Positions 1-31,251 of a stretch of 31,251 nt of DNA are shown one piece after another (positions within the stretch are counted from its first letter, which is position 1; every line of letters starts with the position of its first letter). Location of the stretch: the IMG/VR virus record IMGVR_UViG_3300017917_004031, positions 1 to 31,251 of that record. The stretch is one strand, 5' to 3'. Origin of the DNA: a virus. The position numbers and the translations under genes are program-made. Below the pieces are notes generated by a model. The model was not told where the DNA came from, ran no database searches, and saw nothing but the letters and a program-made list of their open reading frames with translations.

Positions 1-266
1 TAAACAATACGGCTAGGTGAAGATTCACTTACTAATGAATTAATAAGAGCTGAACCTGAACCATATAAATTGCCATATTGAACAGTAAATTGAACTGAAG
101 ATGATATGCTAGATGTTGCTAAATTATAAACATCTAAATAATATTCAGTGTATCCACTTGCTGTGAAAAAAGTAGATAATGTATTAGCATCTCCTGAGAA
201 TAATCCTCTTACTACTGTTTCTGAGCTTACTACTGAGTCGTCTTGTGCGTATCTTATAAATGACAT
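1..266 (-). CDS. Structural (tail-associated) protein, C-terminus outside window
   Basis: An open minus-strand frame begins at an ATG at 266 and runs off the left edge, giving 88 residues of the N-terminus (starts MSFIRYAQDD). It is rich in Ser, Thr, Val and Tyr, with alternating polar and hydrophobic residues typical of beta-rich tail or fibre proteins. It starts 12 nt after the stop of the preceding gene and continues the run of tail genes. No family is recognised; the structural role is inferred from composition and position. Confidence 0.75.
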   Translation of the reverse strand, partial: MSFIRYAQDDSVVSSETVVRGLFSGDANTLSTFFTASGYTEYYLDVYNLATSSISSSVQFTVQYGNLYGSGSALINSLVSESSPSRIV

Positions 267-277
267 ATTTTATTATT

Positions 278-931
278 TTAGATTTTATTTACAACTAATG
301 GAATAGTAATTCTAGCACCACTATCTCTACCTACTACAGTTAATGTTGTAGTTAATGATGTTAATGAAGTACCATATAATGTATTGATAGTTGTACCAGT
401 AATTGTAAACGATGTACCTACTTGAGTTACTGATATGGTAGCTCCTGTAGTTGTATTTAGGTTAGTATTTGGAGTAGTAGCTGTAATACCAGTGCCTTGG
501 AATGAAGCTAATAATCTTCCGTCTGCTACAGTAACAGTATATCCATTACTTTCAAACGTGCTGGTTGCTCCTAAATAATTTAATGTTTGAGGGGTAATAG
601 TTAATGATGCACCTTGTTTAATTGTAATACTGTTGTATCCAACATTAATAACCGGTAATTTAGCGGTTCCACGAGGTAATGTTACTAATTTGTAACGCAT
701 TATTTGAGTATCGTTAGGGAAAGCTTCTAATACTGGCGTAGCTTCAATAGCTTGTCCGTAGTAAGCTGATCCTGATGGGTGATTAGGATTATACAAAGTA
801 TAATCAATCTCGTCATCTGATAATGCGAATTGGGTTATTTGGAATGATCCATCATTACGAGCCAATAATTGGCGTCCTTTTGTTGTTAAAATTGCGTCTA
901 CTGTTATTGTTGTAGGATTTAATATAGCCAT
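278..931 (-). CDS. Virion structural protein with QFALSDDEIDY motif
   Basis: This 217-aa protein has a compact N-terminal part (about residues 1-95) containing LTTKGRQLLA and then ITQFALSDDEIDY near residues 32-44. The Thr/Ile/Val-rich remainder looks like a beta-sandwich (Ig-like) domain. A shorter form of the motif, SQFALSDYN, occurs in the neighbouring 1542-aa protein, so the two may share a fold or a partner. A TATAAATAT element on the plus strand at 951-959 lies about 20 nt upstream of the start. Its place between tail genes supports a tail, fibre or baseplate-periphery role; the exact function is unknown. Confidence 0.75.
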   Translation of the reverse strand: MAILNPTTITVDAILTTKGRQLLARNDGSFQITQFALSDDEIDYTLYNPNHPSGSAYYGQAIEATPVLEAFPNDTQIMRYKLVTLPRGTAKLPVINVGYNSITIKQGASLTITPQTLNYLGATSTFESNGYTVTVADGRLLASFQGTGITATTPNTNLNTTTGATISVTQVGTSFTITGTTINTLYGTSLTSLTTTLTVVGRDSGARITIPLVVNKI

Positions 932-950
932 TTGTATATATTTTTACTGT

Positions 951-959
951 TATAAATAT
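951..959 (-). promoter_or_regulatory. AT-rich promoter-like core (ATATTTATA), virion-gene type
   Basis: The coding strand reads ATATTTATA about 20 nt before the start at 931. The same core precedes other virion-module genes at comparable distances, without the GGCAAAG box of the accessory promoters. It is a late-promoter candidate by recurrence only. Confidence 0.4.
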
Positions 960-3900
960 TATAATATTCCGTTTTCTTTTAAGGTTTCAACTACTCCGTC
1001 TAAGTTAGTAGCTAATTCAGGTGTCATATATTGTGGTGTTAAATAACCAGATGCTCCTCCAACTAATTTAGGTGCGTTTATTACTAGTTTAGATGGATCG
1101 ACTGTGTTTCTTCTAATTAAAAATCCGTCTGCTAATGAATTAATAGCTCCTATTTCCGATGTAGTTAAAGCTCTATTTAATTCAAATACTATTCTTTGAA
1201 GACCTATATTTTCTTCAATTCGCATTATGTTTAAAGATATTGATTCATTTTGATTAAATCTTATTTCATCTCCTACTATAGGATTAAAATTTTCTATAAT
1301 AGCATCATATCCTCCAACTCCTCCATAATCTCCTGTATCATTTAGCTGTACTAAATTTAGACCATAAAGGTTTTGATAATTAGCAGAAGATATTAAAAAT
1401 GTAGGATAATTAGAGTCTACTGAAAATACATTTTTAGGTAAAGTATATTGACTTGCATATAAAGCTCCTATTTCTATAGTAGCTCCTTCTCCACCTATAG
1501 ATACTGTAAAATCTACTTGTGAAAGAGGAGGAAAAGATGGGGTTGGAGTTGATAAAGCAGGAGCTGTTGGGTTGCTATAATAAGCTAATGCTACAACTAT
1601 TTTATACCCAGGTAATAGTTTAATATCATTGAATGTATAGCTAGTAAGACTATTAGATTGAGCTCTTGCTTTGAATATCCATCCACTATCTACAGATTTA
1701 TAATCAGAGGGGTTGGTCTCACTTTTTATAGTTAATACTATTTTAATGTATATATCATAAGATGGTGGTGTTGTTACGTTAAACTCCACTTTAGCATAAC
1801 TTAATATGTTAGTAGTAGGTGGTGGTACTATAATAGCGTCCCCATAAGTTTGATCTGCTGATAATGACCATGATGTGGGTCTTTCAATTAATGTACTATT
1901 ATTAAAATCATTTAAAAATGAAAAACGGTAATACCCTGGAGAACCAGCACTAGCTCCAACAGGAACATTGAATGTTTTAGCAATGGGTTTTAAAGTAGTG
2001 TAATATAATAGATTTGTTGAAGAACCAGTAGGAGCTAAAAGTATATCTCTAGTAGCAAATGAGGGTGTATTCGTATTATAATTAAACGTACTTCCAGACT
2101 CATTAGTTAATATAACGGAAGGCCATAACATAGCAGGTCTATATATTGTAGTTGATTGGTCTAAATCATTTGCTATGGTTCCTGATGGTACTGTGGTTAT
2201 TTGTAAATTTACATTACTATCTTTTCCAAAATTATCAATTAAATTATTGTAATAATTCGAACTAGTATCATAACTTACTGCTAATTGTCTACCATCTTTA
2301 TCTACTAAGCTATTAATCCATAATGTAGATTTACCAATTAATTCTGGGTAAGCATTTCTGATTTCTTTAAATGTTAAGAAATAAGCTTGATATTTGTCAA
2401 TAGCGGATGTTTTACCGTATGATCCAGAATCTCCTGCTGTATATTGGTTATAAGTAGATGATTTTATCTTAACACCATCATACCTTGGATTTTTGTATGA
2501 TATTAATGATAAATATGAATCTTGTAATTCAGCTGATGATGATACATAAACAGCGGGAACTGTAGTAGGTAATATATCATCTATACCATCAACATAATTA
2601 GTTAATGACATTTGGTCTCCATCTGCGAAATTAGTTAAATTATATGATATACCATTTTGTTTTGCTGTGAATGTTAAGACTAAATTATTAGTATCTACTC
2701 CACTGCTATCAATATCAAAATATGTTGTCCAATTAGATCCAAAAATATCTCCAGCATATCCATTATATAACTCTAAAGCATCACCGTATATTAATTCGTT
2801 ATTTACTAATGACATACTTAAAGCAATACTACCACTTTTAGTAGCAGATAATACTTGGTTATTTAGAATTTCCCATTCGTTATTTTGAGATTTAGTAATA
2901 CGTAAAGTAAAACTTGCTTTACTACCAGTAATAAGTTCAGTTACATAAACGGGTTGTACTAATTCTAGTGTTTTTCTATACTCAGATAGTCTACTACTTG
3001 AAACGTTATTGAATAATACATTATAATCAGATAATGCGAATTGGCTTAAGCTAATTTGTTCATCTGCGTCATGTTGAGAATTCCATACATTTATATTTCC
3101 TAAATATGGATTTTCATTAGCAGGAATAAAGTAACTATTATATAAGTCTACTTTACTACCACTTATTTCTCCTGAGTAATATGGTGATTTGTCTCCAGCT
3201 AAATTATCATATAGGAACCCGTACTCAGATCCTATACTTCCGCTTGTAATTTCAGCTTCTTTAATGCTTTCTGTTGTACTATTACTAGGATTAGCATAAG
3301 CAAATTTATTACGTTCTAATACCGGTGAATTAAATGTAATACCTGTTGATAAACTAGTACGAAGAGGAGTAAACGCTTCTAGAGTTTTAAATAATGAATT
3401 ATCAAAAAACTGAATTAAGCGTATAAAACCATTGTAGTCTAAATAAGATGAAGTAAAACCAGCATACGAACCTGTTCCTTGCTCAAAATATATTTTACGT
3501 TGGTTATCTAAGTCAGGATATGTTGTTGAATATTGTTGTCTAGGATCACCAATATAATCATCCATATCAAAAGTAGAATTATTAGATGATATCGACTGTG
3601 ATATGTATAAATCTATTTGGTTTTGAGGTGAAAATGATATATCAACATACTGTAGATCATTATCTAAATAATCAGTAGATGATGATGGTATTTGTTGAAT
3701 AGATGTAATTGGCGATAATACATTTTCTAAAGGATTAATATTTCCTAATCTAACTTTATTACTGCTATATCCTTTTAAATATTCTGCTTTTGATTCACCT
3801 CCATATTCTTTAACATTTAATATACTACTAGTTACACCAAACATAGTTACAATATTTTGTAAACCAGCTGTTGTACCTTTTGCTTTAACTAATAAAGGAA

Positions 3901-5587
3901 GATTATGATAAATACGTTTATATACTTCTGCTACTAAATCTCTTTTAGGGATATTGTTTAAATAGCTACTTGTAGGTGAAAAATCAACTAATGACCCACT
4001 TAAATAAGCACTTCCAGTATTGTTACCTACAATATATTGAGTTAAATCATCTCCTTCTAAGCTATTATATAAATCAATACCAAATGATTTTAATACTTGA
4101 TATACTAAATCTTTAGAAACACCTTCTTCTAAATTATTATTAGCTACATTTACATCAGTAACTGATTTTAACATTATCCAAATATTATCAAAATATTGGC
4201 CTATCATGTTTAAGAATAATAGGTATTGATTATTATCTGGGTTATTTATTAGGTATGTAGGGATTCCGTTTTGTAAGTTATTTTGGTTAGTTTCATCGAA
4301 TAATGAGGCTGAAGCTATATTAGCTGTAAACCATTCAGAACCCGATGTAGATCCTGTAGGATATAAGGTATAAGGTAAAGTTGAAGTTGATTTAGGCCAA
4401 GTGTAAGATGATGATTCGAAATATAAATAAGTTTCGTATCCATCAAAATTATATATAATACTATCTATACTAGCAGTATATCTGTTTATTTCAAGTTGTA
4501 AGTTAGGATTAAACGATGCACTAGCTGAGTAAGCAGTAATTAAATTATTATAATCCTCTATTTGTTTTACCTTAGAGTAAAAGTTGTTTAAACGTTGTTC
4601 TACTGATCCAAAGAAAGCAAAATTATTGTAATCAGAATAATCAACATTAATTGCTATACTAGATGAAGTTAATGTATTTAATAATTTTTGGTAAGTAGCG
4701 GTTTGTGAATTTTGTACAGAATTAACTATATTACTATAATTACCGTATTGAGTAGATATAGTATTTATTTCACGAGATATAGGAATATTAAAATTAGCTC
4801 CTCTTAACATTAATGGAGCGTTAGGAGATATTAATGCATCTAAATTAATATCAAATACATAAGGATTAACTTTTTCTTCTACTACCCATAATGTATTTTT
4901 TTCTACTATGTCACTAGGAAGAGGTTCATATAATTTAAATAGTATTTCATACCCTGCTTCTATTTTATCTAGAGCAACGTTAACTGCTACTGATTGTTGG
5001 TTTAAACCAAAATTAACTAAATAATTAAAGAAGTAAGGAGAATTATTTAACTCGTTAATCAAACTATTAGCATCTTGCTCTATTTGAGTATTAGTTAACG
5101 TAGTTGATGTTATACTTATTTCTGTTCTATCTCCTGATATACGCTTTAAGAAATACTCATTATTAGGTGATCCTACTCTATTTTTGAAGAAATTATATTG
5201 TACTTTAAATTCACCTGAATTATATCCTAACTGTTGTAGATTCTTGATAGGATCTATTTCAACAGAAGTATAAGATGAGCCTGTATCTGATGTATTAGGA
5301 TTAACTGCTCCTAAATCACTATTTGTTATTTGGTCCTTAGAATTAGGAGGAGGAGTATAAGAAGGAGTTAAAGCCGAGTCTGTAGGTAATTTATACTCTT
5401 TATAATCGTAATTTATACTTAGTAAATTTCCCCCAGCATCATATATATAATACTCAATATAATCGTTATTAGGATCAAAATAAGCTTGAATATTTTGGAT
5501 TCCTATTAGACTGATATCATCTTGAGAATAACGATTAACGTTATTAGTATTGGTTATATTTCCTACTATTTGAATATTATTAGCCAT
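959..5587 (-). CDS. Very large (1542 aa) tail/baseplate-associated structural protein
   Basis: This is the largest gene in the window. The protein is rich in Ser, Asn, Tyr and Thr, with no signal peptide or clear membrane segment. The middle includes a more helical stretch (around residues 480-600, with VSKDLVYQVLKSFGIDLYN). A SQFALSDYNVL segment resembles the QFALSDDEIDY motif of the next gene. It starts 1 nt after the stop of the 114-aa gene upstream and is followed by another structural gene. Size, composition and position downstream of gp6/gp25-like genes suggest a long tail-fibre or baseplate-arm component. I recognise no named family. Confidence 0.8.
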   Translation of the reverse strand: MANNIQIVGNITNTNNVNRYSQDDISLIGIQNIQAYFDPNNDYIEYYIYDAGGNLLSINYDYKEYKLPTDSALTPSYTPPPNSKDQITNSDLGAVNPNTSDTGSSYTSVEIDPIKNLQQLGYNSGEFKVQYNFFKNRVGSPNNEYFLKRISGDRTEISITSTTLTNTQIEQDANSLINELNNSPYFFNYLVNFGLNQQSVAVNVALDKIEAGYEILFKLYEPLPSDIVEKNTLWVVEEKVNPYVFDINLDALISPNAPLMLRGANFNIPISREINTISTQYGNYSNIVNSVQNSQTATYQKLLNTLTSSSIAINVDYSDYNNFAFFGSVEQRLNNFYSKVKQIEDYNNLITAYSASASFNPNLQLEINRYTASIDSIIYNFDGYETYLYFESSSYTWPKSTSTLPYTLYPTGSTSGSEWFTANIASASLFDETNQNNLQNGIPTYLINNPDNNQYLLFLNMIGQYFDNIWIMLKSVTDVNVANNNLEEGVSKDLVYQVLKSFGIDLYNSLEGDDLTQYIVGNNTGSAYLSGSLVDFSPTSSYLNNIPKRDLVAEVYKRIYHNLPLLVKAKGTTAGLQNIVTMFGVTSSILNVKEYGGESKAEYLKGYSSNKVRLGNINPLENVLSPITSIQQIPSSSTDYLDNDLQYVDISFSPQNQIDLYISQSISSNNSTFDMDDYIGDPRQQYSTTYPDLDNQRKIYFEQGTGSYAGFTSSYLDYNGFIRLIQFFDNSLFKTLEAFTPLRTSLSTGITFNSPVLERNKFAYANPSNSTTESIKEAEITSGSIGSEYGFLYDNLAGDKSPYYSGEISGSKVDLYNSYFIPANENPYLGNINVWNSQHDADEQISLSQFALSDYNVLFNNVSSSRLSEYRKTLELVQPVYVTELITGSKASFTLRITKSQNNEWEILNNQVLSATKSGSIALSMSLVNNELIYGDALELYNGYAGDIFGSNWTTYFDIDSSGVDTNNLVLTFTAKQNGISYNLTNFADGDQMSLTNYVDGIDDILPTTVPAVYVSSSAELQDSYLSLISYKNPRYDGVKIKSSTYNQYTAGDSGSYGKTSAIDKYQAYFLTFKEIRNAYPELIGKSTLWINSLVDKDGRQLAVSYDTSSNYYNNLIDNFGKDSNVNLQITTVPSGTIANDLDQSTTIYRPAMLWPSVILTNESGSTFNYNTNTPSFATRDILLAPTGSSTNLLYYTTLKPIAKTFNVPVGASAGSPGYYRFSFLNDFNNSTLIERPTSWSLSADQTYGDAIIVPPPTTNILSYAKVEFNVTTPPSYDIYIKIVLTIKSETNPSDYKSVDSGWIFKARAQSNSLTSYTFNDIKLLPGYKIVVALAYYSNPTAPALSTPTPSFPPLSQVDFTVSIGGEGATIEIGALYASQYTLPKNVFSVDSNYPTFLISSANYQNLYGLNLVQLNDTGDYGGVGGYDAIIENFNPIVGDEIRFNQNESISLNIMRIEENIGLQRIVFELNRALTTSEIGAINSLADGFLIRRNTVDPSKLVINAPKLVGGASGYLTPQYMTPELATNLDGVVETLKENGIL

Positions 5588-5588
5588 A

Positions 5589-5933
5589 TTATATTGAACC
5601 GCTTGTACTTAATGTTTGTATTGTTTGTTGTGCAGATAATATTTCTTGTCTTAATGATGTTATTTCCGCTAACAACGCTTGAACATCTTCTGTGTTTATA
5701 TTTACTCCTAAATAATCTGCTTCTTTTTGAAGAATAAACTGATGTGAATTTGAATCTCCTTCTTTAGGTATTTGAAAAAACAACTGCTCATATAATGTAA
5801 AAAAATCTTCCAAAGTAAAAGTAGGAGTGTCATCTGCCTGGTTAGTATTAATTAACTGGCTAAATTGAGTATCTACTACTTTAGGAAATTTATCCTTATT
5901 AAATACCTGTTTTTGTATAGAAATTGTTGACAT
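5589..5933 (-). CDS. Small tail protein with C-terminal coiled coil
   Basis: This 114-aa protein has a C-terminal heptad-like helix (about residues 78-110, LLAEITSLRQEILSAQQTIQTL) suggesting oligomerisation. The start overlaps the stop of the upstream gene in a TAATG arrangement, so translation is probably coupled, and the next gene follows after 1 nt. It is probably a chaperone, connector or baseplate accessory for the large proteins on either side. No family is recognised. Confidence 0.75.
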   Translation of the reverse strand: MSTISIQKQVFNKDKFPKVVDTQFSQLINTNQADDTPTFTLEDFFTLYEQLFFQIPKEGDSNSHQFILQKEADYLGVNINTEDVQALLAEITSLRQEILSAQQTIQTLSTSGSI

Positions 5934-7021
5934 TATCGTATAACTTTAAAGTAATAATCTTGGTTTAGAACTAAAACTTCTTTATTAGCTAATACTGTTT
6001 TTATCAATAATTGGTAATAACGTTCTGGCTGTAAACCATTCATATAAACATCAAAATAGTTACCTTGATTATCAGCACTTATTTTTGTATAAGTTGTATC
6101 AAAATCAACAATTATTTCTTCAGTATCTAAATCTTTTATAGACCAATATGAAGAAGTAGGTAATATTTTGTTATTTAAATATACAGAAGAAGTTTGGAAA
6201 GTCCTAGCAGGAAATTTATCTCTTACATTAATTCTAAAACGTTGAACTGAGTCTTGTTGATATTCACTTTGATTGTTAGCTATAGTTGCTACTATTAAAT
6301 TGGATGTTACTTGAGTTAAAGAGCTAGTATACCTAGCATCGTTCCATCTAATTTCTAAACAAGGTGGGTATATTGTATGAGTATTAGAAGAAAAATATTT
6401 AGTTTCAAATTTAGAAGCAGTTGTAAATTCTATTGTATCTGAGTGTTTGATTATGAAACCTTCGTTATTTATAGATGAACTATACCAACTATTTACAGTA
6501 TTACTTACTTTTAATTCAATATCTTTTGAGGTAGCTTTAGTGAATGATTGAGTAGATTCATATGAACCTGTATACCACAAACCACCACCTGAAGTAGTGT
6601 TATATGAGCCTGTAGTTCCTGCTGGGAATCCTACTCCAAACCAAGTACTACCGCTTATTTCATTTCTGTAAGACCATCCTGCTCCGTCTGTAGTTATAGG
6701 TGAATTTGCTAATCTACCTGTTCCTACATTCCAACTTCCTGATATAGGGTAACTATATATAGTATAATCTAATGGAATTTCACTAGCGTTAGCTAAGTAC
6801 AGTTTTAAGTAAGAATCAAATGAACTTCCTGATACTTTATTAAGTATTACATCATTTATTTCACTCTGAGGAAATTTAATTAATATACGTGAAACTTCAT
6901 TAGTACCGGTTACTGTATAAAAAGTACTAAGTTCTAATATCTCATCTAATCCCGTATTAAGTGTAGGATAATATGAGTATAATGTAATGTTTTTTTCAGG
7001 AAATATTTTATAAACTGCCAT
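5933..7021 (-). CDS. Tail structural protein with DNRLRE-like beta domain
   Basis: This 362-aa protein begins MAVYKIFPEKN. Residues about 40-200 carry SRILIKFPQ, YLKLYLANA and SYPISGSWNVGTGR. This order (LIKF strand, LYL strand, then Trp-rich strand) resembles DNRLRE-type beta-sandwich domains of extracellular and phage adhesins. The C-terminal ~130 residues are a separate beta-rich segment. The last codon overlaps the next start (TAATG). I infer an adsorption-apparatus or fibre-attachment role; the DNRLRE similarity is judged by eye. Confidence 0.75.
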   Translation of the reverse strand: MAVYKIFPEKNITLYSYYPTLNTGLDEILELSTFYTVTGTNEVSRILIKFPQSEINDVILNKVSGSSFDSYLKLYLANASEIPLDYTIYSYPISGSWNVGTGRLANSPITTDGAGWSYRNEISGSTWFGVGFPAGTTGSYNTTSGGGLWYTGSYESTQSFTKATSKDIELKVSNTVNSWYSSSINNEGFIIKHSDTIEFTTASKFETKYFSSNTHTIYPPCLEIRWNDARYTSSLTQVTSNLIVATIANNQSEYQQDSVQRFRINVRDKFPARTFQTSSVYLNNKILPTSSYWSIKDLDTEEIIVDFDTTYTKISADNQGNYFDVYMNGLQPERYYQLLIKTVLANKEVLVLNQDYYFKVIR

Positions 7022-7039
7022 AAATATAAGTTTTCTACA

Positions 7040-7048
7040 TATAAATAT
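7040..7048 (-). promoter_or_regulatory. ATATTTATA promoter-like core upstream of the 362-aa tail gene
   Basis: TATAAATAT on the plus strand lies about 19 nt before the start at 7021, the same core and spacing as at 951-959. A second ATATTTA lies directly against the ATG. Confidence 0.4.
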
Positions 7049-7067
7049 GGCAGTTATGAGGATTTAA

Positions 7068-7109
7068 TTATAGATCGTAATTATCAACGAAATCTGGGTA
7101 TTCTTCCAT
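7068..7109 (-). CDS. Possible 13-aa peptide translationally coupled to the lysis gene
   Basis: The lysis gene's stop overlaps an ATG (TAATG), opening a 13-codon acidic frame, MEEYPDFVDNYDL, before a TAA. The coupling is the only support. It may be fortuitous, or a device tuning ribosome release. Confidence 0.2.
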   Translation of the reverse strand: MEEYPDFVDNYDL

Positions 7110-7699
7110 TACTTAATATCTGCACTTTCTATTAGAGTATAAGTAAATGATGGGCCATGAATTTTAGCTGCTTCACGAGCAATTACCATGAATGCTTCGA
7201 AGTCAGCTGCTTTTTTAAATACTTGACAACCTTCAGACCAATTTTCAACATATGTTGAATCAACTCCAGCTTTGTGAATGTTAATACCGAATATACCTTC
7301 TTGAATTTTAGTTTCGTCATAAGTCATATCTTTATTAGCATCGCGGTATACTTTAACTGGTTTAGCTTGTTTTAAAGCTTCATACTTACCTTGGTGTAAA
7401 CCAAGTGTATGTGAACCACGATACTGTCCTTCAACCAAACGAGCAACACCAGCTGCATTATGGAATTCTTTAACTCCTTTAGTACCTGGATCCGTTGTGC
7501 AAGCCCATTGTTTGATTACCCAATTACCACCTACTTTGTAGGATACAGTCATTACGTCATCAAATACATTAGTAACCTTATTACCTGTTGCTGAGTTTCT
7601 AACTCCAACTATGTTTAAATCATAGTCCTTTGCGCCTTCAAACCAAACATATCCTTTTGATTTTACAGCGGCTTCGATTTGTTCTCTTGTGTAAGCCAT
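7109..7699 (-). CDS. LD-transpeptidase-like (YkuD-type) lysis enzyme
   Basis: This 196-aa protein has a GINIHKAG segment (His142) and SEGC at residues 155-158. This is the His...Ser-x-Gly-Cys arrangement of YkuD-type LD-transpeptidase catalytic sites, with Cys158 the predicted nucleophile. There is no obvious signal peptide, so a holin or another route would be needed to reach peptidoglycan. The neighbouring surface lipoprotein gene and the position inside the late module fit a lysis or peptidoglycan-remodelling role. It could instead be a virion enzyme for cell-wall penetration. Family assignment rests on the motif only. Confidence 0.65.
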   Translation of the reverse strand: MAYTREQIEAAVKSKGYVWFEGAKDYDLNIVGVRNSATGNKVTNVFDDVMTVSYKVGGNWVIKQWACTTDPGTKGVKEFHNAAGVARLVEGQYRGSHTLGLHQGKYEALKQAKPVKVYRDANKDMTYDETKIQEGIFGINIHKAGVDSTYVENWSEGCQVFKKAADFEAFMVIAREAAKIHGPSFTYTLIESADIK

Positions 7700-7717
7700 A
7701 AATTGTGTTTATTTTAC

Positions 7718-7727
7718 AATAAATATA
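7718..7727 (-). promoter_or_regulatory. TATATTTATT promoter-like core upstream of the lysis gene
   Basis: The coding strand reads TATATTTATT about 19 nt before the ATG at 7699, matching the virion-gene core. No GGCAAAG box lies at the accessory-promoter spacing. Confidence 0.4.
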
Positions 7728-7740
7728 GCTTACTTGTATT

Positions 7741-8391
7741 CTAGTCAAAAACTACGTTCATTTGGTAATTCTTTATTACTTGACGTCCAAAGTCGTTATT
7801 AAATACAGCTCTCATAAATATAGAAGCAGTATCACCTATCATTTCATCATCAAAAAATACATTTATTCCTGGTTGATATGTGTATTTACTATATACAGCT
7901 AACATAGTACGAGCATATGGTTTTTCCCATCCGGTGAATTTTTTAGGTATTTGATATCCAACAATGTTAGTAGGAGACATAAAATCAGATAAACCTACCA
8001 TTGTATATGTACGTGTTCCAATAGGAATTGGATCTTTAAAGCGCTTATCGGTGTATAATCCTAAAAACGAGTACACTGGGTATCTATATCTAACCGTGTC
8101 AAATAGTACGAAATAATCTGAGTCAAATCCTACTTCAATTAAAGGAACCTCATTTACTACATATTCCGACGCTAAAGTAGATAATTCACCTCTAATAGTA
8201 AAATATGTTAATCCAATCCATTTAACATGATGATACCCATTATTATCTATAGAGTCTTGTCCTGGGCCTGAGATATAAAAATATCCTTCACAATTACCGC
8301 TTAAACAAGGGTAAGTTCCTTCTTCTTCTTCTGGTTTAACACAAGAAAATAAACTAATGCTTAATAAAGCAAACAAAACAATTTTTTTCAT
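7741..8391 (-). CDS. Phage-encoded surface lipoprotein
   Basis: This 216-aa protein begins with a short basic n-region, a hydrophobic stretch and the lipobox LFSC, placing lipidation at Cys17. The residues after the Cys (VKPEEEEG) are acidic, as in the lipoprotein export signals of Bacteroidota, so the mature protein is predicted on the outer face of the outer membrane. The rest is a Tyr/Phe-rich, probably beta-structured domain. It sits between the lysis gene and baseplate genes with a hairpin on its upstream side. By analogy with phage lipoproteins such as T5 Llp, receptor blocking or superinfection exclusion is plausible but inferred. Confidence 0.75.
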   Translation of the reverse strand: MKKIVLFALLSISLFSCVKPEEEEGTYPCLSGNCEGYFYISGPGQDSIDNNGYHHVKWIGLTYFTIRGELSTLASEYVVNEVPLIEVGFDSDYFVLFDTVRYRYPVYSFLGLYTDKRFKDPIPIGTRTYTMVGLSDFMSPTNIVGYQIPKKFTGWEKPYARTMLAVYSKYTYQPGINVFFDDEMIGDTASIFMRAVFNNDFGRQVIKNYQMNVVFD

Positions 8392-8417
8392 AACCTTTTA
8401 TTTTTATAAACGTAAAA

Positions 8418-8436
8418 AAGAGAGCTTTGCCCTCTT
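8418..8436 (-). terminator. Hairpin after the 142-aa gene
   Basis: The coding-strand RNA forms an 8-bp stem (one G-U pair) with an AAA loop followed by a T-run, just past the stop at 8443. The loop region carries GGCAAAG, as in the accessory cassettes, but no TAYATTTAC lies at the usual distance. Confidence 0.65.
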
Positions 8437-8442
8437 TATATT

Positions 8443-8871
8443 TTAGAAATATTCTTTATTTATTGCTTTAGTATTACTTATATTTTTAAAAGGTATATAA
8501 TAGTTTTCATAATTATATTTTTTACAATGTGGTGCTAAAACTAATTCTGATATTGCTATTTGTTCTTCAAATTCATCGTATGCTTCATCTACTTCTTCTT
8601 CAGATGATGCTCCTCCCCCAAATCCAGGCTCAGATAATCCTATATTCAACACATAAGATGTTTCGGTTTCATCTGTGTCTATATCCATATTGCATTCTAT
8701 AAGGGTATATTTAGTATTACTTAATTTGTTTAGGTCATCATAACTTATACTATCGTAATACAAATATTTATTATCGGCTAATAAAGCAATACCTGTTTTT
8801 GTAGGGATAATACTAAGTGCATTGAATGGTTGTACTTTAACCTCTTTTAATATATTAATTAGTTTTATCAT
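8443..8871 (-). CDS. 142-aa protein with amphipathic N-terminal tag
   Basis: It begins MIKLINILKEVKV, a short amphipathic helix with an L-K-E site, resembling the tagged proteins at 23802-24954. A beta-rich stretch follows, then a Gly-rich/acidic linker (GFGGGASSEEEVDEAYDEFEEQ, about residues 82-103; shown here only to locate it) and a Tyr/Lys-rich end. It lies 3 nt after gp6 and is followed by a terminator hairpin. A virion-internal or baseplate accessory is possible; no family is recognised. Confidence 0.7.
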   Translation of the reverse strand: MIKLINILKEVKVQPFNALSIIPTKTGIALLADNKYLYYDSISYDDLNKLSNTKYTLIECNMDIDTDETETSYVLNIGLSEPGFGGGASSEEEVDEAYDEFEEQIAISELVLAPHCKKYNYENYYIPFKNISNTKAINKEYF

Positions 8872-8874
8872 ATT

Positions 8875-10701
8875 TTAAAGTATTACTACTCTTCCTTGTA
8901 TGTCTGTATTAGGATATCTAACTTCAAAAATAGATGGATCTAAACTAGGATAAATTACATTATTTCTAGTTGCTCCTGGTATGTCATACCCATAAACAGA
9001 ATAATTAGTTCCTGTACTATCTTGCTTATTTATAATTTCTACTTTAACTACAGATTGTACTCCTCTTACTCTTAATAATCTAGCCATTATATCAGATAAT
9101 ACTATAGGTTGATTTATCTGCCACTTATCTATATTAAAATGGTCTTGCAAAGCCAATATACAATTACTAATTACTTCATTATTATTATATCCTGGTGTAG
9201 TTGTAATATCAAAATTAACTCCTATGTTAATATAGAATGCATTTTTAATGTTTATAGCATCGGTAACCATTCTATATTCGTTCATGTAAGTAATTAAATT
9301 ATTTTTTAACGTACTAGCAGCCGATATAAGTTGTTTGCTTGAATTATACGCTAAAATATACATATCTAATGCTAATAGATTACTTGCTTCTGAACCATTA
9401 GTTGAGGCCGGTGTTTTATCTACATATACTTTAGCTATACTTCCATATTCTGACGGTAATGATAATGCTCTTACTAAGTAATCGTTTTTAGTTACAGCTC
9501 TTAATTGAGATGAGTAAGCATATAATGCATTATTTCTGACTTCTTCTACTTGATCTCCATCTCTACCACCAGATGATGGATTTACGTTATTAGATACAAC
9601 GCTATTTAATATTTGATTTGCTAAAGCCGTGTTAAATGGAGTACCATTTTTAAAATAAGCTCCATTAGCATCTATAAGTGTTAAATCATTTGAGGGAACA
9701 TTAGATGTTACACCACCTCCAACTAAATATCTAACTTGTAAAGAAACGTTTGATGGTGCTAAACCATATTCTCTAGTAAAGTAAACAGAAGCTTTATTAT
9801 AATTATCAGCTAAATCTGATATACCAGGTACTAATCCTAATTGAATATTATCTGGTGTAGGGATAATGGTTTCATCTGAACTATTAGATACTCCAGCTCC
9901 AAATTCCAATTGCATTGTACTATCTGATAATAATCTTGATACAAATCTTCTTGGAGTGCGTTGTAATGTGAGTAGGTAAGGGACTTGTCCTGAATCAGAA
10001 CCAGTATTAGCTGTTCTTTGATATACAGTAGATTGAGCTAAATATGGTACTTCATACCATTGATTAGCATCACTACCTGTTATATCTAATATTTGTAATA
10101 TATTGGTATCAGTTAACTCTATAGTTTGGAATTTTTGAGGTGTAGTGAATGTAAATGTATTAGTCTTTATTTCAGCTGATATAGCTTTAACTGTCTTTTT
10201 AACTAGGTAAAAATTATCACTAATAAAAGTAATTTCTGCTCCTGTTAAATCAGTAAAATCTACACTATCCGTAGTTATAAAATTAGTTCCTGTTGAGGTT
10301 GATGTTATATTAGTATTAGCAGGGATAATTAAACCATATGTTATACTATCAGGTACTGTTTCTCCTGTTACTACATTTACTATAGAAGGCATTAATTGAT
10401 ATACGTCTAAGTCAACAGATGAAGCGTAAGATGCTTTAGGTCTATAACCCATAACATATGACATAGCATATAAATTTTCTTTTTCTTTAGCGTATAGTAA
10501 GAAATTTTCTTGGATTTGTGTGTCCAAATAAAATGACATTACATCTCCTACGTAAGATGCTAATTCAATAAACATATTTCCTGGAGATGCGTCCGAGAAA
10601 TCATTATATGTGTTTGGAAAATAGGTTTTAGCGTAATTTATTAAATTTGCTTTAAAATCACTAAAACTCTTATTTATGTATGATACTTTATTGTCTGCCA
10701 T
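8875..10701 (-). CDS. Baseplate wedge protein, T4 gp6-like (baseplate J family)
   Basis: This 608-aa protein has an N-terminal block, SFSDFKANLINYAKTYFP then ASPGNMFIELASYVGDVMSFYLD, typical of gp6/baseplate-J proteins. It reads as solved wedge proteins do: an N-terminal helical region, central beta domains, and a C-terminal segment with ARLLRVRGVQSVVKVEI near residue 550. T4 gp6 is of similar length (660 aa). It lies 2 nt downstream of the gp25-like gene, an order common in contractile-tail phages. Gp6 forms the ring of baseplate wedges that dilates at contraction. Confidence 0.85.
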   Translation of the reverse strand: MADNKVSYINKSFSDFKANLINYAKTYFPNTYNDFSDASPGNMFIELASYVGDVMSFYLDTQIQENFLLYAKEKENLYAMSYVMGYRPKASYASSVDLDVYQLMPSIVNVVTGETVPDSITYGLIIPANTNITSTSTGTNFITTDSVDFTDLTGAEITFISDNFYLVKKTVKAISAEIKTNTFTFTTPQKFQTIELTDTNILQILDITGSDANQWYEVPYLAQSTVYQRTANTGSDSGQVPYLLTLQRTPRRFVSRLLSDSTMQLEFGAGVSNSSDETIIPTPDNIQLGLVPGISDLADNYNKASVYFTREYGLAPSNVSLQVRYLVGGGVTSNVPSNDLTLIDANGAYFKNGTPFNTALANQILNSVVSNNVNPSSGGRDGDQVEEVRNNALYAYSSQLRAVTKNDYLVRALSLPSEYGSIAKVYVDKTPASTNGSEASNLLALDMYILAYNSSKQLISAASTLKNNLITYMNEYRMVTDAINIKNAFYINIGVNFDITTTPGYNNNEVISNCILALQDHFNIDKWQINQPIVLSDIMARLLRVRGVQSVVKVEIINKQDSTGTNYSVYGYDIPGATRNNVIYPSLDPSIFEVRYPNTDIQGRVVIL

Positions 10702-10703
10702 GT

Positions 10704-11114
10704 TTATTGAAATTCTATAGTAACTTGATCTGAAGTTCCTGAAATGTTTAATGTATAATTAACTGTTACACTTACCTCGTAAGTATCCTCACTAAATTTA
10801 ACATCTATGTTGTTTATCCTTGCTTGAGGTACATAAGTACTAAAAGCGGTAGATATTTTTTCTTGGATAACCGGTATGAGATTTTCTGTCATTCCCTCAA
10901 ATAAAACATCTTTAATATCCGCACCAAAATTAGGATTCATTATTCTTTCACCTCTATTAGTTAATAAAAGGTTAATGACATTAGATTTAATTTGGTCTTT
11001 AGTGCTATACGTACTATTGAATACAGCAGGTCCGTTAAATGGTAATGAAATACCAATTGCTGTATTTTTCTGTAAGTCTAAAGGATCTACACGTGTTATT
11101 TGAGGTATTGGCAT
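10704..11114 (-). CDS. Baseplate wedge protein, T4 gp25-like (GPW/gp25 family)
   Basis: This 136-aa protein (T4 gp25 is 132 aa) contains the family signature LLLTNRGERIMNPNFGADIKD near residues 49-69 (cited for position), then VPQARINNIDV and a C-terminal strand VSVTVNYTL. Gp25 proteins form the inner baseplate wedge contact with the sheath and start sheath assembly. Adjacency to the gp6-like gene strongly supports the call. Confidence 0.9.
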   Translation of the reverse strand: MPIPQITRVDPLDLQKNTAIGISLPFNGPAVFNSTYSTKDQIKSNVINLLLTNRGERIMNPNFGADIKDVLFEGMTENLIPVIQEKISTAFSTYVPQARINNIDVKFSEDTYEVSVTVNYTLNISGTSDQVTIEFQ

Positions 11115-11115
11115 C

Positions 11116-11460
11116 TTATCCTAAATTATTTAGTCCTGCTTTATCCTGAGCAGTCATATTAGCGGCAGCATCCATAATAAAATTCATATATGGATTATCG
11201 TTAGTTTTATCCACTACTAAAGGAATACCATTACTAGATACACTAGGCGTTTCTAAACCAAACATAGCTCCCATTTTAGATCTTAATTGATTACGAACGT
11301 CTCCTACTTCATGTACGTCATTACTGGTAAAACTAAATGTTTTATTTTCATTCATTTGTCTTGCAGACATTTGATTTTCATTTAGAATAGTGTGTAATTC
11401 TTCACGAACAGCTTCAGCTACTGCTTCTTTGATTAATTTTTTAAATGTTTTTACATTCAT
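11116..11460 (-). CDS. 114-aa protein with a charged N-terminal helix and LNE site
   Basis: It opens with MNVKTFKKLIKEAVAEAVREE and then HTILNENQ, so an amphipathic helix of about 28 residues ends at L-N-E, the pattern cleaved by T4-type prohead proteases. The remaining ~85 residues are polar, with a Met-rich C-terminus. It lies between the gp25-like and membrane/coiled-coil genes, 1 nt before gp25. The helix-plus-LNE leader matches other proteins in this window and suggests a head-targeted or protease-processed product; this is inference. Confidence 0.7.
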   Translation of the reverse strand: MNVKTFKKLIKEAVAEAVREELHTILNENQMSARQMNENKTFSFTSNDVHEVGDVRNQLRSKMGAMFGLETPSVSSNGIPLVVDKTNDNPYMNFIMDAAANMTAQDKAGLNNLG

Positions 11461-11473
11461 GTGTATAAATATT

Positions 11474-12697
11474 TTAAATTTGTAAATTTTGTTGATCTAT
11501 TATTATCTTTACCTGATCTATTAATACTTGTGGTTCTAATGTATATGAGTATTCACTTTTAACTATCTCCACACCATCTCTATCTAACGCCGCAGCATAA
11601 TTACGTTTTATACTTCCTTTTACAAAACTTCTAGGATCTTGGTCTTCTTTAATTACTAATTTAAATCCTTTATAAAATTCTTCTTTAGGTTGTCTGATGG
11701 TATTTAATAAAGCCGTAAGTGCCCCTAACGAGCTATTGTCAATAGTTTGTATATCTAATCTATTATCTACATTTCTTAACTGTGCTTTCAATTCATTCAG
11801 ATAAGCTATTATTGGCTCTAAAATAGATATTAATATAGCTAGGGCAATATTTAAGTATTTTAAAGTATCTGCTACTTTTCTATATCCTTCAGCTGCAGAA
11901 GCAGGTGTACCAGGGAATGATATAGATGCTAGAATTAAAGGTAATAATGCTTGTAAAATAGATGTAGTAATTAATATAATACTTAATGTTCTTTGAATAT
12001 TAACTAAATTTTGTTCGTTATTACTAAGAATATTATAAGCAGCATTTCTAGATACTCTAGCTTGTTCTAACTGTTCTGGTGTAGTAGCGTTATCTATTAT
12101 TTCATTTGTTTGGTCTACTAACTTTTGGAGGCTATTATTTTGTCTAGCTAATCTCATTGCTACTCTAACACCAGAGTATAATAATAAAGGTGCTATAGTT
12201 TTAGCAACACTAGTTAGTAATCCTTTAAGAGCCTTAGTTCTACCTGCTTTATTTTTTTGTTTATTTCTAGCTAATTTAGCTTTATATTTTTTTTCTTTAA
12301 GTTTACGTTTAGCTTTAGGATCTTTTGTTATACTCTGAATTTGATCCTCTGTTTGTTTTTGTTGTTCTTCTAAAGCAGCTTTTTCTACTTCATAGCGAGC
12401 ATTTTCAACAGCAACCGCTACATTATATTCTTCTTCAGTTAAAGTAGGTTGAGCTGGTGGTTTTGGTTGGTATTGAGAATCTAGTTTTTTAAGGTTATTT
12501 TTATGGGTAACTTCTAATTCTGTTTTTCTCTTTATAATTCCTTCTAATTTTTGTTTTAAAATTTGAAGTTGACCTAAAGCAGCCGATACTACTTTTTGTT
12601 TAGCCTGATTTACTACTTGGTCTCCAAAAGCAGTAGGTAACCCAGTACTAGCTAGAGTATTAGTTATTCCAGGCGATATTAAAGATGATACGTTCAT
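11474..12697 (-). CDS. 407-aa coiled-coil and membrane-segment virion protein
   Basis: Residues about 40-150 form a long charged coiled coil ending in a very basic Lys/Arg stretch. Hydrophobic segments follow near residues 157-175, 237-259 and 281-299. A tail-module protein with membrane-spanning helices may insert into the host envelope during DNA delivery. Its start overlaps the stop of the spike gene (TAATG). No family is recognised, and the ejection role is inferred from position and hydrophobicity. Confidence 0.7.
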   Translation of the reverse strand: MNVSSLISPGITNTLASTGLPTAFGDQVVNQAKQKVVSAALGQLQILKQKLEGIIKRKTELEVTHKNNLKKLDSQYQPKPPAQPTLTEEEYNVAVAVENARYEVEKAALEEQQKQTEDQIQSITKDPKAKRKLKEKKYKAKLARNKQKNKAGRTKALKGLLTSVAKTIAPLLLYSGVRVAMRLARQNNSLQKLVDQTNEIIDNATTPEQLEQARVSRNAAYNILSNNEQNLVNIQRTLSIILITTSILQALLPLILASISFPGTPASAAEGYRKVADTLKYLNIALAILISILEPIIAYLNELKAQLRNVDNRLDIQTIDNSSLGALTALLNTIRQPKEEFYKGFKLVIKEDQDPRSFVKGSIKRNYAAALDRDGVEIVKSEYSYTLEPQVLIDQVKIIIDQQNLQI

Positions 12698-13914
12698 TAT
12701 GATAGGAATACTTGATTAGAGGCTATATATTCTTTTGGGTTACTAGGATCTATATATTTTCTAACTTCTTCTAGTTTTGAGCTTAATTTTTCAGAAGCTA
12801 CTTGAGCAGCAGCTATTGGAAATCCATTACTATCTACAGCATTAGTTAAATCATTAGATAATGTTTCTAAAGCATCTATTAATATTTCTATCATATCTAG
12901 TGCTTTGGAACCTAATAAAGCTGGTTCACTAGGTAGATCTCCATTAGTATTTTTACCTAAATATATATCATTGGACAATAATTCTATTGAACTTCCTACC
13001 AAGTTGATTACAGGTGATTTTAAAATAGTGTTTGTCTTTGAAAACAACATTATTTCATCTCGTTTAGAATTAATTAATATTCTATCACCATTCAATATTA
13101 CTTGAGGATTATTATATTTTGTAGGAGTAATAGGCTCACCTATTAAAGGTGATTTTAAACCACTAGAATCTAATTCTATAGGTAAAGCTTGAGTAGATGT
13201 TAAGTAAATAGAAGATGCATCTTTGTTTATTTGCTCAACATATAAAGAGGAACTATTACTAGAATAATCATGTCCATTTGATAATACTAGTATAGGATCT
13301 CCATTTTTACCTACTAAACTCCATTCGTTATAATTTGGTAAACCAGGAATACTATATAATCCAACGGTACTGCTGAAACGAATTGAATTGCCTTTACGGC
13401 CTGATAATATATAATCGCCTTCATATGAAACTAAATTTTTATTGTTTTGTGTTTCTTCAAATGTTTTTCCTAAACTAGAAGTAGGATTTTGAGATTGAGC
13501 ATTTTGTTGACTATCTCCTGATATATTGATGACTCTAGACCAATATATAGTAGGGGTAGAATTATTAGTATTGGGATTATCAATCGAAGGAGCAGGTTTT
13601 AGTTCTACTACTTCTTGTAAAAGAGGATAATATTGAACGTTAGGAGATAAAGGATAAGCCATTAAACATGTGTTTAAAAAATCATTAGTTAATGTCCCGT
13701 TTATATTTTTTGACGTATTTACATCTAAATAAAATATAGTCCCTAATCTACCCTTTGCTTTACTATACATTTCAGGAGTAGGTAGATTAACACCATTAAC
13801 AATACCAAATACTTTACCATAACTAGGTTGAGATGAAGAATTATCTGGTGATGTTTTACGTACATTGGTACTAATTAGGTTGCTACCTTTTAAACCCTGT
13901 TTAACTACTGCCAT
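12697..13914 (-). CDS. Baseplate hub/spike protein, gp5/VgrG-like candidate
   Basis: This 405-aa protein has an N-terminal segment GKVFGIVNGVNLPTPEMYSK then GRLGTIFYLD, resembling an OB-fold. A region with GDYILSGRKGNSIRF (about residues 168-182) and many short strands (QVILNGDRILINSK, EIMLFSK, IELLSNDIYLGKN) follows, as in spike beta-helices of gp5/VgrG proteins. The C-terminal ~70 residues are helical. It is 1 nt from its upstream neighbour and coupled to the gene downstream. No lysozyme domain is visible. The call is by pattern and synteny. Confidence 0.55.
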   Translation of the reverse strand: MAVVKQGLKGSNLISTNVRKTSPDNSSSQPSYGKVFGIVNGVNLPTPEMYSKAKGRLGTIFYLDVNTSKNINGTLTNDFLNTCLMAYPLSPNVQYYPLLQEVVELKPAPSIDNPNTNNSTPTIYWSRVINISGDSQQNAQSQNPTSSLGKTFEETQNNKNLVSYEGDYILSGRKGNSIRFSSTVGLYSIPGLPNYNEWSLVGKNGDPILVLSNGHDYSSNSSSLYVEQINKDASSIYLTSTQALPIELDSSGLKSPLIGEPITPTKYNNPQVILNGDRILINSKRDEIMLFSKTNTILKSPVINLVGSSIELLSNDIYLGKNTNGDLPSEPALLGSKALDMIEILIDALETLSNDLTNAVDSNGFPIAAAQVASEKLSSKLEEVRKYIDPSNPKEYIASNQVFLS

Positions 13915-13915
13915 T

Positions 13916-14305
13916 TTATGTTAGTTGTTTCTGTATATCTTTGTTAGCTGCTTCTAGTAATTTATTGCCTTCTTCTTTTATAGCGTTTTGTTCTTCTAAT
14001 AGTAATTGGATTTCACTCATATCTATTAAACTATCGTTACCACCATTATTAGTATTGGCAGCACGTTGTGCTATACCTGCCATTTTAATTAATTGATCAT
14101 TATTTTTTACATTAACGTCAATTAAATCTTTTACAGTAGGCATTAACATTACCGCAGATCCTGCGTTAGAAGAGGCTAATGGTTTAAGAGCCCCAATAAG
14201 TTCGTTAATTTGGTTATCAACAGCTTTATTGTTTTTATGTATTTGTTTAAATATATCTGATAAAGATGTTTGACCAAATAATGTTATGTCATCAAATGTA
14301 GCCAT
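13916..14305 (-). CDS. 129-aa helical baseplate-cluster protein
   Basis: It begins MATFDDITLFGQTSLSDIF. The rest is largely helical, with a C-terminal charged helix (EIQLLLEEQNAIKEEGNKLL) and an Asn/Gly linker near residues 88-95. It ends 1 nt before the spike gene, so it is probably co-translated with it. It may be a hub chaperone or tail-completion protein. No family is recognised. Confidence 0.7.
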   Translation of the reverse strand: MATFDDITLFGQTSLSDIFKQIHKNNKAVDNQINELIGALKPLASSNAGSAVMLMPTVKDLIDVNVKNNDQLIKMAGIAQRAANTNNGGNDSLIDMSEIQLLLEEQNAIKEEGNKLLEAANKDIQKQLT

Positions 14306-14318
14306 AATTATTGTTTAT

Positions 14319-14327
14319 TATAAATAT
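14319..14327 (-). promoter_or_regulatory. ATATTTATA promoter-like core before the baseplate cluster
   Basis: TATAAATAT on the plus strand lies 14 nt upstream of the start at 14305, in the gap after the sigma gene. It may begin a baseplate operon running to about 8443. Confidence 0.4.
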
Positions 14328-14334
14328 AATATAA

Positions 14335-15054
14335 TTAGAAAGTTATATGACCGTTTCTGTAGTACTCATTATATAGTTTGATACGTACAGTATTTAATTT
14401 TTTGGTTACTTTTGTAATCTGAGGGGTAGAAGCGTCAGTTATTTCACGAATATAGATATATAATGCTTTTTTATTAAATATTTCTAGGTATTCTCGTTTG
14501 CGAAATAATTCCATTATAGCATCAGCCGTTTTAGCGTCTTGGGGTTTAGGAAATAATTTATATAAATATTTGTCTACGTATTTAACATATAAATCAATAA
14601 ATGTATCTAACCCTACATCTTCCTCAGCTTCTTTCATAGTTCTATCAAGGAATGATTTATCTTCCTCAACTTCACTCATTTCAGCATGTTTCTGGAGTTT
14701 TTTGTAGTTGTTATTATTGTATATAATTAGGTAACGTTTTGCTATAGTTCCAAAATAGGAATATGCTTTACCTTTTCCCTGAGCATATAAATGGAGTTTC
14801 TCAAGTAAGAAAGTAACTACTTCATGTTTAAGTTCCTCAATTGTATTTACATCAGTATAATAAAATTTAAATGTATGGATTATGTTTTCTGAGAGTTTAT
14901 AGAAAGCATATTTAATTCTATCATTATATATTCTATTTCTTTCTAACTGGTCCTCAGTAGATAAAAATTCTATAATAGCATCCTCAGTTTCTTGCGTGAA
15001 ATATACACTAGGGCCTACTTTAGGCTGAGTAATATCAGTATAATTATTGTTCAT
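14335..15054 (-). CDS. Late-transcription sigma factor, T4 gp55-like candidate
   Basis: This 239-aa helical protein has a region (residues about 40-125) with IKYAFYKLSENIIHTFKF, ELKHEVVTFLLEKLH and AYSYFGTIAKRYLIIYNN. This resembles sigma region 2 as found in gp55: helices that grip the RNA polymerase beta' coiled coil, then an aromatic/basic segment for -10 recognition. It stands alone between a strong terminator and a promoter-like core, next to the virion genes it would activate. No clear region 4 is present, as in gp55. Assignment is by pattern only. Confidence 0.55.
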   Translation of the reverse strand: MNNNYTDITQPKVGPSVYFTQETEDAIIEFLSTEDQLERNRIYNDRIKYAFYKLSENIIHTFKFYYTDVNTIEELKHEVVTFLLEKLHLYAQGKGKAYSYFGTIAKRYLIIYNNNNYKKLQKHAEMSEVEEDKSFLDRTMKEAEEDVGLDTFIDLYVKYVDKYLYKLFPKPQDAKTADAIMELFRKREYLEIFNKKALYIYIREITDASTPQITKVTKKLNTVRIKLYNEYYRNGHITF

Positions 15055-15070
15055 TAATTATATGATAAAA

Positions 15071-15088
15071 AAAGGAGACTGGGTCTCC
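15071..15088 (-). terminator. Strong rho-independent terminator before the sigma gene
   Basis: The coding strand forms GGAGAC / GTCTCC with a 3-nt loop followed by seven T residues, just beyond the stop at 15092. Confidence 0.85.
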
Positions 15089-15091
15089 AAA

Positions 15092-15364
15092 TTATTTAGT
15101 AGAAACTTCTTCTAGTAGTGAATTAAGTTCTTTTACTTGTTCAAATACTTGTTCTAATTCCGAATCGGCCTCAATATAAGCAGCCTCATCTATTTTATTC
15201 AGTGAACCATTTAGCTGGGATGTAATAAAACTTATAGCTTCAATATATTGATTTTGTTGTACTATAATTTTCTCTAATTGAGAATTCTTTTTAATCAATA
15301 AATAAGCTCCAAATCCTATTAATTCAACTAAATGGATACCTACTACCCATAATAGTATTTCCAT
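15092..15364 (-). CDS. Single-pass membrane protein with coiled coil
   Basis: This 90-aa protein has an N-terminal hydrophobic segment (about residues 3-24, LLWVVGIHLVELIGFGAYLLI), a Lys-Lys stop-transfer pair, and then a heptad-repeat helix to the end. Holins and spanin-like phage proteins can look like this, but nothing specific is recognised. It lies 2 nt after the 69-aa gene and ends at a strong terminator, so the two form a small operon. Confidence 0.7.
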   Translation of the reverse strand: MEILLWVVGIHLVELIGFGAYLLIKKNSQLEKIIVQQNQYIEAISFITSQLNGSLNKIDEAAYIEADSELEQVFEQVKELNSLLEEVSTK

Positions 15365-15366
15365 AA

Positions 15367-15576
15367 TTATCCGTTGTAAGATTGATTGAAACCGAAATCA
15401 AAATCGTCTGCTTCAGTTGAAACTAATTCTTTAATTTTTTCTAATTGCGCTTTTAATTGCTCAACAGTATTAACTACTTCTTCTTGAGACATACCACGAT
15501 TAACTTGGAATTGTAGTTTTTGTCCGATGTTTTCGGCTTGCGTTAAGCCGTCTATAACTTGATTTTTAAATCTCAT
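15367..15576 (-). CDS. 69-aa helical protein
   Basis: The protein (MRFKNQVIDGLTQAEN...) is almost entirely helical with a coiled-coil centre (EEVVNTVEQLKAQLEKIKELV) and ends in an Asp/Phe-rich tail. Being co-transcribed with the adjacent membrane coiled-coil protein suggests a partner of it. No family is recognised. Confidence 0.7.
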   Translation of the reverse strand: MRFKNQVIDGLTQAENIGQKLQFQVNRGMSQEEVVNTVEQLKAQLEKIKELVSTEADDFDFGFNQSYNG

Positions 15577-15593
15577 AATTGTATATGTTTATA

Positions 15594-15602
15594 TATAAAT
15601 AT
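15594..15602 (-). promoter_or_regulatory. ATATTTATA promoter-like core for the 69-aa/90-aa operon
   Basis: TATAAATAT on the plus strand lies about 18 nt upstream of the ATG at 15576, matching the other virion-module cores. Confidence 0.4.
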
Positions 15603-15622
15603 ACGGTTTTCCTCATTCCCTA

Positions 15623-15642
15623 CGTTTGCACAAACGTTTGCA
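15623..15642. repeat. Inverted plus direct GTTTGCA repeat in a pyrimidine-rich gap
   Basis: CGTTTG-CA-CAAACG forms a 6-bp inverted repeat, and GTTTGCA recurs at 15636-15642. The surrounding gap (15577-15705) is C/T-rich on the plus strand and holds short hairpins but no gene. It could be an operator. Confidence 0.35.
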
Positions 15643-15705
15643 ACTATTTCTCTCTCCCCCTACCCTTTTCTCCCTAACCCGTAGGGTAAAGTTACCAAGA
15701 TTTTT

Positions 15706-15894
15706 TTACGCTTCCAAATCTTCTTTATAAAAGTTAAGAAAAATTTTAAAATCTTCTTCTAATTCGCTAAGCGTAATATCATCATAAGCATCCTCGGCAT
15801 TATAATCCTGGATACCTATGATGTATTCTTCGATTTGTTTCGCATTATTGGGAAACATTTCAATTAAATTATATTTTACATCAGTTAATAACAT
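15706..15894 (-). CDS. 62-aa acidic protein
   Basis: I choose the ATG at 15894 over an upstream TTG. It overlaps the end of the preceding gene by 14 nt, giving MLLTDVKYNLIEMFPNN.... The protein is acidic and helical (EDAYDDITLSELEEDF). Its position at the 3' end of the repeat-protein operon suggests it is expressed with those genes. No family is recognised. Confidence 0.65.
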   Translation of the reverse strand: MLLTDVKYNLIEMFPNNAKQIEEYIIGIQDYNAEDAYDDITLSELEEDFKIFLNFYKEDLEA

Positions 15895-16588
15895 CGTAGT
15901 ATAATGATTTTTTATCAATATTAGATATTAGATATCCGTCTACACCCCAGTAAGATACATTACATCCCATAGTATAAAGTATATCTCCATCTATGGCTTC
16001 GCAAGTAGCATATCCATCTTCTACAGTATCAGGAATTATATCAAATTCTAATTCTTTTACTTCTCCACTTATAGTTTTTACAAGACAATCTACACTAGAT
16101 TTAGTATCCATTTTACTTAAAACCTCAATAATCTCAGGGTCTACTTCCTCTTCCCACTCATAATCATTCGGATTAAAATTTTCCTGTATCTTTTTAGCCA
16201 TAATTTTATTATAATCAGCCATACTCAATACGCGACCTTCAGATGATAATGATATAATATTTTCTGAAACATCATGTAAATCCATATCTGTTTTAGCATC
16301 TTCGCGAGCATACTCAAGCAAGCGGATAAATAAAGGTACATCCATTTTTATGACATCCCTAGGATTTTCTGCCTCTTTTATTGTTGATTTAGCCTTATCT
16401 ATACCTTTAGTTTTACTAATAGCTTTCTCAACAAACTTAATAGCTTCAGGAGTCTTAAACTCAATAGAAAATGTTTTATCTATTTTATTATCCTGAATAT
16501 CAAATGTATCCACAGCAATCCCAAATTTTTCAAGGCGATTTAGGAATGCTGCTTTATCTTCCGATTTAATTGTAAATTTCTTTCCCAT
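15881..16588 (-). CDS. 235-aa two-part phage protein
   Basis: The start at 16588 is chosen because its ATG overlaps the upstream stop (TAATG); a further ATG lies 12 nt earlier. Residues about 85-135 contain DVPLFIRLLEYAREDAKTD followed by LHDVSENIISLSSEGR, a helical block that looks like a small phage family seen as separate proteins. The C-terminal ~75 residues form another unit, with DCLVKTISGEVKELEFDII. It may be a fusion of two modules. Function is unknown. Confidence 0.7.
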   Translation of the reverse strand: MGKKFTIKSEDKAAFLNRLEKFGIAVDTFDIQDNKIDKTFSIEFKTPEAIKFVEKAISKTKGIDKAKSTIKEAENPRDVIKMDVPLFIRLLEYAREDAKTDMDLHDVSENIISLSSEGRVLSMADYNKIMAKKIQENFNPNDYEWEEEVDPEIIEVLSKMDTKSSVDCLVKTISGEVKELEFDIIPDTVEDGYATCEAIDGDILYTMGCNVSYWGVDGYLISNIDKKSLYYDVIN

Positions 16589-18555
16589 TATTTTACCCAA
16601 TTTTGGTCTTGTACTTCTTTATCTGCTTTTTGTAATAACGCTTGAACATCTTTACCTGCATTTTTAGCTGCTTCTAATCCTAAATCAAACAATGGGTGTT
16701 GACGAGCATTTTCAAATGGTGTCTCATTATCTTGATACATGGTTCCTCCACCTGTTATTTCACTATTCTCAGGATCATAGTCCCATTTTCTATTAGTTTT
16801 TCTATTGTTTTGGTTTTTCTCTGTTTGATAAGCATGACCTATTTTAATAATCAATGCCTCAGTCGGAGTCATAGGACGGCCAAATTTCAATGGTTGACTA
16901 CCAAAATAGTATTTAGTATCACCCATTGTTGAATCAACTTCAACTTCCTCATCACCCTGTGGAGTAGAAATAGTCACCTTTTTATTCGGAGTACCTTTAC
17001 CTACAACATATTCAGTTGCTTTAGAGTTAACGTTATATCCAAAACCAGCAGTATTTTCTTTAGTACATGAAACCATACCAGTTGCTAATATAGTACACAC
17101 TACACCAGCCATAATTTTATCTTTCAAACCTTCATCCATATTCTCTTCAGGTTTAATTTCACCTGTTTTATCTACAGACATATACGTGATGGTATTTGGT
17201 TTGGCTGTACCTTTACGTTTATCAACTAATTTAAAAGCACCAGGATGTACTTTGTCTATACCGACTTTAGCCAATTGAAGTTTCAATTGATCCATAATAT
17301 CATCTTCCTCGATTTGTTCTCTAAGAACATATTCTAATTCTTCACGAATTATTTGACGTATTTCTTTTATTTTCATATTTTCTCTAAAAGGATTTAATTT
17401 TTTAGGCTTGTAATCAGGAAATAATTTAGGTAACAATTCAGGACCTAATTTTCTACTATTTATTAATGAATAAAGCGAAGCATTTTTCTTAATAAGTTCA
17501 CCTACTGTTTTTATATCATTATTTTTTACATAATCAGTTACTTGCTCTATAAATTCTTCATCACTTAATTTTCTTTTATAGTTAGGAAATACTTGATAAA
17601 CAAGTCCGCGATTATGCATATTATTATATAATGAAATATTTTGTTTATAAAATTCACTTGGTGTTGTTATGTTATTGGTTTTTATATAATCTATTATATA
17701 TTTTACAAATTCTTCATCATCTTTAGGATACTTACGTTTAGACACCCTAGGAAATAACTCAGGAAATATTTCTTTATTGAGTTTTCTCTGGTATATTGCT
17801 GAGTATAATGGAGTGTTTTGTTTCTGTAATTCGCCTGGTGTTGTAATATCATTAATTCCTACATAATTAGTTACATATTTTATAAATTCTTCATCATCTT
17901 TAGGGTATTTGTATTTAGACCACCCAGGAAATGCGATAGAATATACTTGGTCTACCAATCCTCTATTATGTATAGTTTGATATAATGGGGTGTTTTGTTG
18001 TCTTAATTCACCTGGTATTTTTATATTATTATCTTTTACATAATCAACTACATATCTTACGAATGCTTCGTTATCTATAGGATATTGTGTGTTACTTTTA
18101 GTTCTTAAATTATCAGGAAATAATTCTTTTGATGTAAATAGTATCGATAATCCACGATTCCTTATTGTCTGGTATAACCCATTGTTTTGTTTCTGTAATT
18201 CGCCTACTGTTTTTATGTCATTATCCTCTATATAATTCTTAACATACTTTATAAATTCTTTAGTATTTACAGGGTATTTACTTCTAGAATAATCAGGAAA
18301 TATTTCGGCATAGACTTTATCAGCAAGTTTTCTATTTTGTATTGTTTGATACAATGGAATATTTTGTTGTCTTAATTCACCTGGTGTTTTAATATCATTA
18401 TCCTCTACATATTTCTTAATATATTCTATAAATTCATCATTATCCTTAGGATATTTTGCTTCATCTACAATACTATAAGAATCAGTATTTTCGTTTAATA
18501 ACCCAGCTAGTCTTAACATTCTACGAAATTCTTCACTTAAGATTTGTTTACTCAT
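16588..18555 (-). CDS. 655-aa six-repeat protein with N-terminal tag and internal lipobox-like segment
   Basis: Residues 1-22 form a leader, SEEFRRMLRLAGLLNE, ending in L-N-E. Six repeats of about 58 aa follow (roughly 35-93, 94-157, 158-216, 217-275, 276-329, 330-388), each with YPKDxEEFIKYV, NDIKTPGEL, a QN..LYQTI stretch and an NRGL...LFP close. The repeat's LY..I..RGL core resembles a small helical module next to phage homing-nuclease domains, which suggests nucleic-acid binding. A second tag-like helix begins at Met394 (MKIKEIRQIIREELEYVL). A hydrophobic stretch with ATGMVSC lies at 482-497. The protein looks like a fusion of a repeat array and a separate tagged protein. Function is unknown. 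Confidence 0.75.
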   Translation of the reverse strand: MSKQILSEEFRRMLRLAGLLNENTDSYSIVDEAKYPKDNDEFIEYIKKYVEDNDIKTPGELRQQNIPLYQTIQNRKLADKVYAEIFPDYSRSKYPVNTKEFIKYVKNYIEDNDIKTVGELQKQNNGLYQTIRNRGLSILFTSKELFPDNLRTKSNTQYPIDNEAFVRYVVDYVKDNNIKIPGELRQQNTPLYQTIHNRGLVDQVYSIAFPGWSKYKYPKDDEEFIKYVTNYVGINDITTPGELQKQNTPLYSAIYQRKLNKEIFPELFPRVSKRKYPKDDEEFVKYIIDYIKTNNITTPSEFYKQNISLYNNMHNRGLVYQVFPNYKRKLSDEEFIEQVTDYVKNNDIKTVGELIKKNASLYSLINSRKLGPELLPKLFPDYKPKKLNPFRENMKIKEIRQIIREELEYVLREQIEEDDIMDQLKLQLAKVGIDKVHPGAFKLVDKRKGTAKPNTITYMSVDKTGEIKPEENMDEGLKDKIMAGVVCTILATGMVSCTKENTAGFGYNVNSKATEYVVGKGTPNKKVTISTPQGDEEVEVDSTMGDTKYYFGSQPLKFGRPMTPTEALIIKIGHAYQTEKNQNNRKTNRKWDYDPENSEITGGGTMYQDNETPFENARQHPLFDLGLEAAKNAGKDVQALLQKADKEVQDQNWVK

Positions 18556-18637
18556 ATCAATAAATATTGGTAAGGCAAGGAAACCTTCTTACATTTACAC
18601 CTACGTTAAATAAAATAATAAGTATATACAAATATAT

Positions 18638-18834
18638 AGTCAGGTGGCGGAATAGCTATTTCAACCCCGCGTCGTCGGGATAATAGATACGGTTCGAGTC
18701 CGTTGTGGGGTCAATGAGTAGCTTTGGTAGACGCTAAAAAACTGCAATGAGGTATGTCCAATCCTCACATTAAATAAAAAGGGTATCAACGCAGGAGTGC
18801 GGAAGCGATGCAGGTTCGAGTCCTGTCCTGACTA
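18638..18834 (+). tRNA. tRNA-Leu-like element expanded by internal insertions
   Basis: AGTCAGG (18638-18644) pairs perfectly with CCTGACT (18827-18833), preceded by a T-arm GCAGG-TTCGAGT-CCTGT. After the 5' acceptor strand comes TGGCGGAAT, and at 18724-18734 TTGGTAGACGC; together these are the two halves of a bacterial tRNA-Leu D-arm. They are separated by a 70-nt hairpin. A further ~45 nt hairpin-bearing stretch lies between CTGC (18742-18745) and GCAG (18791-18794), the possible anticodon stem. At ~197 nt it is far longer than a tRNA, so it may be intron-bearing, mosaic or non-functional. Confidence 0.5.
18664..18711 (+). tRNA. Nested tRNA-like element (acceptor plus T-arm only)
   Basis: ACCCCGC (18664-18670) can pair with GTGGGGT (18705-18711), closing a T-arm-like hairpin ACGG-TTCGAGT-CCGT. 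Only 17 nt lie between, too few for D and anticodon arms. It lies wholly inside the larger tRNA-Leu-like element, within a longer imperfect hairpin (18654-18723). It may be a decayed tRNA or a tRNA-mimicking insert. Confidence 0.35.
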
Positions 18835-18840
18835 CAATAT

Positions 18841-18960
18841 GGTTCCTGAGATGAAGGTCATGTGCTGCGCTAACGGTATATGTCTTGAACTCCAGCATAG
18901 TGGTTTGCGATTGGGTTTAGCGACCCGATGGAAAGATGGGTTCGAGACCCATAGGAATCA
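18841..18960 (+). tRNA. tRNA-like element with extra internal sequence
   Basis: GGTTCCT (18841-18847) pairs with AGGAATC (18953-18959), next to a perfect T-arm ATGGG-TTCGAGA-CCCAT. A D-arm-like GCA-TAGTGGTT-TGC lies at 18895-18908 and a 7-bp hairpin with a 6-nt loop at 18910-18929. About 45 nt between acceptor and D-arm are unexplained. No standard 7-nt anticodon loop can be placed, so no isotype is assigned. Confidence 0.5.
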
Positions 18961-18969
18961 CACAGATAT

Positions 18970-18988
18970 AAGTATATACTTTTGTCGA
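18970..18988. repeat. Palindrome AAGTATATACTT followed by TTGTCGA
   Basis: A perfect 12-bp palindrome abuts TTGTCGA. A second palindrome plus TTGTCGA lies at 19078-19097, suggesting paired protein-binding sites. Confidence 0.4.
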
Positions 18989-19077
18989 CATAAAAGATCT
19001 GTTTAAAAGAGTTCTTTGACATCTTGCAATTTATCCCAAAAGGGGTTAAACCGAAAATGCGACCACAAGAGTTGGGG

Positions 19078-19097
19078 ATATACGTATATATTGTCGA
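19078..19097. repeat. Palindrome ATATACGTATAT followed by TTGTCGA
   Basis: This is the second palindrome/TTGTCGA unit, with one extra nucleotide between the palindrome and TTGTCGA. It lies between the tRNA-like cluster and the GC-rich island. Confidence 0.4.
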
Positions 19098-19150
19098 TGG
19101 GCGAGAGATGCGTGCGAGTTGTGAATACGTCACATTCGCTTTTGTACCAA

Positions 19151-19260
19151 ACGCGGCGCGCGCATGGACCGCAATTAGCATGGGGCCGTTCCGCTGTCAT
19201 TCCGCCGGCGGGCCGCTAGCGCCCGCAAAAGCTAGTCCCTTTTTTCAGACCGCCGGCTAG
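19151..19260 (+). other. GC-rich structured island, possible ncRNA or origin-like element
   Basis: About 73 of 110 bases are G or C, in a strongly AT-rich genome. CCGGCGG (19205-19211) pairs with CCGCCGG (19250-19256). Inside, GCGGGC/GCCCGC and CTAGC/GCTAG offer alternative stems, and a T6 run follows at 19240-19245. Several overlapping frames are open only because stops are rare in GC-rich DNA. The strand is uncertain. Confidence 0.45.
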
Positions 19261-19317
19261 CATATATTTTATTATTTACACTAGCATAAGCGCGATATTT
19301 AGCATTAGAATATAAAA

Positions 19318-19345
19318 GGCGCATGCTTATATATTTGCATGCGCC
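19318..19345 (-). terminator. Terminator of the 131-aa gene
   Basis: A perfect 9-bp stem, GGCGCATGC/GCATGCGCC, with a 10-nt AT loop is followed on the coding strand by TTTTATATT. It lies 26 nt past the stop at 19371. Confidence 0.85.
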
Positions 19346-19370
19346 AAGGCGTTTAAATCGCATATTTTAC

Positions 19371-19766
19371 TTATCCAAATATTACTTCATTAAAGAATAC
19401 GGTTTGAATTATTATATCTGCATCGTCCGCATCGTCCGTCTCATCTAATATATTCATTATATTCCTTGCTGGTGCTAGTTGAACTCGCTCGTGTACTTCA
19501 TTTATTCCGATCTCACTAGTGTAAGCACCATCTCCTTCTTTATCCACTAGAGTTAATTTATAGCCCATCTGAAGCATTTTTAATAAAACATCCTCATAGC
19601 AAATTGTAGTGTCGGGATTGGCTTTATTTAATTCTTCCCTAGCGCTAGCGTAATCTGCTTTACTATAGTCTAGCTTTAGGCCGTAACCGCTAATATAGGA
19701 AAGACCATTACATAATGCATTGTGAAACATTGTTTCCGATTCTTCGTTTGTTAAAAGTATTTTCAT
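19371..19766 (-). CDS. Conserved phage protein of 131 aa, function unknown
   Basis: It contains CNGLSYISGYGLKLDY (about residues 19-34), CYEDVLLKML, KLTLVDKEGDGAYTSEI and a C-terminal DADDADIIIQTVFFNEVIFG. The order GLSYIxGYGL, CYEDVL, LTLVD, VHERV, DVxxFxEVIFG matches what I remember as a widespread small phage family of unknown function. It is the last gene of the accessory array before the tRNA-like region, with its own promoter and terminator. Confidence 0.8.
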   Translation of the reverse strand: MKILLTNEESETMFHNALCNGLSYISGYGLKLDYSKADYASAREELNKANPDTTICYEDVLLKMLQMGYKLTLVDKEGDGAYTSEIGINEVHERVQLAPARNIMNILDETDDADDADIIIQTVFFNEVIFG

Positions 19767-19781
19767 ATCATTTATTATTAT

Positions 19782-19810
19782 GAGATAAAGATAAGTGGCT
19801 TAGCAGTGCC
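19782..19810 (-). promoter_or_regulatory. Accessory promoter, degenerate copy (for 19371-19766)
   Basis: The coding strand has GGCACTG, then TATCTTTATCTC starting at the 18th base counted from the first G. The upstream box lies in the loop of the hairpin at 19794-19817. Confidence 0.5.
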
Positions 19811-19817
19811 AGCCACT
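19794..19817 (-). terminator. Hairpin terminator of the 70-aa gene
   Basis: AGTGGCT/AGCCACT stem (7 bp) with a 10-nt loop, after the stop at 19836. It overlaps the next gene's promoter. Confidence 0.65.
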
Positions 19818-19835
19818 CATTTGATACAAAAAAGA

Positions 19836-20048
19836 CTATATAATGTTTCTTTGTCTTAAGATTATTTGTCTTAATTTTTCAACCTCATCTTTTTGTTCAC
19901 CCATAATCATGAAACACATAAAAATGATTGACATTAATAATACAACAAAGCCCATGATAAAGTCTTGATCGGTTTGTGCTTTAAAAAACATCAAATACAA
20001 CGAAATAAAACCTAATAATACACTAATAATTCCGTTTAAAATTTTCAT
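19836..20048 (-). CDS. 70-aa membrane protein with two hydrophobic segments
   Basis: The start is set at the ATG at 20048 (MKILNGIISVLLGF). The longer open frame to 20102 merely reads through the promoter motif. Hydrophobic segments lie at about residues 5-22 and 30-50, and a charged tail (GEQKDEVEKLRQIILRQRN) follows, probably cytoplasmic. It has its own promoter. No family is recognised. Confidence 0.7.
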   Translation of the reverse strand: MKILNGIISVLLGFISLYLMFFKAQTDQDFIMGFVVLLMSIIFMCFMIMGEQKDEVEKLRQIILRQRNII

Positions 20049-20060
20049 AACATTTATTTT

Positions 20061-20095
20061 TAATTGTGATGTAAATGTAAATGGGTAGTTTTGAC
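20061..20095 (-). promoter_or_regulatory. Accessory promoter for 19836-20048
   Basis: GTCAAAA and TACATTTACATCACAATTA on the coding strand, 16 nt from first G to first T. The GTCAAAA forms the loop of the upstream gene's terminator hairpin. Confidence 0.7.
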
Positions 20096-20100
20096 TACCC
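20083..20100 (-). terminator. Hairpin terminator of the 63-aa gene, with a promoter box in its loop
   Basis: GGGTAG/CTACCC with a 6-nt loop, 7 nt after the stop at 20108. The loop supplies GTCAAAA of the next promoter. Confidence 0.7.
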
Positions 20101-20107
20101 AATTACT

Positions 20108-20299
20108 TTAGTACATTTGATGTTTACAATAACGAACTGTTTTAAACGCGGATTTATTTGTCGAACAAGACATCGACATTAGTATAATCAGCATTACAAA
20201 CAATACCCATACTACATATAAAAAATTTGCTTGCTTTTGATGTGATTTAGTTACTTCGAAATCACCGTTCTCTAATTTTGTTACGTTAAAATCTGACAT
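20108..20299 (-). CDS. 63-aa membrane protein
   Basis: An N-terminal polar region (MSDFNVTKLENGDFEVTKSH) precedes one hydrophobic segment (about residues 26-46, LYVVWVLFVMLIILMSMSC) and a short basic tail. The Ser-Cys at the segment's end resembles a lipobox but lies too far from the N-terminus for a classical signal. It has its own promoter and terminator. Function is unknown. Confidence 0.7.
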   Translation of the reverse strand: MSDFNVTKLENGDFEVTKSHQKQANFLYVVWVLFVMLIILMSMSCSTNKSAFKTVRYCKHQMY

Positions 20300-20311
20300 A
20301 TGATTAATTAT

Positions 20312-20346
20312 TAATTGTGATGTAAATATATAAAAAAGGCTCTGAC
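20312..20346 (-). promoter_or_regulatory. Accessory promoter for 20108-20299
   Basis: GTCAGAG, then TATATTTACATCACAATTA at the standard spacing. The upstream box is in the hairpin at 20337-20352. Confidence 0.7.
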
Positions 20347-20352
20347 GAGCCT
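20337..20352 (-). terminator. Hairpin terminator of the 63-aa acidic gene, carrying a promoter box
   Basis: AGGCTC/GAGCCT with a 4-nt loop, followed on the coding strand by TTTTTTATA. The loop overlaps GTCAGAG of the next promoter. Confidence 0.8.
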
Positions 20353-20356
20353 TAAT

Positions 20357-20548
20357 TTAATTAATTTCTTCAACTGTACCTTCAATTTTAAATACTTTAT
20401 GATTATCATTAAACCACTGCTTTACAGTATCAAATGAATTACCATTTAATAATTCTACCTCATACATCTCTCTAATTAATGATTCTAAATCATTTACAAT
20501 GTAATAATTAGGTGTGTCAAATAAATCGATTACTAAAAATTGTGTCAT
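20357..20548 (-). CDS. 63-aa protein, unknown
   Basis: The start at 20548 (MTQFLVIDLFDTPNYY) excludes an 18-residue extension that only translates the promoter. The protein looks like a small alpha/beta unit, with residues 19-63 acidic and helical (ESLIREMYEVELLNGNSFDT). It is a single-gene cassette with promoter and terminator. No family is recognised. Confidence 0.7.
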   Translation of the reverse strand: MTQFLVIDLFDTPNYYIVNDLESLIREMYEVELLNGNSFDTVKQWFNDNHKVFKIEGTVEEIN

Positions 20549-20560
20549 AATGTTTGTTAT

Positions 20561-20595
20561 TAATTGTGATATAAAAATAAATGGGTAGTCTTGAC
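20561..20595 (-). promoter_or_regulatory. Accessory promoter for 20357-20548
   Basis: GTCAAGA, then TATTTTTATATCACAATTA at the standard spacing, with two changes in the core. Confidence 0.6.
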
Positions 20596-20600
20596 TACCC
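20583..20600 (-). terminator. Hairpin terminator of the 86-aa gene, with a promoter box in its loop
   Basis: GGGTAG/CTACCC, nearly identical to the hairpin at 20083-20100, 5 nt after the stop at 20606. Confidence 0.7.
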
Positions 20601-20605
20601 AATTA

Positions 20606-20866
20606 TCATTCAACACAAGTTTTTAAGACATATTCTATCATTCCATGAACATCCCAACTCTCAAATCTTTCATCATCAAATAATCCGATCATACCTTCAA
20701 GAGTTCTAATTTCAGATAGTTCATTTTTCATCTCTTCAATATCACTATCTAATTCTTCTTGTTCTTCTTCATCTATAGAACCATCATTATTTGAATATAA
20801 TTCAGTTCTTTCAATGATAAAATCGTTTAGGAAATTTTCCTTTAATTGTTCTAATGTTAATTTCAT
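20606..20866 (-). CDS. 86-aa acidic helical protein
   Basis: It begins MKLTLEQLKENFLNDFI. A Glu/Asp-rich centre (residues 27-50, with SIDEEEQEELDSDIEEM) is followed by a hydrophobic-aromatic end (SWDVHGMIEYVLKTCVE). The strong acidity could indicate a protein- or DNA-mimic inhibitor, but no family is recognised. It has its own promoter, which overlaps the 3' end of the upstream gene. Confidence 0.7.
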   Translation of the reverse strand: MKLTLEQLKENFLNDFIIERTELYSNNDGSIDEEEQEELDSDIEEMKNELSEIRTLEGMIGLFDDERFESWDVHGMIEYVLKTCVE

Positions 20867-20880
20867 TTGTTTTATTTTTT

Positions 20881-20914
20881 AATTATGATATAAATATAAC
20901 ATAATTACTTTGAC
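20881..20914 (-). promoter_or_regulatory. Accessory promoter for 20606-20866, overlapping an upstream stop codon
   Basis: GTCAAAG overlaps the last codons (TCA AAG TAA) of the 58-aa gene. TATATTTATATC follows at standard spacing. Confidence 0.65.
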
Positions 20915-21081
20915 AAACCAACAAATCTATATTGAATCGTATCTCCAACATTATATTTAGTTGTGCTATAAACACTATATGTTGTAGAATCAACAGCGCT
21001 TTTGGCTTCGTAGTGGAAACTACCTCCATAATAACCACCGCAATTCGCTATTATAAATAGCTTTATTATAATCGTTTTCAT
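20905..21081 (-). CDS. 58-aa small secreted or lipoprotein-like protein
   Basis: The frame opens at 21081 with MKTIIIKLFIIANCGGYYGG, a signal-like hydrophobic start with Cys14 in a poor lipobox (IANC). The rest is polar (YEAKSAVDSTTYSVYSTTKY), ending VGDTIQYRFVGLSK. The ATG follows the promoter core almost directly, so the mRNA may be nearly leaderless. It fills a gap otherwise unassigned between two cassettes. No family is recognised. Confidence 0.65.
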   Translation of the reverse strand: MKTIIIKLFIIANCGGYYGGSFHYEAKSAVDSTTYSVYSTTKYNVGDTIQYRFVGLSK

Positions 21082-21109
21082 GATGTAAAAATAAGTGGCG
21101 AGCCTTGAC
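21082..21109 (-). promoter_or_regulatory. Accessory promoter for 20905-21081
   Basis: GTCAAGG, then TATTTTTACATC, which abuts the ATG. The upstream box lies in the hairpin at 21095-21116. Confidence 0.65.
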
Positions 21110-21116
21110 TCGCCAC
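21095..21116 (-). terminator. Hairpin terminator of the 74-aa gene, carrying a promoter box
   Basis: GTGGCGAG/CTCGCCAC, 8 bp with a 6-nt loop, 6 nt after the stop at 21123. Confidence 0.75.
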
Positions 21117-21122
21117 ATTAAA

Positions 21123-21347
21123 CTAAATCCACTCTAATACTTCATTTAAACCCTCTTCATCATATTCTAATTCTTCTTTATTAGAAATTTCGAATAAGTT
21201 ATTAACATTTTCATTGTAAACAAATACATAATCATCATCATTTAATACTATATTTTCGACATCTACATATTCTGTACATATCTCAATAATTGTACCATGC
21301 ATTGAATCATAAATAAAACCTGTAACTCCGTCTTTAATTTTTAACAT
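21123..21347 (-). CDS. 74-aa acidic protein, unknown
   Basis: The start is ATG 21347 (MLKIKDGVTGFIYDSMHG). The upstream extension reads the promoter. It appears to be a small beta-rich domain with an acidic C-terminus (EISNKEELEYDEEGLNEVL). It is a single-gene cassette. No family is recognised. Confidence 0.7.
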   Translation of the reverse strand: MLKIKDGVTGFIYDSMHGTIIEICTEYVDVENIVLNDDDYVFVYNENVNNLFEISNKEELEYDEEGLNEVLEWI

Positions 21348-21358
21348 AACATTTATTT

Positions 21359-21393
21359 TAATTGTGATGTAAATGTAACACAAAAATCTTGAC
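21359..21393 (-). promoter_or_regulatory. Accessory promoter for 21123-21347
   Basis: GTCAAGA, then TACATTTACATCACAATTA at standard spacing. Here the box is outside any hairpin. Confidence 0.7.
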
Positions 21394-21401
21394 AAACAAA
21401 A

Positions 21402-21422
21402 AGCGCTTCATTACGAAGCGCT
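21402..21422 (-). terminator. Terminator of the AT-hook gene
   Basis: AGCGCTTC/GAAGCGCT, 8 bp with a 5-nt loop, followed by TTTTTGTTTG on the coding strand. Confidence 0.85.
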
Positions 21423-21456
21423 CTTGTATAACAACAAACAATAATTAACAACAAAT

Positions 21457-21888
21457 CTATTCTGCTATAACTGCTTCAGGCTTAACTACTTTCGGTCTGC
21501 CCGGCTTGATAGAAAGGCCTGCTGCTAGTTTTTCTGCTCTAGCCTGCATTCTAGCTTGGCGAGCTGATCCTTCTACAGCCGGACGTCCTCTTCTCAAGAG
21601 ACCCTCTTCACGCAAGCGAGCTTGCTCTGCTAGACGTAATTGTCTAGGTGAATTTGGATCAACGGGCCTGCCTTTACGCTTGATCTCTGCAGTAGCAACC
21701 TCGGCTACTGTAACAATTTGTACTTCCTCAGTTTGAGGTTCTACATCATCAAAATTCTGCTCAGCAAAATTCTCTTGAGCCGCAACAATTGCTGCTTCGA
21801 TTTCTGCTTTTTTCATACCTTTGATGTCGATGCCTAATGCTTTTGCTTCGGCTTTCATTGCATTGAATAATTCTAATCCGTTTTTCAT
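21457..21888 (-). CDS. SAP-like plus triple AT-hook DNA-binding protein
   Basis: This 143-aa protein begins with FNAMKAEAKALGIDIKGMKK (residues 8-27), resembling the helix-turn of a SAP DNA-binding domain. An acidic linker (41-58) follows. Then come three AT-hook cores spaced 28-29 residues apart: RKGRP (71-75), RRGRP (99-103) and KPGRP (128-132), joined by similar Arg/Ala-rich helices (SxRQxRxxxxAE). AT-hooks bind the minor groove of AT-rich DNA, and the genome is AT-rich. It may compact, bridge or regulate phage or host DNA. A smaller relative is encoded at 23440-23694. Confidence 0.8.
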   Translation of the reverse strand: MKNGLELFNAMKAEAKALGIDIKGMKKAEIEAAIVAAQENFAEQNFDDVEPQTEEVQIVTVAEVATAEIKRKGRPVDPNSPRQLRLAEQARLREEGLLRRGRPAVEGSARQARMQARAEKLAAGLSIKPGRPKVVKPEAVIAE

Positions 21889-21902
21889 AACTGTTTTTAT
21901 TT

Positions 21903-21937
21903 TAATTGTGATGTAAATATAATTAATTAACTTTGCC
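21903..21937 (-). promoter_or_regulatory. Accessory promoter for the AT-hook gene 21457-21888
   Basis: GGCAAAG overlaps the end of the 54-aa gene (AGG CAA AGT TAA). TATATTTACATCACAATTA follows at standard spacing. Confidence 0.75.
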
Positions 21938-22091
21938 TATAAACAACAAGATTAAATTTCTTATCTACTAGTTTACGGCCGTTTTTAAATGTAATATAGT
22001 TAATAACACCTAAGCTATACCACATTCTTAGTATACCCATTGCTTCGTCAGCCGATACTGAGCCTTTAATTAATTCTTTAATATCGTTCAT
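21927..22091 (-). CDS. 54-aa small protein, possible winged-helix-like fold
   Basis: The frame from ATG 22091 gives MNDIKELIKGSVSADEAMGI, then LRMWYSLGVINYITFKNGRK and KKFNLVVYRQS. The succession of helix, helix, then a beta-hairpin with basic residues is compatible with a small DNA-binding fold, but this is only a guess. Promoter upstream and the next promoter overlapping its stop support a real gene. Confidence 0.7.
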   Translation of the reverse strand: MNDIKELIKGSVSADEAMGILRMWYSLGVINYITFKNGRKLVDKKFNLVVYRQS

Positions 22092-22102
22092 AACCTTAAT
22101 TA

Positions 22103-22134
22103 TTATGATGTAAATGTAAGTGGCGAGCCTTGAC
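22103..22134 (-). promoter_or_regulatory. Accessory promoter for 21927-22091
   Basis: GTCAAGG, then TACATTTACATCATAATAA. The upstream box is inside the hairpin at 22120-22141. Confidence 0.7.
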
Positions 22135-22141
22135 TCGCCAC
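22120..22141 (-). terminator. Hairpin terminator of the 65-aa gene, carrying a promoter box
   Basis: GTGGCGAG/CTCGCCAC with a 6-nt loop; same stem and loop as at 21095-21116, so probably duplicated. Confidence 0.75.
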
Positions 22142-22146
22142 ATTAA

Positions 22147-22344
22147 TTAACCAATACTGTCTGCTATATAGCTTGTAATGCTGTCTACACTTTCTGTGTC
22201 TGTTGCACCTGCATCACTGTATTGATTCATCACTTCAATTAATTTGTCTGCAGCTTCTTTAATTGCGGTAGTTGCATTTGCATAATTTTCGTTACTGTCA
22301 AATAATCCGAAAATGTTGTTGTTGATTGCTTTTTTATTTGTCAT
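22147..22344 (-). CDS. 65-aa helical acidic protein
   Basis: The start is ATG 22344 (MTNKKAINNNIFGLFDS). The long upstream extension passes through the promoter and terminator and is rejected. Residues 20-45 are helical (TTAIKEAADKLIEVMNQY), and the end is Ser/Asp-rich. It is a single-gene cassette. No family is recognised. Confidence 0.7.
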   Translation of the reverse strand: MTNKKAINNNIFGLFDSNENYANATTAIKEAADKLIEVMNQYSDAGATDTESVDSITSYIADSIG

Positions 22345-22356
22345 AATATTAATTAT

Positions 22357-22392
22357 TAATTGTGATGTAAATGTAATACAAATAGCTCTGCC
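22357..22392 (-). promoter_or_regulatory. Accessory promoter for 22147-22344
   Basis: GGCAGAG, then TACATTTACATCACAATTA, spacing one longer than usual. The box spans the loop of a small GCTC/GAGC hairpin (22385-22396). Confidence 0.65.
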
Positions 22393-22402
22393 GAGCACAA
22401 AA

Positions 22403-22423
22403 AAAGCGCTCATAGAGCGCTTT
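22403..22423 (-). terminator. Terminator of the 136-aa gene
   Basis: AAAGCGCTC/GAGCGCTTT, 9 bp with a 3-nt loop and a T-run on the coding strand, 3 nt after the stop. Confidence 0.85.
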
Positions 22424-22426
22424 AAT

Positions 22427-22837
22427 TTACCAAATTTCAACCCATTTAGCTACATTCCATTGATCCTCAGTTTGACGTGATTCACTGAATTTATCTAGGC
22501 TATCAACTAAATAAACGCAGCTATCGCCACTAACATAGAAATAAGCTTCCTTCAATGATGCACTGAAATCTCCGTTAATGTCTAGCATGCAATACATATC
22601 TTTTTTGATATCATATCCTTTTCCAAACATCTGATCGCCTGCATCAATCAAAATTTTCTTGAACGCTTCATTGTCGTTCAAAAATTGCTTCCAATCTTTT
22701 CCGATGCAGCTAAATTCATTTTTACTATGCTGCAATGCAGGCATATTAACGATTTTAACTAATTCAGTAAATGATTTGTCTTTACTGTAGCCTAAGAAGG
22801 CTTGAGCAGCGTTGCTGCTTGCTGTTTGTTGTGTCAT
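22427..22837 (-). CDS. 136-aa protein, unknown
   Basis: It begins with a Gln/Ala-rich leader (MTQQTASSNAAQAFLGYSKD). A mixed alpha/beta body follows, with EFSCIGKDWKQFLNDN (about 41-56), DMYCMLDINGDFSASLK and YFYVSGDSCVYLVDSLDKF. It ends WNVAKWVEIW. It has a dedicated promoter and terminator. I recognise no family. The Trp/Tyr-rich, acidic character suggests a soluble cytoplasmic factor. Confidence 0.7.
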   Translation of the reverse strand: MTQQTASSNAAQAFLGYSKDKSFTELVKIVNMPALQHSKNEFSCIGKDWKQFLNDNEAFKKILIDAGDQMFGKGYDIKKDMYCMLDINGDFSASLKEAYFYVSGDSCVYLVDSLDKFSESRQTEDQWNVAKWVEIW

Positions 22838-22853
22838 AATTCAAAGAACTTTT

Positions 22854-22888
22854 TAATTGTGATGTAAATATAATAAAGTTACTTTGCC
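22854..22888 (-). promoter_or_regulatory. Accessory promoter for 22427-22837
   Basis: GGCAAAG overlaps the last codons (GCA AAG TAA) of the zinc-ribbon gene. TATATTTACATCACAATTA follows at standard spacing. Confidence 0.75.
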
Positions 22889-23079
22889 TTACCACCGCAT
22901 CTCGTACTGCATCTTTGAGCAAAAAATTTACTGTCGGCTAGAGGAGCCTTTTTAGGGGCTCTAGATCCTCCAGACCATCTAGAGGAAAGCAGCCTTCCCT
23001 CTCCGCACGCCGGACAAAGGTCCCCAGGGTCGTAAGACAAAAACTGTTTAGAGCATTTATTACACTTGGTCCTAGTCAT
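22879..23079 (-). CDS. 66-aa zinc-ribbon protein
   Basis: From ATG 23079 (a TTG lies four codons earlier) it reads MTRTKCNKCSKQF then DLCPACGEGR. The CxxC (residues 6-9) and CPAC (near 22-25) knuckles form a zinc ribbon. A basic, Ser/Arg/Lys-rich middle follows, and a C-terminal CSTRCGG may hold another metal ligand pair. Small ribbons of this kind often bind nucleic acid or RNA polymerase. It has no obvious own promoter and may be read from upstream. Confidence 0.7.
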   Translation of the reverse strand: MTRTKCNKCSKQFLSYDPGDLCPACGEGRLLSSRWSGGSRAPKKAPLADSKFFAQRCSTRCGGKAK

Positions 23080-23095
23080 ATCGTTAGACAAAAAT

Positions 23096-23117
23096 AGCGC
23101 TCACTTATGCGAGCGCT
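23096..23117 (-). terminator. Terminator of the acidic 78-aa gene
   Basis: AGCGCTC/GAGCGCT, 7 bp with an 8-nt loop, then TATTTTTG on the coding strand. Confidence 0.8.
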
Positions 23118-23122
23118 GTGCG

Positions 23123-23359
23123 TTAATAATTATCATCGTAGTCATCATCATCCTCATCCATCCACGACAAATCTTCTTCCTCCGGAGTAAACTCAATATC
23201 GTCTATTTCCTCTAGCTGAGCTATCAGATCATCAACTTGCTGACCCATATACTCTAGATCGATATTCTCGATGTTGGTTGCATTTAACATGGCTTCATCT
23301 AGGATATTATCGATTTCCTCTTTAGCCTTTGCTAGGTGTTTTATTATTTTATCTTTCAT
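23123..23359 (-). CDS. 78-aa extremely acidic coiled protein
   Basis: A basic N-terminus (MKDKIIKHLAKAKEE) leads into helices with Asp/Glu on the exposed face, ending in EEEDLSWMDEDDDDYDDNY. Such acidic tails occur in DNA-mimic and histone-binding-like proteins; here the basic AT-hook protein gene lies two genes upstream and could be a partner. It is expressed from the 80-bp regulatory cassette also found before the gene at 24122. Function is unknown. Confidence 0.7.
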   Translation of the reverse strand: MKDKIIKHLAKAKEEIDNILDEAMLNATNIENIDLEYMGQQVDDLIAQLEEIDDIEFTPEEEDLSWMDEDDDDYDDNY

Positions 23360-23435
23360 GGTAAAAAATTTTAGATAAATATACGAAAAAAATCGCCTAC
23401 AAACAAAAAAGTCTGCAGGCGATCTAGTAAAAAGC
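23356..23435 (-). repeat. 80-bp duplicated regulatory cassette, copy 1
   Basis: Identical base for base to 24481-24560. It contains a start codon, ACC leader, TATATTTATC core, a T-run and the hairpin of the preceding gene. TTTG boxes lie about 20 nt upstream of the core, as in Bacteroidota sigma-A promoters. Confidence 0.9.
23392..23423 (-). terminator. Hairpin after the small AT-hook gene (inside the 80-bp repeat)
   Basis: ATCGCCT/AGGCGAT, 7 bp with an 18-nt T-rich loop, then a run of seven T on the coding strand. Confidence 0.65.
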
Positions 23436-23439
23436 TACC

Positions 23440-23694
23440 TTAGGCTGCAGCCTCAACTTTTACTTTTGGGCGACCCGGTCCTACTCTCTCACCACGAGCG
23501 ATTCGTTCTGCACGTTCTTGCATTTTAATTGCACGTTTTGAAGTGGTTGATGCTGGGCGACCACGTTTAATTTCTGCTCCGTTTGCGATTCGTTCTGCTT
23601 TAGCTGCCATTTGAGCTTGACGCTTTGAACCTTCTACTACCGGACGACCTACTTTTTTAGTTGCAGTAGCAACTGTTGCATTTTCTGTTGACAT
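23440..23694 (-). CDS. 84-aa triple AT-hook protein
   Basis: Three cores, KVGRP (14-18), KRGRP (43-47) and GPGRP (72-76), recur every 29 residues. They are linked by helices with SKRQAQMAAKAERIANG-type sequence, the same repeat as in the 143-aa AT-hook protein but without its SAP-like and acidic parts. It is very basic. Its role is probably minor-groove binding to AT-rich DNA, either as a nucleoid-like protein or a packaged cofactor. It has its own promoter and terminator. Confidence 0.8.
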   Translation of the reverse strand: MSTENATVATATKKVGRPVVEGSKRQAQMAAKAERIANGAEIKRGRPASTTSKRAIKMQERAERIARGERVGPGRPKVKVEAAA

Positions 23695-23713
23695 AACCTT
23701 TATTATTTAATTT

Positions 23714-23747
23714 TATTATGATGTAAATATATGCTTTGGACTTTGCC
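23714..23747 (-). promoter_or_regulatory. Accessory promoter for 23440-23694
   Basis: GGCAAAG, then TATATTTACATCATAATAA at standard spacing, between the terminator at 23777-23798 and the start. Confidence 0.75.
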
Positions 23748-23776
23748 TCTCAACATTTGCTGTTGTGAGATAAAAA

Positions 23777-23798
23777 AAAGCGCTCGTGTGAGCGCTTT
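23777..23798 (-). terminator. Terminator of the 102-aa tagged gene
   Basis: AAAGCGCTC/GAGCGCTTT, 9 bp with a 4-nt loop and an eight-T run on the coding strand. Confidence 0.9.
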
Positions 23799-23801
23799 AA
23801 C

Positions 23802-24110
23802 TTACCAAATTTCTATACCTAATTCGTCTAGTTTTTCTATAAAATCTCTTATCTTCTCATCATCCTCATCATCAAAATTACCCTGATAAGCATCTTTCCC
23901 AGTGATGTCGGATAATACATCTAGCCATTCCTCTGAGCCTCCCTCAATCTCTTTACCTCCCATGGACTCAAAATAGTCTTCATCAATACCGTTTCGTCTT
24001 AAAACATCCATTACCTCTTGCTTGAGTATATCTTCTTTAGTCTGGATTTTAACTTCGTTGATACCGGCTAGTTCTTGTAAGCGCTTTGCTTCGTTTATTA
24101 ATTGTGTCAT
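23802..24110 (-). CDS. 102-aa tagged acidic protein (INEAKRLQELAGINE leader)
   Basis: Residues 4-18 are INEAKRLQELAGINE, an amphipathic helix ending in I-N-E, followed by VKIQ. The rest is acidic and helical (EDILKQEVMDVLRRNGIDED; then GNFDDEDDEKIRDFIEKLDE). The leader is nearly identical in the next gene although the remainders do not align. In T4, an N-terminal helix directs internal proteins into the prohead and gp21 cuts after (L/I)xE. The product may therefore be a capsid-internal, ejected protein. Confidence 0.75.
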   Translation of the reverse strand: MTQLINEAKRLQELAGINEVKIQTKEDILKQEVMDVLRRNGIDEDYFESMGGKEIEGGSEEWLDVLSDITGKDAYQGNFDDEDDEKIRDFIEKLDELGIEIW

Positions 24111-24121
24111 TGTAAAAATTA

Positions 24122-24484
24122 TTAAATATTATATGAAATACCATAAACAGATTTTCCGGCTATGGTTAATTTAAAATTAGTAGCGTCACCATATGTGTCT
24201 TTAACTTTTTTAGGGTTAAAAGAAAAATCCAACCCGCCTTCACCTAAACCAGCTATTTCTTGATCCTCATACCCATCCTCATCAGCAGCCATTTCTATCT
24301 GTTGTTCGCTATAGTATTCCATATCATTCTCATCCCAATTAAATTCAACAGCTAGTTGGTTCAAAAGTTCTTGCTTGTTTTGTTTAAGAAAATTAATAAT
24401 ACCCGTACCTGAAGGTTGAATTTTAACTTCATTGATACCTGCTAGTTCCTGCAGACGTTTTGCTTCGTTTATTAGTTTTGTCAT
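24122..24484 (-). CDS. 120-aa tagged protein (INEAKRLQELAGINE leader)
   Basis: It shares residues 4-22 with the 102-aa neighbour. After VKIQPSGTG comes a helical part (LKQNKQELLNQLAVEFNW), an acidic middle (AADEDGYEDQEIAGLGEGG) and a short beta-like C-terminus (NFKLTIAGKSVYGISYNI). It ends 11 nt before the next tagged gene, so both are transcribed from the 80-bp cassette. No family is recognised beyond the leader. Confidence 0.75.
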   Translation of the reverse strand: MTKLINEAKRLQELAGINEVKIQPSGTGIINFLKQNKQELLNQLAVEFNWDENDMEYYSEQQIEMAADEDGYEDQEIAGLGEGGLDFSFNPKKVKDTYGDATNFKLTIAGKSVYGISYNI

Positions 24485-24560
24485 GGTAAAAAATTTTAGA
24501 TAAATATACGAAAAAAATCGCCTACAAACAAAAAAGTCTGCAGGCGATCTAGTAAAAAGC
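24481..24560 (-). repeat. 80-bp duplicated regulatory cassette, copy 2
   Basis: Same 80 bases as 23356-23435, placed before the tagged gene at 24122-24484. It ends in the terminator of the next gene. Confidence 0.9.
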
Positions 24561-24578
24561 GCTCGTAGTGAGCGCTTT
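24556..24578 (-). terminator. Terminator of the third tagged gene
   Basis: AAAGCGCTC/GAGCGCTTT, 9 bp with a 5-nt loop and a T-run on the coding strand. Confidence 0.85.
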
Positions 24579-24591
24579 GTATTATTTTTTA

Positions 24592-24954
24592 TTATACTCC
24601 TGCTTTAGAATAAATATCAGGATCAGATAATGAAATCCAATTTAAATATGCATATCCTTCTGGGTCATAATCAGATACACTATAGCTCCATCTTACCCAC
24701 TCTTCTTTACTTATAGATTGTCCTGGTTTAAATGTTGATTTGAATGAATCAAGATGTTTTTCATCTTCATAACTATCTACTACATCTAATAATTCCTCAT
24801 ATGAATATTCATTTGGGGATTGATCAAAAGCTTGATCAATTTCATCTTTTTCACCCATGTCATAATCTCCATTATCTTCTTGATTTTCGTTAAGCGATCT
24901 AATACCTGCTAATTCCTGGAAGCGCTTAGCTTCGTTTATTAATTGTTTTTTCAT
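24592..24954 (-). CDS. 120-aa tagged acidic protein (INEAKRFQELAGI...LNE leader)
   Basis: The start is ATG 24954 (MKKQLINEAKRFQELAGI); a longer frame upstream reads non-coding DNA. The leader ends with RSLNE, again a T4-protease-like L-N-E. The mature part is acidic (DYDMGEKDEIDQAFDQ, then EELLDVVDSYEDEK) with a Trp/Tyr-rich C-terminus (WVRWSYSVSDYDPEGYAY). Three tagged genes in a row with different bodies suggest a leader spread by duplication and recombination. Confidence 0.75.
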   Translation of the reverse strand: MKKQLINEAKRFQELAGIRSLNENQEDNGDYDMGEKDEIDQAFDQSPNEYSYEELLDVVDSYEDEKHLDSFKSTFKPGQSISKEEWVRWSYSVSDYDPEGYAYLNWISLSDPDIYSKAGV

Positions 24955-24975
24955 GTTTAAATAAATAAATTTGTG

Positions 24976-24984
24976 TATAAATAT
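24976..24984 (-). promoter_or_regulatory. ATATTTATA promoter-like core before the third tagged gene
   Basis: TATAAATAT on the plus strand lies about 21 nt upstream of the ATG at 24954: the virion-gene core rather than the accessory promoter, which fits late expression of a packaged protein. Confidence 0.45.
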
Positions 24985-25322
24985 AGTAAAAAGAATAATG
25001 CCTACCACATCAAAAAAAAATATAAAAAAACATTGGCTACAAGATACGAACAAAAGCTGTGCCGAGCACAAAGATAACCTGCACAAAAATGCTAGGTCTT
25101 CCAAAGGAATGTTTGTATATTATGTCTTATCTCAGTTTTACACTCCTGCTGAGCCATTACGTGTTTGGATTCATTTTCTGGATTCCCACAGATACAAATT
25201 TTGTTTGTTCATTTTGGTTATAACTGTTTGCGGTGCTACAAAGGGCTGTGCTACTAAGTTGGGTAACTCACGGGCTACCAATCGAATTTGCTACTTGAAC
25301 GACAATACATATGTAAAAAGAA
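24985..25322. other. Unassigned 338-bp gap with GTAGC-type repeats
   Basis: No minus-strand frame of useful length is present. The minus strand holds repeated GTAGC/GTAGCAC words at 25228-25295, and a TGTGC/GCACA hairpin near 25057-25069 with GGCACAG then TATCTTGTAG at accessory-promoter spacing. A plus-strand frame of 128 codons exists but runs through the opposing terminator and is not accepted. A leader RNA or ncRNA is possible. Confidence 0.4.
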
Positions 25323-25353
25323 AAGGAAGACAACCTAGTTGGTTACCTTCCTT
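25323..25353 (-). terminator. Terminator of the 87-aa gene
   Basis: AAGGAAG/CTTCCTT with an inner AACC/GGTT stem and 5-nt loop; the coding strand continues with TTTCTTTTTAC. It lies 27 nt past the stop at 25381. Confidence 0.8.
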
Positions 25354-25380
25354 GTAATGTTTTTGCGCGTTTGCTTTGCG

Positions 25381-25644
25381 TTATTTGTGAGGCTTATATT
25401 CCTTCGCCATCCTGTCCGCCCCCAATCCTTCATACTTAAGTAACGCGTTAGCTACGTACATCTGAAATTTAGTGATTGTAGTACAACCATTGATGCTAGA
25501 TAAAATCGCTCGTTTGTCTTTGTCGTTGATGTTTTTTGATGAAACAAATTCTACTGTGCTTTGTTTAGCAATAGCTAAATCGGCTGTGTTGAAAACAATT
25601 TCTGAAATCTGTTCAAAAATTGATCTAATTTGTACTTTAGACAT
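25381..25644 (-). CDS. 87-aa helical protein, unknown
   Basis: It begins MSKVQIRSIFEQISEIVFN and is helical throughout (KDKRAILSSINGCTTITKFQ, then MYVANALLKYEGLG), ending in a basic EYKPHK. It is balanced in charge, unlike its acidic neighbours. It is a single-gene cassette with an accessory promoter; direct GGTACAAA repeats lie 83 nt upstream and could regulate it. No family is recognised. Confidence 0.7.
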   Translation of the reverse strand: MSKVQIRSIFEQISEIVFNTADLAIAKQSTVEFVSSKNINDKDKRAILSSINGCTTITKFQMYVANALLKYEGLGADRMAKEYKPHK

Positions 25645-25666
25645 ATAATTACTGCTTGTTGTTGCT

Positions 25667-25691
25667 GTAAAGATACGTAAAAAGCCTTGCC
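25667..25691 (-). promoter_or_regulatory. Accessory promoter for 25381-25644
   Basis: GGCAAGG, then TATCTTTACAGC at standard spacing, without the ACATCACAATTA extension. Confidence 0.6.
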
Positions 25692-25726
25692 AAGCACAAA
25701 GAAATTACAAAAAGAACACAAAAATT

Positions 25727-25756
25727 GGTACAAAATCGGTACAAAGTTGATACAAA
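25727..25756. repeat. Three direct GRTACAAA repeats at 11-bp period
   Basis: GGTACAAA (25727), GGTACAAA (25738) and GATACAAA (25749) occur exactly 11 bp apart, about one helical turn, so a protein could bind them on one face. Iteron-like or operator-like. Confidence 0.6.
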
Positions 25757-25790
25757 GTATATCTGGATATATGTGTCGTTGTGAGTTGGG

Positions 25791-25805
25791 TGTGCGGCGC
25801 GCACA
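25791..25805. repeat. TGTGCG/CGCACA inverted repeat
   Basis: A perfect 6-bp inverted repeat around GCG, GC-rich in an AT-rich setting. Confidence 0.5.
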
Positions 25806-25877
25806 ATCTTCTGACCCACACCACGCCTCGCCCCAACCATTCCCTAAACTCATTCCACCTATCACCCTAAACTCATT

Positions 25878-25905
25878 TTTCGGGCGCCCGAAACTCTCGT
25901 TTCGG
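25878..25905. repeat. 16-bp palindrome overlapping a second hairpin
   Basis: TTTCGGGC/GCCCGAAA (25878-25893) is perfectly palindromic. CCGAAAC/GTTTCGG (25888-25905) forms an overlapping, mutually exclusive hairpin. Confidence 0.6.
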
Positions 25906-25960
25906 TTTCCACACACTTGCGTTTAGACCACCCTCAACACCTTCTCACATCACACAACCC

Positions 25961-26185
25961 CTATTCATTTACACGCGAGATTTGCGCGTCTTTCGCAACC
26001 ATTTTCCATTTAAACTCATTTGTTTGTCCTATCTCATCACCAACATCATTACTCCAAAGTATCAACATAGTATTTTCCTTGTCGTTTAACATTGATTTAA
26101 ACCATTCTAATTCTTCTTCATCATTATGACTATACCAAAACTCATCATCTATTTCTATTTCTGCTTCTATTTTAATTATTCCCAT
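25961..26185 (-). CDS. 74-aa acidic protein
   Basis: It begins MGIIKIEAEIEIDDEFWYS, a strand rich in Glu, then an acidic helix (HNDEEELEWFKSMLNDK), TMLILWSNDVGDEIG and a basic-polar end. It is last in a three-gene run from the promoter at 26639-26674 (27 nt after the preceding stop). No family is recognised. Confidence 0.7.
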   Translation of the reverse strand: MGIIKIEAEIEIDDEFWYSHNDEEELEWFKSMLNDKENTMLILWSNDVGDEIGQTNEFKWKMVAKDAQISRVNE

Positions 26186-26212
26186 ATATTTTATTTATTT
26201 ACTGGGTATTAT

Positions 26213-26407
26213 TTATTCATCTATCTCCTCATTCTCACCCCCATTCAGCCCAAATTCATCATACAAATATTCCACAGCACCATATGCTTGTTCACCCGAT
26301 AGAAAATCATTCATAATCATGGTTAGCATTTGTGCATCGGTGTAACCCATTTCTCTTAAATTATTTAATAATACAAGAGCATTGTTTCTGTTTCGTGGTG
26401 TTGCCAT
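26213..26407 (-). CDS. 64-aa helical protein
   Basis: MATPRNRNNALVLLNNLREM, then GYTDAQMLTMIMNDFLSGEQ and AYGAVEYLYDEFGL: three predicted helices in a UBA-like or small three-helix arrangement, with an acidic tail. It starts 7 nt after the preceding stop. Function is unknown. Confidence 0.7.
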   Translation of the reverse strand: MATPRNRNNALVLLNNLREMGYTDAQMLTMIMNDFLSGEQAYGAVEYLYDEFGLNGGENEEIDE

Positions 26408-26414
26408 AGTTACG

Positions 26415-26627
26415 TTATTGTTTTGTGTATAAAATTCGTTCTACCTCGTTTAGTATTAATTCCTCATTCCCACGAGTCATAACCTCAATTGGATATCCTT
26501 CAGCAATGTCATCCATGTTATTTAATTGCCAATCTAAAAATTGAGCTATGTCATGGTATGTCCAATCATCTGATATACCTAATAAACAATGGGCTGCTTC
26601 TGTTATTAATTCTGATTTATTTATCAT
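26415..26627 (-). CDS. 70-aa protein, unknown
   Basis: MINKSELITEAAHCLLGISD, then DWTYHDIAQFLDWQLNNMDD and EELILNEVERILYTKQ: a small helical, acidic protein. It is the first gene of a three-gene operon driven by an accessory promoter. No family is recognised. Confidence 0.7.
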   Translation of the reverse strand: MINKSELITEAAHCLLGISDDWTYHDIAQFLDWQLNNMDDIAEGYPIEVMTRGNEELILNEVERILYTKQ

Positions 26628-26638
26628 AACCTTTATTT

Positions 26639-26674
26639 TAATTGTGGTATAAATGTATGAAGGAGGGCTTTGCC
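26639..26674 (-). promoter_or_regulatory. Accessory promoter for the 26627-25961 operon
   Basis: GGCAAAG, then TACATTTATACCACAATTA, spacing one longer than usual. The GGCAAAG makes up the loop and loop-side bases of the hairpin at 26661-26679. Confidence 0.7.
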
Positions 26675-26679
26675 CTCCT
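26661..26679 (-). terminator. Hairpin terminator of the 128-aa gene, built around a promoter box
   Basis: AGGAGGGC/GCCCTCCT, 8 bp with an AAA loop (coding strand), 2 nt after the stop at 26682. Confidence 0.8.
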
Positions 26680-26681
26680 AC

Positions 26682-27068
26682 TTAGAATACTAATTCCCGT
26701 CCATCACCACCATAACAATGCCATTTTCCATTGTTCCATACGTAGTGGTATTCTTCCTCAATCATTTCCTCTAGCGAGCCAACCACTATAGCTTTAATCT
26801 CTTCTGGGTCTTGGCCTCTATCACGTCCATATGCTAAACACCATTTGTCGTTGTGGGTGGATAGAATATCAAAATCTTGTTGTTCTCCAATTTCCTCTCC
26901 TAAGATACTCAAATCACCCAATGCTAATAATTCATCTACTTTAGCATCTGTTGTGTAGTGTTCTTTAAGAATAACCCCGTTGTGTTCTGGGTAACCATCC
27001 CAATGACAGTAAATAAACTTGATTGAACCATCTTCTAATTGTTTTCCAATGCGTGAACGTGTTGCCAT
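26682..27068 (-). CDS. Conserved phage protein (MATRSRIG...CHWDGYPEHNG family)
   Basis: This 128-aa protein begins MATRSRIGKQLEDGSIKFIY, then CHWDGYPEHNGVILKEHYT. This N-terminal signature (ATRSRIG, YCHWDGYP, G..L..HY) is one I recognise from small proteins of many phages, all of unknown function. Later parts are acidic (LGEEIGEQQDFDI) with a C-terminal WHCYGGDGRELVF. Single-gene cassette with accessory promoter and terminator. Confidence 0.8.
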   Translation of the reverse strand: MATRSRIGKQLEDGSIKFIYCHWDGYPEHNGVILKEHYTTDAKVDELLALGDLSILGEEIGEQQDFDILSTHNDKWCLAYGRDRGQDPEEIKAIVVGSLEEMIEEEYHYVWNNGKWHCYGGDGRELVF

Positions 27069-27081
27069 AATATTTTATTTA

Positions 27082-27116
27082 TAATTGTGATGTAAATGTA
27101 CGAACTTTATTTTGCC
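27082..27116 (-). promoter_or_regulatory. Accessory promoter for 26682-27068
   Basis: GGCAAAA, then TACATTTACATCACAATTA, directly after the stop of the 320-aa gene. Confidence 0.75.
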
Positions 27117-27123
27117 AATCAAC

Positions 27124-28086
27124 CTAAATTTCTGCAATAACATCATCAGTGTCATTGTTAGGTTGATTAGCCCATTCACTTATTGCTTGTTGGAGATGTT
27201 CTCGTGCTGCCTCAACTGGATTTTCTACACGTATTGCTCTTTCCTCTGTTGGTTCAGGCATTTTTCTTTCTTTATACATTGACTGCATATACTCATCTTC
27301 AAATCTTCTTATTTCATCACTCTGAAGCTCAGCGTTTGTTTTTCGCTCTGTCATTTGGGTTTTAAGTATATCTATAACATACTGTGGCAACCCCGTTTCC
27401 ATTGAATCGATACGTTCATCCTTAGCATTCCAAAAACTCGTTTCTCTATCCCAATCTGTGTTTGTGTTATGAAAGAATGCTACTTTATCGCCTGTAATTT
27501 TATTTAAACAATACACTAATACACCTCGATTAGCATAACGTCTGAAATAATCCCAATCATGTTTCATTGATGTGCACCATTTAGTTCCATATCCATACTT
27601 AACAGCAGAACGGTGTGTTAGTGGTCTAATCATTAACCATTCATCATCATCGTTTACTATGATTATTTGAGATTCCATTTCTTTATCTTGTAATCTCAAC
27701 TCAGCTATATTAACTACATTAACCAAATCATTTAGTGTTTTATACTTAGATATATCATTGTTGGTAATTAGCTGTCTTTCGTTTAAGTCATGAAATTTAT
27801 GTAGTGTAGCCACATCACTCATATTTAATGTATGACATAACACATCAAGCCATGTTCGCTTAGTAACACCATCATATTCAAATATATCTTGAGGACATTC
27901 CAATCCGTGCTCTCTAAAATACTCAGTTAATGTTCCGTCTAGTGTTTTATCCATCCTATTCTTGATAGAACCAACAAATAAATCAACATATTTAGACTTA
28001 CCTGATGGGTCTAACAATGTTATTAGATCCATCAATGTAGTATTTAGAAATTCGTTTTGTTTTTTAGCTTCCTTTGCCTTACTCAT
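27124..28086 (-). CDS. 320-aa phage protein with TKWCT motif
   Basis: After a helical N-terminal region of ~140 residues comes EWLMIRPLTHRSAVKYGYGT, then TKWCTS (168-173), a Tyr/Arg-rich helix, LVYCLNKITGDKVAFFHN and FWNAKDERID (218-227). The order (LTHRSAxKYG, TKWCT, YxxNK, FxNAxDExI) is one I associate with a phage family of unknown activity; the conserved Cys171 could be catalytic or a ligand. The C-terminus is charged and helical. It is the last gene of a four-gene operon and overlaps its neighbour by 4 nt (ATGA). Confidence 0.7.
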   Translation of the reverse strand: MSKAKEAKKQNEFLNTTLMDLITLLDPSGKSKYVDLFVGSIKNRMDKTLDGTLTEYFREHGLECPQDIFEYDGVTKRTWLDVLCHTLNMSDVATLHKFHDLNERQLITNNDISKYKTLNDLVNVVNIAELRLQDKEMESQIIIVNDDDEWLMIRPLTHRSAVKYGYGTKWCTSMKHDWDYFRRYANRGVLVYCLNKITGDKVAFFHNTNTDWDRETSFWNAKDERIDSMETGLPQYVIDILKTQMTERKTNAELQSDEIRRFEDEYMQSMYKERKMPEPTEERAIRVENPVEAAREHLQQAISEWANQPNNDTDDVIAEI

Positions 28087-28271
28087 ATTCGGGTGCTTAA
28101 TATGTACTTTTTAATGTAATTGAGTTTAAGTTGATTTGTTCTCACAAAATCAGCTTGACAATCAGTTAACTCACAGATAATATGTTTACCATCAACTGTT
28201 ACTGATTTAAGTGAATAACTAAGTTGACACTTCAACAGATTATCCGGAGTATGTCTGATTCTAAATTGCAT
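28083..28271 (-). CDS. 62-aa protein, unknown
   Basis: MQFRIRHTPDNLLKCQLSYS, then LKSVTVDGKHIICELTDCQA: a small beta-rich basic protein with four Cys that are not arranged as a standard zinc site. Its ATG overlaps the upstream stop (TAATG) and its stop overlaps the next ATG, so it is translationally coupled on both sides. Confidence 0.7.
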   Translation of the reverse strand: MQFRIRHTPDNLLKCQLSYSLKSVTVDGKHIICELTDCQADFVRTNQLKLNYIKKYILSTRI

Positions 28272-28411
28272 TAGCGCTTTTTTCTTGGTTTGTAATTGAA
28301 CTCAATTTCATCATCAACGATGACTTGTTTTTTGGGTCTACCATACTTAGCATTCTTTTTTGTTTGCTCTAACCAATCCTCTAATGCTTTCCAATTTAAC
28401 TTTTTGCTCAT
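28271..28411 (-). CDS. 46-aa basic protein with single AT-hook-like motif
   Basis: The frame from ATG 28411 reads MSKKLNWKALEDWLEQTKKN, then AKYGRPKKQVIVDDEIEFNY and KPRKKR. KYGRPKK (residues 22-28) is an AT-hook-like core and the C-terminus is basic. The stop overlaps the next start (TAATG) and the start lies 6 nt after the preceding stop, so it is a well-placed operon member. A nucleic-acid-binding accessory role is inferred. Confidence 0.65.
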   Translation of the reverse strand: MSKKLNWKALEDWLEQTKKNAKYGRPKKQVIVDDEIEFNYKPRKKR

Positions 28412-28417
28412 TTTATT

Positions 28418-28570
28418 CTATTTTACTGGTGTATAACTTAATATTTTAACTCCTGGGTATCTAGATTCAAGTGCTAATTTGGCTTGCTGCCATTGTGAAC
28501 CTTCAACTGTTTCTCTTAATGTCATACCCTTTGATGATGGGGTATTAAACAATACTAACCATTTATACAT
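28418..28570 (-). CDS. 50-aa protein, first gene of the TKWCT operon
   Basis: MYKWLVLFNTPSSKGMTLRE, then TVEGSQWQQAKLALESRYPG and VKILSYTPVK: strand, helix, strand. It starts 14 nt below the accessory promoter and is followed within 6 nt by the next gene. It looks like a small alpha/beta unit (beta-strand, helix AKLALESRYPG, strand). No family is recognised. Confidence 0.65.
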   Translation of the reverse strand: MYKWLVLFNTPSSKGMTLRETVEGSQWQQAKLALESRYPGVKILSYTPVK

Positions 28571-28583
28571 AACTGTGTTTATT

Positions 28584-28619
28584 TAATTGTGGTGTAAATA
28601 TACGAACGAGAGTTTTGCC
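28584..28619 (-). promoter_or_regulatory. Accessory promoter for the 28570-27124 operon
   Basis: GGCAAAA, then TATATTTACACCACAATTA, spacing one longer, just past the stop of the 77-aa gene. Confidence 0.75.
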
Positions 28620-28625
28620 AACCAA

Positions 28626-28859
28626 CTATTTAGTTCCGTAATCACGTTTAATTTTTTCGTTTATTGCCTCCGCGATGAAGTTACCTACCATGTCTTGAAA
28701 TTCTTCTGCTTCGTTTTCTGTTTCAAATTCATGTTGTAATGCACCCCATCCTCTTACTTCGCCTATCATTTGAGAGCCACCATCCGGTGATTGTTTACTC
28801 CATAGATATTGTCCCCAATTATCATAGTAAACATCTTTAAGCCATTCTTGTATTGTCAT
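28626..28859 (-). CDS. 77-aa protein, unknown
   Basis: MTIQEWLKDVYYDNWGQYLW, then SKQSPDGGSQMIGEVRGWGA and LQHEFETENEAEEFQDMVGN: a Trp-rich N-terminal part and an acidic helix with FIAEAINEKIKRDYGTK. AAGGAG lies 7 nt before the ATG, one of the few clear Shine-Dalgarno-like sites here. Last gene of a short operon with membrane proteins. No family is recognised. Confidence 0.7.
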   Translation of the reverse strand: MTIQEWLKDVYYDNWGQYLWSKQSPDGGSQMIGEVRGWGALQHEFETENEAEEFQDMVGNFIAEAINEKIKRDYGTK

Positions 28860-28862
28860 AGT

Positions 28863-28934
28863 TTATCTCCTTATGTTTTTACTAATCATTAACCCGAACC
28901 AAATCCCGATTAATATTATTGTTAGTGGTTGCAT
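28863..28934 (-). CDS. 23-aa membrane peptide
   Basis: MQPLTIILIGIWFGLMISKN then IRR: a single hydrophobic helix with a basic end. The ATG lies 2 nt after the preceding stop and the frame's last codons hold the ribosome-binding site of the next gene. It is probably translated between its neighbours, but its size limits confidence. Confidence 0.4.
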   Translation of the reverse strand: MQPLTIILIGIWFGLMISKNIRR

Positions 28935-28936
28935 AA

Positions 28937-29173
28937 TTAAAATTTACCCATTAAATGTCCTGCCGCTATCCATAACCCTTTACCCATAAGCATTACAATG
29001 CCAATAACTAATCCTGATACTATTAAAGCCATAACCCCGAATAACCAATTATGTATTATGGTTTCAAAAATAAACTCACGTTTTACAGCCTTAGAAATCA
29101 GGCAACCTATAAAATAAGGTACAAATATTATTACTAATGCTAATAATAATGATACTATTAATTGTGCTACCAT
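28937..29173 (-). CDS. 78-aa membrane protein with two transmembrane helices
   Basis: Hydrophobic segments span about residues 4-28 and 44-68, separated by a basic loop (SKAVKREFIFETIIHNW). The C-terminus is GLWIAAGHLMGKF. The protein could sit in the host inner membrane; a holin or superinfection-type function cannot be told from sequence. It has its own accessory promoter. Confidence 0.7.
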   Translation of the reverse strand: MVAQLIVSLLLALVIIFVPYFIGCLISKAVKREFIFETIIHNWLFGVMALIVSGLVIGIVMLMGKGLWIAAGHLMGKF

Positions 29174-29195
29174 ATTATTTATTTTTTATTAATTA

Positions 29196-29220
29196 GTAAA
29201 TATAACATCATTATTTTGCC
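29196..29220 (-). promoter_or_regulatory. Accessory promoter for the 29173-28626 operon
   Basis: GGCAAAA, then TATATTTACTAATTAATAA. The upstream box overlaps the stop of the preceding gene (GAT TAG GCA). Confidence 0.65.
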
Positions 29221-29779
29221 TAATCTAATGCGTAATAAAATCTATTTTGATTGTATTTAGCAACTTTATTTGTTTGAGCTAACTCACGATATGTCTGATT
29301 AGTGTTATCGTATACTCGCTCGAGTGATGTTTCCATTAGTAGTTGTTTACCTAATACTTCAGCAAACGTATTGTTTGATTCATCTACTTCGTTTTGTTCT
29401 GTGTTTGGTAAACCACAATAATTAGCTTCACCTACTTCAGATATAAACATGCCTGAATATATACCGTTTAATTTGTGTTTATCTACAAACACATCAGCAT
29501 TACACCATATATAAACGTTATTGTTTTTCTCCTTTAATAAATCAACCATCAATGAGTCAATAACATAACCACCTGAATTAGGAAATTTACCCATTGAAAA
29601 CAATCCCCAAGGCGAACCATGACCCATCATCATTATTTGGTCATGTTGGCTTATTAATGCTCTCATGTCTATATAAGATACACACCTGTAATAACAGTTA
29701 TGTTAGGTAGTTTTTCGTATATTGGTTTTAAAAAATCAGTTGACCTGTCATCAGGATGTATTATTAGTATTTTTTTCAT
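29220..29779 (-). CDS. Frameshifted gene, MKKILIIHPDD...MMMGHGSPWGLF protein
   Basis: An ATG at 29779 opens 36 codons (MKKILIIHPDDRSTDFLKPI; then YEKLPNITVITGV) ending in TAG at 29669. The overlapping -1 frame reads SYIDMRALISQHDQIMMMGH and continues 148 codons (from Met at 29666) to a stop at 29220. A -1 shift near the GTGTGT run at 29680-29685 joins them into one plausible ~185-aa protein: HPDD N-terminus, MMGHGSPWGLF, then VYIWCNADVFV. The start overlaps the upstream stop (ATGA). It may be an inactivating mutation, a sequencing indel or programmed frameshifting. Confidence 0.65.
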
Positions 29780-29976
29780 GAATGTAATGATTTACTTACC
29801 TCTTGGTAAGATTTATGGATATGGTTGGCTATTTCATTGAATGAATGATGACCAGGTACTTTTTCAGTATGTTGGATACGTGGACCATTTGGAAATGCCT
29901 CTTTCAAAATGTTACTTGCCTGTTTTAACTCACTGCCTGAGAACTTAGTTGTGTTGAAAATATCGTAATACGTCAT
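29776..29976 (-). CDS. 66-aa helical protein
   Basis: From ATG 29976: MTYYDIFNTTKFSGSELKQA, then SNILKEAFPNGPRIQHTEKV and PGHHSFNEIANHIHKSYQEV. It is helical with a His-rich middle. The alternative frame further upstream reads the promoter. Its stop overlaps the start of the frameshifted gene (ATGA), so the two are coupled. No family is recognised. Confidence 0.7.
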   Translation of the reverse strand: MTYYDIFNTTKFSGSELKQASNILKEAFPNGPRIQHTEKVPGHHSFNEIANHIHKSYQEVSKSLHS

Positions 29977-29984
29977 ATACTTTT

Positions 29985-30018
29985 TATTATGGTGTAAATA
30001 TAAGAAAGGGGCTTTGAC
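29985..30018 (-). promoter_or_regulatory. Accessory promoter for the 29976-29220 operon
   Basis: GTCAAAG, then TATATTTACACCATAATAA at standard spacing. The upstream box occupies the loop of the hairpin at 30008-30024. Confidence 0.7.
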
Positions 30019-30024
30019 AGCCCC
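30008..30024 (-). terminator. Hairpin terminator, carrying a promoter box in its loop
   Basis: GGGGCT/AGCCCC, 6 bp with a 5-nt loop, then TTTCTTATATTT on the coding strand. It follows the 56-aa gene after about 60 nt. Confidence 0.7.
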
Positions 30025-30084
30025 AATCTTACACAATTAAAAACTAAACATATGCTTAACAAATCAACCAAAGCACAATATTTT

Positions 30085-30255
30085 TTATTCGAAATATAAC
30101 ATTTCGACACACGTCTGATGATCAAACATACCCATATCTTCAAACATAGTGTATGCTCCATCTGGGTCTGATACTGCTACTACTTCTATTACTTCATGGA
30201 CTATACTTGCACCAAACTCATGTATAGCATCTTGTATTTTATTATCTGTTGTCAT
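30085..30255 (-). CDS. 56-aa acidic protein, unknown
   Basis: The frame from ATG 30255 reads MTTDNKIQDAIHEFGASIVH, then EVIEVVAVSDPDGAYTMFED and MGMFDHQTCVEMLYFE. GGAGG lies 8 nt before the ATG, inside the end of the preceding gene, which stops 1 nt before the start. This is good support for a coupled small gene in a stretch otherwise unassigned. No family is recognised. Confidence 0.65.
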   Translation of the reverse strand: MTTDNKIQDAIHEFGASIVHEVIEVVAVSDPDGAYTMFEDMGMFDHQTCVEMLYFE

Positions 30256-30256
30256 A

Positions 30257-30457
30257 TTATGTCCTCCACCATTTATAATGATCTGGTTTTTGATTTAATA
30301 CTCGTTTTGATGGGCCTGGTTTACGACCACGTGCTGATTTAGGTTTATTAATTTCATCCATATCTAACTTAGGCCATTTAGATCCTGGATTTTCATTAAA
30401 CCATTGCTTACGTGTTTCGTAAGGTATACTCCATTCATTTTCACCTTGTCCGTACAT
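30257..30457 (-). CDS. 66-aa basic protein with AT-hook-like motif
   Basis: MYGQGENEWSIPYETRKQWF, then NENPGSKWPKLDMDEINKPK and SARGRKPGPSKRVLNQKPDH. RGRKPGP (residues 43-49) is AT-hook-like; the N-terminal Trp-rich part differs from the other AT-hook proteins. First gene of a two-gene operon with the 56-aa gene. A nucleic-acid-binding role is inferred. Confidence 0.7.
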   Translation of the reverse strand: MYGQGENEWSIPYETRKQWFNENPGSKWPKLDMDEINKPKSARGRKPGPSKRVLNQKPDHYKWWRT

Positions 30458-30471
30458 TGTTTTAAATTTAA

Positions 30472-30500
30472 CGATGTAAATATACGATTTTTATCTTGCC
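30472..30500 (-). promoter_or_regulatory. Accessory promoter for the 30457-30085 operon
   Basis: GGCAAGA, then TATATTTACATCGTTAAAT. The upstream box overlaps the last codons of the 40-aa gene. Confidence 0.65.
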
Positions 30501-30613
30501 CTCCAAAATAAGTTTTTTAACTCATTAAAATTACAAACTATAAAATCAATAGCATCGTAATGAGTAAACGAATCTGGGCATATACCTAGCAAATGTAATA
30601 TGCTTTCCATCAT
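30491..30613 (-). CDS. 40-aa small protein
   Basis: MMESILHLLGICPDSFTHYD, then AIDFIVCNFNELKNLFWRAR. Its ATG overlaps the upstream TGA (ATGA) and its last codons coincide with the next promoter box. Tight coupling supports expression; no family is recognised. Confidence 0.5.
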   Translation of the reverse strand: MMESILHLLGICPDSFTHYDAIDFIVCNFNELKNLFWRAR

Positions 30614-30885
30614 ATAATTGCTGCTAACCATTTTGCAAATATATAACCACTATAAGCACCTAATGCTGCTGCAAATGGTAATACAATGAATTTACCTAAT
30701 TTAGTTTCATATTTAGCCCTATTTAAAATAAATGATATTAGGGTGTAATATAAAATAAAGTTAATAAATACAGCTATGTCTAATCCCTTAGCCATAAACA
30801 ACACTATACTGTTACCTAAAAATCCCCAAGTAAAATTAATTAGCGATTCTTGAATAATTTCTAATGGTGTTGTTTTAGCATCCAT
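30610..30885 (-). CDS. 91-aa membrane protein, DUF7220-like candidate
   Basis: The ATG at 30885, 4 nt after the preceding stop, is preferred (MDAKTTPLEIIQESLINFTW); upstream in-frame ATGs lie inside the preceding gene. IIQESLINFTWGFLGNSI and FINFILYYTLISFILNRAKYE form helix pairs resembling small phage membrane proteins of the DUF7220 type. Three hydrophobic segments are visible, at about 14-32, 35-55 and 63-88. Role is unknown. Confidence 0.65.
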   Translation of the reverse strand: MDAKTTPLEIIQESLINFTWGFLGNSIVLFMAKGLDIAVFINFILYYTLISFILNRAKYETKLGKFIVLPFAAALGAYSGYIFAKWLAAII

Positions 30886-30889
30886 TACT

Positions 30890-31075
30890 TTAATTTTCTT
30901 CTTTAATGTCTTTTTCATCGTTTTGTATTTCATATAACCAAACACTCATCCCAAACATAATTAGGCAGTATATTAACTCCCAAATATAAGCGTCCATCAT
31001 TATGGTGTGGAATATTAAATTCCACAACCAAAATGAAGCACTTACTATAGCAAATAGTCTAATTATCTTTTTCAT
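30890..31075 (-). CDS. 61-aa membrane protein with two helices
   Basis: MKKIIRLFAIVSASFWLWNL, then IFHTIMMDAYIWELIYCLIM and FGMSVWLYEIQNDEKDIKEE. Two hydrophobic segments (about 6-27 and 29-49) lie between a basic N-terminus and an acidic, probably cytoplasmic C-terminus. It starts 1 nt after the preceding stop and is coupled to the downstream membrane gene. No family is recognised. Confidence 0.7.
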   Translation of the reverse strand: MKKIIRLFAIVSASFWLWNLIFHTIMMDAYIWELIYCLIMFGMSVWLYEIQNDEKDIKEEN

Positions 31076-31076
31076 A

Positions 31077-31251
31077 CTAGTTTTTAGGTGTTGGGATTAA
31101 TATTTTATCACCATCTTCTTCTACTATTTTCCAATCGTACTGACGATTTAACCAAAAACCTCTATTTTTAAAGTCACCATTTACTCGTAACTCAATCATT
31201 GCGGCTTGTCCAAGTCGGCTTGCGTCTTCCCTGAAGAGCAGTCTACCATCA
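31077..31251 (-). CDS. Phage protein, N-terminus outside window
   Basis: The last 57 codons are visible: DGRLLFREDASRLGQAAMIE, then LRVNGDFKNRGFWLNRQYDW and KIVEEDGDKILIPTPKN. The end is beta-rich and charged, and the frame is open to the right edge. It is the first visible gene of an operon continuing with two small membrane proteins. Function is unknown. Confidence 0.65.
   Translation of the reverse strand, partial: DGRLLFREDASRLGQAAMIELRVNGDFKNRGFWLNRQYDWKIVEEDGDKILIPTPKN

Follow-up and report, generated by a model that had tools for sequence, protein, structure and literature searches.

What is encoded by a stretch of tRNA-like sequence that has no normal anticodon arm and lies opposite to the phage genes around it? 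The window, the whole stretch of DNA analysed here (31,251 nucleotides), is a 31-kb piece of a phage from IMG/VR and encodes baseplate wedge proteins. A first-pass annotation, made from the letters alone, described positions 18638-18960 as tRNA-like elements with canonical T-arms and no normal anticodon arms on the strand opposite to the genes, and both parts of this description hold. Three units of acceptor stem plus T-arm are present: T1, a unit nested inside it, and T3. T1 and T3 are on the plus strand and the flanking genes are on the minus strand. With a strict detector, none of 2000 dinucleotide shuffles of the region yields any acceptor plus T-arm unit; with a relaxed detector, six of 2000 yield one unit and none yields two, against the real count of three. 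The features are as follows.

18638-18834, plus strand: T1, predicted non-decoding tRNA-Leu-like element; acceptor AGTCAGG/CCTGACT with 7 of 7 Watson-Crick pairs, discriminator A
18638-18644 and 18827-18833, plus strand: T1 acceptor strands AGTCAGG and CCTGACT, with A73 at 18834
18646-18734, plus strand: T1 D-arm of tRNA-Leu type, G-GCG-GAA ... TTGGTAGA-CGC; the same D-arm occurs across the family
18647-18649 and 18732-18734, plus strand: T1 D-stem GCG/CGC, interrupted by the 70-nt hairpin
18654-18723, plus strand: 70-nt D-loop hairpin module, closing stem AGCTA/TAGCT
18664-18711, plus strand: nested miniature top half in the D-loop module, an acceptor-like stem plus T-arm
18664-18670 and 18705-18711, plus strand: nested acceptor-like stem ACCCCGC/GTGGGGT
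18688-18704, plus strand: nested T-arm TACGG-TTCGAGT-CCGTT, T-stem with one T-T mismatch
18735-18809, plus strand: T1 head, standing where the anticodon and variable arms would be; hairpin TGAGG/CCTCA, U48 at 18809
18810-18826, plus strand: T1 T-arm GCAGG-TTCGAGT-CCTGT, 5-bp T-stem
18841-18960, plus strand: T3, second tRNA-like element, without a Leu-type D-arm or a normal anticodon arm
18841-18847 and 18953-18959, plus strand: T3 acceptor GGTTCCT/AGGAATC
18936-18952, plus strand: T3 T-arm ATGGG-TTCGAGA-CCCAT

A 7-bp acceptor and a 5-bp T-arm with a TTCRANN loop are present in outer T1 and in T3. ARAGORN and Rfam recognised no tRNA within the window. The window elements have no match to the Rfam tRNA model (RF00005), and several relatives score 30-49 bits against the cut-off of 29; acceptance of some elements by this model is expected because three arms are intact.

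The hairpin in the T1 D-loop had been described as flanked by TAGCT on both sides; the motif is there, but as the hairpin's own closing stem (AGCTA/TAGCT). Comparison with uninterrupted relatives had been proposed as a check. The T1 head is 79% identical to a head at L421 1248-1317, with a hairpin change that is compensated, and the L421 element has this similar head and lacks the D-loop insert. The insert of L409 has the same architecture (closing stem, CCCC acceptor-like stem, T-arm-like hairpin) with re-paired stems. Because L421 carries the same head without the insert and L409 carries an equivalent, re-paired insert, we predict that the 70-nt D-loop insert of T1 is an optional structured module. 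Other family elements also have D-loop inserts at that site, several of them plain hairpins, and one head family includes members both with and without an insert on the same head. Of 256 elements, 9 have a nested or extra T-arm (0.6 expected). The idea of nested mobile inserts is supported as to a nested, optional structured module, and mobility of that module itself stays hypothetical.

The window elements are unlikely to stem from an assembly error because the independent contigs L421, L409, L142 and L132 share their features. Misassembly and relatives without conserved pairing had been named as the findings that would speak against the elements; independent contigs and re-paired stems were found instead. 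T3 has a homologue in L142, again directly after an AGTCAGG-type element, and its T-arm recurs in L132/G008 with a different core and acceptor. T3 appears tied to the AGTCAGG family by its ends, its position and one homologue, without the Leu-type D-arm.

Viral contigs were scanned for the T-arm/acceptor end, for the D-arm pattern and for a second T-arm variant, which gave several hundred loci at least. There are at least 364 distinct AGTCAGG/CCTGACT elements in at least about 200 viral loci, with lengths of 53-197 nt (median about 104 in the first set). Two of the scans selected on the common T-arm and acceptor, so conservation there is partly by selection; the D-arm scan is free of that, and it found relatives with unrelated, fully paired acceptors (AACACAG/CTGTGTT, GGAGAAG/CTTCTCC, AGTCCTG/CAGGACT, GATTGAG/CTCAATC, TACCAGG/CCTGGTA and GGCAAAG/CTTTGCC). 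Compensated single changes are also seen in acceptors. The 171-kb relative G008 contains 36 units of T-arm plus 7-bp acceptor, against 1.3 in shuffles, and has 9 AGTCAGG elements beside 25 tRNAs called by ARAGORN. Arrays hold up to 8 elements, and neighbours are on the same strand in 87 cases and on opposite strands in none. Several of the phages carry nearly complete tRNA sets. A search of the cultured phages in INPHARED gave one weak match only, and in 84,980 bacterial genomes six contigs match, all of them in metagenome bins from unrelated phyla.

An anticodon arm (5-bp stem and 7-nt loop right after the D-arm) could be formed by 4 of 135 elements, one of them with U33, and by 2 when shuffled, against 196 of 265 ordinary tRNAs at the same loci, all with U33. 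In a hold-out set of 91 new centres the counts were 3 of 66 elements (U33 in one) and 89 of 111 ordinary tRNAs. The residues of the tRNA elbow are kept in the AGTCAGG family: U8 in 162/165, A14 in 134/137, A15 in 131/137, the A15-U48 combination in 121/137, the D-loop GG in 164/165 and the 49-65 pair in 165/165. These elbow features of decoding tRNAs (D-arm GG, U8, A14, 15-48) are a finding on the AGTCAGG family, which does not extend to T3. Upstream of the elements T-1 occurs in 83% (68% in ordinary tRNAs) and A-4 in 69% (73%), and C74 follows the discriminator in 99%, against 98% of the ordinary tRNAs of these loci. The matching leader and trailer suggest selection for the same end processing as in ordinary tRNAs.

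We predict that T1 belongs to a family of phage RNAs that do not decode and have a tRNA-Leu-type frame, which agrees with the "tRNA-mimics" proposed in the first-pass annotation. The frame retains the acceptor stem, T-arm, D-arm, elbow-locking residues and tRNA-precursor flanks and has given up the anticodon arm, with one of very many different folded heads set between D-arm and T-arm.

The heads are diverse. Clustering by centre divides the first 184 elements into 165 groups; 134 of 366 elements group in 53 head families, and most heads are singletons. A helix that ends exactly two bases before the T-stem, the place of the variable arm, is enriched, at 34/91 against 9.9 expected. In the head family H1, of which there are six sequences only, 7 of 8 helix pairs are altered on both sides and paired in every sequence; over the whole structure of these six, 12 pairs are changed on both sides against 3.7 in shuffles (0/500). 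The H2 head keeps about 40 nearly invariant bases across 20 contigs while the scaffold drifts, and H3 is a third head family. Because compensatory change is strong, we predict that the heads of the families seen (at least H1, H2 and H3) are functional, selected RNA structures, neither filler nor decay. Neutral filler is ruled out for the head families with compensatory change.

A target was sought for the heads and none was found. Antisense pairing of heads with phage DNA of the analysed set showed no clear excess over shuffles, and the top matches seem to be relatives of these elements that had escaped detection. No known RNA family was convincingly found within the heads by Rfam. Mimicry of rRNA was considered and set aside, with a single notable match: a D-loop insert at G008:97340-97511 and in L121/L128 holds TTAGTAGTGGCGAGCGAA, an exact match to 18 nt of conserved 23S rRNA, where the best rRNA match in shuffles is 14 nt.

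It is probable that the family is a selected, non-decoding, modular family of tRNA-like RNAs. Its transcripts would be cut by host RNase P and 3' tRNA-processing enzymes, after which CCA would be added, and the processed RNA would be protected by the stable tRNA-like elbow into which it folds. Less certainly, the released RNA may act in trans through its head, which would bind a host protein or RNA or one belonging to a rival element. Structured small RNAs that are processed like tRNAs and act in trans are the predicted mode of action that we favour. A tentative first guess is that the head serves as a decoy or ligand in a tRNA-centred conflict between phage and host; the nearly complete phage tRNA sets fit the conflicts of this kind that have been described in T5 and T6. 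A broader proposal, to which we give somewhat less than an even chance, is an RNA repertoire in which one host-processed tRNA-like chassis displays many fast-replaced heads, each aimed at a host or rival target of its own, with array contents exchanged among close relatives.

The main rival, which we regard as unlikely, is that the elements punctuate operons: RNase P and a 3' enzyme would cut the tRNA-like top half and free neighbouring mRNAs with short leaders, and the head would be filler or a stabiliser. It is the main rival because half of the elements have a start codon shortly downstream. For 164 of 319 elements an ORF of 30 aa or more has its ATG within the next 60 nt, mostly at 10-19 nt, and the same placement is found for 210 of 686 ordinary tRNAs and 229 of 980 random places. 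The genes downstream are of diverse kinds, with terminase-like proteins among them, and the tRNA-type leader and trailer would serve such cutting equally. Conserved, covarying heads should nevertheless be unnecessary for punctuation, and ordinary tRNAs would also punctuate. In the window the elements run antisense to the genes on either side and no ORF start follows closely, so these copies can hardly punctuate those genes. The heads favour a role in trans and the positions a role in cis; both may hold.

Turnover of the elements raises another explanation. Compared with G008, the window has a 96% identical flank as far as the T1 D-arm, and similarity resumes in the T3 T-arm; in between everything differs, and G008 carries a pair of AGTCAGG elements together with a small ORF and a GGCTGGT element. 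The flanks of L002 are 77% and 84% identical to those of the window, and similarity between the centres does not exceed that of shuffled sequence. The simplest reading of this pattern would be cassette exchange via the conserved ends. It could be taken further, to ends that are mainly sites of swapping or integration and an RNA that itself has little function, since the similarity breaks and returns within tRNA-like arms around differing cassettes and the L002 centres are at shuffle level between recognisable flanks. We consider this improbable: the compensated acceptors and heads, the elbow residues and the processing signature require RNA function, and no integrase or attachment duplication was seen.

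Decay of tRNA genes into pseudogenes would account for the absent anticodon arm and for a D-arm derived from tRNA-Leu, but it is very improbable, with acceptor, elbow and T-arm intact in hundreds of copies, heads that covary and near-complete sets of intact tRNAs adjoining the elements; compensatory change contradicts it directly. Intron-bearing decoding tRNAs, also raised in the first-pass annotation, can practically be dismissed: inserts do lie in the D-loop and anticodon region, and anticodon-stem pairing across the insert is possible in slightly more elements than in shuffles (14 of 201 against 4.0), yet joining the exon ends of T1 forms no such stem at any spacing tried, most of the family cannot form one, and Rfam detects no intron.

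The surroundings of the elements have features of their own. The direct repeat ATAAGTATATAC lies at 18618-18629, just before T1, and at 18968-18979, just after T3; it possibly represents promoters or an exchange boundary. A noncoding element at 18961-19260 is shared by at least 29 related viral contigs, where it occupies the corresponding site between minus-strand genes. It contains the motif GTATATAC twice, a boxA-like GTTCTTTGACA and repeats of an iteron-like type, CCGCTATC. Because RNA structure and covariation in it are weak, it is more probably a DNA element (an origin, packaging site or promoter) than an RNA. The tRNA-like elements adjoin it only in the window, L002 and L132/G008. A 655-aa protein at 16588-18555 is made up of repeats, and adjacent small proteins encoded at 23802-25104 on the minus strand have the N-terminal segment LINEAKRLQELAGI or close variants in common.

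If a selected family of non-decoding tRNA-like RNAs is the right reading, hundreds of phage genes that have been ignored or misread as broken tRNAs form a distinct class of structured RNA. Nature would then employ a non-decoding tRNA body as a stable chassis on which RNA domains change, much as tRNA scaffolds serve engineers, and concrete RNA domains would be available for testing against host defences that target tRNA. The RNA repertoire, if true, would be the RNA counterpart of an anti-defence island.

The family is apparently undescribed, and word searches of the open PMC literature, with subscription journals mostly outside their scope, found no description of it. As a system, a modular RNA family that is hypervariable and built on a tRNA chassis would be new; the chassis itself is plainly tRNA-derived, and a stricter view could count the family as a variation on tRNA-like RNAs. 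Decoding tRNAs are rejected by the near-absence of an anticodon arm with a 7-nt loop and U33. The tmRNA has a tRNA acceptor and T-arm with a large domain replacing the anticodon arm, as do these elements, but the alanine-identity G3-U70 pair occurs in only 1 of 191 of them and they retain a full D-arm; ARAGORN found no tag ORF, and the best Rfam tmRNA match has an E-value of 3.4.

The YrlA or Y RNA-like RNAs (RF02553) are likewise non-decoding tRNA mimics of bacteria and phages. They are permuted, with the T-arm before the D-arm inside a closing, Ro-binding stem, whereas these elements have the D-arm before the T-arm and the acceptor at their ends. Ro60 was rejected as a partner because no more than 2 of 19 records have a TROVE gene. 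These TROVE/Ro60-like genes are at G008:50735-50950 (L511), inside the G008 tRNA cluster at 45985-53724, and at G042:311318-312007 (L510, L512), where matches to the Y-RNA-like model lie about 1 kb downstream. Separately, L129:1736-1840 has a sub-threshold YrlA match (41.5 bits) to this permuted tRNA-like RNA, with a T-arm then a D-arm enclosed by the stem GTGGACGT/ACGTCCAC.

Irregular allo-tRNA-like polycistrons from soil metagenomes (Mukai 2017, as cited in PMC7609411) also form arrays, some with extra arms, and have been suggested to be non-translating. Those genes have 8/4 or 9/3 acceptor branches and anticodons, whereas the elements here have 7/5 branches and no anticodon arm. GOLLD and ROOL, too, are structured RNAs of phages with no known function, found close to tRNA islands (PMC12286853); they are much larger, their structures are unrelated, and these elements have no Rfam match to either. 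Phage tRNAs counter tRNA-targeting defences in T5 and T6, with supply or decoy roles proposed (PMC11555353, PMC13096335). Those tRNAs decode, whereas the elements of this family are predicted to be unable to do so and carry changing heads.

Follow-up and report, generated by a model that had tools for sequence, protein, structure and literature searches.

We wondered why promoter boxes of a phage should lie inside hairpins that appear to end the preceding genes. The question was raised by a virus fragment of 31,251 bases, referred to here in its whole length as the window, whose - strand carries every large gene. A sequence-only reading of this fragment had pointed to seven places where an upstream promoter box forms the loop, or the loop with its flanks, of the previous gene's hairpin, and had proposed that one short sequence acts as terminator and promoter. 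The virus is T4-like and its host probably belongs to Flavobacterium-type bacteria. A 608-aa window protein gives matches to baseplate wedge families and shares 45% identity with its counterpart in the Flavobacterium phage immuto_2-6A, a 160-kb isolate. Gp23, the T4 major capsid family, is encoded by immuto and by the longer IMG/VR relatives G001, G002 and G004, which share the promoter of the window. The baseplate protein of Microcystis phage Mel-JY01 (PP395634.1) is 43% identical to that of the window over the full length, near to the Flavobacterium phage in this respect; its true host may be a Bacteroidetes companion in the culture. Near-identical phage genome records were not found. The hairpin-promoters sit in a cluster of small genes, of which 10 proteins tested gave no Pfam family. 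Two related small basic proteins (21457-21888 and 23440-23694), likewise without a Pfam match, carry repeated GRP motifs resembling AT-hooks and might bind AT-rich promoters.

The promoter, read on the - strand and numbered according to the spacing in F. johnsoniae (PMC6847099), consists of T(T)GG at about -34 to -32, the box G[GT]CA[AG][AG] (GKCAAR) at -28 to -23 and TA[CT]ATTTA at -12 to -5, followed by CATCACAATTA. In five lineages (the window and four relatives), nearly every promoter has its box starting 19-20 nt ahead of the ATTTA core, and the -7 element reads TA..TTTA in all promoters with A always in the final position. The Bacteroidetes sigma-A promoter is TTTG / TAHHTTTG (PMC6847099). 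The window promoter has a similar -33/-7 frame, with TTG about 20 nt upstream of the -7 element TAYATTTA and a host that lacks Shine-Dalgarno sequences, but its -7 element ends in A rather than G and it carries the additional conserved GKCAAR and CATCACAATTA. Position and conservation are what argue for promoter function of the GKCAAR elements. E. coli sigma-70 promoters showed no enrichment (47 found versus 61 expected), and a search for Sigma70 region 2 gave only a sub-threshold match in G003. In the gene at 20905-21081, start codon and promoter are fused (21079-21095, TATTTTTACATCATG), and the mRNA would be leaderless or nearly so if the start site keeps the usual spacing.

At least 20 promoters of the GKCAAR type lie on the - strand between 19.8 and 30.5 kb, and 16 of these were examined for hairpins. 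All seven hairpins of the sequence-only reading are present where it placed them, on the - strand, which is the coding strand. The composite at 20061-20101 comprises a hairpin at 20082-20101 (TGGGTAGT-CAAA-ACTACCCA) with the box GTCAAA at 20090-20095, the -7 element TACATTTA and the initiation region CATCACAATTA; the one at 20561-20601 has the hairpin TGGGTAGT-CAAG-ACTACCCA (20582-20601) with the box GTCAAG and promoter. Between them, at 20312-20353, the hairpin AAGGCTC-GTCA-GAGCCTT (20336-20353) with a U-rich tail is joined to the box GTCAGA and its promoter. In the composite at 21079-21116 the hairpin GTGGCGAGT-CAAG-GCTCGCCAC (21095-21116) covers the box GTCAAG, and in TATTTTTACATC the promoter is joined directly to the start codon ATG (21081); the composite at 22100-22141 repeats the identical stem (22120-22141) with GTCAAG and promoter. 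Further along, the composites at 26639-26679 and 29984-30024 contain, with their promoters, the hairpin AGGAGGGC-AAA-GCCCTCCT (26661-26679, box GGCAAA) and the hairpin GGGGCT-GTCAA-AGCCCC (30008-30024, box GTCAAA). We found an eighth composite, absent from the earlier reading, at 19775-19816 on the same strand, where the hairpin GTGGCT-GGCACTGCTA-AGCCAC (19795-19816) surrounds the box GGCACT ahead of a weaker promoter core, CTTTATCTCATAATAA. In 8 of the 16 promoters the box lies in or across the loop of a strong hairpin. When the box was held fixed and the flanks were shuffled (500 runs), strong hairpins arose in 0.08 of the 16 on average and in 2 at most, and in the local background 2.1% of positions have one; these two comparisons rule out chance hairpins. 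RNA folding z-scores were -4.0 to -5.9 for the hairpins and +0.6 and +1.6 for two hairpin-less promoters.

With at least 20 such promoters in the cluster, most lack a box hairpin, and which ones do is related to where the preceding gene ends. Three on the - strand follow a separate canonical terminator: 21359-21425 (box GTCAAG, terminator 21399-21425), 23713-23798 (GGCAAA, 23777-23798) and promoter 22372 (22357-22423, GGCAGA, terminator 22403-22423), the last with a weak 4-bp stem, GCTC-GGCA-GAGC. At 20880-20914, 21903-21937 and 22854-22888, also on the - strand, the upstream CDS crosses the box and there is no hairpin. Two further - strand promoters have no hairpin although the upstream stop codon lies 7 nt (27082-27116) or 6 nt (28584-28619) ahead of the box. 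Counted by class, excluding promoter 29999 (spurious automatic upstream ORF) and sites without a called upstream ORF, a hairpin is found in 15 of 24 promoters that have the preceding stop 3-25 nt ahead of the box and no other terminator, in none of nine where the CDS enters the box and in none of seven behind a separate canonical hairpin with a T-run (Fisher p = 0.0014 and 0.0068, pooled 4e-5). A strong hairpin is likewise missing at 18574, a + strand site with this type of promoter whose upstream gene is divergent. The class distribution together with this case indicates that the hairpin belongs to the preceding gene and that the promoter can do without it.

Promoter 18574 precedes a region of tRNA-like pieces (18600-18960, + strand), which are also present in relatives (L039 at about 5390-5510, L035 at about 11000-11420). 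They carry repeated GGTTCGAGTCC T-arm motifs, acceptor-like ends of the form GTCAGGTGGCG...CCTGACTACA, and TGGTAGACGC. ARAGORN and Rfam made no tRNA call on these pieces in any of the three sequences; they are possibly tRNAs with enlarged or interrupted D-arms.

The hairpins have energies of -10 to -20 kcal/mol, which are comparable to those of the separate terminators (-12 to -16). Termination of the upstream gene at the hairpins appears likely from this and from their distribution, and the overlap of a terminator-like hairpin with a promoter, as originally proposed, is borne out by what is seen in the sequence. In an alternative reading, transcription continues into the next gene and the hairpin protects the 3' end of the upstream mRNA or marks a processing site. 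Several tails are indeed weak U-tracts (3-5 U in 8 at 26654, 22115 and 20076), and five window promoters lack any terminator, so that read-through is tolerated there; likewise, hairpin and terminator are both missing at nine promoters that have a stop 3-25 nt upstream, and termination is therefore not always required. However, box hairpins and canonical terminators with good U-tracts are mutually exclusive. This is predicted if both do the same job and counts against mRNA protection, which we consider unlikely.

We compared stems, loops and register of the hairpins. In the window and four related lineages the centre of the hairpin shifts by 5 nt, lying between -13.5 and -18.5 relative to the core, and the loops are AAA, CAAA, CAAG, GTCA, GTCAA, AAAATA or a 10-mer, with the remaining box bases paired in the stem. 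Most hairpin promoters keep both the -33-side TGG and the box, with variable stem positions between them and the 3' arm in the spacer. The claim that stems differ while the box is kept holds even at a junction whose two flanking genes are both orthologous: the window (20076) has TGGGTAGT-CAAA-ACTACCCA where G004 (L039 6756) has TGGCGAGT-CAAA-GCTCGCCA, such that the stem GGGTAG has become GGCGAG with both arms changed and GTCAAA kept. In G003 this downstream gene family is preceded by a different gene, whose CDS runs through the box; GTCAAA is present and the hairpin is not. Covariation, suggested earlier as a check in related phages, gave a mixed result. In the set of five distinct sequences that share a register, two stem pairs changed on both sides and, judged by cells paired, the structure scored above every slid version; however, the set is small and the structure is not outstanding on every measure.

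These variations bear on two readings in which the repeat acts as DNA. It could be an operator, with a dimeric regulator sitting over the -33/box region: the inverted repeats do overlap the upstream promoter region, and some stems are found unchanged at unrelated genes (GTGGCGAG three times, GGGTAG four times). One regulator would need conserved arms, though, and here at least five stem sequences share one promoter, many promoters have none and the register varies, which makes an operator very unlikely. A promoter of the N4 virion RNA polymerase type, in which the extruded DNA hairpin is itself recognised, would equally account for a short conserved motif that lies in a hairpin ahead of the start site. 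N4 promoters require a 3-base loop on a hairpin whose place is fixed (PMC4496689), whereas in the window the centre shifts by 5 nt, loops span 3-10 nt and most promoters are hairpin-less. We rejected this reading, which we regard as scarcely credible, since register and loop both change from promoter to promoter and many lack the hairpin that every N4 promoter would carry. A search for the T7-type polymerase family (PF00940) gave no match, and is uninformative because it gave none in any control genome either.

An independent case came from the immuto phage (vB_FspM_immuto_2-6A, NC_055915), whose small-gene cluster lies directly upstream of the baseplate genes. The annotation of NC_055915 makes no mention of hairpin-promoter elements. 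Immuto and about 30 related IMG/VR contigs use another promoter, AGTTGC at N17 or N20 from TATATTTAGGTATCAATAATTAAAA, with classical spacing, of which we collected 95 distinct copies. A strong hairpin covers the TTG in 16 of the 95, compared to 0.2 expected from shuffles, and the TTG lies in the 5' arm in 15 of these hairpins and in the loop in one. In NC_055915, hairpins of this kind are located near 64490-64519, 67959-67982, 68705-68727, 69167-69194 and 69557-69589. The Immutovirus cluster thus resembles that of the window in belonging to a T4-like phage (Gp23), in having small genes upstream of the baseplate and in having the -33 box within hairpins at several promoters; it differs in that its box is AGTTGC and usually in the 5' arm, while GKCAAR of the window is in or across the loop. 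From this geometry, the rule is that a hairpin is drawn over the upstream promoter element and not that the box must be the loop. The position of the box in the hairpin loop is thus not a requirement, given the varying register, the mostly 5'-arm position in the immuto group and the many promoters without a hairpin. The same immuto record (L044 18607-37015) holds genes annotated for 7-deazaguanine DNA modification: QueC, QueD, QueE, FolE and DpdA.

Next to the hairpins, gene order changes. One hairpin-promoter stands ahead of unrelated genes at 22115 and 21090 in the window and in G003 (L037 15988); another is shared by window positions 20076 and 20576, G001 and G004, and a third by 26654 and G004 (L039 12266). 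Composites at different genes resemble each other over about 55 nt, outside of which identity falls to background, mostly 0.2-0.4. Between the element at 20327 and its counterpart in G001 similarity is 0.23 upstream, 0.93 within the hairpin and 0.98 downstream; of the two flanking genes only the downstream one is orthologous, which is why similarity begins at the hairpin. The neighbours of one gene family differ between lineages, and a single downstream gene family is preceded, in four lineages, by at least five different upstream families. A 92-nt unit of hairpin and second-type promoter is duplicated before two different genes on the - strand: copy 1 (23344-23435) has a long hairpin at 23390-23425 followed by TATATTTA, the second promoter type, and copy 2 (24469-24560) is 95% identical. 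The best reading of these data is that the composites lie at the edges of cassettes where gene neighbours were exchanged. Most units contain one or two genes, in line with the one-gene cassettes suggested by the sequence-only reading; its term 'moron-like' is a mere analogy.

Taken together, we put at about 0.8 the probability that the window carries composite terminator-promoter elements in a variable small-gene cluster of a T4-like phage with a Flavobacterium-type host. The RNA polymerase reading the promoter (TTG at about -33, GKCAAR at about -28 to -23, TAYATTTA and CATCACAATTA) would be that of the host. In transcripts of the upstream gene, these bases would fold as an RNA hairpin just past its stop codon, the -33/box side providing the 5' arm, the freely varying spacer the 3' arm, and the T-rich spacer and -7 region a partial U-tract. 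From this layout the upstream mRNA is expected to end about 5-15 nt ahead of the next start site. A hairpin would be added only where a co-directional upstream gene ends just ahead of the promoter without a terminator of its own. Short and similar as they are, the composites could let recombination, inside them or next to them, swap genes one at a time, a step suggested by conserved composites with changed neighbours. That the overlap is itself regulatory, with terminating and initiating polymerases excluding or recycling each other, we consider doubtful; if true, the output of each small gene would be set by the transcription of its neighbour. The immuto phage and Flavobacterium sp. LMO8 offer a cultured phage-host pair for measuring the overlap of termination and initiation, and the uncultivated phage group gains a defined promoter motif.

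Promoter-early stem-loops (PeSLs) are a precedent in T4-type phages that the sequence-only reading had left unnamed. Arbiol et al. in 2010 and Comeau et al. in 2014 reportedly dealt with PeSLs of these phages. Our literature search on overlapping terminators and promoters found no closer system. PeSLs are published as motifs of T4-like phages that combine promoter and terminator and mediate the shuffling of genes (PMC4503421). We measured their geometry directly in the RB49 and T4 sequences. In RB49, an E. coli phage, a hairpin touches the promoter or its spacer in 8 of 20 early-type promoters, and in most of these the loop contains or adjoins the -10 box: six hairpins touch the -10 box, two lie within the spacer and none is over the -35. 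The principle of a kept promoter box in a hairpin with changing stems is therefore not new. The window elements likewise combine promoter and stem-loop in one short intergenic sequence, are located among small variable genes of a T4-like genome (baseplate wedge in the window, Gp23 in relatives and immuto) and mark junctions where gene order changes and similarity breaks at the hairpin edge. HGTV-1, a haloarchaeal myovirus, has a repeated promoter-like box and inverted repeat before many small genes, which its authors liken to PeSLs (PMC3950731); its promoter is of the archaeal TATA-box type, and we liken it here by description. In contrast to RB49, where hairpins cover the -10 or the spacer, those of the window cover the -33/box region and never the whole -7, and their promoter is Bacteroidetes-like with the extra GKCAAR box. 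The window elements are thus PeSL-like, with a putative terminator and presumed early timing, and what differs is the position of the hairpin, the type of promoter and the phage group. Bacteroidetes T4-like phages appear to reach the composite design of coliphages with the hairpin over the -33 side rather than the -10, and because the element covered differs, this suggests a design driven by compaction and gene swapping and not by one inherited sequence.

Follow-up and report, generated by a model that had tools for sequence, protein, structure and literature searches.

Why should three adjacent phage genes with unrelated bodies begin with the same peptide? The genes lie on the minus strand of a complete virus record of 31,251 bases (the window, the whole stretch of DNA that was analyzed), which its baseplate wedge matches identify as a fragment of a T4-like contractile-tail phage; no near match to it was found among isolated-phage records. 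Tagged gene 3 (24592-24954, 120 aa, starting MKKQLINEAKRFQELAGIRSLNE), tagged gene 2 (24122-24484, 120 aa, starting MTKLINEAKRLQELAGINE) and tagged gene 1 (23802-24110, 102 aa, starting MTQLINEAKRLQELAGINE) each open with a leader that we call class A, occupying 24886-24954, 24428-24484 and 24054-24110, respectively, with a putative cut after LNE in gene 3 and after INE in the other two. The initial annotation had described LINEAKR[L/F]QELAGI as common to the three genes and their bodies as non-aligning. Both observations were borne out: the motif stands at all three N-termini, and the bodies gave no mutual match in an all-against-all blastp comparison. Its broader reading, that the genes belong to a tagged set of capsid-packaged proteins, is supported by the comparisons described here, and we assign a probability of roughly 0.84 to the leaders being capsid-targeting propeptides that are cut by the prohead protease and work like those of the T4 internal proteins.

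The tags themselves appear to be maintained as peptides. Among the tag codons of the three window genes, 55–71% of synonymous sites differ versus 0–3% of nonsynonymous sites. Synonymous sites are thus near saturation while nonsynonymous ones are almost unchanged, indicating selection on the peptide rather than a recent copy of the DNA; duplication at the DNA level was ruled out as the origin of the tag by these codon differences. The shared part had also been said to end at INE. In two of the genes this did not hold exactly, as the similarity extends four residues beyond the presumed cut, from INE to INEVKIQ, which counts against the cut-site reading. PHROGs and Pfam returned no function for any of the three bodies. 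One large contig encodes homologs of the gene 1 body both as a class A-tagged protein (G004:47968-48279) and as an untagged one (G004:11001-11249).

Several other features of this part of the window were recorded. A 92-nt intergenic cassette is present at 23344-23435 and 24469-24560 in copies that are 95% identical, one of them preceding a tagged gene, and consists of a hairpin terminator followed by a promoter-like stretch (TATATTTATC). A 61-nt family built around TTAATTGTGATGTAAATATA, followed by TTTG or TTGA, occurs at 13 places between 20045 and 30028, near many small genes, and probably represents phage promoters of the Bacteroidota type. Small proteins with repeated, AT-hook-like GRP motifs are encoded at 21457-21888 and 23440-23694.

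To follow the class A tag beyond the window, a degenerate DNA pattern for KRxQ[EK]LAGI was scanned in IMG/VR, and the tag set was drawn from the matches listed. Among these, over all loci, the tag was N-terminal in at least 111 distinct cases, C-terminal in at least 55 and interior in at least 4. The bodies that carry it are unrelated, with 101 class A bodies among the matches listed falling into about 80 families. In addition, 53 tags were combined into a 14-residue matrix, which was run over eleven large genomes plus the window (1.8 Mb). It gave about 50 matches of at least 13 bits in real proteins versus a single 11-bit match in shuffled proteins, and nearly all of the matches lay close to a Met (about 14 residues away at most) or to a stop (5 residues at most). 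Across 257 Gb of bacterial and archaeal sequence a stricter DNA pattern matched once, and not in a matching reading frame, whereas the first 119 viral stretches gave 66 matches. A chance or low-complexity origin was ruled out by the shuffles together with the bacterial-genome scan, and the same scan excluded a general bacterial helix as the identity of the tag. The phages that use it form a T4-like group, several of whose members are known or likely to infect Bacteroidota. The tag strings that were tried were absent from the open-access literature searched.

The most informative occurrence of the tag is on a head protein. It had been suggested that the genome be searched for a gp21-like protease and a gp22-like scaffold. 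The 31-kb window contains no head genes, gp21-type protease included, but the search succeeded in its closest large relative, G001 (171.7 kb), whose baseplate protein is 83% identical to that of the window. This contig encodes a Peptidase_S77 protein (PF03420, E 2e-32), a gp22-like scaffold with the tail described below and gp23 (phrog_138, 3e-72), and it has two adjacent tagged genes resembling those of the window. An S77 protease was detected in 16 of 22 large tag-bearing contigs and was not found in the other 6, which are fragments or diverged; these 6, like the lack of head genes in the window, count against the propeptide reading. Eleven genomes with a gp21-type protease were mapped, ten contigs and the isolated Flavobacterium phage immuto, and in all eleven the tag motif closes the acidic gene that lies between gp21 and gp23 (for example IVESNDVISRMQKLANIIK, IVESEAFVSRWQKIAGIK and IVENTVAKRLQELAGII, each running up to the stop codon). 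The isolated Microcystis phage Mel-JY01 (ERMKKLAGIVK before the stop) and contig G026 (FARWQTLAGIKK before the stop) agree, so that the motif ends the scaffold in 13/13 sampled genomes with the standard head cluster. The leader thus amounts to the tail of the scaffold followed by a cut site. The scaffold assignment is based on position, acidity and the number of (L/I)xE sites; the seven tailed proteins tested have a pI of 4.1–4.4 and 11–19 such sites. Comparison with T4 is suggestive only, whether by the weak match of the tailed scaffold to the T4 gp22 profile (33 residues, E 0.007, probability 5%) or by the T4 gp22 tail DIVSVYAKVASRF, which came 4th when T4 C-termini were scored against the tail profile in 2884 placements. 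The N-termini of the major capsid proteins (xAaRLagKWxKSGLLEGL) are faintly tag-like as well, and no relationship is claimed.

Would the leader then bind where the scaffold tail binds? It could instead be a capsid-targeting signal with another partner, such as the scaffold core, the portal or the gp23 delta domain, its likeness to the scaffold tail arising only from helices selected for the same protease. T4 targeting sequences have indeed been described as core-binding (PMC9026906), and a genome's tag variant does not covary with its own scaffold tail (p = 0.51). Because the variants fail to track the tail in this way, shared docking is not proven. Against a different partner stand the closeness of the motif match at the scaffold end in every one of the 13 genomes and the distribution of the tag: class A tags were found in none of T4, G023 and G024, and the scaffolds of all three lack the tail. 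We consider another partner doubtful, though it is the best surviving of the alternatives. In G023 (10106-12097) and G024 (99324-101315), an S77 domain lies inside a single 663-aa reading frame directly before gp23, apparently a protease-scaffold fusion.

A propeptide should be accompanied by a place to cut. The pattern used to scan for tags did not itself select for [LI]xE, and such a site was nonetheless found within 8 residues after LAGI in 90 of 105 non-identical tails, whereas 1000 shuffles gave 30.5 on average and 45 at most. Where the tag is at the C-terminus of non-scaffold proteins, the (L/I)xE-type site instead precedes the KR or equivalent two residues (LKEIKR, IQEVKR, IDEFKR, MAEMKR, LAEAVR and INEIKR are examples), and in the scaffolds IVE or ISE is placed about 5 residues upstream of the C-terminal peptide. 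In both arrangements, cutting at the site would part the docking peptide from the body.

Further leaders had been proposed elsewhere in the window, all on the minus strand. The one at 18555 is a true, though diverged, copy of the tag (17 bits in the tag matrix). It occupies 18490-18555, has a putative cut after LNE and begins a 655-aa protein (16588-18555) with the leader MSKQILSEEFRRMLRLAGLLNE, repeats of about 59 aa and a lipobox-like ILATGMVSC; a homolog, L149, starts MSKQILSKESYRRQELAGLLKE. The same protein has an internal helix resembling a class C leader (MKIKEIRQIIREELEYVLRE, 17317-17376) that is N-terminal in the G001 homolog (122755-124056). In that relative (G001:122722-124056) the class C leader comes first and a class A tag is inside, an arrangement which suggests that both are polyproteins that the protease could split. 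The possible relative of the tag at 8871 is a leader as well, but it belongs to a separate and very common class B (MIKLxDILxE). It covers 8842-8871 at the start of a 142-aa protein (8443-8871, MIKLINILKE) and agrees in its 10-residue pattern with the capsid-targeting sequence of T4 IPIII. The charged helix at 11460 was likewise found as described but represents a third class (C). Its leader (MNVKTFKKLIKEAVAEAVREELHTILNE, 11377-11460, putative cut after LNE) opens a 114-aa protein (11116-11460) encoded beside a baseplate wedge gene; it is conserved in this neighborhood, which makes a capsid role less sure.

Both additional classes are concentrated at protein starts. Class B was detected at 71 of 2400 predicted N-termini (a few of these being class A or C) versus 5 of 8459 interior windows, and class C at 21 of 2400 N-termini versus none of 7508 interior windows. 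The class B pattern is hydrophobic at positions 4, 7 and 8, acidic or Asn at 6 and Glu at 10; of the 57 leaders in the refined set, 54 have Glu10, and 52 of these also have Leu8. In T4 IPIII (MKTYQEFIAE), targeting depends on residues 4 and 7 and processing on residues 8 and 10 (PMC9026906). Class B matches this sequence by pattern, whereas class A does not. Mel-JY01 (PP395634, concatenated positions 47657-50099) has three tandem class B genes, with MIKLKSLLQEIISDRVWHLT leading into the start of an ADP-ribosyltransferase-like body.

Homologous bodies with different leaders were found for the exchanges A–B, A–C and B–C. For example, an ADP-ribosyltransferase-like body has a class A leader in L056, whereas L091 and L111 have it with a class C leader. 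In G004 a WYL_2 body follows a class A leader, but in G001 its leader is class C and in G009 it has none; another body has class A in G004 and class B in L055. The most complete case is a family resembling Acb1, whose members carry, depending on the phage, a class A tag, the class B leader MIKLLDLLKE or the T4-like MKTIKDFINE. This single family therefore ties the new leaders to a T4-type sequence. Its junctions include MESQEFKRMQELAGIIVE/EKQTYDFG, MIKLLDLLKE/EKQTYDYG and MKTIKDFINE/KKAAYDFS, and the junction Glu is invariant in 25 homologs. In an AlphaFold model, pLDDT is below 50 at residues 1–18, exactly the leader up to the junction Glu, and about 96 over most of the body. The family conserves two HxT motifs (H65/T67 and H140/T142; 2H fold), and the model matches cGAMP phosphodiesterases and phage Acb1 (7t27) at E 3e-5 or better. 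Other 2H enzymes (Usb1, LigT) match as well, and the score against Pfam Acb1 is 26.8 bits with a cut-off of 27. T4 Acb1 lacks a leader and cut site of this kind.

Among the other cargo bodies, two class B proteins scored above the zeta-toxin/kinase cut-off, and some tagged bodies resemble ADP-ribosyltransferases in sub-threshold Pfam matches; a collection scan for homologs of the ADP-ribosyltransferase-like body returned only itself. Two proteins (G009:168419-169756 and G011:138667-140091) combine an N-terminal class B-like leader with a C-terminal RMxKLAG tail. Two class A proteins have a lipobox-like sequence soon after the leader (L248:10254-10670, STVLASC; L049:4648-5040, STILASC) and are possible injected lipoproteins. 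The cargo likely includes anti-immunity enzymes, judging from these domain and fold matches. On the other hand, the tagged bodies are mostly acidic, unlike the basic T4 internal proteins, which counts against the internal-protein reading.

This acidity, shared with the scaffold proteins here, would also fit a different purpose: the tagged proteins could be additional parts of the core or of scaffold assembly, comparable to T4 gp67 and gp68, and either be degraded or remain in the head, serving head building rather than delivery. In G003, G004, G005 and G008, some tagged families indeed have their genes right next to gp21 or in the interval that separates it from the scaffold, and one 200-aa tagged family occurs in five contigs. 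However, most tagged genes are distant from the head cluster, with only 6 of 33 within 3.5 kb of gp21, a placement that also counts against the propeptide reading; the roughly 80 families are for the most part not common to relatives, and enzyme folds typical of effectors are present among the bodies. A head-building role therefore seems unlikely to us, slightly more so than a different docking partner. A role that has nothing to do with heads, as a localization or regulatory signal (for the membrane, the nucleoid or degradation, or as a translation-start cassette that was copied), would suit the N-terminal position and the duplicated intergenic cassette upstream of one tagged gene, but it is very improbable given the tag's presence at C-termini and on the scaffold, its conservation at the protein rather than the DNA level and its replacement by a T4-type targeting leader in front of the same invariant cut site.

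What can be read directly in the sequences is the tag, its placement, its equality with the scaffold tail, the (L/I)xE enrichment, the exchange of leaders on homologous bodies and the protease of the relatives; from these features we infer that the propeptides are packaged and cleaved, where they dock, that the cargo is injected and what it does. During assembly of the prohead core, the KRxQxLAGI helix would dock at the place used by the C-terminal tail of the gp22-like scaffold, because the two are one peptide, and would thereby bring unrelated cargo into the prohead. The gp21-type protease would then cut after (L/I)xE, past the peptide at an N-terminus and ahead of it at a C-terminus, freeing mature cargo to be packaged and probably injected with the DNA. 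Class B and the charged helix of class C appear to do the same job as class A. The equality of tag and scaffold tail and the exchange of leaders, the T4-like one included, on homologous bodies go beyond what the initial annotation had noted. At even odds, in our estimation, is the fuller proposition that the scaffold's C-terminal docking peptide is a portable, cleavable address tag for either protein end, used beside two exchangeable tags, and that the three together list head-packaged effectors, including a cyclic-nucleotide phosphodiesterase that would disarm CBASS-type signaling at DNA entry.

The equality of a cargo tag with the tail of the scaffold directs attention to one specific binding site. 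To our knowledge, the binding partner of a capsid-targeting sequence and the way in which a phage picks its head cargo are open questions even for T4, the structure of whose core is unsolved. As a search key, the tags point to dozens of candidate injected, possibly anti-defense proteins without database matches in uncultured phages, and they could be used, as short natural handles, to load proteins into phage heads. A literature search found no paper on the virion proteins of phage immuto.

The closest known parallel is T4, whose capsid-targeting sequence has 10 residues and is cut after L/I-x-E, and whose internal proteins copurify with gp22 (PMC9026906). T4 Ip1-3 have only the leader in common, and the type IV restriction enzyme that is blocked differs from one to the next (PMC12373910). 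Like IPI, IPII and IPIII, the proteins described here combine a short N-terminal leader, unrelated bodies, an (L/I)xE end and, in the relatives, a gp21-type protease. Class B shares the 10-residue length, and one body family carries MKTIKDFINE itself. In contrast, the class A leader is longer, has a KRMQKLAGI core, equals the scaffold C-terminus and is used at C-termini too, and the cargo set, whose packaging is predicted, is larger and mostly acidic. T4 Alt is a packaged ADP-ribosyltransferase cut at both ends (PMC9026906); the candidate enzyme cargo here, the proteins of G009 and G011 with leaders at both ends, and the weak ADP-ribosyltransferase matches recall it, although the tag sequence differs. 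In P1, the first 30 residues of DarB are a sufficient packaging signal (PMC9024508). That signal is also N-terminal and sends an anti-restriction protein into the head, but it has no link to a scaffold tail, and P1 has no identified separate scaffold. In SPN3US and other giant phages, the prohead protease removes from ejection proteins N-terminal propeptides that are proposed to direct proteins into the head (PMC5694885). The leaders here resemble them in position, putative head targeting and probable removal by a prohead protease, but several of those propeptides exceed 100 residues and the motif is another. Engineered cargo loading in P22 is achieved by fusion to the scaffold protein, the cargo entering via the scaffold's coat-binding end. 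There, as here, the cargo bears an end of the scaffold, but the P22 system is a laboratory construct, whereas the one proposed here would be natural and cleaved.
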